A stretch of 64,000 nt of DNA from Mya arenaria. Taxonomy: Eukaryota > Mollusca > Bivalvia > Myida > Myidae. The stretch spans positions 2,497,001 to 2,561,000 of the forward strand of contig NC_069135.1 in NCBI RefSeq assembly GCF_026914265.1, in the 5' to 3' direction. The number at the start of each line of letters is the position of its first letter. Within the stretch, counting starts at the first letter, position 1. A program made the position numbers and the translations under genes. A model generated the notes under the pieces. The model was not told where the DNA came from. It made no database searches and was given only the letters and a program-made list of their open reading frames with translations. Of this stretch, positions 1-64,000 are shown in pieces.

Positions 1-2697
1 AGATATGAATAGTATTAAATAAGCAAAAACTGCCCCCCCCCCCCCCGGGTAATGGCCTAATTATGTTCTTCGAATTACGGTCTGACTTCGTACTGAGTTT
101 TAATGTAATACTTTTTGTTTTGTCTTATATCGTCATTATTCGTCAATATACAGTTCACATGGAACATTTCACTGGCGTAATCTCGTATATTAATCGTATT
201 CAGAGTCATGATGAGATTGGTAGATACCAGTGTACACCAGATTTTGACCAACTACTTCACATCATATGCTTATCACCTAAGTTAACATGTATTCATCCAG
301 CAGTGTATGTGTGTATGAAATCGATGTTTGATTTTTTAAACAAGCCGAGCAACTACGCATAATTTGATTTTTCTATTGTTTATTTTCATCCATCTGTAAT
401 CAGAAATACAGTTTAAATTAGTACTTGTGGTTTGTATGCATGTATTATGGCACAGTGGAGAGACATGTACTCAAAAGTTTATGAATATATTAATTGCTAA
501 GATAAACCATGTACATAATTAACACATAGTCACGTATCTATGTCTCCGCGCCTAATACGTACAAACATTTACACATAGTCACGTATCTAGATCAGCTCAT
601 GCCAACAACCTCTGAAGTGTTCTGATATCTCATTATCAAGGATTGTGGATAACACTTTATGAACCTACCTGTAGAGGTTAAATCATAACAAGGCTACGTT
701 AAACTATTTTTTGTAAACCTTGCCATTTTCATTTAAGAGCATATATACACATCGGGTACATACGGAGTTATTTGGCGAGAAATTGGTCTTCCGTTATAAG
801 GAGCATGCATCGATTGATTTTTGAATAGTATTTTACCATATTTTATTAACAGCAGAATATAAATGTATTGTATCATATATTAAGAATATTAAAACTTATA
901 TGTACTTGATTCTTGTGGTATGATCGTCTCCAACTGAAAGAGTAGTTTAATGAGTGTTGTTTGTGGTTTGCGATCCAACCCCTTCAACCCAGCATGGCCA
1001 TCGACCTCATCACCCCTCGATGTGGGTACTACATAAAAGCGCGTATATATCATTGGTAGACGTTTTATTCTGTGATTTAACAGAATTTAACAGCCTATGT
1101 GAGTCTCAACTGTTGAACAGACCGGTTTAGAACACTTGCCATTTATAATTCATGAAAGCCGTTTTCATACAAAAACATTCTCTATTGATGTGCATTAGAA
1201 AGTTCAAAGATCTACGGAGTTAATTATGATTTTGCTTAACTAAATCTTGAGTTCAAAGAGACATTAACTTGATGCTGTATACAGGATAGTTATGTGTTGA
1301 TTACTCATTACCAAGCTATGACCACAAATAGTTCAATATGCGTGAGCATATGAGACAAAACATACACAATAAGAACGACAGCATCAGACAACCCGCTATC
1401 AATGTCACAAGATGATGGCACATGTCGACCCCCTATCTCCAAGTGTCTGGGATCTAAATAGCGAATTAACACACTCCCAATATGCTTGATCTTTTTCTTA
1501 CGGTGAACTGGGGACATGTCTTCTGGTGAATGTCGCGTTTGCTTGCAATGTTGGCTCTTTAAGCACACACGAACTGGTTTATGGTCGATTCAATGATAGG
1601 ATTGAACTCTTCATAGATGTTTCCCCGGAATTTTTTTCCAATCACATAAAGAGAGTGGATTTTCAATAAATAAAAGTGTATATAAAATTTACACTGTCAA
1701 GTCAAAGATAGAATCTAAACCGCCAGTTTTTTTCAGTTTCTCCGCCAAAATCACTATTTAGGACGCATATGTATGGGTTAGCAGCCAATACGACCTCTTG
1801 TTCTGTATGAATTCTAACTATCGCATGTATGTTTATAACAATGAAAGAGTGCAATATTTATATTGGCATTGAAAAATTTCTAATTATATGTTTGATGAAG
1901 GCTCTTAATTTCGAAACAGCTTCGAGCGTGATACCGCATAAATACATGACATGTTCATACAGTCATTCTAGTTGTACATCATACCGGCAGCCCTTCTATC
2001 ATGCTTAGAAGTGAAGTGTTCAGGTTATTGAAACCTGTTCTGACAGGAGCGAGGTTAGGGTTTCGGTAACCGGTTCATCAGTTAATTAAAGGCGGTGTTT
2101 ACAACATTTTATATTTAGTAATAAAGCTATTTTGATAGTTGATATTTGCGACTGTACTATTCTGTGTCTTTCCTTGAGAGACTGTAAGGCTCATAGTAAA
2201 ACTGCCAGACTGCTGGGCTTGTCCATTTGAATTGCATTATGACACATATAGGAGACAGTGTACTCTTGATTGATGATTCGTATTTAAATTTCTGCATAAA
2301 GTTTCCCTTTGTCGTATATATTCATATTATGATACGGTCTAGATTACCAAGAAGATAAACCGGCATTGAGTTTGACAAGTTATTTGCTGATCTTGTCTGC
2401 CTGTATCTAGCTGTATGAGGTTGTTTGGACATACCACTGCACTAATAGCTTTGCATTTGGCACCGCCCGCAAAACTGTAGCATATGGGAAAGGGTTAACT
2501 TACTTAATTATTTATTTGCATTTGTCTTACTGTACCCTGTTATCTTGCCGTGTACGAGTTGCTTGACTTGCTCTACATTACTGTTTTTATAAAAAATATA
2601 AAAAATAAATTACCATTTATATTCATATGTTTTATAACGTAATACATGATTATTTTTGAAAACGCACACAGGGCTTACATATGCTTTCTTACTACAG
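1..2697. other. Upstream region of USP copy 1, no gene recognised
   Basis: AT-rich DNA with a C14 run near position 33 and no open frame that resembles a known protein. USP copy 1 needs an upstream exon encoding its first beta strand and nucleotide-binding Asp. I searched both strands by eye for such an exon here and found none, so it probably lies before the window. The small frames at 63-362 and 1308-1568 have no recognisable features. Confidence 0.5.
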
Positions 2698-2793
2698 TTT
2701 ATCTTGGCAACATTCGGAAAGAAAACGACAAGGTGTACCTGATTCACACAGTGGAGATTAACAGCGTCCTACATTCCACCCAGTGGTACAGCT
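2698..2793 (+). CDS. Universal stress protein copy 1, internal exon a
   Basis: The acceptor ...ctactacag ends at 2697 and the donor t|gtaagtatg starts at 2794. The exon opens with 2 nt of a split codon, encodes 31 residues from YLGNIRKENDKVYLIHT to HSTQWYS, and ends with 1 nt of the next codon. It matches the alpha1-beta2 part of the USP fold (xENDKVYL followed by a hydrophobic strand). The paralogous exon at 19136-19231 has the same length, phase and about 70% identical residues. The USP family (UspA, Pfam PF00582) binds ATP in many members and is linked to stress responses; the family is greatly expanded in molluscs. The N-terminal exon is not seen, so the protein is incomplete here. Confidence 0.8.
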
Positions 2794-5700
2794 GTAAGTA
2801 TGACAACATATATTACCACAGTGATACAGCTGTAAGTATGCCACAAAATATTACCACAGTGGTACAGCTATAAGTATGCAACAATACATTACCACAGTGA
2901 TACAGCTGTAAGTATGCCACAATACATTACAACAGCGATACAGTTGAAAGTATGCCACAATCCATTATCACAGTGATACAGCTGTAAGTATGCCACAAAA
3001 CATTACCACAGTGGTACAGCTGTACGTATGCCACCATATATTACCACAGTGGTACAGCTGTATGTATGCAACCATATATTACCACAGTGGTACAACTGTA
3101 AGTATGCCACCATACATTACCACAGTGGTACAGCTGTAAGTATGCCACAATACATTACCACAGTGGTACAGCTGTAAGTATTATCACATATATTACCACA
3201 GTGGTACAGCTGTGGAGTATGGCAGCATATATTGCCACAATGGTACATCTGTAAGAAGGGCAACGTATATTACCACAGTGGTACAGCTGTAAGTGTGGCA
3301 GCATATATTACCACACTTGTACAGCTGTAAGTATGGCAGCATGTATGACCATACTAGTACAGCTGTAAGTATGGCAACACATAAGGCCACAGTGCTTCAT
3401 ATTATTACCACAGTGGTAGGACTGTAAGTATGGCATCACATATGACCACAGTTGTATAGCAGTGAGTATAGCGTCATGTAATACCACTCTGGTATAGCTA
3501 TAATTATTGCAGCAATTATTACCACAGTGGTATAGATGTAAGAATGGCAACTTATATTACCACAGTGCATCATATATCACCACAGTGGTACAGCTGTATG
3601 GCAATAAATATGTCCACAGTGGTACAACTGTAAGAATGGCTGAATAAATTACCACAGAGGTACAGCTGTAAGTATGGCAGCATATATTACCACAGTGGTA
3701 CAGCTGTAAATATGGCAGTATATATTACCACACTGGTACAGTTGTAAGTATGACAGCATGTTTTACCAGTGACCCAGCTGTAAGTTTTACAGCTTGTTTT
3801 ACCACAGTGGTACAGCTTTATGTATGGCAGCATATGTTTCCACTATGGTACAGCAGTAAGTATGTCAGCATATATCACCACAGTGATACAGCTGTAAGTA
3901 TGCCAGCATATATTACCACTATGGTACAGCTGTAAGTATGGCAGCATATATCACCACAGTGGTACAGCTGTAAGTTTGACCACATATATTACCACAATGG
4001 TACAGCTGTAAGTATGGCTGCATATATCATCACAGAGGTACAGCTATAAGTATGGCAGCTTATATAACCACTATGGTACAGCTGTAAGTATGGCTGCATA
4101 TATCACCACAGTAGTACAGCTGTACATATGGCAGTATATATTACCACAGTGGTACAGCAGTAAGTATGACAGTATATATTACCACACTGGTACAGTTGTA
4201 AGTATGACAGCATGTTTTACCAGTGACACAGCTGTAAGGTTTACAGCTTGTTTTACCACAGTGGTACAGCTGCAAGTTTTACAGCTTGTTTTACCACAGT
4301 GGTACAGCTGCAAGTATGGCAGCATATATTACCACAGTGTTACAGCTGTTAGAATGGCAGCATATATTACCACAGTGGTACAGCTGTGAGAATGGCAGCA
4401 TATATTACCACAGTGGTACAGCTGTTAGAATGGCAGCATATATTACCACAGTGGTACAGCTGTTAGTATGGCAGCATATATTACCACAGTGGTACAGCTG
4501 TAAGTTCGACAGGATATATTACCACAGTGGTACAGCTGTAAGTACGGCAGCATATATCATTACAGTGGTACAGCTGTAAGTATGGCAGCATATATCATTA
4601 CAGTGGTACAGCTGTAAGTACGGCAGCATATATCATTACAGTGGTACAGCTGTAAGTACGGCAGCATATATCATTACAGTGGTACAGCTGTAAGTACGGC
4701 AGCATATATCATTACAGTGGTACAGCTGTAAGTACGGCAGCATATATCATTACAGTGGTACAGCTGTAAGTATGGCAGCATATATCATTACAGTGGTACA
4801 GCTGTAAGTACGGCAGCATATATTACCACAGTGGTACAGCTGTAAGTTTGACAGGATATATTACCACAGTGGTACAGCTGTAAGTACGGCAGCATATATC
4901 ATTACAGTGGTACAGCTGTAAGTACGGCAGCATATATCATTACAGTGGTACAGCTGTAAGTACGGCAGCATATATCATTACAGTGGTACAGCTGTAAGTA
5001 CGGCAGCATATATCATTACAGTGGTACAGCTGTAAGTACGGCAGCATATATCATTACAGTGGTACAGCTGTAAGTATGGCAGCATATTTAACCACAATGG
5101 TACAGCTGTAAGTATGGCTGCATATATCACCACAGTGGTACAGCTGTTAGTATGACCGCATATATTATCACAGCGGTACCGCTGTAAGTGTGGCAGCATA
5201 TATCACCACAGAGGTACAGCTGTAAGTATGGCAGTATATATTACCACAGTGGTACAGCTGTTAGAATGGCAGCATATATTACCATAGTGTTACAGCTGTT
5301 AGAATGGCAGCATATATTACCACAGTGGTACAGCTGTGAGAATGGCAGCATATATTACCACAGTGGTACAGCTGTGAGAATGGCAGCATATATTACCACA
5401 GTGGTACAGCTGTTAGAATGGCAGCATATATTACCACAGTGGTACAGCTGTTAGTATGGCAGCATAAATTACCACAGTGGTACAGCTGTAGGTATGGCAG
5501 CATACATTACCACAGTGGTACAGCTGTTAGAATGGCAGCATATATTACCACAGTGGTACAGCGGTTAGTATGGCAGCATATATTACCACAGTGGTACTGC
5601 TGTAAATATGGCAGCATAAATTACCACAGTGGTACAGCTGTGAGAATGGCAGCATATATTACCACAGTGGTACAGCTGTGAGAATGGCAGCATATATTAC

Positions 5701-5893
5701 CACAGTGGTACAGCTGTTAGAAGGGCAGCATATATTACCAAAGTGGTACAGCGGTTAGTATGGCAGCATATATTACCAAAGTGGTACAGCTGTTAGTATG
5801 GCAGCACAAATCTCCACTTTGGTTCGACTGTAAGTATGGCAGCATATATTACCACTATGGTACAGCTGTAAGTATGGCAGCATATTAACCACA
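2782..5893 (+). repeat. ~38-bp minisatellite beginning at the exon a splice donor
   Basis: About 80 tandem units of roughly 38 bp. The unit reads, in two parts, CAGTGGTACAGCTGTAAGTA then TGGCAGCATATATTACCA. It overlaps the last 12 bases of USP exon a (2782-2793) and continues without a gap through its donor into the intron, filling most of intron 1. Unit variants differ at the GTAAGT (GTTAGA, GTGAGA, GTAAGTACGG) and in the TATATTACC/TATATCATT segment. A homogeneous sub-block of the TATCATTACAG type lies at about 4550-5070. Confidence 0.95.
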
Positions 5894-6123
5894 CATGCAG
5901 AAATTGTTCAATACGGCCACAAAATCATTAAATGTATTGCGATAATATTGGAGACATCAACGTTTTTTTTTGTAGGTCGATTATTCTTACAATTAACAAA
6001 ATGTAATGATTATTAATACGTTTGTTTCTATTTTTTCAAACACGCACCTTATAATTCAGAGGAAAACCAGTTTATGCTAAGTGTTTTTGTTTTCTCAGTT
6101 TCAAACGATTCCCCATATTTCAG

Positions 6124-6230
6124 CCCCATACTCGTTTGACAAGGAGATGCTGTTAAATCTGTTGGAAGAAGAGAAAAAGAAAATCCGACACAAGCTTGAA
6201 GCCTTTGCTGTTCTTCTAAAGGAAGCTGGG
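6124..6230 (+). CDS. Universal stress protein copy 1, internal exon b
   Basis: The acceptor is ...catatttcag (ends 6123) and the donor is gg|gtaagatgg (6231). The first 2 nt complete the Ser codon begun by exon a. The exon then encodes 35 residues, PYSFDKEMLLNLLEEEKKKI through LLKEAG, ending in phase 0. This is the charged amphipathic helix alpha2 of the USP fold. The exon at 19785-19891 matches it in length and phase, which confirms the splice sites. Confidence 0.85.
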
Positions 6231-6465
6231 GTAAGATGGATGTAGATGGGATTCAGTGTTGTTGTTGTTGTTTTTGTTGTTGTTTGTGTATCTGTCTGCG
6301 TGCGTTTGTTGTTATTGCAGTTCAGCTATGTTTCCTCTTCGACAACAGCCTCATTAACGCAGTTTGGGTCAATTTAAGCAATCTTCAACACAGTACATGT
6401 ACTTCAGTGATGAATGATTTTATTTCATAACATCAATGTCATGTGGCAAGTATCATGGATGACGC

Positions 6466-8129
6466 CGTGTACCCTGGTCCCTTATGTATGGCCATTGGCC
6501 GTGTACCCTGGTCCCTTATGTATGGCCATTGGCCGTGTGCCCTGGTCCCTTATGTATGGTCATTGGCCGTGTACCCTGGTCCCTTATGTATGGCCATTGG
6601 CCGTGTACCCTGGTCCCTTATGTATGGCCATTGGCCGTGTACCCTGGTCCCTTATGTATGGCCATTGGCCGTGTACCCTGGTCCCTTATGTATGGCCATT
6701 GGCCGTGTACCCTGGTCCCTTATGTATGGCCATTGGCCGTGTACCCTGGTCCCTTATGTATGGCCATTGGGCGTGTACCCTGGTCCCTTATGTATGGCCA
6801 TTGGCCGTGTACCCTGGTCCCTTATGTATGGCCATTGGCTGTGTACCCTGGTCCCTTATGTATGGCCATTGGCTGTGTACCCTGGTCCCTTATGTATGGC
6901 CATTGGCTGTGTACCCTGGTCCCTTATGTATGGCCATTGGCCGTGTACCCTGGTCCCTTATGTATGGCCATTGGCCGTGTACCCTGGTCCCTTATGTATG
7001 GCCATTGGCCGTGTACCCTGGTCCCTTATGTATGGCCATTGGCCGTGTACCCTGGTCCCTTATGTATGGCCATTGGCTGTGTACCCTGGTCCCTTATGTA
7101 TGGCCATTGGCCGTGTACCCTGGTCCCTTATGTATGGCCATTGGCTGTGTACCCTGGTCCCTTATGTATGGCCATTGGCTGTGTACCCTGGTCCCTTATG
7201 TATGGCCATTGGCCGTGTACCCTGGTCCCTTATGTATGGCCATTGGCCGTGTACCCTGGTCCCTTATGTATGGCCATTGGCCGTGTACCCTGGTCCCTTA
7301 TGTATGGCCATTGGCCGTGTACCCTGGTCCCTTATGTATGGCCATTGGCCGTGTACCCTGGTCCCTTATGTATGGCCATTGGCCGTGTACCCTGGTCCCT
7401 TATGTATGGCCATTGGCCGTGTACCCTGGTCCCTTATGTATGGCCATTGGCCGTGTACCCTGGTCCCTTATGTATGGCCATTGGCCGTGTACCCTGGTCC
7501 CTTATGTATGGCCATTGGCCGTGTACCCTGGTCCCTTATGTATGGCCATTGGCCGTGTACCCTGGTCCCTTATGTATGGCCATTGGCCGTGTACCCTGGT
7601 CCCTTATGTATGGCCATTGGCCGTGTACCCTGGTCCCTTATGTATGGCCATTGGCCGTGTACCCTGGTTCCTTATGTATGGCCATTGGCCGTGTACCCTG
7701 GTCCCTTATGTATGGCCATTGGCCGTGTACCCTGGTCCCTTATGTATGGCCATTGGCCGTGTACCCTGGTCCCTTATGTATGGCCATTGGCCGTGTACCC
7801 TGGTCCCTTATGTATGGCCATTGGCCGTGTACCCTGGTCCCTTATGTATGGCCATTGGCCGTGTACCCTGGTCCCTTATGTATGGCCATTGGCCGTGTAC
7901 CCTGGTCCCTTATGTATGGCCATTGGCCGTGTACCCTGGTTCCTTATGTATGGCCATTGGCCGTGTACCCTGGTCCCTTATGTATGGCCATTGGCCGTGT
8001 ACCCTGGTCCCTTATGTATGGCCATTGGCCGTGTACCCTGGTCCCTTATGTATGGCCATTGGCCGTGTACCCTGGTCCCTTATGTATGGCCATTGGCTGT
8101 GTACCCTGGTCCCTTATGTATGGCCATTG
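6466..8129 (+). repeat. 34-bp minisatellite in USP intron 2
   Basis: About 49 nearly identical head-to-tail units of 34 bp. The unit in two parts is CGTGTACCCTGGTCCCTTAT then GTATGGCCATTGGC. Variation is almost limited to one position (GGCC/GGCT before GTG) plus a few single changes, so homogenisation is recent. Because 34 is not a multiple of 3 and the unit lacks forward stops, three long overlapping forward frames arise (up to 588 codons). They are repeat artefacts. Confidence 0.95.
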
Positions 8130-10181
8130 AGATTATTCAAAGCGCACAATATAGGCTCATGCAAAACATTCTTTTTTTAATTTTAATAAATTATCGAGTT
8201 TAACTTGTTTGACTTTAATGAAAAAACAAAAAAAGGCATATGCTTTAAATACAGATAAATGTATTAGCGATATTTTTGCGCTTATTTAACTAGCGAATTT
8301 GTGGCTACGTAGCCATTAATTTAAAATATAAATTACATCAACCTATAGTGTGCGCCTGTAAGTGTGTATACCGATTGCTTCTTCCCGTGTCATGTTGAAA
8401 TTCTACACGTGCGAAGGAGAGTTGAAGAGTTTGCCTTTTCTTGGGTAATGATATATCACAGAGAGAAACTTAACGATTTGGCTTTCAAAATTGCAGCTCC
8501 ATTAACGTTGACAGCAAAACTGGCTTATTGATTTAATAATTGTTCCTTGGCGCATTTTTACTACTACTACTGTCAACAAGAGGATGGCTTTTGTGTAAGT
8601 GATAAACCGTTTCTGCCAGTCGGATGTCTTAATGTACACCAGCCTGCACGGCCCCAGCTAGGGCTCTCTTGAAATATTGTTTCATATTCATTGCCTGTTG
8701 GTGCAATTCTGATCTGAACAATATTTGTGGTAATTACAAAACTTATCCACTGGTAAGTATTCTTGTTCAGCAGGAATTCATCAACACTAAGCATGAAATA
8801 AAATAGATTAAAAAAACACAAATTAACAATACTGCATTGTCTTCCGTTGATGTATGCAGTGGAAATTCACTCTCCCCCCACGTTTTGCGTAGGAAATGAC
8901 GAGGTATTTCTGTTTCTTCATAAATGCTTTATATGTTCTATAAAGTTCAGATGTAGGACATTGTTAATTCTCATCTCTAAGACTTAGTCTGTCGATCATG
9001 TTATAATGATTACTCTCATTGCATTAGTTTTATCAGAGTGCATTTTGTATAATTTGCTTGGAAACTATTTGCACGATAAATGTTTAGTGATATGTTTGCA
9101 TAGAAGACCACATTATTAAAGGAAATATTGATGTATATGTAAAAACTTTGAAGCGACTCGCTCATGTTTTATAAAATGCACTCCTTAATAAAAAAGGTGC
9201 GGCAAATCATTAGGATTGTTAATACTAAGATACTGACGGCTGGAACCCTACAACATGGTTTTATATACTTAAATTGTATTTTTATTTACGATTTCGGTAC
9301 AAAAAGTAAAAACAATATAATAATAGTTTTTTTCTGGTACATTTATATCGTGAAAACATTGGGCCTAAAATCATGAGCGAGTACCTTATGTGTCATATTC
9401 TTTGAATAAAGGAGGAGTTTCTTATGTATCAGATTAAATACCAATCACTAGATCTAAATGAGAAAAAAGAGCAAAACGAGCTTTGACACATTTTCCAGTT
9501 TGAAGTACTATAAGATACTCTCTTTTAAAACACATCATTTGGTCGATTGTATATTAGGTGTTCAGGCTCACACCACCGCTAAAGGGATCGCAGGACATAT
9601 TCACATTTAACTGTTTAGAAGAGCTCTAACAACCAAAAACCCATACCGGTAAATTGTTGAGTTTTCATTGTCTGTTGCATTCAGAAACACTATAAATATT
9701 GTCGTAATGTCCGTTATAATGGAACTCCTTTATTTAATTTGTTGAAATTAGTTAGCATGGGTACTGCATCTTCCTCTTCTGTATTGAATCCAAGATTAGG
9801 CACCTCTCAGTAATTAGGCCTTCTCGCTTTAATCCCAAGGATGTAAACTAACAATAATTATTGATAGATGCGTTTTTGTTACACAGCTTAGATGTGTATC
9901 ATGTGGTTGACATGCCGCTTCATGTCAATTGTCCCTGTAGACAAAGTTATATCTTGTTTTCAATAGGATCCTTAGGGTTTCATTTGCTGAAGATATTGTA
10001 AGGCGGCATCACTTGACAAGAGATCCGCGTGCTGGGTTTAAGCAGCAGTTCCGCGTTTTGCATGCCAAACAAGGTTTATTTATTAACCACTGATCTTATT
10101 TTGTGTCACACTATCATTATTTCCTCCTTTATTAGATATCAACGTGTTACAAATTAGTACCAGAGTATATTTTATCTACAG
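8130..10181. other. Remainder of USP intron 2, nothing recognised
   Basis: AT-rich intronic sequence between the 34-bp array and the terminal exon. I see no exon, RNA gene or repeat with clear boundaries. Confidence 0.5.
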
Positions 10182-10406
10182 ATTGACGGCACGGTCAAGA
10201 GCATCCATGCTGAGACCCCGGGTGAAGGCGTCCTTAAAGCTGTGGAAGAGATAGGTGCGTCACTCGTTGTGTTAGGGTGTCGCGGGATGGGGAAGCTGCG
10301 GCGGACGTTCATGGGGAGCGTGAGCGACTACGTGCTGCACCACGCCCCGGTACCCGTGCTCATCTGTCGCCATCACGAGGACGAGCAGCACAAGCACCAT
10401 AAATAA
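10182..10406 (+). CDS. Universal stress protein copy 1, terminal exon
   Basis: The acceptor tttatctacag ends at 10181, and the exon runs in phase 0 to TAA at 10404-10406. It encodes 74 residues containing GASLVVLGCRG and the ATP-binding signature G-2X-G-9X-G-S (GCRG, nine residues, GS), followed by the closing strand APVPVLICR. That arrangement defines the ATP-binding subgroup of USPs. The chain ends in a His-rich tail, RHHEDEQHKHHK. Exons a, b and this one splice in frame to give 141 residues, a little short of a full USP domain; only the N-terminal strand is missing. A possible AATAAA lies near 11478. Confidence 0.9.
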   Translation: MDGTVKSIHAETPGEGVLKAVEEIGASLVVLGCRGMGKLRRTFMGSVSDYVLHHAPVPVLICRHHEDEQHKHHK

Positions 10407-11793
10407 CTCCCCTCTTAGATCGTTTAAGCTTAACATCATTGGTGTCACAATTAAACTTCATTTTACTGGACTATGGGAACAACCTGCACGGTGTAATTTA
10501 ACACCACGATACTGCCATTCTTTCAAAGGCTCTGCGATATTTTTGTTATTTGTAAATATAAGGTTGTGAAGTTGAGCCTGTGTGAAATTCTTATCTTATT
10601 TTAGGCATCTGATGACACAATACTATGAACATTTGATGGCACGATCATTATAGGGTTTTATTTAAAGGGTTTAATGTGTACAGGAAGAATATGTTGTTAT
10701 TATATCGATAAATATATTGCAAATACGCTGCTTGGGTATTGAAATATTAAACCACGGTCATTTCACTTCCATTTTCAAAATGAAGAAAAAAATACAAACT
10801 CATATCTTTAGCTGTAATATATTTTAAGCCAGTGTTTTGATATCTTGGTAATAATTAAGTAACGGCCTTTCGAATGATGCCAAGATAACATTAGTTCACA
10901 CGGCACCAAACTTAAACATTATTGTGATGGGTGAAATAACGAACTGATGTGTACATCAAATACCTTCATAGCTGCTTGTGTCATATTTTAGATTTCTATT
11001 GGTGTAATTGTGTAAACACATGTTCTGATTCTGTGTTTATTCATTGAATTGTATTGAAAAATGAAGTAATTTTATTTCTAAACATCGGAATTCACATTTT
11101 GGCTGAACTTGAGATCGTAAAATAATCGTTAACACAGAAATGTGAATGGAAAGTTGTTAATTGCTTAGAATGAGTATATCCACAGTTACTTAATATGTAC
11201 AAATGTTCTTGTTGTTGTTGTTTTTTCCAAGTGTAATATAATCAGAAATGTAATCACGCTTGCTGACGGATGGGGGTTTATTAGTAACAAAAAACCCACA
11301 CCGAAGCTTTTGCCTAAAACCAATGTGATGTTTGTTGAGAATCAAGTGTCCTGCAGTTTATATGCATTATTTCCTGTATGTAAGTCGCGTATCTTTATGG
11401 CACTTTACAAATAGCACCTTGTGAACTTGTTCATTATTAGTTTTACCAATGTGCCATTGAACGTAAGCAATTGTATGAATAAACTGTTTAACATCATCTG
11501 GCGACGCAACACTTCAGCTTTGATGGCAAATTTGCGTGGAAATCATTTAGATCATTTGCTTACATAATTTTGTCTGAAGTGTTTTATGCAATACCACATG
11601 TTGTCCATCACTGCCATTATAACATAACGCTTCGTATGAATTAAAGACACATCCATAACGGCCATTTATATAGGACCAAATGAATTCTGGTGTTTCTATT
11701 AAGAACAATATAGTTGAGTATATAATGCAATATTCAGAATAAAACAAAGTGTATAATAAAGTTTTACGATGCTTCTCTTTGAGGACTTTGTAT
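10407..11793. other. 3' flank of USP copy 1
   Basis: Presumed 3' UTR and intergenic DNA, AT-rich. A GAATAAAC motif near 11478 is the first plausible polyadenylation signal. I see no gene. Confidence 0.4.
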
Positions 11794-14700
11794 CGCCGCC
11801 ATGAACGTTAAGTCTCGGTGCCTGGCCCGCCGTCATGCACGTAAAGTCTCGGTGCCTGGCCCGCCGTCATGCACGTAAAGTCTCGGTGCCTAGCCCGCCG
11901 ACATGAACGTAAAGTCTCGGTGTCTGGCCCGCCATCATGTTCGTAAAGTCTCGGTTCCTAGCCCGCCGTCATGAACGTAAAGTGTCGGTGCCTGGCCGGC
12001 CATCATGCTCGTAAAGTCTCGGTGCCTAGCCCGCCGTCATGAACGTAGTCTCGGTGCCTGGCCCGCCATCATGCTCGTAAAGTCTCGGTGCCTAGCCCGC
12101 CGTCATGAACGTAAAGTCTCGGTGCCTGGCCCGCCATCATCCTCGTAAAGTCTCGGTGCCTGTCCCGCCGTCATGAACGTAGTCTCGGTGCCTGGCCCGC
12201 CATCATGCTCGTAAAGTCTCGGTGCCTAGCCCGCCGTCATGAACGTAGTCTCGGTGCCTGGCCCGCCATCATGCTTGTAAAGTCTCGGTGCCTAGCCCGC
12301 CGTCATGCTCGTAAAGTCTCGGTGCCTGGCCCGCCGTTATGCACGTAAAGTCTCAGTGCCTGGCCCGCCGTCATGCACGTAAAGTCTCGGTGCCTGGCCG
12401 CCGTCATGCTCGTAAAGTCTCGGTGCCTGGCCCGCCGTCATGCACGTAAAGTCTCGGTGCCTGGCCCGCCGTCATGCACGTAAAGTCTCGGTGCCTGGCC
12501 CGCCATCATGCACGTTAAGTCTCGGTGCCTGGCCCGCCGTCATGCATGTTAAGTCTCGGTGCCTGGCCGCCGTCATGCACGTAAAGTCTCGGTGCCTGGC
12601 CCGCCATCATGCACGTTAAGTCTCGGTGCCTGGCCCGACGTCATGCACGTAAAGTCTCGGAGCCTGGCCCGCCGTCTGCATGTTAAATCTCAGTGCCTGG
12701 CCGCCGTCATGCACGTAAAGACTCGGTGCCTGGCCCGCCGTCATGCACGTAAAGTCTCGGTGCCTGGCCCGCCATCATGCACGTTAAGTCTCGGTGCCTG
12801 GCCCGCCATCATGCACGTTAAGTCTCGGTGCCTGGCCGCCGTCATGCATGTTAAGTCTCAGTGCCTGGCCGCCATCATGCACGTAAAGTCTCGGTGCCTG
12901 GCCCGCCATCATGCACGTTAAGTCTCGGTGCCTGGCCCGCCGTCATGCACGTAAAGTCTCGGTGCCTGGCCCGCCATCATGCACGTTAAGTCTCGGTGCC
13001 TAGCTCGCCGTCATGCAGGTTTTGTCTCTGTTCTTAGCGGCCGTCATGGACGTAAAGTCTCGGTGCCTGGCCGCCGTCATGCTCGTAAAGTCTCGGTGCC
13101 TAGCCGCCGTCATGCTCGTAAAGTCTCGGTGCCTAGCCACCGTCATGCTCGTAAAGTCTCCGTGCCTGGCCGCCGTCATGCACGTAAAGTCTCGGTGCCT
13201 GGCCGTCGTAATGCACGTAAAGTCTCGGTGCCTGGCCCGCCATCATACACGTAAAGTCTCGGTGCATGGCCGCCGTCATGCACGCAAAGTCTCGGTGCCT
13301 GGCCGCCGTCATGCACGTAAAGTCTCGGTGCATGGCCGCCGTCATGCTCGTAAAGTCTCGGTGCCTGGCCGTCGTAATGCACGTAAAGTCTCGGTGCCTG
13401 GCCCGCCATCATACACGTAAAGTCTCGGTGCCTGGCCGCCGTCATGAACGTTAAGTCTCGGTGCCTGGCCCGCCGTCGTGCACGTTAAGTCTCAGTGCCT
13501 GGCAGCCGTCATGCTCGTAAAGTCTCGGTGCCTGGCCGCCGTCATGAACGTTAAGTCTCGGTGTCTGGCCGCCGTCATGCAAGTAAAGTCTCGGTGCCTT
13601 GCCCGCCGTTATGTACGTTAAGTCTCTGTGCCTTGCCGCCGTCATGCATATTAAGTCTCGGTGTCTGGCCGCCGTCATGCATGTTAAGTCTCGGTGTCTG
13701 GCCGCCGTCATGCAAGTAAAGTCTCGGTGCCTGGCCGCCGTCATGCTCGTAAAGTATCGGTGCATGGCCGCCGTCATGCTCGTAAAGTCTCGGTGTCTGG
13801 CCGCCGTCATGCTCGTAAAGTCTCGGTGCATGGCCGCCGTCATGCTCGTAAAGTCTCGGTGCCTGGCCGCCGTCATGCACGTAAAGTCTCGGTGCCTGGC
13901 CGCCGTCATGCACGTAAAGTCTCGGTGCCTGGCCGCCGTCATGCTCGTAAAGTCTCGGTGTCTGGCCGCCGTCATGCACGTTAAGTCTCGGTGCCTGGCC
14001 GCCGTCATGCTCGTAAAGTCTCGGTGCATGGCCGCCGTCATGCTCGTAAAGTCTCGGTGCCTGGCCGCCGTCATGCACGTTAAGTATCGTGGCCTGGCCG
14101 CCGTCATCCACGTAAAGTCTCGGTGCCTAGCAGCCGTCATGCTCGTAAAGTCTCGGTGCCTGGCCGCCGTCATGAACGTTAAGTCTCGGTGCCTGGCCGC
14201 CGTCATGCTCGTAAAGTCTCGGTGCCTGGCCGCCGTCATGCTCGTAAAGTCTCGGTGCCTGGCTGCCGTCATGCTCGTTAAGTCTCGGTGCCTGGCCGCC
14301 GTCATGGTCGTAAAGTCTCGGTGTCTGGCCGTCGTCATGCATGTTAAGTCTCGGTGTCTGGCCGCCGTCATGCAAGTAAAGTCTCGGTGCCTGGCCCGAC
14401 GTCATGCACGTAAAGTCTCGGAGCCTGGCCCGCCGTCTGCATGTTAAATCTCAGTGCCTGGCCGCCGTCATGCACGTAAAGACTCGGTGCCTGGCCCGCC
14501 GTCATGCACGTAAAGTCTCGGTGCCTGGCCCGCCATCATGCACGTTAAGTCTCGGTGCCTGGCCCGCCATCATGCACGTTAAGTCTCGGTGCCTGGCCGC
14601 CGTCATGCATGTTAAGTCTCAGTGCCTGGCCGCCATCATGCACGTAAAGTCTCGGTGCCTGGCCCGCCATCATGCACGTTAAGTCTCGGTGCCTGGCCCG

Positions 14701-16218
14701 CCGTCATGCACGTAAAGTCTCGGTGCCTGGCCCGCCATCATGCACGTTAAGTCTCGGTGCCTAGCTCGCCGTCATGCAGGTTTTGTCTCTGTTCTTAGCG
14801 GCCGTCATGGACGTAAAGTCTCGGTGCCTGGCCGCCGTCATGCTCGTAAAGTCTCGGTGCCTAGCCGCCGTCATGCTCGTAAAGTCTCGGTGCCTAGCCA
14901 CCTTCATGCTCGTAAAGTCTCCGTGCCTGGCCGCCGTCATGCACGTAAAGTCTCGGTGCCTGGCCGTCGTAATGCACGTAAAGTCTCGGTGCCTGGCCCG
15001 CCATCATACACGTAAAGTCTCGGTGCATGGCCGCCGTCATGCACGCAAAGTCTCGGTGCCTGGCCGCCGTCATGCACGTAAAGTCTCGGTGCATGGCCGC
15101 CGTCATGCTCGTAAAGTCTCGGTGCCTGGCCGTCGTAATGCACGTAAAGTCTCGGTGCCTGGCCCGCCATCATACACGTAAAGTCTCGGTGCCCGGCCGC
15201 CGTCATGAACGTTAAGTCTCGGTGCCTGGCCCGCCGTCGTGCACGTTAAGTCTCAGTGCCTGGCAGCCGTTATGCTCGTAAAGTCTCGGTGCCTGGCCGC
15301 CGTCATGAACGTTAAGTCTCGGTGTCTGGCCGCCGTCATGCAAGTAAAGTCTCGGTGCCTTGCCCGCCGTTATGTACGTTAAGTCTCTGTGCCTTGCCGC
15401 CGTCATGCATATTAAGTCTCGGTGTCTGGCCGCCGTCATGCATGTTAAGTCTCGGTGTCTGGCCGCCGTCATGCAAGTAAAGTCTCGGTGCCTGGCCGCC
15501 GTCATGCTCGTAAAGTATCGGTGCATGGCCGCCGTCATGCTCGTAAAGTCTCGGTGTCTGGCCGCCGTCATGCTCGTAAAGTCTCGGTGCATGGCCGCCG
15601 TCATGCTCGTAAAGTCTCGGTGCCTGGCCGCCGTCATGCACGTAAAGTCTCGGTGCCTAGCCACCGTCATGCACGTAAAGTCTCGGTGCATGGCCGCCGT
15701 CATGCTCGTAAAGTCTCGGTGTCTGGCCGCCGTCATGCACGTTAAGTCTCGGTGCCTGGCCGCCGTCATGCTCGTAAAGTCTCGGTGCATGGCCGCCGTC
15801 ATGCTCGTAAAGTCTCGGTGCCTGGCCGCCGTCATGCACGTTAAGTATCGTGGCCTGGCCGCCGTCATCCACGTAAAGTCTCGGTGCCTAGCAGCCGTCA
15901 TGCTCGTAAAGTCTCGGTGCCTGGCCGCCGTCATGAACGTTAAGTCTCGGTGCCTGGCCGCCGTCATGCTCGTAAAGTCTCGGTGCCTGGCCGCCGTCAT
16001 GCTCGTAAAGTCTCGGTGCCTGGCTGCCGTCATGCTCGTTAAGTCTCGGTGCCTGGCCGCCGTCATGGTCGTAAAGTCTCGGTGTCTGGCCGTCGTCATG
16101 CATGTTAAGTCTCGGTGTCTGGCCGCCGTCATGCAAGTAAAGTCTCGGTGCCTGGCCGCCGTCATGCACGTCAAGTCTCAGTGCCTGGCCCGCTGTCATG
16201 CACGTTTAGTCTCGGTGT
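11794..16218 (+). repeat. 33/34-bp minisatellite with a 1,761-bp higher-order duplication
   Basis: About 130 units carrying CGTAAAGTCTCGGTGCCTGG then CC(C)GCCGTCATGCA. Loss of one C makes units 33 or 34 bp; runs of 33-bp units stay open in several frames on both strands and create spurious frames of up to ~320 codons. The block at about 12632-14392 recurs almost unchanged at 14393-16153. Rare units such as those with TTTTGTCTCTGTTCTTAGCG (13019 and 14780) recur exactly 1,761 bp apart. Confidence 0.95.
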
Positions 16219-16261
16219 TTCAAACCACAGAGACGCTCGAATTAGACTAACAAGATGTACA

Positions 16262-18013
16262 ATTTCGGTCCAACAATATGACGCTTAAACGTCGGTCTAG
16301 ATAACCGTCACAAATACGTATTCATAACCAGAATAAGGTACTTAAATCGGTCCAGATAAATGTAGTTATGACAATGATAGGACACTTATCCATCGGTCCA
16401 GATTAAAGTTACTAATACATAGTTTTGACAGTTGTACATCGGTCCAGGTTAACGCCACAAAGACGTAGTCATGACAACAGTATGGCACTTATACATCGGT
16501 CAGGATTAACTCCAACAAGACGTAGTCATGACAACTGTAAGACACTTATACATCGGTCCTGATTAACTCCAACAAGACGTAGTCATGACAACTGTAAGAC
16601 ACTTATACATCGGTCCTGATAAACTCCAACAAGACGTAGTCATGACAACTGTAAGACACTTATACATCGGTCCTGATTAACTCCAACAAGACGTAGTCAT
16701 GACAACTGTAAGACACTTATAAATCGGTCCGGATTAGAGCCGACAAGGCGTAGTCATGATAACTGTACGACACTGATAAATCGGTCCAGATTTACGCAAC
16801 GGTAACGTATTTATGACAACAATATGACACCTATACATCCGTCCTGATTAACGCCGACAAGGCGTAGTCATGAAAGCAGTATGACACGTATACATACGTC
16901 CTGATGTACGCTGACAAGGCGTAGTCATGACAACAATATGACACGTGTATATCGGTCCGGATTAACGCCGATAAGGCGTAGTCATGACAGCAGAATGTCA
17001 CTTATACATCCGTTCTCATTAAAGCCGACAAGGCGTAGTCATAACAACAATATGACACGTGTATATCCGTGCGGATTTAACGCCGACAAGGCGTAGTCAT
17101 GACAACTATACGACACTAGTACATCGGTGCAGATTAACACCGACAAGGCATAGTCATGACAACAATACGACACTAGTATATCGGTGCAGATTAACGCCGA
17201 CAAGGTGTTGTCATGACAACAATACGACACTTGTAAATCGATGCAGATTAACGCCGACAAGGCGTAGTCATGACAACAATAAGTCACTTGAATATCGGTT
17301 CAGATTAACGCCGACAAGGCGTCGTCATGACAGCAGTACGACACTTGTATATCGGTGCAGATTAACGCCGACAAGGCGTCGTCATGACAGCAGTACGACA
17401 CTTGTATATCGGTGCAGATTAACGCCGACAAGGCGTAGTCATGACAACAGTACGACACTTGTATATCGGTTCAGGTAAACGCCGACAAGGCGTAGTCATG
17501 ACAACAGTACGACACTTGCATATCGGTTCAGATTAACGCCGACAAGGCGTCGTCATGACAGCAGTACGACACTTGTATATCGGTGCAGATTAACGCCGAC
17601 AAGGCGTAGTCATGACAGCAGTATGACACTTGTATATCGTTGCAGATTAACGCCGACAAGGCGTAGTCATGACAACAATACGATGCTTGTATATCGGTGC
17701 AGATTAACGCCGACAAGGCGTTGCCATGACAGCAGTACGACACTTGTATATCGGTACAGATTAACGCCGACAAGGCGTAGTCATGACAACAGTACGACAC
17801 TAGTATATCGGTGCAGATTAACGCCGACAAGGCGTAGTCATGACAACAATACGACACTTGTATATCGGTGCAGATTAACGCCGACAAGGCGTCGTCATGA
17901 CAGCAGTACGACACTTGTATATCGGTGCAGATTAACGCCGACAAGGCGTAGTCATGACAACAGTACGACACTTGTATATCGGTTCAGATAAACGCCGACA
18001 AGGCGTAGTCCTG
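16262..18013 (+). repeat. 57-bp satellite array with one-sided decay
   Basis: About 30 units of 57 bp. The core is ACGCCGACAAGGCGTAGTCA, followed by TGACAACAGTACGACACTTG and TATATCGGTGCAGATTA. Each unit contains a short hairpin, ACGCC/GGCGT with a 5-nt loop. Units from about 17290 to 18000 are almost identical; towards 16262 they diverge step by step and change length. Confidence 0.9.
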
Positions 18014-18326
18014 ACTTCTAGAAAATACCACTACCACACAACAATGTAAGTCGGGGTCTTGGTTTGGTTTTGTTTATAAGATCGGATTTGTTCATTAACA
18101 ACACATGTACCACGATAATTCGACGCCTTAGTATAATCGAAACTAGAGACACAAATGGTTTAAGAGTAGATAATTGAAGAACCAGGGCGCAGTAGAGAGA
18201 GATAACCCCTCCCCATATGTGTTGTTTTGTTTATAAATATGTGTGTATGTTTATCCCTGTACCATTATGTTGTATGACAGTAGGGTAAGTCTTGTATCGT
18301 TGGCATTGCATCGGTAACCGCTTTTA
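18014..18326. other. Spacer, nothing recognised
   Basis: AT-rich sequence after the 57-bp array, with no coding or repeat signal that I can support. Confidence 0.4.
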
Positions 18327-18545
18327 AGATTGTGATAGGTGAGGGTGGTATAGTTGTATAAGTGCCCGCCTCTTACATAAAATGTTGCGGATTTGATCAC
18401 CGCAATGGTGAGAGTGGTCTTGTTGTGTAGGTGTCCGCCTTTCGCAAAAAATGCTGTGGATTCTATATGACCACAAAGGTGAGAGTGATATAGGTGTCCG
18501 CCTATCAGCCAAGAGGTTGTGGATTACATCCGAACCGGGGGAATT
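18327..18545 (+). repeat. Three tandem tRNA-like (SINE-type) units
   Basis: Three degenerate copies of a ~70-bp unit, each with GGTGAG(A/G)GTGGT.., GTGTCCGCCT and a ..GTTGTGGATT.. segment; the last ends CATCCGAACCGG. Order and spacing resemble the A box (TGGTATAGGTGTCCGCC type) and B box (GGTTCGANTCC) of a tRNA, as in tRNA-derived SINE heads. None folds as an intact tRNA. It may instead be an unrelated short repeat. Confidence 0.4.
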
Positions 18546-19135
18546 TCTCATGACCTCCTAGTACTGGTTTCTATCCAGGAAACGGATTCGCGTGTTATTC
18601 TATATGCAATCGGCTTCGGTCAAAACGAATACTCTTAACTAAATCAGAATTCCATGTGTAGATCTATGGTTGCTTAAAACGGAAATTCTGGCACTATCCG
18701 TGTAAAATAACGATTGTAGACTACCGAAATGTTTTGATTATAAGGACCCTAGCCCGCATTAATTATTGGTACTACAATTGTCTGCATATTAAAAAAGCAA
18801 TAACAGCGTGTCTACAGGATAATCATTTTGTCGCACAATCGAGATAATTACAAAATGAATTTCCTGATGTTAAGATATGTTGCCGTATGTTCATTGATGG
18901 CCCCAGAAAGTATACCAACTGTATTATTAAATAGATGTTAAGTACTTGCTTCATTATGTTACATACAGAAGGAAAAAAAAGTTTTGTGTGTACATAAATG
19001 GCACTTGCATTTGACACTGTATTTCGTTCCTCGGTCAGGAGGCATTAGGTGATTTATTGTCTTAATGAGGCAGAACAATATTTACGCATTAGTATTTATC
19101 TCGATGAACCAACTGGAGTAATTATTCTATTACAG
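18546..19135. other. Upstream of USP copy 2, no first exon found
   Basis: AT-rich DNA. The N-terminal USP exon expected just upstream of copy 2 is not visible here or in 10407-11793. Confidence 0.45.
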
Positions 19136-19231
19136 TTTACACGAAGTATGTCCACAGAGAGAATGACAAGGTGTACCTGGTCAACACGATTGAAATAAAC
19201 AGCGTCCTTCATTCCACCCAGTGGTACAGCT
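19136..19231 (+). CDS. Universal stress protein copy 2, internal exon a
   Basis: The acceptor attctattacag ends at 19135 and the donor t|gtaagtatg starts at 19232. It has the same 96-nt length and phase as exon a of copy 1. It encodes YTKYVHRENDKVYLVNTIEI followed by NSVLHSTQWYS. The donor context CAGTGGTACAGCTGTAAGTA occurs once here and is not amplified, unlike in copy 1. The next intron is only ~550 bp. Confidence 0.8.
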
Positions 19232-19784
19232 GTAAGTATGCCATATATATCATTATTAATAATAAAACAATGAAAACTACAGGGACCCATCCTGTAGTCG
19301 AAAATTCAAAAATATTCTCTATTTTAAGGCACAATGTGATTGCCCAAACGACAATGAACGAGATACACAAACGAATAAACACCACTTCCATAAATACAAA
19401 CATCACAACCAGACCACGCATGCATCAAAATAGTATGGTGGCATATTACTGAATACAGATGACCTGATAAAGTTCGCGAATTGTTTCGTGTTAACCGCTT
19501 AATTTTCGCGATAATTATCTAGTTATCTAGTTAATATTCGCGTTACCTTTTTGGTAAGATAAATATCATTAGACTAAAAACAGGCTTGAAACTGCCCAGA
19601 ACTGCCACTTATTACCTTTTTTAGCTGTACAACACTAACAGGTTAACTAGTTATGGTTTGCGAATTCACTATTTATTTTATATTATAACAGCTTATTATA
19701 AAATCTATTGACTCTCTCTGTTTCTGCTTTATTTTGTGTACTTGTTTGAATGTCCTGGATATTAAGACTTTCCCCATATTTCAG

Positions 19785-19891
19785 CACCGTATACGTTCGA
19801 CAAGGAGATGCTAATAAAAATGCTGAACGAAGAGAAAGCAAAAATCCGACACAAGCTTGAAGGATATGCTGAGCTTTTAAAGGAAGCTTCT
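19785..19891 (+). CDS. Universal stress protein copy 2, internal exon b
   Basis: The acceptor is ccatatttcag and the donor is tct|gtaagcaat. The exon encodes PYTFDKEMLIKMLNEEKAKI through LLKEAS: the same 107-nt length, phase and helix as in copy 1. Confidence 0.85.
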
Positions 19892-20234
19892 GTAAGCAAT
19901 GAACATATCACAAAACAAATTAGAGTTAAAAAGTTGTCGATTTTCTTAATTAAGTAAGATTACAACACTATGCACATTATTTAGTTTAACCACATATGAC
20001 GATATAACCTTCGATACAAATTTTACCAATGTATTAATTAGGCACAATGTCAATGCAAAAGATATTTTTGCATCGACTTCAATTGGAACATTCTTTAAAA
20101 TGATTCTTCTTGCGGCTTGGAAAATACATTTTAACCAAATATTCAGAGATCGTTGGCTATACAACTGTGTTCTTCGTAATAAGATATTAAGACATATCTC
20201 AAAATGAGAATGTCAAGGCTCATTTCTTCTTCAG

Positions 20235-20459
20235 ATTGACGGCATTGTGAAAAGTATCCACGCCGAAAGCCCCGGAGAAGGAATCGTGAAGGCGGTTCAG
20301 GAAATAGACGCCGCCCTCGTGGTTGTAGGCTGTCGTGGGTTGGGGAGGCTGCGGCGGACGCTAATGGGGAGCGTCAGCGATTATGTGCTGCACCATGTAC
20401 ACATACCAGTTCTCATTTGTCGTCACCAACATGACGCACATCACAAACAACATAAATAG
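20235..20459 (+). CDS. Universal stress protein copy 2, terminal exon
   Basis: The acceptor is cttcttcag and the stop TAG lies at 20457-20459. It encodes 74 residues, including AALVVVGCRG, the G-2X-G-9X-G-S ATP-binding signature and the closing strand HIPVLICR. The His-rich tail reads RHQHDAHHKQHK. All three exons of copy 2 are open with consensus splice sites, so nothing marks it as a pseudogene, but no private first exon is visible. Either it shares an upstream exon with copy 1 as an alternative 3' end, or its first exon was displaced by the arrays before it. Confidence 0.85.
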   Translation: MDGIVKSIHAESPGEGIVKAVQEIDAALVVVGCRGLGRLRRTLMGSVSDYVLHHVHIPVLICRHQHDAHHKQHK

Positions 20460-22199
20460 ACAAATGGCTGAAGTCGCTGACACTTCCATGGCTTCTGTCT
20501 ATTTTCGTTTTGGTATTGACTTTATATTGATTCACTTTCGTCTATGCACAAATAACATTGCTGGTGTGATCCGTCGAATCCCAGACATTTTGGCCTTATT
20601 CTGAATATTACCTGTTGTGTAATATGTAAGATAACCCGATTCTCCATTTAGAGAACTACGCATTTGATGTACTTCCCCGCCAGTGAACCTTAAGTGTCCA
20701 TCGTCCATATTCACTAACGCCAGAGTGAAACTCACTCTCGATCAAATAATTACAAAAGTATTTAAATCATTTCACAGTAAGTTGTTACTGCGTTTTTAAA
20801 ATTTGTCAGTAAATTGTCAAAGTGATTGAAACAATTCAAGCATTGAATACAATGAATGGGTTGCCTGCGATAATTTGCGGTGTTTCGAGTACTGGGTTTG
20901 ACACAAAATGTTAGTGGGTATGGGCTCAGGTATTATATCATTGAAGCTTGCTGTCTTTGCTGTTTTTGTTTACTCGTAATCATTGCAGGGACGTCGTGTA
21001 GTATACAAATGATACACTAAGTTACAACCAACGGAAATGCTCTGTATAGTAAGTCCAGATTGCCAAACATACAATCACTACGGAATTTCTAAAAAAAGAC
21101 GCTTGCAAGATTGGTGTTCAATATGCAACTGAAGTCAATCTTATGGTCATACATCATTGATTTCATTCACTGTATTGGTGTGTTATTTATACCTCGTAAT
21201 CTGATACGCTACATGAATACAATTAACTACAATTAACTACCCTTGATTATCTTTCAACATATTTGAATACGTAAACTATGCGCTCACAAAATAGTGTTGT
21301 ATCTTACGTACAGGTTATAGTTTATATGGAAGTTTTTATAGGAATTTACATAACGAAGTCCAAGTAAATGATTACGTATAAACTGGTTTAAAACATTTAT
21401 GTTTACTGACGAGACACGCCCCTTGCAAACGAACATCTTTTCGCCCCTCCCATTGACATCTGTACGCGAAAGAAACTAGAGTAATATGAAATATGAATAC
21501 ATGTGGTCTGGGTATGTTTTGTCATTTCATCATGTCATATTGCATTCTTCTTTGTTTGTAAATCATTGAAATAAGTTTTTTATTAAATTTTGGTGTACCG
21601 CATTTAAGATTGTGTTGTTGTTGTTATTATTGTTGTTGTTGTTTTTCTCAAAGTGGTGTGAATGGTATACACCCCTGATTTTTCCTTTAGTGTCGTTAGA
21701 CCTGTGACACGTGACCTAAAGGTGCGTATTCGTAAGATGTCACTCCTTATAACGATCTCCCATGAAATATCTATGAATAATGAATTTTAAGAATGTCAGG
21801 AAATCTAGAAAGGCCTAAAAAATTAAAGTCTTAAATCATTTTAATTCTACCAAGAACGAACACTGCACGAATTTAAATGAAATAAATTAAATCAAAGATA
21901 CAGATATTAATACACATCTACAGATACAGCGAACATCGTTCAGCCTACATACAAATGAAATGTAGTCATGTCTATCAACGTCAACTCCATTCCTTACCTG
22001 CTTTTGCGTCTACTTCAATAAAATATTTCACGTTTCCAATGATGTCCAATTTCGGAGGTCATATAACACTAAAATTTAAGAAAATAGCAGGAGTCCATTA
22101 CATTGTGTGTGTTGCTTATGGCTTGTCGTTCATGTATGGTGGTCACGGTGGCAATGAACAGTATCGTCATGACAGTATGATGATCACTTGTTAAAACAT
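20460..22199. other. Intergenic, nothing recognised
   Basis: 3' flank of USP copy 2 and AT-rich spacer. There is a short (GTT)n tract near 21614-21645 and no gene signal. Confidence 0.4.
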
Positions 22200-24855
22200 T
22201 TAAAGCTGCACTCTCACAGATACAACGTTTTGACAACTTATTGTACCTCCGACAAACGAAGTTTGAAGGGGTTATATTGGAGTCACCCTGTGGTCGGTCG
22301 GTCGGTCGGTCGGTTTGTCGGTCGGTCCGTTGCAATTTACCTTGTCCGGGGCATAACTTAAAAACTGCTGGATGGAATTTGATTAAACTTCATACAATGA
22401 TAGAGCATAATGAGAGGAAGTGCAGTGTACAACAACCATAACTGTATTCTTGCTTATTACTGAGTAATTGCCCTTTGCTACTTTTTTTTGTCCTGACTAT
22501 AACTTGAAAAGTACTGGTTGGAATTCATTGGAACTTCATACAATGGTAAAGCACAATGAGAGGAAGTGCAGTGTCCAAGAACCATAACTCTACTTCAGCT
22601 AATTACTGTGTAATTGCCCTTTGTTTTGTTTTTTGCTATCAAACTTATTTACCAGACATTAAATTGCAAACTACTAGATGGAATTTATTAAAACTTCATA
22701 CAATGGTAAAGCGCAATGAGAGGAAGTGCAGTGCACAAGAACCATCACTCTATTTACTAATTACAGAGTTACTGCCCTTTGTTTCTGTTTTCTTGTCCGG
22801 AGCATAACTTGAAAACTATTGGATGGAATTTAATAAAACTTCATACAGTGATAGATCATAATGAGAGGGAGTGCAGTGTACAAATTGTATTTCAGCTAAT
22901 TACAGAGTTAATGCCCTTTGTTACTTTTTCTTGTCCGGAGTACAACTTGAAAAGTACTGGATGGATTTCATTGGAACTTCATACAATGGTAAAGCACAAT
23001 GAGAGGAAGTGCAGTGTTCAAGAACCATAACTCTACTTCAGCTAATTACTGAGTAATTGCCCTTTGTTTGTTTTTTTGCTGTCAAACTTTTTTACCAGAC
23101 ATTAACTTGCAAATTACTAGATGGAATTTATTAAAACTTCATACAATGGTTAAGCACAATGAGAGGAAGTGCAGTGCACAAGAACCATTACTCTATTTCA
23201 GCTAATTACAGAGTTACTGCCTTTTGTAACTTTTTTTCTTGTCCGGAGCATAACTTGAAAACTATTGGATGGAATTCAATAAAACTTCATACAGTGATAG
23301 ATCATAATGAGAGGGAGTGCAGTGCACAGGAACCACAATTCTATTACAGCTAATTACAGAGTTACTGCCCTTTGTTACTTTTTCTTGTCCGGAGCATTAC
23401 TTGAAAACTATTGGATGGAATTCAATAAAACTTCATACAGTGATAGATCATAATGAGAGGGAGTGCAGTGTACAGGAACCACAATTCTATTACAGCTAAT
23501 TACAGAGTTACTGCCCTTTGTTACTTTTTCTTGTCCGGAGCATTACTTGAAAACTATTGGATGGGATTTAATAAAACTTCATACAGTGATAGATCATAAT
23601 GAGAAGGAGTGCAGTGTACAGAAACCGCAATTCTATATCAGCTAATTACAGAGTTACTGCCCTTTGTTACTTTTTCTTGTCTGGAGCATAACTTGAAAAC
23701 TATTGGATGGAATTTAATAAAACTTCATACAGTGATAGATCATAATGAGAAGGAGTGCAGTGTACAGGAACCGCAATTCTAGATCAGCTAATTACAGAGT
23801 TACTGCCCTTTGTTACTTTTTCTTGTCTGGACCATAACTTGAAAACTATTGGATGGAATTTAATAAAACTTGATACAGTGATATATCATAAAGAGAGGGA
23901 GTGCAGTGTACAGGAACCGCAATTCTATTTCAGCCGATTACAGAGTTACTGACCCTTGTTACTTTTTCTTGTCTGGACCATAACTTGAAAACTATTGGAT
24001 GGAATTTAATAAAACTTGATACAGTGATATATCATAAAGAGAGGGAGTGCAGTGTACAGGAACCGCAATTCTATTTCAGCCGATTACAGAGTTACTGACC
24101 CTTGTTACTTTTTCTTGTCTAGAGCATAACTTGAAAACTATTGGATGGAATTTAATAAAACTTCATACAGTGATAGATCATAATGAGAGAAAGTGCAATG
24201 TACAGGAACCGCAATTCTATTTCAGTCAATTACAGTGTTATTGCCCTTTGTTATTTTTTTCTTGTCTGGAGCATAACTTGAAAACTATCGGATGGAATGA
24301 AATAAAACTTTATACAATGTTACAGCACAATGAGAAGGAGTTCAGTGTACATGAATCATTACACTATTTTAGCAAATTACAGAGTTATTGCCTTTTTCTG
24401 TGGTTTTTTTTTGGTCAACTTTTTGTCTGGACAGTAACTTGAAAACTACTAGATGGAATTTCATAAAACTTCATACAATGATAAATCATAAAGAGAGGCA
24501 GCGTTCGGGGGCGGGGGTATTAATCACCTTCAGTGATAGCTCTAGTTTATTTTTTTTTTGTCTTGGAACCAGCCAATTTTTGTCAAAATGCATGGAAACC
24601 AGTTATATAAGACTGCTGACAAAAATTAGATCGCAGATTTTTATATTTAAGTTCAAAATTTGATGTTTTATGTTTTTTCCTAAAACGTTACTAACATTTA
24701 TTTTCGAACGGATTTATGAAAATCAGCGATCTGGTCTTTTGCCAGCAATCTTTTATCATTGGTTTACAGATATTTACGCAAAAATTTGCTCTTTCCAAGA
24801 CAAACAAATAATAAAAAGTTGTAAAAACGGTATGTCTGTGAGAGTGCAGATTTAA
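22200..24855. mobile_element. Foldback MITE, TTAA-flanked, split by a Helitron-like insertion
   Basis: TTAA at 22200-22203 and 24852-24855 flank inverted termini: left AGCTGCACTCTCACAGAT, right end the complement of ATCTGCACTCTCACAGAC, both followed inward by CGTTTT(G/T)ACAAC. The left piece is only ~40 bp (22204-22241). The right piece (about 24546-24851) carries the palindromic body, in which a CTTGGAACCAGCCAATTTTTG segment is mirrored by decayed complementary sequence further on. The two pieces match one element of about 350 bp interrupted by a 2.3-kb insertion. The TTAA target fits piggyBac-type mobilisation. No transposase is present. Confidence 0.75.
22241..24545 (+). mobile_element. 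Helitron-like non-autonomous element of 146-bp tandem repeats
   Basis: It starts near TTGTACCTCCGACAAACGAA, then has GGTCGGTCGGTC repeats and about 15 copies of a 146-bp unit (TTGTCCGGAGCATAACTTGA ... CCTTTGTTACTTTTTCT). It ends with a short hairpin (ATCACcttcAGTGAT), a few bases and CTAG at 24542-24545, as Helitron 3' ends do. It sits inside the foldback MITE with no clear target duplication. No Rep/helicase gene is present. Small frames spaced 146 bp apart are repeat artefacts. Confidence 0.6.
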
Positions 24856-26538
24856 AGTCTCATAACTGAATACGATACTTTAAGACCAACAATACCATAT
24901 TAACTGTTTAATGATAAGTTAACAGGCAAACGCAGATCTTGATTTGTGCTCTTTATCTTACGGACAAGCGTTGCCATCTTTAGGCAAAGCTCTTGTTTTT
25001 CTTGATTCATGAGAACTGTCAAAACTCAGTTTCACACTAAATGAATTTTGCATTTGAAAGAATTGTGAAACCTAAACAGAACTGCAAATTATCACGTTAT
25101 ATCGCGAAATGTGTACACTCGAAATGGCAGAAATCAGGCACAATACTACACTGTCTGCTCCTGGATATTTATCATCGCTCATGCATTTCTGCCAGTTTCA
25201 TGACCTAAAGTCCAAGGGAAACTTTACCAATGACAATATGTGTAGCAAGGTCCATAACTCCGGCTTAAAAAACGTGGCCGTCCACAATTTACAAAGACTA
25301 ATTTGATGTAGGCGCTTGAGTGTCACTGTCATTCCTTGTGGAAGGGCACTTATAGGACTACACACACGAAGAGCATGTCTCATAATTGTCTCGGAATCTT
25401 AATCCAAATAGGTCAAATGTTCGAAGATTAATTAGTATGTATACCATTTGAGTATCGGTCCTACCCGAAGACTGTTAATTGAACTTTGCATGTATTTTAT
25501 ATAGTGGTATAAAGGCAATTGCACACGTGGCATTACTTTTAGGCTACTGTAAGTTGCAGCTAATTGCTGACGTCCACACTAACAATGGTTGCTTGTTTCA
25601 GCGGCCATACTGCGTTTGCCAAATATCGGATCCGTCGATGTCAATAAGATCAAACATATTATAACTAAAATAAGTGTGAATATTTTGTAAAGAGTTTAAT
25701 ATAAGTACTGTTCAACCAATTACGTGTTTGTGTTTGGAAATGACTTTGTCATGTAAAATGTTCATTACAGATTATATTTTTTATTCTGTACTGAACGAAA
25801 AGCTTACCTTGCGATGATTTAATGATTAAATGATGTTTACCTCCACCTTTTGAGACATCAATGTACATAGCTATTATACAGAAAGTACCTCAAAGCTTGG
25901 GACATTTTTCAGGATTAATTTAATTTAAAGAGTGTTATTTCAGAAATGATATGATACTGCATGCACAGTTACTTCATGACGCTAGAATATAAACACGAAA
26001 GGAATACATCTTTATAGTAGTCGGGATTGATCTTTACGGCGAATGGTGGTGACAATACCAGCTTTATTGGCGGAAATCAAAGCCAGTAAAAATTCTTCCA
26101 GCTTTCATATCGCCTCAAAACCCTTAACTATATGCAGATGAGTGGTCACGATGGATAATTGTATATGCCTTTCCCGTCAGCAGAGGTCGCGGGAGAAAAT
26201 GCCACCTTCATTGCGAACACCTTTCTTTCTGATCGACAAATTATGGAAAATATTCATGAAACATGCCAACAAAGAACAAACTTAAGAAGATAGTAGTGCT
26301 CTAGGAGGACAAACGACGTTAGTACATTGTCAATGTTGAGTGCCGTTTATAGGAATACAAAGCTTTAAAGGCGTTTAATTAACTTATTCGTAGGCATTCA
26401 CACTGCTGTTGAGGTTTGGTTTTATTTTTGGCTTCTCATTTCTTTTATGTCCCCATCTAATGAAGTGTGTCTCGGGGCAGTTGTACTACCGCCATCTTAA
26501 TAAATATTTGATGAATTAAGTGATTCACTAAAATAAAA
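24856..26538. other. Intergenic or intronic, nothing recognised
   Basis: AT-rich sequence. No exon with convincing splice sites and no repeat boundary was found. Confidence 0.4.
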
Positions 26539-29500
26539 CATTGATCAATGGAACTACGTGAGTGTATGGCAAACATATACGGTATGACGTGAGTGTATGG
26601 CAAACATACACGGTATGACGTGAGTGTAAGGCATTGATACGCGGTATGACGTGAGTGTAAGGCATTGATACGCGGTATGGCGTGAGTGTAAGCCATTGAT
26701 ACGCGGTATGACATGACTGTAAGGCATTGATTCACAGTATGACGTAAGGGGAAAGGTATTGATACGCGGTATGACGTGAGTGTAAGCCATTGATACGCGG
26801 TATGACGTGAGTGTAAGGCATTGATAAACGATATGACGTTTGTGTAAGGCATTGATACGCGGTATGATGTCCGTGTAAGGCATTGATACAAGGTATGACT
26901 TGAGTGAAGAGCATTGGTACACGGTATGTCGTTAGTAAAGAACATTGGTACAAGGTATGACGTGCGTGTAAGGCATTGATACAAGGTATGACGTGAGTGA
27001 AGAGCATTGGTACACGGTATAACGTGCGTGTAAGGCATTGATCCTCGGTATGACGTGAGTAAAGAGCATTGGTACTCGGTATGACGTGAGTGTAAGGCAT
27101 TGATACAAGGTATGACGTGAGTGAAGAGCATTGGTACACGGTATAACGTGAGTGTAAGGCATTGATCCTCGGTATGACGTGAGTAAAGAGCATTTGTACT
27201 CGGTATGACGTGAGTGTAAGGCATTGATACATGGTATGACGTGAGTGTACGGCATTGATACACGGTATGACGTGAGTGTAAGGCATTGGTACACGGTATG
27301 ACGTGAGTGTAAGGCATTGATACACGGTATGACGTGAGTTTAAGGCATATATACACGAAATGACGTGAGTGTAAGGCATTGATACACAAAATAACGTGCG
27401 TGTAAGGCATTGATACACGGTATGACGTGCTTGTAAGGCATCGATACATGGTATGACGTGAGTGTAATACATTGATCTTCGGTATGACGTGAGTGTAAGA
27501 CATTTATACACGGTATGAAGTGAGTGTAAGACATTGATACACGGAATGATGTGAGTGAAAGGTATTGGTACACGGTATGACGTGAGTTTAAGGCATAAAT
27601 ACACGAAATGACGTGAGAGTAGGGCATTGATACACGAAATGACGTGTGTGTAAGGCATTGATACACGGTATGACGTGCGTGTAAGGCATCGATATACGGT
27701 ATGACGTGAGTGTAAGGTATTGATTTTGCGGTATAACGTGAGTTTAAGGCATTGATACACGATATGACGTGAGTGTAAGACTTTGATACGCGGTATGACG
27801 TGCACGATAGGCATTGATACACGGTATGACGTGAGTATAAGGTATTGATAGACGATATGAAGTGAGTTTAAGACATTGATACACGGTATGATGTAAGTGT
27901 AAGGTATTGGTACACGATATGACGTGAGTATAAGGTATTGATACACGGTATGACGTGAGTGTAAGGCATTGATACATGGTATGACGTGCGTGTAAGGCAT
28001 TGATACACGATATGACGTGCGTGTAAGGTATTGATACACTGTATGACGTGAGTGTAAGGTATTGATAAACTGTATGACGTGAGTGTAAGGCATTGATCCA
28101 CGATATGACGTGAGTGTAAGGCATTGATACAAGGTATGACTTGAGTGAAGAGCATTGGTACACGGTATGACGTTAGTGAAGAACATTGGTACACGGTATG
28201 ACGTGAGTGTAAGGCATTGATACAAGGTATGACGTGAGTAAAGAGCATTGGTACACGGTATGACGTGAGTGTAAGGCATTGATACATGGTATGACGTGAG
28301 TGTAAGGCATTGATTCACGGTATGACGTGAGTGTAAGGCATTGGTACACGGTATGATGTGAGTGTAAGGCATTGATACACGGAATGACGTGCGCGATAGG
28401 CTTTGATACACGGTATGACGTGAGTGTAAGGCATTGATACACGGTATGATGTGAGTGTAAGGCATTGATACACGTTATGACGTGCGCGATAGGCTTTGAT
28501 ACACGGTATGACATGAGTGTAAGGCATTGGTACACGGTATGACGTGAGATTAATACATTGATACGCGGTATGACGTGAGTGTAAGACATTGATACGCTGT
28601 ATGACGTGAGTGTAGGGTATTGATATATTGTATGACGTGGGTGTAATACATTGATACTCGGTATGACGTGAGTGTAGGGTATTGATATATTGTATGACGT
28701 GAGTGTAATACATTGATACTCGGTATGACGTGAGTGTAAGACATTGATACGCTGTATGACGTGCGCGATAGGCTTTGATACACGGTATGACGTGAGTGTA
28801 AGACATGGATACACGGTATGATGTGAGTGTAAGGTATTGACACAAGATATGACGTGAGTGTTAGGTATTGATACACGGTATTACGTGAGTGTAAGGCATT
28901 GATACACGGTATGACGCGCGTGTAAGGCATTGATACACGGTATGACGTGAGTGTAAGGCATTGGTACACGGTATGACGTGAGTGTAAGGCATTGGTACAC
29001 GGTATGACGTGAGTGTAAGGCATTGATACACGGTATGACGTGAGTTTAAGGCATATATACACAAAATGACGTGAGTGTAAGGCATTGACACACAAAATGA
29101 CGTGCTTGTAAGGCATCGATACACGGTATGACGTGAGTGTTAGGTATTGAAATGCTGTATGACGTGAGTGTAATACATTGATACGCGGTATATCGTGAGT
29201 GTAAGACATTGATACGCGGTATGACGTGCGCGATAGGCATTGATACACGGTATGACGTGAGTGTAAGACATTGATACACGGTATGATGTCAGTGAAAGGT
29301 ATTGATACACGGTATGACGTAAGTTTAAGGCATATATACACGAAATGACGTGAGTGTAAGGCATCGATACACAAAGAGACGTGTGTGTAAGGCATTGATA
29401 CACGGTATGACGTGCGTGTAAGGCATCAATATACGGTATGACGTGAGTGTAAGGCATCGATATACGGTATGACGTGAGTGTAGGGTATTGATATATTGTA

Positions 29501-31180
29501 TGACGTGAGTGTAATACATTGATACTCGGTATGACGTGAGTGTAAGACATTGATACACAAAGAGACGTGTGTGTAAGGCATTGATACACGGTATGACGTG
29601 CGTGTAAGGCATCAATATACGGTATGACGTGAGTGTAAGGCATCGATATACGGTATGACGTGAGTGTAGGGTATTGATATATTGTATGACGTGAGTGTAA
29701 TACATTGATACTCGGTATGACGTGAGTGTAAGACATTGATACGCTGTATGACGTGTGCGATAGGCTTTGATACACGGTATGACGTGAGTGTAAGACATGG
29801 ATACACGATGTGATGTGAGTGTAAGGTATTGACACAAGATATGACGTGAGTGTTAGGTATTGATAAACGGTATGACGTGAGTGTAAGGCATTGATACACG
29901 GTATGACGGGCGTGTAAGGTATTGATACACGGTATGACGTGAGTGTAAGGTATTGGTACACGATATGACGTAAGTATAAGGTATTGATACAAGGTATGAC
30001 GTTAGTGAAAGGCATTGATACACGGTATGACGTGAGTGTAAGGCATACATACACGATATGACGTGAGTGTAAAGCATTGATAGACGATATGACGTGCGTG
30101 TAAAGTATTGATACACGATATGACGTGAGTGTAAGGTATTGATACACGTTATGACGTTAATGCAAGGTATTGGTACACGATATGACGTGAGTGTAAAGCA
30201 TTATTACACGATATGACGTGAGTGTAAGGTATTGATACACGGTATGACGTTAGTGTAAGGTATTGATACACGATATGACGTGAGTGTAAGGTATTGATAC
30301 ACGATATGACGTGAGTGTAAGGTATTGATACACGGTATGACGTTAGTGTAAGGTATTGATACAAGGTGTGACGTTAGTGTAAGGAATTGGTACACGGTAT
30401 GACGTTACTGTAAGGTATTGATACAAGGTATGACTTTAGTGTAAGGCATTGATACACGATATAACGTGAGTGTAAGGTATTGAAACACGGTATGACGTCA
30501 GGATGTGTGAGGCATTGATACACGATATGACGTGAGTGTAAGTTATTGATACACGATATGACGTGAGTGTAAGGCATTGATACACGATATTACGTGAGTG
30601 TAAGGTATTGATACACGGTATGACGTCATGGTGTGTGAGGCATTGATACACGATATGACGTGAGTGTAAGGCATTGATACACGATATGACGTGAGTGTAA
30701 GGCATTGATACACGATAAAACGTGAGTGTCGGGCACTGATATATGGTATGACGTGAGTGTAAGGTATAGATTCACGGTATGACGTGAGTGTAAGGTATTG
30801 ATACAAGGTATGACGTTAGTGTAAGGTAATGATACACGGTATGACGTGAGTGTAAAGTATTGATACACGGTATGACGTGAGTGTAAAGAATTGATACACG
30901 ATATGACGTGAGTGTTGGGCATTGATACACGGTTTGACGTGATTTAAGGTATTGATACACGGTATGACGTGAGTGTAAGGTATTGATACACGATATGACG
31001 TGAGTGTAAGGCATTGGTACACGGTATTACGTGAGTGTTGGGCATCCATATACGGTATGACGTGAGTGTAAGGCATTGCTACACGGTATGACGGGAGTGT
31101 AAGGTATTGATACACGGTATGACGTCACGCTGTGTATGGCATTGATACAAGGTATGACGTTAGTGAAGGGTATTGATACG
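26539..31180 (+). repeat. ~31-bp minisatellite, about 149 units
   Basis: The unit in two parts is GTATGACGTGAGTGTAAGGC then ATTGATACACG. Most units contain TGACGTGAGT, which on this strand is both a CRE-like half site (TGACG) and a consensus-like 5' splice donor (GTGAGT). Subtypes such as GCGCGATAGGCTTTGATACA and GTGTAGGGTATTGATATATT recur in ordered blocks (around 28600-28780, 29480-29560 and 29650-29770), so higher-order amplification has occurred. Minus-strand frames of up to 577 codons are artefacts. Confidence 0.95.
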
Positions 31181-31290
31181 TTTGAGTTTTATCTTTTTAT
31201 TTTATATAATTAATAAATATATAATGAAATTGTGCTAGTTGTACAGTGTTCAATCATACAAAACAGGGACTACATTTTCGTCTCTTGTAG

Positions 31291-31398
31291 TGTTACTGTT
31301 GGCATCCTCCTATACCACATCGCCAATCCGGAAGCAGCCGAAGTGTTCCTTGATAACCTCCTCTTTACCCTGGAGAAACCAAAAGTTTTCTCACATTG
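31291..31398 (+). CDS. Candidate internal exon, protein unknown
   Basis: The acceptor ttcgtctcttgtag ends at 31290 and the donor cattg|gtaaat starts at 31399. Between them one frame encodes 35 residues with natural composition (VTVGILLYHIANPEAAEVFL ... LEKPKVFSH), entering with 1 nt and leaving with 2 nt of a codon. The pattern suggests a beta-sandwich strand pair of a cell-surface protein, but I cannot name the family. No partner exon was found: sequence on both sides fails to join in frame, and the 31-bp array ends ~110 bp upstream. It may be an orphan exon or a relic. Confidence 0.4.
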
Positions 31399-31989
31399 GT
31401 AAATTATTCTTTTTAACGAGCACATTGTTATTATTGTGTGTAAGGCAATTTGCGTGAAAGGCCAATATGACAAGCGGGAATAAGTTTTACTGATAACAAA
31501 GAAACTAGTTTGACCAATGAGATTACAAGTAAGACCTGAATGATGGCTTTCCCTATCAGATCTGCGCACATCTGCCCTGAATCAACCTCGATCTGGTACA
31601 ATCGGAAGCAGATTTTCCCAGTTGGGTGCACTAGCAGGCCTGAGGTAGGGATACATTCCTCAACCTTCCTGGAACTCACTGTGGAATGAAAATTGATTTG
31701 CTTCACTATGTACATGACGATATGGACACAGACAGAAATTAATCTAAACTTTGTCATTTATTAATATCTCGTAAAAATTCGTTTTATATTGGAGAAGATC
31801 ATTTATAACAATTGCTGCTGTTGCTGCTGTTGCTGCTGTTGTTGTTGTTGCTGTGTTGTGGTTGTTGTTGATGATGTTTCCGCTACTGTTGCTGCTGCTC
31901 CTGGTGCTGCTGCTGTTGTTGTTGCTGTGTTGTGGTGGTTGTTGTTGATGATGTTGTCTTCGTCATCGTCGTGATGCTGTTGTTATTGC

Positions 31990-32041
<52 letters not shown>

Positions 32042-32451
32042 CACACAGTTATTTATCCATTATTCTCTTTTCATTTAATCCCGTTAACGACGACTTCTGT
32101 GTTGTTCAGTGTTCTGCCGAAGGACGCAGAGATCTGTGATCAAGTGTTTACTTACGGAAGGCAAATAATTCAAATGTTCGTATTTTCCCCCTCAGTTTAA
32201 AAGTACAATCTCATCACGGTATAACATATTTGCCCAGCTCCCAACATTATCTTAATATCAAAAGATGCGCGTATTATGAATGAATGGTATTATGAGTGAT
32301 TAAACTTTAAGAAGATATGAATTATTAACTCTTTTAAAGTTTGTGCCCTTTGCACCAACTTTTTCATCTTGCCAATTGTTAAAACAACAGCACTAAAATC
32401 ATCACCAGCAGGTCTGAAATTATAAATATTTGCTTATTATACCAGCATCCA
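31399..32451. other. 3' flank of the DUF4773-like gene
   Basis: Contains the trinucleotide tract at 31811-32040. At 31550-31690 there is a GC-richer stretch open on both strands for ~45 codons. It has a possible minus-strand acceptor but only a weak donor (GTCTTA). I do not call it coding. Confidence 0.4.
31811..32040. repeat. (GTT/GCT)n microsatellite
   Basis: Interrupted GCTGTT/GTTGTT trinucleotide repeats, ending in a pure (GTT)n run of about 19 units (31979-32040). The translated Cys/Val frame across it is an artefact. Confidence 0.9.
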
Positions 32452-32576
32452 TTACTGCATGATGATGTGGAAGTTAAACGTACGTGCCGTGTTCGTCCTG
32501 TAGACGTCATTGCCGTTGACGGTGAACACCACAGAGAACACATCCTCCTCCGGGAGCCAGCGCATATTCACACACG
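32452..32576 (-). CDS. DUF4773-like secreted protein, exon 3 (terminal)
   Basis: On the minus strand the acceptor atttctcttcacag precedes 32576. Two nucleotides complete an Ala codon, then 40 residues run from CVNMRWLPEEDVFSVVFTVN to FNFHIIMQ and a TAA at 32454-32452. The Cys plus a strand ending in FTVNG resembles the C-terminal half of DUF4773 (PF15998), as I recall it. Codon phase joins exactly to exon 2. Confidence 0.75.
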
Positions 32577-33014
32577 CTGTGAAGAGAAATCAAGTGCGAC
32601 TAACTTTGTTAGCATTGTTTTGTAGACCTTTCTATTAAGTATTTATACATGTGCTTATACAATATTCTTCATACTCAATTACGCATATATGCGTTTACAG
32701 AACAATAATGAACTTGTGTTATGGTTTCATTTACAAAATGCAAGTATGAAGTTAATAATGCAATCAAATCAAGCTATGTACACACCCTTGGGGGCGCTAA
32801 AGCCTAGGAGATATACTTAGCAGTGCAACTCGACTGTTGAAAACCTTTCCTTACATTCTGAAAGGAATGGCTCCTAAGTCTTTTTTCAAGATTTTCCAAG
32901 TAAAGTACAAAAGGTTCAAGACAACATATTGGCTGAGCGAGTCGCATCAACCAACCATTAACACAAGCTAGGATGGTTACACATAAGACCTAGCAAAGAA
33001 GAGCTCTACAAGAC

Positions 33015-33276
33015 CACTGGCATCGGATTTTCAATCTCAATCATTTTTTTTTAAATTATAATACCGAATATGTAAAAAAAATATTGATTTTTTTTTTAAA
33101 TATGCACTTTGTACTGTATAATATAGTATATTATACAGTACAAAGTGCATATTTAAAAAAAAAATATTTTTTAATATTTTTTTACATATTCGGTATCATA
33201 ATTTTTAGTAAGGAATTATAAGATTTTTTTTGATTTTTTTAAAAAAATGATTGAGTTTGAAAATCCGGTGCCAGTG
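33015..33276. mobile_element. 262-bp perfect-foldback MITE, hAT-like, with 8-bp target duplication
   Basis: It is an almost complete palindrome centred near 33145. The termini are CACTGGCATCGGATTTTCAA and the complement of CACTGGCACCGGATTTTCAA. The direct repeat TACAAGAC lies immediately outside both ends (33007-33014 and 33277-33284). An 8-bp duplication and CA..TG ends fit hAT-type MITEs. It lies in intron 2 of the DUF4773-like gene. The two arms are close to identical, so the insertion is fairly young. Confidence 0.85.
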
Positions 33277-33477
33277 TACAAGACGTGACATACATATTAA
33301 ACCTCGATGCAATTGTTCGTGTATCACTTGAAATAAAGTACATGGCCTCTGAATGATTCATAAAGGAAGCGAAAACTATTCAGAGCGAGAAAGCTATACG
33401 GATCTTTAAAACGGCTGCTACAAATTTAATGATTTTAGCAACAGTTTCTTGTTCGTCATCGTATTACTTGTACATAC

Positions 33478-33645
33478 CGTTCATGTGAATGTGCCCACGA
33501 TTATCCCGTGTGATGAGCTTTTCAGCGCAGCAGAAACATTCAAAATCATAACATTGGCACCAGGGCTCGGGCTTGGGCTCGGAGTGGTGGTGTTGGTGGT
33601 GGTGAAAAACACCTTTTGGTGCCCACCAGAACCCGGACGAATCAT
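33478..33645 (-). CDS. DUF4773-like secreted protein, exon 2
   Basis: The minus-strand acceptor is acctttacag (before 33645) and the donor is aacg|gtatgtac (after 33478). In phase it encodes 55 residues starting DSSGFWWAPKGVF. These include the His cluster HHHQHHH, an acidic/proline spacer and a Cys cluster CQCYDFECFCC, then a basic stretch ending HIHMN. The CxC(4)CxCC spacing is the conserved core of DUF4773-type proteins. A GC-clean reading frame inside AT-rich introns supports real coding. Confidence 0.75.
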
Positions 33646-33753
33646 CTGTAAAGGTTGTTTCTTGTTAGCATTATTTGTATGTATGTAAAAAAAAATGATA
33701 TGCTTTTATACAATACCAGACATTCTTTTTCGCTGTATTCTTTTGTGTTTGGC

Positions 33754-33917
33754 CACAGGTGTCCGTTGTGTTGTTTTTACCCCCACCCCCTCTACTACCC
33801 CCCGCCCCCATAAATATCTGGATATTTTTGAGCGATTTTGAAAAAAAATGGTGGGTTGTAGAGGGGTCGGGGGTAGTAGAGGGGGTGGGCGTCAAAACAA
33901 CGCACCGGACACCTGTG
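33754..33917. mobile_element. 164-bp foldback element
   Basis: Inverted arms start CACAGGTGTCCG and end CGGACACCTGTG. Inside, an ACCCCCACCCCCTCTACTAC stretch is matched by its complement (GTAGTAGAGGGGGTGGG). The arms are more diverged than those of the neighbouring foldback. The flanks TGTTTGGC and GTGTTGGC are similar, a possible decayed 8-bp target duplication. Confidence 0.7.
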
Positions 33918-34739
33918 GTGTTGGCAAATCATTCATGTTTACTTTGCCAACCCCTTAAGTTTAGTAACAAGCCGTATAATCATTCCGTGTACGGGAGCCA
34001 AATGGGTTCGTTAAAGTCAGCCAACTTGTAATTGATTGGTGAATATTTATCCAATAATTACTGCAAGTCAAACAAACTTGTTTAAAGTGCAAACTAACCA
34101 GGAGATAACCTGTGGATTCCTTATCCAGTTTTATAAAACAGACTACTTATGTTCTGTATTTATATCGTACTTGTATTTATGTAGTACATGTATTTATATA
34201 GAATATGTATTTATATAGTACATTGTACATGTATTTATATAGTACATGTTTTTATATAGTTCTTGTATTTATACAATCAATATGTCACGACCCTCCTCAT
34301 AATGATTATACTATGTATATAGTCATATGCCTGGTTCTATATATTTGTTCACCATGCCGGACCGATACTGCCACCTATATGTTAATGATGTTTTGTTGAT
34401 CTGGAGGCCACATTTTCACGCGTACCAATTATTCCCCCACCCTATGAAATCCTTGATGAACAACTATTGTATGACTGTTTTATACAATTAATAAAAATGA
34501 CATTTTTTGTATCGAAGCTTCAAAATAGCAAAAATAATTATTTTCTCTGAATTTAGTCAACAAAATGAAATAAAAATCACCCGACTCGGAGGTAATCGAA
34601 TAAACAGAGCAACATGTTTAATTGATAGAAAACAATAATATATAATACCAGCTATTAATTATAAAATAGCTGTTGTTATCGAGAATAATTAACCCGTTTC
34701 ATCATCTTGATGTTTACGTTTGCAATACACATCTAATCA

Positions 34740-37700
34740 TTCAACAGATCCGCTTGAGGGCGCCTTACAATATCTGGATCTGGATGATACGTTGCAGGGC
34801 CTTTCAGCATATAAGCAACGGGAGAGAGGGGTTAGTCCAAATGGAATACGGCTGATTTGAAGCCGTCAACTGTCTTTGCTTGCGCAACACTATCACTCAA
34901 TTTATTCCAGTCAATAATTGTTCGTGGGAAAAATGATTGGTTATAACTTTGCTCGGACTGGCGTTAAATAGTCTTGGCATGACAGAGCTGGCACCAGCCC
35001 CCCCCCCCCCCCCCACGACCACCTTATAAAACATCGTCAGTCTGTTGGCTTTCCTTCGGTCCTGGAGTGAAGGTAGTTTCAGGTCTCGAAGCATTGGTGT
35101 GACGCACCCAGGGGACCTGGTGGTGTAGTCGCCCGTGATAAACCTAGCGGACTGATTTTAGACCTTCTCAAGCTTGTCAATGTCTCTCTGGAGGTATGGA
35201 TCCCAGACGATCGAACTGTATTCCAGGGTAGAGCGTACCAAAGACAGGAATGCTGTTTTGCGACAGGATTCAGGGCAGTGTTTCAGGTTCCTTCTTAGAA
35301 ATCCTAGGGTTGAGTTTGCCTTCTTGGTGATCTTGCTGATATGGGCACTCCATTTCAGGTCGTCAGATATGGTGACTCCTAGGTATGGATTCTCTGGTAC
35401 TTGTTGAAGGATGTGGTTGTCCAACTGGTAAAATCTGGACGATTTCTGGTTGATGCTCATTATGTAGCATTTCTTCGCGTTAAAGCGCATTCCCCAGGTA
35501 TTGGCCCATGTTTCAAGCTGACGGAGGTCCTTTTGGAGAATTTCATGATCTTTGCTATTTTTGATTGTTCGGTACAGCAGGCAGTCATCCGCAAATAAAC
35601 GTACTGTTGACTTAACTGAGTCTGGTAGATCATTAATATGACAAAGGAAGAGGAGTGGGCCGAGAACTGTGCCCTGTGGTACGCCGGAGTCATCTGCGGC
35701 TGGTTCGGATTCTTCACCCTCCACCACTACCTTCATGGTCCTGTTTGTCAGGAAGTCGTTTAGCCAGTTGTTTATGTTGCTGGTGACTCCATATACTAGT
35801 AGCTGAAGTTTGTGTAGAAGTTTCTTATGAGGCACGGTGTCAAAGGCCTTGCTGAAATCGAGTATGGCCATGTCAATCTGTGATCCAACATCGTGATTTG
35901 AGAGGAGGTCGTGTACTGTTGTGAGTAGCTGGGTTTCACAAGAAAAGCCAGATCGAAAACCGTGGTTTAATGAGGTCAGGATGTTGTTTGCCTCTAGATG
36001 GTCCAGAATATGTTTACAGATGATATGTTCAAGGAGTTTACAGGATATACACGTTAGGGATACTGGTCTATAGTTTTCGGCTAGGTGTACATCACCTTTC
36101 TTAAATACAGCGGAAATGTTAGCGTTCCTCCAAACTGAGGGAAGTGTACCTGTATCAACTGAAAACTGAAAGATGGTGCTTAAGGCAGGTGCTATCTGGT
36201 TGGCGCAGGTCTTCAATACTAGGTTTGATATCTTGTCTGGTCCCAGGGCTTTGGAAGTGTTGATTCCTGTTAAGAGCTTCTCGACCCCTTTCGTAGAAAT
36301 TGTAAGAGGGAGTATATGGGACTTACTTCTCTTGAATGTATCTGGGAGTTGTGGGTTGCTATCGTTCCTGGTGAAGACGGACTTGAATTGGTCAACCAGG
36401 ATTTGGGCCTTCTCTTTGCCATTGTTGACTAGCCTTCCTGCCTTCTTGAGGGGTGCCACTCCAACGCTATCTTGTCTTCTGGATTTGACGTACCGCCAGA
36501 ACGGTTTCGAGTTATTCTCTTCGAGTCCTTTCTGAATAGCGTTGTTGATGTGGTTGACCTCAGCTTTCTTGAAGGCTTTCTTGCATTCACGTTGGTACTG
36601 CTGAAACAGGCCCCACTTTTGGGGTTGCTTAGCGTGTTTGTATAACCTGGACTTCCGCCTTATCATTTTCATCAAGTCTTTGTTGAGCCAGGGCAGTGAT
36701 TGGCGTTTTTTTTTTACTGAGTTTGGATGGAATGTTAGTAGTGATAGACTTCTCAATGCCAGATTTGAAGAGGTTCCATAGACTTTGAACAGAGGTTTGA
36801 TTTCTACCTGTTTCATAAATAACTGCCTTAGAGAGGTCTTCCATGTCTTTTTGTATGATATCCCAGTTCGCTTTAGAGTAGAGGAAGGTCTTACGTGGTT
36901 TTTGTTTTATGTACTGGGGGATCTTGTTAATGTCTGTCACAACCATAGCGTGATCACTTATACCTGGGACAGAAGAAGTTTTTATCAATGAGGGGTTGTT
37001 GGTGAAGACCAGGTCAAGCATGTTGTTATCTCGAGTTGGCTGGTTGTGTACCTGAGTAAGGCGGTGTTCAATGGAGAGATCAATCAAAGCTTGTTGTACT
37101 TCCCTGTCGGCTGCACTCTTGTTGGCAACCATATTGGACCAGTCTATGTCTGGGCAATTGAAGTCGCCGACCAGAATGATGTGTTTTTCTCGTGCTGAAG
37201 TAGTAAGTTGACGTAAAGATTCATCAAGTTTTCGGATGTCGTTTATGTTTCTGTGAGGCATATAGAAGGAGCAAAGGTAAAGGTCCTTGCTTTTCCACGT
37301 CTTGATCTTCGACCATACTATCTCGCAATCGGTTGAGAGTTGTGGTTGAGCATCCATGGTGAGGTTACCTCTAGTGGCGGTAAAAACACCTCCTCCGACA
37401 CCAGATGACCTGTCATTACGGCGGACTGTCAGTTCAGGTGGGAATATCTCACTTGACTTGATGCTGGTCTTATCGGGGTCTTTCCCAGGCTTCACACCTT
37501 TCAACCATGATTTGGTTCCACATATCAGGTCAGGTTTGATGTACTCAAGCGCGGCGTTGAACTCGGATCTGTTAGTGCGAATGCTGCAGCAGTTGACTGT
37601 GAGTAGTCTGAGGTTTGACTGGTTGTGGGGGATGCCGTGTTCTCTGTGGTTGGAGTGATGGTCTGCTGTGGAGTTGGTTGGCACACTGTCGGTGGAAGAA

Positions 37701-38440
37701 GGTCTAAGTCGGCGTTTCATGACAGAGTTGATAAAACATGGACTGCTAGAATCAACAGGACTGAAGCAGGAGGACGTAACTGAGTCAAATGTCGAGTCGG
37801 CTTCATAGAGAGGTGTAAAAACGTTTGAAAGTTCAAAGTTATTGTAGGTGAAACTGTCTACATTAATACTGTCGCAACGAAAACATTGCCAGACGACTGA
37901 TGGACGATTCAAATATGACATGTCTTTGGTTGGTATCTCTTCACACGACTTGTGAAACCACACGCTACAGTTGTTGCAAGCGACTCCGAGGTGGGACCAG
38001 GTGTCTGGTATATTACAAAGGCCACACGGGCAGATGTCCGCATATTTATCAGGGCCTGGATTGGTCTGGATGTCCCCAGAAAGTAAAGGTAATAATAAGC
38101 CTAGGCAGCGTACTTTTCTGCTACCTGGTGTGGTTGTGGTCTCGGCTTGTTGGTAGGTTCCGACGAACAGCGAAGGAGAAATTTGGAATGTGTGTAGTTG
38201 AAAAGGAAACAGCTGTAAGTGATGTGAGACTGGACAATGTTGGTTCGTCCATATAAGCAATATATGACAGTACAGTAAGAGCAAGCATGAATTCTAGCAA
38301 TGTATTGTCGACGGTTGTTGTTGTCCCTTGACACGGGCGCCGCCATCTTGGATCGCATGTACTTGGTGGGTGGGGTAAAGATGGAGAAGGTGGCCGAGGG
38401 CGGTAACCAGCAGAGTGACAGTTTAGCAAGACAGTCTTAA
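34740..38440 (-). mobile_element. LINE of the CR1/Jockey group with PHD finger, endonuclease and reverse transcriptase
   Basis: Coding sequence runs from 38284 to about 34800 on the minus strand, in order: PHD-type zinc finger (CPCGLCN .. CNNCSVWFHKSC .. WQCFRC), APE endonuclease (LLTVNCCSIR, VGDFNCPDIDW, GISDHAMVV), and reverse transcriptase (LDFSKAFDTVP, SGVPQGTVLGPLLF, FADDCLLY). It then has the usual ..NASPSKV/IIDWNKLSD tail. It is broken. The frame changes at a homopolymer near 36705, where the endonuclease and RT frames overlap; there is a stop after KLEKV (35158); and the 3' tail shifts frame at least twice around the G run at 34999. The endonuclease catalytic Glu of the usual GTESWL is Lys (GTKSWL). 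Ends are estimated; no target duplication was found. It inserted in the same orientation as the host gene. Confidence 0.85.
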
Positions 38441-38583
38441 CGTGTAATAGTTTACCAGTAACCAAAATATATCAGCCTTTGTTCAAGGAAATGTGGATAG
38501 CCACTCTTATTTTAATTAATTTTAGTCATTTTTAACACTCGGGTGGAAAACACGTCTCTTCCGGTTGCGCGCGCACTCTCTCT

Positions 38584-39597
38584 ACTTACAAGAACGATTA
38601 GAGCGCTTAGCTAAACAGTAAATACGTAATCAAAAGATTCCCGCGCCCGCCATTTCGTTCAAGCATTTCATTGGTTAAAACTTAAAAAAGAGATTCAGCG
38701 CATGCGCTAAATCGAGCGCATTACTACACCGCTTCACTTTCGTTCAGGCAGTCGAACCGAAAAGTCAGTTTTTAAGAGCTAGGATTGCTATTTAAGAAAA
38801 ATTCCCTCCCTCCCACCCAATTGCCGTGCCTTTTGCTGCTTAGCTCTTGATTAGTTAATAGTTATGTTCATGAATAGCGGCATGTGTTGCATTTGTCTGC
38901 GCCCGTTTTGCATATCTTTTTTCAGCAGAGCTAAAACATCCATGGTCGTTTAAAGCCACCACGACGAACTTGCAAAGTCGCTGACCACTACGCAAACAGA
39001 GGTGCACATTCTGCGCTCGTGGGACCAAAACCCTCATTGGATGGACAACTCGTGAATTTACCAGCGGTGTGGCTCCTGTTAAAATCGTGACATTTTGTGT
39101 TTGTTATGTATGGAATGCTTTATAGTCCTGATAAGCGTTCGGCAGCACTTAAATTATGATGTTTTATTAAGCTATTTGAATTATATAAATACAGACAGTA
39201 GATTTAAAGTTAAAATGCTAACTTGTGAGTTCCGGCCATAGTACACATTGACGGAATTCACGTTCAAATACTTAAGTTTATTTCATAATCAAACTCGTAA
39301 AGCCCATTGGGGGCTATTCAAAACTGCTGCTTTGCCTTTTGGGGCGGTCACCAGTAATACCCCAAGTTGGCAGGGGACCAGATTGCTTCGTTCGCTGTTC
39401 ATGCTTGTGAATTCGTGCTTGTGTAAATAACATGGAGCCTCGCCATTGAATCCAAACTTTAAATGTAAATTAAACAAAATAAAGTATTGACAAGTTATTT
39501 GTTCTGTTGTTTTATTGTATATAGGAAAGAAAGTTATGGTTATGGTTGAACTTCGAGTAAGAGAAGCTATTAAAGCGCTCTAGTCGTTCTTGTAAGT
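38584..39597. mobile_element. ~1.0-kb element with ~28-bp terminal inverted repeats
   Basis: ACTTACAAGAACGATTAGAG at 38588 is mirrored near 39566-39596 as the complement of ACTTACAAGAACGACTAGAG, extending through GCGCTT on both sides. No transposase frame is inside. The interior is CpG-richer near the left end, with an inverted CCAAT (38670-38674) and the 12-bp palindrome AGCGCATGCGCT. I see no clear target duplication, so exact ends and superfamily are open. Confidence 0.55.
38697..38708. promoter_or_regulatory. NRF1-like palindrome
   Basis: AGCGCATGCGCT contains the GCGCATGCGC core of the animal NRF1 site. It lies 25 bp from an inverted CCAAT box, inside the terminal-inverted-repeat element. 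Function is inferred from the motif only. Confidence 0.35.
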
Positions 39598-40121
39598 TGA
39601 GGATTTATATTAACATATTATATATCTCAGGAACACATGTTAGAGCTTTTTAAAAATGATTACAATTTCCTTAAATGGACGAATTATTAGCAGTACATTG
39701 TTATTTCAGTGGATTTCATTGAGTATATAATTGACACGTAGCAGTGCTTAAAATAGCAAACATTATAAATGTCTCATGTTATGATAACCTGCCATTACCG
39801 GCGAATACAGGTCCCTACAAGTATTTTTCACACAAAAATATGTCGAACAAAATATGTCGAATAGCCTCTCATGAATGAGTGGAATCTTCTTAACAAATAA
39901 AAACAGGATCGTCTTGGAAGTTCGTTTTTATTGATATATTAAAGCAATTTATGCCACTATGTTAAAGCACGCAATCATATCAAATATTCAGTACATAAAC
40001 ATAAGCAAAATCGCATATATTCCGCTTGAGGTATGGAAATGTCTTGGGGAATATGCCGCCTTTGATAATATCAGCAAGTTGGTCTTAGGCTTACAATTAA
40101 CCAAAATAAAGAAACACATAC

Positions 40122-40209
40122 CGTCCATTCCTGTGGAGCGCCCGCGGGCACACATGCAGGAGGTGAGGACCACCAGGACACACACATTCACACAATGAAG
40201 TGAAATCAT
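40122..40209 (-). CDS. DUF4773-like secreted protein, exon 1 with signal peptide
   Basis: From ATG at 40209 it encodes 29 residues: MISLHCVNVCVLVVLTSCMC followed by ARGRSTGMD. This is a short hydrophobic signal peptide with a likely cleavage near the Cys-Ala. The donor gacg|gtatgtg follows 40122, and 1 nt of the next codon is carried over, which joins in phase to exon 2. The three exons give a 126-residue protein: signal peptide, acidic linker, HHHQHHH at about 44-50, Cys cluster at 59-69, and C-terminal strand from Cys87. An in-frame upstream ATG (complement of 40249-40251) would add 14 hydrophobic residues. The protein is probably secreted; its role is unknown. Confidence 0.7.
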
Positions 40210-40642
40210 AGTCTCTACACCAGCTATAGCTATAACAATACTGACTATCAAATTGCATGTTAAGTTACTAATATATGGTCTACTAGGAAGACAATTTACA
40301 GAAACACGGATTTAAATTTTACTAAGAGATTTTATCGGAGTAAACTGTTGCACCAATAAGACATTGTTTTGTAATGTCATCAATCTGGTTTGTCAAGTAT
40401 TTCTTCAAACAAAACGGATTATTTTTTATAAGACGCAATTTATTGCTTGTATAATAATAAATCTTTCTTCTCACCGGTCACTCGTTTCAACGTATAGCAA
40501 TTGCACAACAATTGTAAACTAAACGTACGTTGTAAAAAGCGACTACGTTTTGTCACTATAAGCTACCATAGTTTGCTATTACACGAGAATCTGTTATAAC
40601 CCCTTTAACCACTAACTTAATTCAAGAAGACAAGATGCTTAG

Positions 40643-40679
40643 ATTAGAACCTGCGCGGAAGCCGCTCGGCCTCGACAAC
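40643..40679 (-). pseudogene. tRNA-Ser relic
   Basis: On the minus strand GTTGTCGAGGCCGAGCGG is followed directly by CTTCCGCGCAGGTTCTAATC. This matches the 5' acceptor/D-arm and the T-arm of the tRNA-Ser genes at 42541 and 50419, with the anticodon and variable arms deleted. It lies in a ~780-bp stretch absent from the corresponding place in copy B. Confidence 0.6.
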
Positions 40680-41230
40680 TGGCATCACTGTGATCATTTA
40701 TTAACAACATATTAGACTAGTATATAAGTATGCTTTCCGGTGGTTTATAGAGATTTATCAGTGAAATAAAAATGATATTTTACTGTTTGAAAGCAGCGCG
40801 CACAGGGATGGGACACAATTTCAACAACGTGATTTCCGAAATGACATTTAATTCGAATACAATTTGGCGTGCTTTTCGGAAATACTACAATATTTTTTTT
40901 AATGGCACCGGTTATTTTTGGTCGAGAGTTATTGCACATATCTGGTTGAATGTCGACATTAGGAATGTTGCACTGCGCTGCAGATGAGAAATACAGTGCC
41001 AAGCAGAAACATAGTCACAGCCAATTGAACTTATAGTTTAAACACAAGAACAGCCACACAAGAACTGCTTAAGCACATCGGAATGGACCGTTATACCAAG
41101 GCAGTGTGAACAGGATTTCAGTTTACAATATACAGTATGGTCAGTTTATTGTTATAAATTTCTAATTTTCATCGAACGGAAACTGTCCTGTTTTACATTT
41201 AGTTGCTATGTGTTCACTGTGTTTCCATGT

Positions 41231-41269
41231 GTTGCTAGGCAACCAATGGTGCGTGTTGCATGGCAACGC
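41231..41269. promoter_or_regulatory. Two X-box (RFX)-like palindromes
   Basis: GTTGCTAGGCAAC and GTTGCATGGCAAC occur 24 bp apart. Both are GTTGC..GCAAC inverted half sites like the RFX X-box, one base shorter than the classic 14-mer. In animals such sites mark ciliary gene promoters. No adjacent start site is visible. Confidence 0.3.
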
Positions 41270-42530
41270 ATTTTTCCTGGCAAAATATTTCACCTCGTGA
41301 ACACCAAAAGTAAATATTTCACTCGTGGCTAAGCGAATGGCTATATATTTATTTTTGTAGCATTAATACTAAGTTCATGAACACTGCGCATATTTGAAAT
41401 TATTATTATCCAATAAATAAATTATTGTTCTCGAATAAATAAATGTCACAAAACACATACTGTAATAGAAGTATCATTTTATCTTTATTCCCAGACGTGA
41501 TATTTTACTACTTAAGTGGAATCTGTTAGATCTGCAGAAAATCGGAGGACGAAAATTCGTTAGTTTTTTGTCAGTCGATCGGTGATCGATGGCATTTGTC
41601 CGAGTGTTCATGCTATATGAAGGTCACAGGGCTGGAAGGAAGGCAAGCAAATTCCATGAAGCACACTAGCACTCATAAGGTTAAATATACAGTTATACCC
41701 TCCTTCATTCATACAGTATGAAACAGTGATTGATCGCATTTTTTCGTATGTTCGTTGAATATGGACCCAAGAGAGCATGCCAGCTATTCCATTATTTGTT
41801 GTGTTTTTTTTTAGTTTGATGGAGGCGAAAATGTAGAAACAACACGTTTTGGGCCATGTTTTCACGCGGGAAGTAGTCTTAATTAAGACAGCACCAATTA
41901 TGCATCGACAACATTACGTGCACAATCGAGCCATGTGCACCACGTATAGCAATTTTAATTCTGAAATTGTAAAGAAGCAACCTTTTGACAATAAAATGAT
42001 ACAATAAAGGTGACCAAAGGCGTGAAATAACAGAACAATAACACACTTCATGAAAACCCAGAGTTTGACTTTATAAACATTAAGCTGTTGAAAATTCTAC
42101 ACAGATTTTGAGTTTTGTTGGAACTTTTACATTTAAAGCAACCCCTAGTCAATCCTACGTGGCACTTCTTTCGCCGATTTGTTTTAAATATTGCTCGAAT
42201 AACCCTCTAAAAAGGAAAAACAACAGACCATGCTCACTTTCAATTGGCACATCAATGGAAACATTGGAGAATTGTCAGCAAATAACAAAATCTTATAGCT
42301 CCAACGATTCCCTGGCGTATTTTACTTTGTCATGTGCGATTCTCGAATTGTTTGACCCGACACAGAGAAAAACACAATCTAAACGTCGACAGAATGCCTG
42401 GAAGTCATTGATTATATAAACAATGCTCACACAGAAATAAATGATCAGTTTGGGAAGTTATGTTGCTTTGACAGAATGATACTCCGAAATATGTCGGAAA
42501 ATAATCTGGTATTCTGATATATTTGCTTGC

Positions 42531-42535
42531 AAAAA
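42531..42535 (-). terminator. Pol III terminator of tRNA-Ser copy A
   Basis: Five T residues on the transcribed strand, 5 nt beyond the tRNA 3' end. Confidence 0.8.
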
Positions 42536-42540
42536 GATAG

Positions 42541-42622
42541 CGTTGTCGGCAGGATTCGAACCTGCGCGGGAAGATCCCAATGGATTTCTAGTCCATCGCC
42601 TTAACCACTCGGCCACGACAAC
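42541..42622 (-). tRNA. tRNA-Ser(AGA), copy A
   Basis: 82-nt class II tRNA. The 7-bp acceptor stem is GTTGTCG/CGACAAC with discriminator G. The D-arm is TGGCCGAGTGGTTAAGGC, the anticodon loop CTAGAAA has anticodon AGA, and there is a long variable arm and the T-loop GGTTCGAATCC. There is no intron. A T5 run 5 nt downstream (42531-42535 on the plus strand as A5) is a proper Pol III terminator, so the gene should be active. Confidence 0.95.
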
Positions 42623-43933
42623 TCACACTATAGCGTGAATCTAAACAAAATGAGTTTATGAAATTAATAACTATTGCACAAGAATTCTCGATTCATTCAA
42701 TAGCTTTAAGTAAATAATAATAATTTATAATCAGCTTTACCATTAAAAAGGTCACCTAGATGAAGCCAAGCCCGTGCCTAAATATTAACACGACCAAAGA
42801 TTTATAACAACTATCTTAGTGTTTGGCACGAAATGTCTCGACTAGCCAGTGAGCAGGCGCGAACCGCTGGACAACCAAACATAATCAATTAAATGACTTA
42901 AAAGTTGCTAAAATCAAATTCTGAATTATGATAAGACAATGATCGTCAACACCCAACACTCAAATCACGTTAGTTTTGAGTAGTTGGAGTGCCTTGCAGC
43001 TCATAGTTTAAGATAAAAAACCGTCTTCAATTAACGTGACATTTGGTTAGAAGATTGAAATCTGTTGAAAACTCTAATGCAAATGGTCGGAGATCGAAAA
43101 TTCGTTACTTTCTAAAATTATTTCCTGATCGCGTGGAACAACTTGCCTTCTTGTGTCTGGGGAACCAATGCCAGCGCGTGCTATTGATACAGTGCGGTTA
43201 AACTAGTATTGTGAGCTCTCAATGCTTTCTGTATAAGAAATTACAAAACAATACCTACATGTATATGTAAATAAATATTTGGTTAAGTTTAACCGGGATT
43301 ATATAAGTACCTCTAGCAAAAATATTTACAATGAATAAAAATAAACCAAGGGGGAAATCACAAGAGCTAGACGGCTAAACTCCCTTACTCAGGAACGTCT
43401 TTCACATTCAATAATTTCCATGCAGACAGATAAACGTAAATAATTAAAAACTGTCCTCATTTATCACAGAATGAGTGTTACTGGAAATGTAGACTTTGAT
43501 TAAATGGTTTTATCGTTCAATGATCTTCACAAAACTAATAGTCATCAATCCTACCGAATGCCTGAACGCTAGAGGCATTGTTCACCAGTGCCTGATCGGT
43601 TTGTCATCTAGTGAAGATGGGATAGATTGCCATTGCGGGAACAATTGACAAACGTTTTCTATATAAGCGACATATTATTCTGTTTAAAGAAGTTCATTCC
43701 GACTAACTAACTTAATGACGTAAAAAGTAAATATGTGAAGGCATTTTATTTACAAGAATTTACTTTCGGTGTTCGCGAGGAGGTGGGAGGGGGGTGGGGG
43801 CGTACTATATACAATGATTTACGGTATGTATGTTATGTGGAGCATCCATACCAGTAATTGATCACCAAACATGTTTAAGCATTTTCCGGATACCATCAAT
43901 TATGTAACAAACTCAAAGCTTCTTCATAAAACT
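42623..43933. other. Spacer between tRNA-Ser and the RPAP3 terminal exon, copy A
   Basis: AT-rich, nearly identical to 50501-51812. No gene is seen; the ~60-codon frames have no recognisable protein features. Confidence 0.5.
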
Positions 43934-43939
43934 TTATTA
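43934..43939 (-). promoter_or_regulatory. AATAAA polyadenylation signal after RPAP3 terminal exon A
   Basis: The minus-strand context is GCATAATAAAGTTTTATG, about 260 nt beyond the stop codon. The same signal stands after exon B. Confidence 0.6.
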
Positions 43940-44196
43940 TGCATGGTATTTCTGTAAGTGTTCAACGATAGCCAGTCAACACAATGTATCAACAAAAGAA
44001 ACACAAAAATAACTACATGTTTTGATCTCATTTACGGAATCACATCTTCACCTCAGTACAATAACTCAACACCTGCTTCTATTTTAATATGCAGTGATTG
44101 GGTTACACTAGGTAAAATTATAACACTATGTGAACATACATGGTCATGATTCATGTACAATACTATAAAGTACACAAACAAAACATTAGCACTCTT

Positions 44197-44288
44197 TTAT
44201 CGAACATCGTATTTCGCTGCTAGGGCTGTGATATCTGTGTCTGTATGCTCCCCCCGGCCTCGTAGGTGAGCAAATATCTCCTGAACCA
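44197..44288 (-). CDS. RPAP3 terminal exon, distal copy A
   Basis: The minus-strand acceptor tttgttcacag precedes 44288. Two nucleotides (TG) complete a codon from the previous exon, giving Val; then 29 residues VQEIFAHLRGRGEHTDTDIT .. AAKYDVR and TAA (44199-44197). This is the last helix pair of the RPAP3 C-terminal domain (human RPAP3 ends with a comparable helix and a KKRYGG tail). The phase fits the donor at 58123. It is nearly identical to copy B except at the first codon (Val versus Glu). It lies ~14 kb from the upstream exon, beyond the closer copy B. Confidence 0.8.
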
Positions 44289-45307
44289 CTGTGAACAAAT
44301 AAAGACAAAACATCAGATCATCTGGCAATGAGCAATGGGAAATGATTTAATCCTAGGTTAAGGGTCCTGCTACACAAGTGCCTTATGTCAGTGACAACAT
44401 GTGTACATAGTTTCGCGGTTTTGAGTCATGGGCTTAAGGCCGAGGTTCAAGTTCTCACACTGATGTCAACATCGACAAAGGTTATCATAATATTGTCAAG
44501 TTTTTGTGGGTTCCTTTCCACATGTGACAACATGGAGATTCAGAAAACAGCAAAACTATCTCAAACTCATTGTTGCTCAATTCAAAGCAAGTTCGAATTA
44601 TAATTATAAGCTTGGCCCAAATTTCTCGTTACATCATAAGTGCCAGGATTAAATTAAGCTCACTAATTTCGTTTTTCTATCATTTGTGTAAAATCTACTT
44701 CTTTAAGTGTTTTTGACTTCAACTAGGAATAATGTTTATGATAATCACAATAAACCATTCTTCATTATCAAGAATCAAATTTGAGTATGCATTTTGGTAA
44801 ACTGAAATAAGGTACTTACATTATAAGCCTAATGGCGTTTTTTCCTAATACTACAGCAGAAATCAATAGTTCCTAATTGAGGTTTAAAACAAGAAAAAAG
44901 AAATACTTCTTCACTAGGGTATGGGGAAAATAATGTGAAAGTTCAATTTTAAGAATAAAACAAAAATAAAGTATTCACCACTTTGAAGATTGAAAACTGA
45001 AGAGAAAAAAATGGAATTTAATACTGTTTAGCAAAATTGATTTCCATTGAGAAGATGCATGCTGAGAGGAACTCTGTCTTAATTCAGGAAATTGCTTTCT
45101 AAGCTCTAAACATGATTGAATTGCAAATTCTTTATTTCAAACTTCAAGCAGATTTGTTGGCAGTATTGACATGGAAAAATTATGCAGATGAAACTTTTGG
45201 CAATACCAACAAGAGTATCTCATGAAGAAGCCTCAATCTTGAAAACAATTCAAAGATGAAAAGCAAGTTAAAAGTCATTACATTTAAAGAAGGGCATATA
45301 CTTACCG
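44289..45307. other. Intron-side flank of terminal exon A
   Basis: AT-rich sequence matching 52169-54587 in copy B, apart from the Helitron-like insertion there. No gene is seen. Confidence 0.5.
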
Positions 45308-45366
45308 ATACAGCCAAGCCTGTACATACCCATACAGCCAAGCATGTACATACCCATACAGCCAAG
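45308..45366. repeat. Short left part of 24-bp array A
   Basis: Two and a half units of the 24-bp repeat, cut off from the main array by a LINE fragment. Confidence 0.9.
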
Positions 45367-46570
45367 TTTTATTTTCAAACAACTCAGTTCATGCAACATG
45401 ACAGCATGAGCATGTGAAAAAGAAATACATAATAACAACGAGGCTGTTGTAAAAAGTTAACATTCCATATTCAAAGGTACAAAGCAAATAAAACGGGAGA
45501 GACATATTTTATACAATGCTTTATATGAATATGTCGAGAGTTATAGAGTATCGGATACATGTGTTATTGTACAGTACAAATATATTAACATTTAGAACAG
45601 TTTTACTATTTTCTTTACTGCTTGTTTACATCACAAATATAATTTCTTAACACTATCGTATAGATATTTGTTGCTAATTTTGGGTACAATGGTTATACAA
45701 GTTTTGTCCAATATGAAATCATTCTAGTCTCTATGTCAATTGATAACGGTTTGACGCCCGTTTTACCGTATACTATGCAAGACGCGGTGCTTGACTTAAC
45801 TCATAAAATATATTTCAGAAATTTAAGTTGAACTCTTTCTAAAATTTCATTATTGCCATATCCCCAGCATTCACAACCATACAGAAGTATAGGTTTGATC
45901 ATTTTATTGAACAGATCTATTTGCATATCAATCGGCAGGGCTAAATGCTTACATTTGCTTAGAAAGCAGTACATAGCTTTAAGTGCCTGCTTTGATATTT
46001 CAACCTTAGCTTTATAAAAAGAGCCACTGTTGCTAAATACTAGTCCTAAATATTTAAAACTATCAACCACGTCCAATGGATTGCCTTTATACAGAAATTG
46101 ATAATTACGTATTCTGCCTTTCCGAATAACTAGAATTTTGGTTTTAGAAGTGTTGACTATCAGTTTCCATAGGTCACGGTATTGTTCATAAAGGTCAATA
46201 GCATTTTGAAGATCATCAGCTGATTCAGATATGATGACAGTGTCATCTGCATACAAAAGTACAAATAATTTCAGATAGGCGACCAAAATATTATCTAATG
46301 GGTGAGTATTACTACTGACACCGTGCAAAACTGTACTATTTCGAAAATATTCATGCAGACCATTTAAATAATAAGAAAACAATAATGGCGATAAATTCTC
46401 GCCTGGCGTACACCAATGGAGCACGGAAAGTAGGTTGAATGATTTCCATTAACAGACACACACGATTTTGCATGATTATACATCGATTTCACAACATCCA
46501 AAAACAGGCCGTTGATATTGTATGACATTAGCCTGAACCAGAGTAAAGATCTATTTATAGTATCATATGC
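45367..46570 (-). mobile_element. 5'-truncated LINE fragment (reverse transcriptase C-terminal half) inside the 24-bp array
   Basis: Minus-strand frame 46424-45801 encodes an RT piece: ENLSPLLFSYYLNGL, LYADDTVIIS, NTSKTKILVIRKG, DSFKYLGLVFSNSGSF, MIKPILLYGCECWG. The stretch before it (46570-46400) continues the RT upstream (AYDTINRSLLW .. FPCSIGVRQ) in another frame, with a 1-nt loss near GVRQ. The 5' end stops at the array, and the 3' end closes with AAAATAAAAC. CAGCCA(A/G)G flanks both sides, but the repeat itself makes a target duplication impossible to prove. The clade differs from the PHD LINE. Confidence 0.75.
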
Positions 46571-49064
46571 ACAGCCAGGCCTGCACATACCCATACAGCC
46601 AGGCCTGCACATACCCATACATCCAAGCCTGTACATACCCATACAGCCAGGCCTGTACATACCCATACAGCCAAGCCTGCACATACCATTACAGCCAAGC
46701 CTGTACATACCCATACAGCCAAGCCTGTACATACCCATACAGCCAAGCCTGCACATACCCATACAACCAAGCCTGTACATACCCATACAGCCAGGCCTGT
46801 ACACACCCATACAGCCAAGCCTGTACATACCCATACAGCCAAGCCTGTACATACCCATACAGCCAAGCCTGTACATACCCATACAGCCAAGCCTGTACAT
46901 ACCCATACAGCCAAGCCTGTACATACCATTACAGCCAAGCCTGTACATACCCATACAGCCAAGCCTGTACATACCCATACAGCCAAGCCTGTACATACCC
47001 ATACAGCCAAGCCTGTACATACCCATACAGCCAAGCCTGTACATACCCATACAGCCAAGCCTGTACATACCCATACAGCCAAGCCTGCACATACCCATAC
47101 AGCCAAGCCTGTACATACCCATACAGCCAAGCCTGTACATACCCATACAGCCAAGCCTGTACATACCCATACAGCCAAGCCTGTACATACCCATACAGCC
47201 AAGCCTGTACATACCCATACAGCCAAGCATGTACATACCCATACAGCCAAGCCTGTACATACCCATACAGCCATGCATGTACATACCCATACAGCCAAGC
47301 CTGTACATACCCATACAGCCAAGCCTGTACATACCCATACAGCCAAGCATGTACATACCCATAAAGCCAAGCCTGTACATACCCATACAGCCAAGCATGT
47401 ACATACCCATACAGCCAAGCCTGTACATACCCATACAGCCAAGCCTGTACATACCCATACAGCCAAGCCTGTACATACAACATACAGTCAAGCATGTACA
47501 TACCCATACAGCCAGGCCTGTACATACCTATACAGCCAAGCCTGTACATACCCATACAGCCAGGCCTGCACATACCCATACAGCAAAGTCTGCACATACC
47601 CATACAGCCAAGCCTGCACATACCGATACAGCCAAGCCTGCACATACCCATACAGCCAAGCCTGTACATACCCATACAGCCAAGCCTGTACATACCCATA
47701 CAGCCAAGCCTGTACATACCCATACAGCCAAGCCTGCACATACCCATACAGCCAAGCCTGCACATACCCATACAGCCAAGCCTGTACATACCCATACAGC
47801 CAAGCCTGTACATACCCATACAGCCAAGCCTGTACACACCCGTACAGCCAAGCCTGCACATACCCATACAGCCAAGCCTGTACATACCCATACAGCCAAG
47901 CCTGTACATACCCATACAGCCAAGCCTGTACATACAACATACAGCCAAGCCTGTACATACAGCCAAGCCTGTACATACCCATACAGCCAAGCCTGTACAT
48001 ACCCATACAGCCAAGCCTGTACATACCCATACAGCCAAGCCTGTACATACCCATACAGCCAGGCCTGCACATACCCATACAGCCCAGCCTGTACATACCC
48101 ATACAGCCAAGCCTGTACATACCCATACAGCCAAGCCTGTACATACCCATACAGCCAAGCCTGTACATACCCATACAGCCAAGCCTGTACATACCCATAC
48201 AGCCAAGCCTGTACATACCCATACAGCCAAGCCTGTACATACCCATACAGCCAAGCCTGTACATACCCATACAGCCAAGCCTGTACATACCCATACAGCC
48301 AAGCCTGTACATACCCATACAGCCAAGCCTGCACATACCCATACAGCCAAGCCTGTACATACCCATACAGCCAAGCCTGTACATACCCATACAGCCAAGC
48401 CTGTACATACCCATACACATACCCATACAACCAAGCCTGTACATACCCATACAGCCAAGCCTGCACATACCCATACAGCCAAGCCTGTACATACCCATAC
48501 AGCCAAGCCTGTACATACCCATACACATACCCATACAGCCAAGCCTGTACATACCCATACAGCCAAGCCTGTACACACCCGTACAGCCAAGCCTGCACAT
48601 ACCCATACAGCCAAGCCTGTACATACCCATACAGCCAAGCCTGTACATACCCATACAGCCAAGCCTGTACATACCCATACACATACCCATACAACCAAGC
48701 CTGTACATACCCATACAGCCAAGCCTGTACATACCCATACAGCCAGGCCTGTACATACCCATACAGCCAAGCCTGTACATACCCATACAGCCAAGCCTGT
48801 ACATACCCATACAGCCAAGCCTGTACATACCCATACAGCCAAGCCTGCACATACCCATACAGCCAAGCCTGTACATACCCATACAGCCAAGCATGTACAT
48901 ACCCATACAGCCAAGCCTGTACATACCCATACAGCCAAGCCTGTACATACCCATACAGCCAAGCCTGCACATACCCATACAGCCAAGCCTGTACATACAG
49001 CCAAGCCTGTACATACCCATACAGCCAAGCCTGTACATACCCATACAGCCAAGCCTGTACATAC
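46571..49064. repeat. 24-bp minisatellite, array A
   Basis: About 104 units. On the minus strand the unit is GTATGTACAGGCTTGGCTGT then ATGG. A few places carry an extra 12-bp CATACCCATACA insert (for example near 48415, 48523, 48685). The unit has no stop in any of six frames, so several 300-860-codon frames appear on both strands; none is a gene. Confidence 0.95.
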
Positions 49065-49269
49065 TATATGTGCTCTATATAACTATTTATTGCGACATGC
49101 ATTTTACGATATCTTAACTAGAACTGATAAGCAATTGGCAGTGCCTACGTAAGTAACTCACTAGGGCAGATAACCCTTAGATGATAAAGCTTTCATGTAA
49201 ACATAGGCTACCATAGTTTGCTTTTACACGAAAAAAAAAATTCTATCTGTTATAACCCCTTTAACCACT
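49065..49269. other. Junction between duplication copies
   Basis: Unique sequence, then ..GCTACCATAGTTTGCTTTTA .. CCCCTTTAACCACTA, shared with 40561-40613. It marks the boundary where copy A's array ends and copy B begins. Confidence 0.6.
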
Positions 49270-50418
49270 ATTTGAAATTATTATTATCCAATAAATAAAT
49301 TATTGTTCTCGAATAAATAAATGTCACAAAACACATACTGTAATAGAAGTATCATTTTATCTTTATTCCCAGACGTGATATTTTACTACTTAAGTGGAAT
49401 CTGTTAGATCTGCAGAAAATCGGAGGACGAAAATTCGTTAGTTTTTGTCAGTCGATCGGTGATCGGTGGCATTTGTCCGAGTGTTCATGCTGTATGAAGG
49501 TCACAGGGCTGGAAGGAAGGCAAGCAAATTCCATGAAGCACGCTAGCACTAATAAGGTTAAATATACAGTTATACCCTCCTTCATTCATGCAGTATGAAA
49601 CAGTGATTGATCGCATTTGTTCGTATGTTCGTTGAATATGGACGCAAGAGAGCATGCCAGCTATTCCATTATTTGTTGTGTTTTTTTTTAAGTTTGATGG
49701 AGGAGAAAATGTAGAAACAGCACGTTTTGGGCCATGTTTTCACGCGGGAAGTAGTCTTAATTAAGACAGCACTAATTATGCATCGACAACATTACGTGCA
49801 CCATCGAGCCATGTGCACCACGTATAGCAATTTTAATTCTGAAATTGTAAAGAAGCAACCTTTTGACAATAAAATGATACAATAAAGGTGACCAAAGGCG
49901 TGAAATAACAGAACAATAACACACTTCATGAAAACCCAGAGTTTGACTTTATAAACATTAAGCTGTTGAAAATTCTACACAGATTTTGAGTTTTGTTGGA
50001 ACTTTTACATTTAAAGCAACCCCTAGTCAATCCTACGTGGCACTTCTTTCTCCGATTTGTTTTAAATATTGCTCGAATAACCCTCTAAAAAGGAAAAACA
50101 ACAGACCATGCTCACTTTCAATTGGCACATCAATGGAAACATTGGAGAATTTTCAGCAAATAACAAAATCTTATAGCTTCAACGATTCCCTGGCGTATTT
50201 TACTTTGTCATGTGCGATTCTCGAATTGTTTGACCCGACACAGAGAAAAACACAATCTAAACGTCGACAGAATGCCTGGAAGTCATTGATTATATAAACA
50301 ATGCTCACACAGAAATAAATGATCAGTTTGGGAAGTTATGTTGCTTTGACAGAATGATACTCCGAAATATGTCGGAAAATAATCTGGTATTCTGATATAT
50401 TTGCTTGCAAAAAGATAG

Positions 50419-50500
50419 CGTTGTCGGCAGGATTCGAACCTGCGCGGGAAGATCCCAATGGATTTCTAGTCCATCGCCTTAACCACTCGGCCACGACAAC
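50419..50500 (-). tRNA. tRNA-Ser(AGA), copy B
   Basis: Identical to the 82-nt copy A gene across the mature sequence as far as I can compare. The A5 run at 50409-50413 provides the T5 terminator. Confidence 0.95.
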
Positions 50501-51812
50501 TCACACTATAGCGAGAATTTAAACAACATGAATTTATAAAATTAATAACTATTGCACAAGAATTCTCGATTCATTCAATAGCTTTAAGTAAAAAAATAAT
50601 AATTTATAATCAGCTTTACCATTAAAAAGGTCACCTAGATGAAGCCAAGCCCGTGCCTAAATATTAACACGACCAAAGATTTATAACAACTATCTTAGTG
50701 TTTGGCACGAAACGTCTCGACTAGCCAGTGAGCAGGCACGAACCGCTGGACAACCCAACAGAATCAATTAAATGACTTAAAAGTTGCTAAAATCAAATTC
50801 TGAATTATGATAAGACAATGATCGTCAACACCCAACACTCAAATCACGTTAGTTTTGAGTAGTTGGAGTGCCTTGCAGCTCATAGTTTAAGATGAAAAAC
50901 CGTCTTCAATTAACGTGACATTTGGTTAGAAGATTGAAATCTGTTGAAAACTCTAATGCAAATGGTCGGAGATCGAAAATTCGTTACATTCTAAAATTAT
51001 TTCCTGATCGCGTGAAACAACTTGCCTTCTTGTGTCTGGGGAACCAATGCCAGCGCGTGCTATTGATACAGTGCGGTTAAACTAGTATTGTGAGCTCTCA
51101 ATGCTTTCTGTATAAGAAATTACAAAACAATACCTACATGTATATGTAAATAAACATTTGGTTAAGTTTAACCGGGATTATATAAGTACCTCTAGCAAAA
51201 ATATTTACAATGAATAAAAATAAACCAAGGGGGAAATCACAAGAGCTAGACGGCTAAACTCCCTTACTCAGGAACGTCTTTCACATTCAATAATTTCCAT
51301 GCAGACAGATAAACGTAAATAATTAAAAACTGTCCTCATTTATCACAGAATGAGTGTTACTGGAAATGTAGACTTTGATTAAATGGTTTTATCGTTCAAT
51401 GATCTTCACAAAAATAATAGTCATCAATCCTACCGAATGCCTGAACGCTAGAGGCATTGTTCACCAGTGCCTGATCGGTTTGTCATCTAGTGAAGATGGG
51501 ATAGATTGCCATTGCGGGAACAATTGACAAACGTTTTCTATATAAGCGACATATTATTCTGTTTAAAGAAGTTCATTCCGACTAACTAACTTAATGACGT
51601 AAAAAGTAAATATGTGAAGGCATTTTATTTACAAGAATTTACTTTCGGTGTTCGCGAGGAGGTGGGAGGTGGGTGGGGGGCGTCCTATATACAATGATTT
51701 ACGGTATGTATGTTATGTGGAGCATCCATACCAGTAATTAATCACCAAACATGTTTAAGCATTTTCCGGACACCATCAATTATGTAACAAACTCAAAGCT
51801 TCTTCATAAAAC
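50501..51812. other. Spacer, copy B
   Basis: Counterpart of 42623-43933; no gene is seen. Confidence 0.5.
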
Positions 51813-51818
51813 TTTATT
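51813..51818 (-). promoter_or_regulatory. AATAAA polyadenylation signal after RPAP3 terminal exon B
   Basis: Minus-strand AATAAA 259 nt beyond the exon B stop. It would normally end the transcript before copy A is reached. Confidence 0.6.
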
Positions 51819-52076
51819 ATGCATGGTATTTCTGTAAGTGTTCAACGACAGCCAGTCAACACAATGTATCAACAAAAGAAACACAAAAATAACTACATGT
51901 TTTGATCTCATTTACGGAATCACATCGTCACCTCAGTACAATAACTCAACACCTGCTTCTATTTTAATATGCAGTGATTGGGTTACACTAGGTAAAATTA
52001 TAACACTATGTGAACATACATGGTCATGATTCATGTACAATACTATAAAGTACAAAAACAAAACATTAGCACTCTT

Positions 52077-52168
52077 TTATCGAACATCGTATTTCGCTGC
52101 TAGGGCTGTGATATCTGTGTCTGTATGCTCCCCCCGGCCTCGTAGGTGAGCAAATATCTCCTGAACCT
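52077..52168 (-). CDS. RPAP3 terminal exon, proximal copy B
   Basis: The acceptor is tatgttcacag. AG completes the split codon as Glu; then VQEIFAHLRGRGEHTDTDIT .. AAKYDVR and TAA. It is the first terminal exon reached from exon 7 (5.95 kb of intron) and has its own polyadenylation signal, so it is the default 3' end. Copy A encodes the same 29 residues. Confidence 0.85.
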
Positions 52169-52481
52169 CTGTGAACATATAAAGACAAAACATCAGATCA
52201 TCTGGCAATGAGCAATGGGAATTGATTTAATCCTAGGTTAAGGGTCCTGCTACACAAGTGCCTTATGTCAGTGACAACATGTGTACATAGTTTCGCGGTT
52301 TTGAGTTATGGGCTTAAGGCCGAGGTTCAAGTTTTCACACTGATGTCAACATCGACAAAGGTAATCGCAATATTGTCAAGTTTATTGGGGACCTTTCCAC
52401 ATGTGACAACATGGAGATTCAGAAAACAGCAAAACTATCTCAAACTCATTGTTGCTCAATTCAAAGCAAGTTCAAATTATA

Positions 52482-53874
52482 ACAAGAGATGTTTGTCAAA
52501 CATTATGCCCCCCCACCCCTGAGCGCCATGTTGTCAGGATTATATGGACAATTGAATGAAATATGCATAGACCAAAATGACAGCTGATTTGTCGCTGACA
52601 TTGGATGCCGTTGAGGCAGTTTTAAGATTATGACCATTCAAAGTTTGAGGATAGAGTGTGTTATGACCATGACCTTTGACTCTATGACCTCAAAATCCAT
52701 AGGAGTCATCAGCTGGTCACCAAAAATCTAAATGTTAAGTTTGAGGGCCATGGGTGCAGGCATTGACAAGTTATCACACAGACAAGCTTTTTTCGTTCAA
52801 GGTCACTGTAACCTTGACCTTTGACCCGATGACCCCTAAAATCATAAGGGGTCATCTACAGGTCAGACACAACTCCAAGTCAAGTTCTAGGGCCATGGGT
52901 GCAGGCATTGTCCAATTATCACTTGAAACATTTTCGCATTAAAGGTCACTGTGAACCTGACCTTTGACCCAATGACTCCTAAAATCAATAAGGGTCATCT
53001 CCTGGTCAGGCCCAACTTAACATGTCAAGGTTGATGATCATAAGATTCAGGCATTGTTGAGATATCACTGGGAGAAGATTTGTTAACTTTTTTGCGTCAA
53101 AGGTTACTGTGACCTTGACCTTGGCCTGATGACCCCCAAAGTCAAGAGGGGTCATCTACTGGTCAGGCCCAACCATCATGTCAAGTTTGATGACCATAGG
53201 TCCAGGAATTGTCGAGTTTGCTTTTAAGGTCACTGTGACCCTGACCTTTGACCCCTTAAATCAATAGGGGTCATCTACTGGTCAGGCCCAACCTCCAAGT
53301 CAAGTTTGAGGGCCATGGGTGCAGGCATTGTTGAGTTATCACTCGGGCAACCTTTTATCGTTCAAGGTCACTGTGACCTTGATCTTTGACCCGATGAGCC
53401 CCAAAAACAATAGGGGTCAGCTACTGGTCAGGCCCAACCTCAAGTCAAGAATGAGGGCCATGGGTGCAGGCATTGTCGAGTTATCACTGGGACAACCTTT
53501 TACCATTCAAGGTCACTGTGACCTTGACCTTTGGCCCCCAAAAACAATAGGGGTCATCTACTGGTGAAGCCCAACTTCCATATCAAGTTTGATGACCATA
53601 GGTCTAGGCATTGCTGAGTTATCACTCAGACAAGCTTCAAAATTATTTTACCATTAAAGGTTACTGTGACCTTGACCTTTGACCCAATGAGCCCTAAAAT
53701 CAATAGGGGTCATCTACTGGTCAGGCCCAACCTTCATGTCAAGTTTGATGACCATACGTCCAGGAATTGTTGAGTTATTACTCGGACAAGCTTTGGTCTA
53801 CCGACGGACCGACCGACCGACATACCAACATGCCTGTGCAAAGCAATATACCCCTCTTCTTCGAAGGGGGGCAT
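52482..53874. mobile_element. Helitron-like non-autonomous element with ~145-bp repeats
   Basis: It starts ACAAGAGATGTTTGTCAAAC (a TGTTTG/CAAACA hairpin) and ends CTTCGAAGGGGGGCATA. In between are about seven units of ~145 bp, each with AAGGTCACTGTGACCTTGAC and TAGGGGTCATCTACTGGTCA. A (GACC)n tract at 53803-53820 is like that of the element at 22.3 kb. Copy A keeps the empty site (AATTATAATTATAAGC near 44598), showing insertion with no newly made target duplication. This resembles the bivalve pearl/Helentron type; the family name is tentative. Confidence 0.65.
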
Positions 53875-54587
53875 AATTATAAGCTTGGCCCCAATTTCTC
53901 AATACATTATAAGTCCCTGGATTAAGTTAAGCTCACTATTTTTGTTTTTCTATCATTTGTGTAAAATCTACTTCTTTAGGTGTTTTTAGACGTCGACTAG
54001 GAATAATGTTTATGATAATCACAATAAACCATTCTTCATTATACAGAATCAAATTTGAGTATGCATTTTGGTAAACTGAAATAAGGTACTTACATTATAA
54101 GCCTAATGGCGTTTTTTTCTCCTTATACTACAGCAGAAATCAATAGTTTCTAATTGAGGTTTAAAACAAGAAAAAAGAAATACTTCTTCACTAGGGTATG
54201 GGAAAAATAATGTGAAAGCTCAATTTTAAGAATAAAACAAAAATAAAGTATTCATCACTTTAAAATTTGAAAACTGAAGAGAAAAAAATGGAATTTAATA
54301 CTGTTTAGCAAAATTGATTTCCATTGAGAAGATGCATGTTGAGAGGAACTCTGTCTTAATTCAGGAAATTGCTTTCTAAGCTCTAAACATGATTGAATTG
54401 CAAAATCTTTATTTTAAACTTCAAGCAGAATTGTTGGCAGTATTGACATGGACAAATTATGCAGATGAAACTTTTGGCAATACCAACAAGAATATCTCAT
54501 GAACAAGCCTCAATATTCTTGAAAACAATTCAAAGATGATAAGCAAATTAAAAGTTATAACATTTAAAGAAGGGTTTATACATACTA
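53875..54587. other. Intronic spacer, copy B
   Basis: Counterpart of 44600-45307, about 95% identical; no exon is seen. Confidence 0.5.
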
Positions 54588-57500
54588 ATACAGCCAGGCC
54601 TGTACATACCCATACACCTACCCATACAGGCAAGCCTGCATATACCCATACAGCCAAGCCTGTACATACCCATACAGCCAAGCATGTACATACCCATACA
54701 GCCAAGCCTGTACATACCCATACAGCCAAGCCTGTACATACCCATACAGCCAAGCCTGTACATACCCATACAGCCAAGCCTGTACATACCCATACAGCCA
54801 AGCCTGTACATACCCATACAGCCAGGCCTGCACATACCCATACAGCCAAGCCTGTACATACCCATACAGCCAAGCCTGTACATACCCATACAGCCAAGCC
54901 TGTACATACCCATACAGCCAAGCCTGTACATACCCATACAGCCAAGCCTGTACATACCCATACAGCCAAGCCTGCACATACCCATACAGCCAAGCCTGTA
55001 CATACCCATACAGCCAACCCTGTACATACCCATACAGCCAGGCCTGCACATACCCATACAGCCAACCCTGTACATACCCATACAGCCAGGCCTGCACATA
55101 CCCATACAGCCAACCCTGTACATACCCATACAGCCAAGCCTGTACATACCCATACAGCCAACCCTGTACATACCCATACAGCCAAGCCTGCACATACCCA
55201 TACAGCCAACCCTGTACATACCCATACAGCCAAGCCTGTACATACCCATACAGCCAAGCCTGTACATACCCATACAGCCAAGCCTGTACATACCCATACA
55301 GCCAAGCCTGCACATACCCATACAGCCAAGCCTGTACATACCCATACAGCCAACCCTGTACATACCCATACAGCCAGGCCTGCACATACCCATACAGCCA
55401 ACCCTGTACATACCCATACAGCCAAGCCTGTACATACCCATACAGCCAACCCTGTACATACCCATACAGCCAAGCCTGTACATACCCATACAGCCAACCC
55501 TGCACATACCCATACAACCAGGCCTGTACATACCCATACAGCCAAGCATGCACATACCCTTACAGCCAAGCCTGTACATACCCATACAACCAGGCCTGTA
55601 CATACCCATACAACCAGGCCTGTACATACCCATACAACCAGGCCTGCACATACCCATACAACCAGGCCTGTACATACCCATACAGCCAGGCCTGCACATA
55701 CCCATACAGCCAGGCCTGTACATACCCATACAGCCAAGCATGCACATACCCATACAACCAGGCCTGTACATACCCATACAGCCAGGCCTGCACATACCCA
55801 TACAACCAGGCCTGTACATACCCATACAACCAGGCCCGCACATACCCATACAGCCAGGCCTGTACATACCCATACAACCAGGCCCGCACATACCCATACA
55901 GCCAGGCCTGTACATACCCATACAGCCAAGCCTGTACATACCCATACAGCCAAGCCTGCACATACCCATACAGCCAGGCCTGTACATACCCATACAGCCA
56001 AGCCTGTACACACCCATACAGCCAGGCCTGTACATACCCATACAGCCAAGCCTGTACACACCCATATAGCCAGGCCTGTACATACCAATACAGCCAAGCC
56101 TGTACATACCCATTCAACCAAGCCTGCACATACCCGTATAGCCAGGCCTGTACATACCCATATAGCCAGGCCTGTACATACCCATATAGCCAGGCCTGTA
56201 CATACCCATATAGCCAGGCCTGTACATACCAATACAGCCAAGCCTGTACATACCCATACAGCCAAGCCTGTACATACCCATACAGCCAAGCATGCACATA
56301 CCCATACAGCCAAGCCTGTACATACCCATACAGCCAAGCATGCACATACCCATACAGCCAAGCCTGTACATACCCATACAGCCAAGCATGCACATACCCA
56401 TACAGCCAAGCCTGTACATACCCATACAGCCAAGCATGCACATACCCATACAGCCAAGCATGCACATACCCATACAGCCAAGCCTGTACATACCCATACA
56501 GCCAGGCCTGTACATACCCATACAGCCAGGCCTGTACATACCCATACAACCAGGCCTGTACATACCCATACAGCCAGGCCTGTACATACCCATACAGCCA
56601 GGCCTGTACATACCCATACAGCCAAGCATGTACATACCCATACAGCCAAGCATGTACATACCCATACAGCCAAGCATGTACATACCCATACAGCCAAGCC
56701 TGTACATACCCATACAGCCAAGCCTGTACATACCCATACAGCCAGGCCTGTACATACCCATACAGCCAAGCCTGTACATACCCATACAGCCAGGCCTGTA
56801 CATACCCATACAGCCAGGCCTGTACATACCCATACAGCCAGGCCTGTACATACCCATACAACCAGGCCTGTACATACCCATACAGCCAAGCCTGTACATA
56901 CCCATACAGCCAGGCCTGTACATACCCATACAGCCAGGCCTGTACATACCCATACAGCCAAGCCTGTACATACCCATACAACCAGGCCTGTACATACCCA
57001 TACAGCCAAGCCTGCACATACCCATACAGCCAGGCCTGTACATACCCATACAGCCAAGCCTGCACATACCCATACAGCCAGGCCTGCACATACCCATACA
57101 GCCAAGCCTGTACATACCCATACAGCCAGGCCTGCACATACCCATACAGCCAAGCATGTACACACCCGTACAGCCAGGCCTGCACATACCCATACAGCCA
57201 AGCCTGTACACACCCGTACAGCCAAGCCTGTACATACCCATACAGCCAAGCCTGTACACACCCGTACAGCCAAGCCTGTACATACCCATACAGCCAAGCC
57301 TGTACACACCCATACAGCCAAGCCTGTACATACCCATACAGCCAAGCCTGTACATACCCATATAGCCAGGCCTGTACATACCAATACAGCCAAGCCTGTA
57401 CATACCCATTCAACCAAGCCTGCACATACCCGTATAGCCAGGCCTGTACATACCCATATAGCCAGGCCTGTACATACCCATATAGCCAGGCCTGTACATA

Positions 57501-58124
57501 CCCATATAGCCAGGCCTGTACATACCAATACAGCCAAGCCTGTACATACCCATATAGCCAGGCCTGTACATACCAATACAGCCAAGCCTGTACATACCCA
57601 TACAGCCAAGCCTGCACATACCCATACAGCCAAGCCTGTACATACCCATACAGCCAAGCCTGTACATACCCATACAGCCAAGCCTGTACATACCCATACA
57701 GCCAAGCCTGTACATACCCATACAGCCAAGCCTGCACATACCCATTCAGCCAAGCATGCACATACCCTTACAGCCAAGCCTGTACATACCCATACAACCA
57801 GGCCTGTACATACCCATACAGCCAAGCCTGTACATACCCATACAGCCAAGCATGCACATACCCATACAGCCAAGCATGCACATACCCATACAGCCAAGCA
57901 TGCACATACCCATACAGCCAAGCCTGTACATACCCATACAGCCAAGCCTGCACATACCCATTCAGCCAACCTGCACCTACCCATACAGCCAAGCCTGCAC
58001 ACACCCATACAGCCAATCTGTACACACCTATACAGCCAAGCCTGTACATACCCATACAGCCAAGCCATTTAATACCCATACAGCCAAACTATTACATATC
58101 CATACAGCCAACCTGTACATACCC
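54588..58124. repeat. 24-bp minisatellite, array B, reaching the RPAP3 exon 7 donor
   Basis: About 147 units. The unit (minus strand GTATGTACAGGCTTGGCTGT, ATGG) repeats up to and including the splice donor of the exon ending at 58123, whose donor context GGGTATGTACAGG is the unit sequence itself. The units next to the exon are the most diverged (57960-58124). Huge frames on both strands (up to 1,203 codons) are artefacts of a 24-bp unit open in six frames. Confidence 0.95.
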
Positions 58125-58217
58125 TGTTTTTCTTTGCTGGACATGAAGAGGACAACCATGGAGAATCTCCGCACGGACGTTAGACACTGCAGGCACGGGA
58201 AACAGTCTACTCCATCC
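58123..58217 (-). CDS. RPAP3 exon 7: RPAP3_C core
   Basis: The acceptor is catctgcag and the donor is acagg|gtatgtac. It encodes DGVDCFPCLQCLTSVRRFSM then VVLFMSSKEKQ, matching the human stretch LSELKRFDMAVMFMSETEKK. It enters with 1 nt and leaves with 1 nt of split codons, which fits exon 6 (Arg) and both terminal exons. Confidence 0.85.
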
Positions 58218-59599
58218 CTGCAGATGGGCAGATAGGGTGTAAGTATAATATTAAAAGTTTAAAAGTGATGATTTTAACTTTGATGGCGCTACTTCATTTA
58301 TTTTTATTTAGAACCGTTTTCTCTTTCAAGCCTCAATACCATTACAGGATTCATAAATAGATCAGCAACAGAAACGATTCCGATTCCAAGCTTCATAATG
58401 ACATGTACAATGTACATTAGATTCAACATTTTACTGATATGAGTTACTTAGAGAAAGTATTAGAAAATAAATGAAAAGATATATTAATTGATATGAAATC
58501 AATGAAATGACGATATAAAATGTCTTCATAAACTATGGCATCTAGAGGTTGCCGATAGATCAAACTAAAAAAAACTTCTTTTTTTTATTCTCAATGCAGT
58601 ATCAATGCAATAATCTAACAAATGAGTGTTTTTGACATCTGTTTAAGTTAGATTAAAGCTGATGTTTGATGAAGTTTGATGAGGATGTTTTACTTGATTC
58701 AAATGTTATCAAACCTGAATGAAATATATCAAGCCTGATCTCCCTCCATGTCACAAAAACAGTTTGGGGTTTAAGTGAAAGCTTAGAAACAAGATGTTTA
58801 TACTTTATCAGGAAATCTTTGGACATACAATTTCTTAATGCAGTTTGATTGAATACAAATCAATATTCAATTTCCTTGAAATGTAATTTTGAATTTTCCT
58901 TGATAAAGCCCAACCATATAATTTTTTTGCTGAAGAATCTGAATTTCAAATGAAATTGTCTAATTGTCTAACACTCGCAAGATCACAAAATACATATTCA
59001 TGAAGCATATTGAATAAGAGAAATAACGTTGGTTCCAAACACAGCACAATTTACTCTATATGGTCACTAAATGAAATGGGAGGTATGGGCAAGCAATTCA
59101 TTTACTTCCCTGAACTATGAGACAATAGTAATGATTAGTAAAAAGAAACTGAACTATTGGGAATCAGGTCACAATTCTATCAGAATTCCTTCAAATGATT
59201 CGAGTACCTAGGAGTACTGCATAACACTACTCCACTCACTACTGCACTGTTAAAACCTTTTCTTAGATAACTCTTGTTAGCCCCAGTGAAATGTGACATT
59301 AATCACAAGGTCGAAACAGCCTTGAAGTTTCATGTGTGAAGGTACGATACTTTTGATATTACATATAACGCAACGTTTTTGGACAGAGACACAACAAGAG
59401 GTCATGTGACGCAACTTAAAACTTCTATATAGTTGCCAGAAATATCTATCTGGGTGTATAAAAGAATCACAGTGACATACCCACATAGGTCGCATTGTAA
59501 TGCAAACATAAACAGAAGGTCAGTGGGTCAATTTCATACAGCATGTTTCCCATTCTATAATGACAGGTGTTTGAAGATCAGGAAATGAGAGGGAGGTAC
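58218..59599. other. RPAP3 intron 6
   Basis: AT-rich intron with no recognised repeat or exon. Confidence 0.6.
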
Positions 59600-59697
59600 C
59601 TGACGTAGCAAGTGTGGATGACCTTGACTATGGTGGAGAGAACGTCTGCCTCAAAGAACGTACCAAACAACTTCTGGTACTGCATCGCTGGTATGTT
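59600..59697 (-). CDS. RPAP3 exon 6: RPAP3_C middle
   Basis: The acceptor is tgtgtttcag and the donor is gtcag|gtacctcc. It encodes NIPAMQYQKLFGTFFEADVL then STIVKVIHTCYV, aligning with human SLYPKLFQKNLDPDVFNQIV. It ends with 2 nt of an Arg codon. Confidence 0.85.
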
Positions 59698-60541
59698 CTG
59701 AAACACACACTTGGTCATTAATGTGTATTTAACTCTCACGAGACACAACATTTCCAATATTAAACCTTCATGACACTGTGGCTAGTTGTTACATTCCATA
59801 ACCTACAAATGGCCAAATTACTGTTGCAAATGATAATAATAAAAAATGCAAGTGATTTTGTTGAATTGTGTTCTACAACTGAAAAGATCTAGAAAAATTT
59901 GAAGTGTATCGCTCCAAATAGGTTAAGTGTGGTAAAAACATGAAAACAGTACATGGATCAGCAATTTCTGATATCGGTCCGGACATAGACTGCTGCCTAT
60001 AAATGGAAATTTTAATAATCTATTGAACAGTAAACAGCCTTAGTTCTAAGCAAATTCTAACAACAAAAGCATAAATTCATAAATTGTTTCCCTCCAATAC
60101 ATTAAAAGCCTAAATTACCTGGTTTCTAAACAAGATTTATTCTTCAATTTGATGGTTTTAAAGATAAGCCTTTCAAACTTCACACACAATTTTTATTAAG
60201 ACCCTAAGATACTTCACTTGTAAATGATAAAATATATATGCTCTAAATATACTTTCTAAGCTATAGGGCTTGAGGTTCACATATTAAAACACAATAACTG
60301 ATATTTCAAAAAAATAATCTTATCTCACATACTGGTATTAGTCTAGTCATTCTGCATATTAAGACATGATTATGACATGGCTCCATAAAAAAGTTCTGTG
60401 AATTAATTCCCCAAATATTGTATTTTCCCTCTACTAAATATGATGATACTGTTTTAAGTTTAAACATATTGCCAAGATCTATTAAAACATGACCCATCTG
60501 TACCTGGTTTTATTTAACAATATCATACTGTGCTTTATTAC
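59698..60541. other. RPAP3 intron 5
   Basis: AT-rich intron, nothing recognised. Confidence 0.6.
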
Positions 60542-61084
60542 CTTGAAATACTGATAGAAGGCTTCTATGTCATGTTTGAGCTGGCGGAAATCAGCCTGGA
60601 ATTGAACTGAAGTGGTTGGTACGGATTGGGGAAGTTTCCTCGGAGATGACACCGTTGAGCTTCCACTTGGCTTTGTTCTCACTGTTCTTGTTTGACTATC
60701 ACTTTTGATTTGAGATAACTGTTTATCAGCAGCAATTGTGCAAGTATCACCAGAATTCTCACCTACTACAGTCACAGACACACCAGTTTTGGAACCATTC
60801 TTGCCAACACTGTCTGAGTCAATATTATTCGCATTGAGATTCTGTCTCCCAATATCAGCAGGGGAGGCAATATCAGCAGGGGAAGTAATACAGCCAGGGG
60901 AGGTAAATCCAACAGTGCCATTTGTGTCTCCATGGGTGGTAAATCTCTGGAATTCCTCAGCCTCCTTTTCCATGATGTCCCTCTTGACCTGACTCTGTGT
61001 GGCCAGGGTGTTGGCCATGGCCACAGACTGGGACCTGTCCTCCTCCCCACCAACCTCCTCTATCTCTATACGCACCAGGGGTTT
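60542..61084 (-). CDS. RPAP3 exon 5: linker and start of RPAP3_C
   Basis: The acceptor is tatccctccag and the donor is ttcaag|gtaataaag; 181 codons, phase 0 at both ends. It begins KPLVRIEIEEVGGEE (compare KPLKKVIIEE in human RPAP3). It continues through a long Ser/Thr/Asp-rich disordered linker with a short SPADIASPADI repeat, and ends VQFQADFRQLKHDIEAFYQY FK, the first helix of the C-terminal domain that binds RUVBL2. Confidence 0.85.
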
Positions 61085-61405
61085 CTGGAGGGATATCATA
61101 GACAGTGTATGTATATACATTTTCGGATGATATAAGAAGAATATGTGTATTGCTTTTTTGTAATTGTTTTCAATAAGTGGTTTGTTGATAAGCTTATTGT
61201 AAAAATTCATTTATTGGCCAAGTTCTAAATTTCATGTTACCGTCTCAAAAGTACAAATGATGAAAATTCTCTCAATTTAGCATTGCATATGCAAATTTAG
61301 CTATTTAAAGTAAGAAAATTGATACCATTCTCTCACTGTCATAATGTGCATCACACTGCATGAAGTGTGGCAGTTATTACCAGTCTATTTTTCATTTCTA
61401 CTGAC

Positions 61406-61531
61406 CTTTGACCTCTGTCCAGGAGGCTTAGTGATGGCCCGAACAATCCCTGATGGGACTGGTTTACTGGTCTGGACCTCCCCAGCCACAGGTTCATCAG
61501 CATGGCTCACCATCTTCTGCTTGGCTAGCTC
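61406..61531 (-). CDS. RPAP3 exon 4: linker after the second TPR
   Basis: The acceptor is ttgttctag and the donor is caaag|gtcagtag; 42 codons in phase 0. It encodes ELAKQKMVSHADEPVAGEVQ .. RAITKPPGQRSK. The end joins KPLVRIEIEEV of exon 5. Confidence 0.8.
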
Positions 61532-61740
61532 CTAGAACAAGAGCACAACAGGTTGTCAGGTACACTACTTATTTTGTAAGCTAATGCTATGCAACAGATT
61601 TACTACATAGGCAAACTCTAATAGACTTTAACAAACGTTCGTCATCGGTGATAGCTCTGTAGGTAACCATTCTGAGCTTAAACAGTTGTCCTTATACAAT
61701 GTTTCATAATGATATCACACAAAAAGGCAAGGAGTTTAAC

Positions 61741-61933
61741 CTTTTCAATGAGTTCAAGGTCAGACTTAGCCTTCTTGTTGTTGGGTTCAAGCTGGAGGAC
61801 CCTCTCGTAGTCGGCCTTGGCGTCAATGTACTTGTGTAGCCCTAGCCTGGCTGTGCCCCGCCTCAGATACGCCTTTGTGTACAGGGGGTCCAACGTCAAG
61901 GCTATTGAACAGTCAAGCTCTGCAGCAGCAAAC
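61741..61933 (-). CDS. RPAP3 exon 3: TPR repeats
   Basis: The acceptor is aattattcag and the donor is gaaaag|gttaaac. One nucleotide completes Lys, then 64 residues: FAAAELDCSIALTLDP, LYTKAYLRRGTARLGL, HKYIDAKADYERVLQLEPNN. These are the second and third TPR motifs of the domain that holds the HSP90 C-terminal MEEVD, including the carboxylate-clamp type KAYLRRGTAR. Confidence 0.9.
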
Positions 61934-62187
61934 CTGAATAATTTGTGGAAAATTTTGTTCTGTTTTGATAGTATTGCTTTCACTACCTTTTTGAATACAC
62001 AATATGTCCATAATAAATTTTGGTATACATGTAAAAGTAGCATTATGGTTTAGTTTTAAAAAACTTCCTTCCATTACATTGAATTGTCAATGAAATGCAT
62101 CCAGTAAAACTGACAACATTAAAATGAACAAGTCTCTGTGAAAACCTGTAATATTAACTACAAAAGCAAATTCGACGATTCTCCATC
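61934..62187. other. RPAP3 intron 2, exon-proximal part
   Basis: AT-rich intron, nothing recognised. Confidence 0.6.
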
Positions 62188-62905
62188 TCTTATTACTGAG
62201 GGCTATTCAATGATTTTTCACCGCTGTCTACTGAGGGCTTTCCAATGATTTTTCACCGCTGTCTACTGAGGGCTTTTCAATGATTTTTCACTGCTGTCTA
62301 CTGAGGGCTTTTCAATGATTTTTCACCGCTGTCTACTGAGGGCTTTTCAATGATTTTTCACCGCTGTCTACTGAGGGCTTTCCAATGATTTTTCACCGCT
62401 GTCTACTGAGGGCTTTCCAATGATTTTTCACCGCTGTCTACTGAGGGCTTTTCAATGATTTTTCACCGCTGTCTACTGAGGGCTTTCCAATGATTTTTCA
62501 CCCCTTTCTACTGAGGGCTATTCATTGACTCCCAATCTATTATTACTGAGGGATGTTCAACGATTATTCATCTCTTTCTACCTAGGGCTATTCATTGATA
62601 ATCTTTTATTATTGAGGGCTATTCATCGATTCCCAATCTTTTATTACTGAGGGCTATTCATCGATTCCCAATCTTTTATTACTGACAGCCATTCATCGAT
62701 TCCCTATCTTTTATTACTGAGCGCTATTCAACAATTCCTCATCTCTTATTACTGAGGGCTATTTATCGATTCCCCATCTCTTATTAACTAGAGCTATTCA
62801 TCAATTCCCCATCTCTTATGACTGATGGCTATTTATTGATTCCCCATCTCTTAAAACTGAGGGCTATTAATAGATACCCCATCTCTTATTACTGAAAGCT
62901 ATTCT
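62188..62905. repeat. 35-bp minisatellite in RPAP3 intron 2
   Basis: About 20 units. The right-reading unit is CTACTGAGGGCTTTTCAATG then ATTTTTCACCGCTGT. Eight or nine units at 62210-62515 are nearly identical; those from 62515 to 62905 are diverged (TTATTACTGAGGGCTATTCA, TCGATTCCCAATCTT). The array does not touch a splice site; it lies ~350 bp from the exon 2 donor. Confidence 0.9.
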
Positions 62906-63259
62906 TATTAAACATACAATGTAGAACTCAGCCCTGAATGGCAAATACAGAAAGTTTATAGCAGGAGGTTCCAATATATTTTTGGTACAAGATTAAACAT
63001 ACATCTCAATGGGGGCTTCCAAATTGATATCGTGGTGGGTTGCATGTTTAAAGGAATATCCCAGAAAGTTTTGTTACAAAATTAAGAAAATTGCTGTTAT
63101 AAACATGCCAAAAACAATGTCTTTGAGTTATTCTAAACACTTAATATAAATATGTTATGTAATGTCATTATTACAGGTGTTCTTAGATACCGGCTCCAAT
63201 AAATATTCATATGTTCCATGTTTCATTTAAACAATCAAGTCATTCCAACAAATCCCTAC
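62906..63259. other. RPAP3 intron 2, donor-side part
   Basis: AT-rich, nothing recognised. Confidence 0.6.
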
Positions 63260-63387
63260 TTGTCTTGCTTGAGCATTGCCATGGCCCTGTTAGCTGGCAG
63301 CAAGGGATTTGTGGGGTCAAGGTCAGCCCCTCGTGTGTAGCACTCAATGGCTGCATCAAACTGACCCTTCTTGAAGTGCTCATTGCC
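63260..63387 (-). CDS. RPAP3 exon 2: first TPR of the second domain
   Basis: The acceptor is tgtccctacag and the donor is gacaa|gtagggat. It encodes GNEHFKKGQFDAAIECYTRG, ADLDPTNPLLPANRAMAMLK QD, aligning with human GNGFFKEGKYERAIECYTRG and NALLPANRAMAYLK. It ends with 2 nt of a Lys codon. Confidence 0.9.
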
Positions 63388-63669
63388 CTGTAGGGACACA
63401 GTGCAATTACTTGATAATGAGATGTTGGATAAGTTTCATGAAGAAATAAAACAGAAAATGTCATTAATAAACTTATTATGCATTTTTTACAACTTAAATA
63501 AAAGTGCTGTTAACAAAATTGACCGGAAATGTGAAAAAGAAAAAAATAATACGAACATGACTTCCATTCCAGCTTTTACCAATGATATTCATTTACTAAA
63601 ATCAACACAAAAAAGCAAAATTATTCACTTTTCATAAAGTGAATTGTCTTTTGTGACAACAACACCAAC

Positions 63670-63774
63670 CTTATCTTTCTCCAGCACTGCGGCTTGTTTC
63701 TTCCTCTCAGTTTCCCATTCCTCGTCAGTCTCATAGCTCTCCTCAGATGAGGACACACTCTCACATGCCTTGTC
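63670..63774 (-). CDS. RPAP3 exon 1 in window: acidic linker before the second TPR
   Basis: The acceptor is ctattgcag and the donor is gataag|gttggtg; 35 codons in phase 0. It encodes DKACESVSSSEESYETDEEW then ETERKKQAAVLEKDK. The acidic Ser-rich part fits the inter-TPR linker; KQAAVLEKDK corresponds to human KQQAISEKDR. Confidence 0.8.
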
Positions 63775-64000
63775 CTGCAATAGTAAAGTTTAATAAATCT
63801 ATCCATTACACTTTGAAGCACCACAAGCAAATGCCAGTGCGTCTTAAGTTGTACTGTTTTCTCCATTCAATTGTTCTTACTTAAAAAACACACAGAAATG
63901 CCATTAGACTCTTTTATATTATTGTCTACCCAGTATTACTTTTAAAAGTACCCATAATGCTATAGCAATACTATGAGTGAGCAAAGGAGAACCAACCACA
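63775..64000. other. RPAP3 intron continuing out of the window
   Basis: No further exon is seen to the window edge. Confidence 0.6.

Follow-up and report, generated by a model that had tools for sequence, protein, structure and literature searches.

In Mya arenaria, the last intron of the RPAP3 gene opens with a 24-bp minisatellite that begins at the exon-intron boundary (offset -2) and repeats the splice signal in its units. We consider it likely that this array is a minisatellite of the kind described as a "mirage," which came from a tandemly duplicated exon-intron junction and grew within the intron. According to this proposal, a tandem duplication, with short direct repeats as its probable end points, would first have copied a short stretch across the RPAP3 junction, and slippage or unequal exchange would then have raised the number of copies to about 148. 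Such a duplication would be tolerated, as the exon is still delimited by the first donor and any extra copy is intronic; the exon-proximal donor is presumably the one used, which would leave the mRNA unchanged, with the added donors all lying inside the intron. The array was found in a window of 64,000 nucleotides (C14:2497001-2561000) within a surveyed block of 213 kb (C14:2417001-2630000), and the features discussed here are listed in Table 1.

Table 1. Features in and around the RPAP3 intron and at other splice junctions. Positions are those of the window unless another sequence is named; ^ marks a splice junction.
Feature	Position	Strand	Evidence or content
RPAP3 penultimate coding exon	58123..58217	-	RPAP3_C profile 68-92; 6ez4/6fo1 RPAP3 alignment; acceptor CTGCAG^GG, donor CAGG^GTATGT
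RPAP3 exon-proximal splice donor AGG^GTATGT	58117..58125, GT at 58122-58121	-	sequence; weight-matrix score 7.5
24-bp minisatellite, 148 units, consensus GGGTATGTACAGGCTTGGCTGTAT on transcribed strand	54588..58124	-	TRF and unit walk
Terminal partial copy AGTATGTAT; array end ..TTAGTATGTATAAACCC	54578..54586	-	sequence at 3' edge of RPAP3 array
Last RPAP3 coding exon, copy B, VQEIFAHLRGRGEHTDTDITALAAKYDVR-stop	52077..52168	-	tblastn, sequence read-out
Copy A of tandem duplication	41391..49268		matches within 49269-54573
Second 24-bp array, without upstream exon	46571..49064	-	TRF; 106 units by walk (46569-49064)
Three-unit remnant of second array	45294..45366	-	TRF; RT-match stretch between remnant and rest
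Second last RPAP3 coding exon, copy A, open	44197..44288	-	sequence match to 52077..52168
38-bp array in USP gene, 83 units	2781..5893	+	unit = 13 nt of exon end and 25 nt of intron start, CAGTGGTACAGCT^GTAAGTATG..
USP paralogue, same exon end and donor in single copy, no array	19135..19260	+	sequence comparison
WAS array	-38474	+	donor TGG^GTGAGT, 2 exon nt; PF00568 E 3.7e-5; 9s9x WAS E 1.5e-5
RPAP3_C/TPR gene array	C1:46017766-46018035	-	48 exon nt; RPAP3_C E 3.1e-4, 21.6 bits (below 23-bit cut-off)
ABCA array	L026:6719-7198	-	exon ..DPASYG^GTACGT, 24 exon nt in array; ABCA4 E 7.6e-7
Second array in same ABCA gene			TRF edge 92 nt past donor; exon ..LLFLVYG^GTATGT, ABCA7 E 0.0095
Gene without homology support	77640	+	exon ..SPDG^GTAAG, unit GTCACCAGACCAG^GTGAGG; TRF edge 107 nt past donor
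Probable acceptor case, 42-bp array, 141 copies	90667-96598 (L035:7667 to L036:3598)	+	unit and exon start given in the text

The RPAP3 array was delimited by Tandem Repeats Finder (TRF) at 54619-58124 (period 24, 146.2 copies, 92% matches), and a unit-by-unit walk from 58124 to 54588, about 3.5 kb, counted 148 units, 147 of which have GT at the donor position. The exon ends with AAACAGG^GTATGTACAGG, and the first unit begins at the first G of GGGTATGT, such that two nucleotides of the exon (GG) fall inside the array. The original prediction, that the edge of the array coincides exactly with the RPAP3 donor and that about 147 units present the donor sequence, was thus confirmed on both points. 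The exact 9-mer TGGGTATGT occurs in 124 of the 148 units, and a unit standing at the donor as a single copy would read GTATGTACAGGC(T/C)TGGCTGTAT. The unit walk also revealed that the edges of the array diverge more than its centre. The partial copy beyond the far edge (54578..54586) may be what is left of the direct repeat at which the first RPAP3 duplication took place.

The exon that precedes the array is, from its sequence, predicted to be coding and to form the end of the RPAP3_C domain. It reaches 21.7-22.9 bits against the RPAP3_C profile, for which the cut-off is 23, and its frame also matches human RPAP3 (6ez4, E 0.19). The adjoining RPAP3 exons match positions 23-60 and 2-33 of the same profile, and a TPR exon lies further upstream; alignments of the exons to human RPAP3 chains have E-values of 0.0054 to 1.4, which are weak owing to the shortness of the exons. 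The last exon was located by tblastn with a human peptide and a made-up variant of it, of which the variant gave the match. At the junction 58123/52168 the phase is ..KEKQ-G^AG-VQEIF.., with G^AG as an in-phase codon, which fits the human RPAP3 C-terminus. Since the downstream exon joins in phase, the array occupies the 5' portion of the final RPAP3 intron (58122-52169), where it had been placed from the outset. The frame of the exon is open to about 58030, which would agree with a terminal exon that reads into the array to a stop after about 3.5 units, with no intron at all; given the conserved RPAP3 C-terminus downstream, with its acceptor and matching phase, we attach almost no credence to this reading.

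The amount of exon sequence inside the array differs among the loci, being 2 nt in RPAP3, 2 in WAS, 13 in the universal stress protein (USP) gene, 24 in the ABCA gene and 48 in a further gene with RPAP3_C and TPR matches (the RPAP3_C/TPR gene). In the USP gene, whose donor is GCT^GTAAGT, 72 of the 83 units have GT at the donor position. Three tandem USP paralogues end their exon 1 alike, with ..CATTCCAC(A/C)CAGTGGTACAGCT^GTAAGTAT, and two of the three are free of the array. As the exon part of the USP unit is shared coding sequence, the array arose from the junction rather than the junction from the array, and comparison of the paralogues indicates that the single-copy junction of the two array-free genes is the ancestral state. 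The family was assigned by PF00582 in the third exon of the gene and of two paralogous copies (E 3e-16 to 3e-17); exon 1 has no Pfam match, its protein identity among the paralogues is 72-81%, and a NET1 match to it (E 0.76) was rejected as chance. The three USP genes, at window positions -5502, 2697 and 19135, differ greatly in intron sizes; in the middle one (2697), arrays appear to lie in both intron 1 and intron 2.

The array of the RPAP3_C/TPR gene comprises 4.9 copies of a 55-bp unit that are 98% alike, the unit being the final 48 nt of the exon and 7 nt of the intron. The six nucleotides CATACT stand at the start of the unit, within the exon, and again in the intron past the last copy. 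This is the signature that duplication between short direct repeats leaves, and it supports such an event in this gene. By analogy, the RPAP3 array may have followed the path of birth at a junction that is seen in the USP and RPAP3_C/TPR genes, although with just two exon nucleotides in the unit a junction origin stays unproven at both RPAP3 and WAS. These two loci would fit an array that arose within the intron and then extended, or was cut back, up to an exon protected by selection, the match to the donor being merely where it stopped, and the greater divergence of the RPAP3 array edges points the same way. However, this would leave unexplained the 13, 24 and 48 exon nucleotides within the USP, ABCA (L026:6719-7198) and RPAP3_C/TPR arrays, and also that the RPAP3 unit itself contains the donor motif; we regard such an intronic origin as unlikely.

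The sequences on either side of the 31 TRF rows of the 213-kb block were read by eye, as were those of arrays in 100 kb fetched for other reasons; the ABCA locus was chosen because its array resembles the RPAP3 unit. In these sequences a TRF edge falls at an exon donor in the USP, RPAP3, WAS, RPAP3_C/TPR and ABCA genes, the exon being supported each time by homology or conservation. Thus, the geometry first noted for USP and RPAP3 does recur in unrelated sequences, and the proposed origin of arrays from duplicated splice junctions holds for some loci, best in the USP and RPAP3_C/TPR genes. The units measure 23, 24, 26, 38, 46, 55 and 96 bp; these lengths are not bound to 3, which fits intronic growth. 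In the WAS array, GT occupies the donor position of 28 of 30 units. At window -37784 to -37477, in the WAS intron, the GGGTGAGT array is followed by inverted units and then by direct units again. The second ABCA array and the array of the gene at window position 77640 join their donors only via diverged first copies, judged by eye (in the latter gene, at 12 to 19 edits in 46 nt).

A strict rule of 5' splice sites, in contrast, was not supported, as one array probably ends at an acceptor and another starts 20 nt downstream of a TPR-exon donor, with the donor outside the array. The R-loop-linked break repair that had been suggested as a mechanism likewise gained no support here. At the probable acceptor (90667-96598) the unit reads GTAG^GACTACGTAATG and the exon start GTAG^GACTCCGTAAAATG; the exon has no Pfam match, a gelsolin-repeat exon lies 5 kb downstream, and the gene is possibly gelsolin-like. 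One edge of the L020 array adjoins a possible exon of 46 nt that lacks homology. For a 31-bp array at 26556-31179 (about 149 copies), which has the donor-like start TACGTGAGTG, no adjoining exon was found. No junction relation was noticed for the remaining arrays read by eye, among which exons without homology might escape.

Splice donors were scored with a weight matrix. The later RPAP3 donors have a median of 6.0, and 8 of 146 reach the 7.5 of the first, which outscores most of them because its -3 base is A, from the exon, and theirs is T, from the unit. Donors that equal or exceed the score of the first make up 43 of 71 later ones in USP, 15 of 27 in WAS and 57 of 63 in the gene at 77640. 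As later donors are often as strong, position and not strength would have to decide donor choice. How the spliceosome chooses one donor among more than 100 near-identical ones is a question that these arrays open to testing.

Minisatellite-like tandem duplications of exon-intron boundaries, termed mirages, have been described in amphioxus Adh3, the globins BflGb6 and BflGb9, and PGBD5; they occur at both 5' and 3' splice sites, keep the splice signals in many units and have edges that are excluded from homogenisation (PMC3087553, PMC3902484). The same reports give 3 and 6 units of 150-160 bp in two haplotypes of BflGb6 and units of 10-72 bp in Adh3, and undisturbed splicing is backed there by Adh3 data and globin RT-PCR (PMC3087553, PMC3902484). 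The arrays described here likewise lie at exon-intron boundaries and repeat the splice signals in their units, and the RPAP3 array is probably a boundary-spanning minisatellite of this known kind in kilobase form. Unlike the 3 and 6 units of BflGb6, arrays here reach 148 units of 24 bp and extend over kilobases. A further difference from the amphioxus cases is that array-free paralogues are available here as an ancestral state; regular splicing is here predicted from genomic sequence. The original report of mirages, in amphioxus Adh, is said to be that of Canestro in 2002.

Internal tandem repeats in human genes have also been found at exon-intron boundaries and in recently duplicated genes (De Grassi and Ciccarelli, 2009; PMC2812944). 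They resemble the present arrays as minisatellites at such boundaries but are short (about 4 units of 30 bp on average) and alter coding sequence or create introns. Our own limited literature search met no report of a boundary-spanning minisatellite in a bivalve. Repeated splice donors and a tie between introns and tandem arrays reportedly have precedents, judging by their titles: a 1995 paper on a minisatellite with multiple splice donor sites, in the IFI6 gene, and a 2007 paper by Zhuo on human introns from tandem arrays. What is notable in Mya arenaria, to which boundary-spanning minisatellites are hereby extended, is the kilobase length together with a series of stages, from array-free (the USP paralogues) through young (5 copies, 98% alike) to old (148 units). 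Junction arrays may be a source of new introns and of variable gene length, and whether junctions are mutational hot spots or places where duplications survive can now be put to the test.

Arrays are abundant here: the 31 TRF rows, with up to about 148 units per array, cover 45,536 bp, or 21% of the 213-kb block, and adjacency to a donor might arise by chance in so minisatellite-rich a genome. We compared the number of strict TRF edges within a 56-nt interval of a donor, an interval chosen after the cases were known, with that expected for assumed numbers of donors. In the block, where the count takes in both window cases (USP and RPAP3) that prompted the finding, three of 31 arrays (USP, RPAP3, WAS) lie at donors, with P values of 0.002, 0.0083, 0.05 and 0.13 for 30, 50, 100 and 150 donors; 0.41 coincidences would be expected at 50 assumed donors and 1.2 at 150, where the excess is not significant. 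A second set of 23 arrays combined 17 arrays, into which 20 TRF rows from beyond the window had been merged, with 6 from C1/C7, and left out L020-L026, which had been picked for similarity to the RPAP3 unit; it has two such arrays (WAS and RPAP3_C/TPR; P of 0.015, 0.037, 0.12 and 0.23 for the same donor numbers). Inclusion of the diverged case at 77640 gives 4/31 (P 0.00012 to 0.036; 0.00083 at 50 assumed donors) and 3/23 (P 0.00087 to 0.064; 0.0037 at 50). Chance adjacency would sit well with the higher donor numbers and with the lack of a clear genome-wide enrichment of the donor motif in tandem pairs, yet it is hard to reconcile with the lower ones (30-50 donors), post hoc as the interval is, and does not account for the exon sequence inside units, so that as an explanation of the RPAP3 array we find it very improbable.

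Genome-wide, motifs were counted over 1.216 Gb in 18 contigs with the two strands summed, and these counts are of matches, not arrays, and are dominated by a few long arrays. Triplets of GGTRAGT number 10556, vs 9512 for the motif read backwards, and pairs of AGGTRAGT 4508 vs 3476. Short-period pairs of MAGGTRAGT number 2729, the highest of eight motifs (seven controls: 1798, 1855, 1363, 743, 1702, 1545 and 1692). Single counts are 35245 for MAGGTRAGT and 46808 for its reverse order, and 21455 for GTAGMATRG and 26165 for its reverse order. The paired share of MAGGTRAGT, 2729/35245 or 7.7%, falls within the range of the three controls (of seven) for which shares were derived (3.8% for its backwards form, 8.6% for GTAGMATRG, 5.2% for GTAGMATRG backwards), such that there is no clear excess of the donor motif, and the anticipated genome-wide enrichment of arrays at donors did not clearly emerge from this motif proxy. 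On this reading of the motif counts, arrays born at donors are a minority of the minisatellites of this genome. Donors as hot spots are therefore suggested by the local coincidence under some assumptions, with the global motif test giving no clear excess. A bolder proposal holds that 5' splice sites are preferred birthplaces of minisatellites, where junctions become duplicated through some process linked to transcription or splicing, selection permits this since one donor, the first, is enough, and arrays then lengthen to kilobases; we think this rather doubtful, and if true, introns built of repeated donors would be expected in many genes. In the 213-kb block there are 18 GGTRAGT triplets and 0 of the mirror motif, and 11 of the 18 belong to the array at 119906-120356. 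That array carries a strong donor-like motif, TCGGTGAGT, on the minus strand; no exon donor was noticed there, and the gene nearby appears to run on the plus strand.

The RPAP3 array and the last exon have second copies in a tandem duplication (41391-54573) with a spacing of 7.9 kb, in which 41391-44603 matches 49269-52482 at 98.35% identity over 3217 bp and 44600-45293 matches 53873-54573 at 94.3% over 701 bp. Within the second array, the stretch at 45366-46571 has a reverse-transcriptase match (RVT_1, PF00078, E 6.2e-13, in 45804-46448) and is open over 45801-46448. This match, and an array start that lies exactly in the donor motif, would be expected if a mobile element or an extrachromosomal circle carrying the array had inserted at the donor by matching GGGTATGT. 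However, the reverse-transcriptase stretch interrupts the array of copy A and does not carry it; among the at least 61 matches scored, identities of at least 86% occur only in the C14 stretch, the others being 67-75%, and no dispersed copies with shared flanks or ends were found among them. An insertion of this kind is thus highly improbable, and birth at the junction remains the reading that we prefer. As copy A has its own array, a remnant and an open last exon, the sequence suggests that the RPAP3 array is probably older than the 7.9-kb duplication. Both duplicates hold arrays, and their difference in length, 148 vs 106 units in one assembly, is suggestive of array instability. The acceptors of the two last-exon copies read TTCACAG^AG and TTCACAG^TG, and since both exons are open and have acceptors, the tandem duplicate may provide RPAP3 with alternative last exons.
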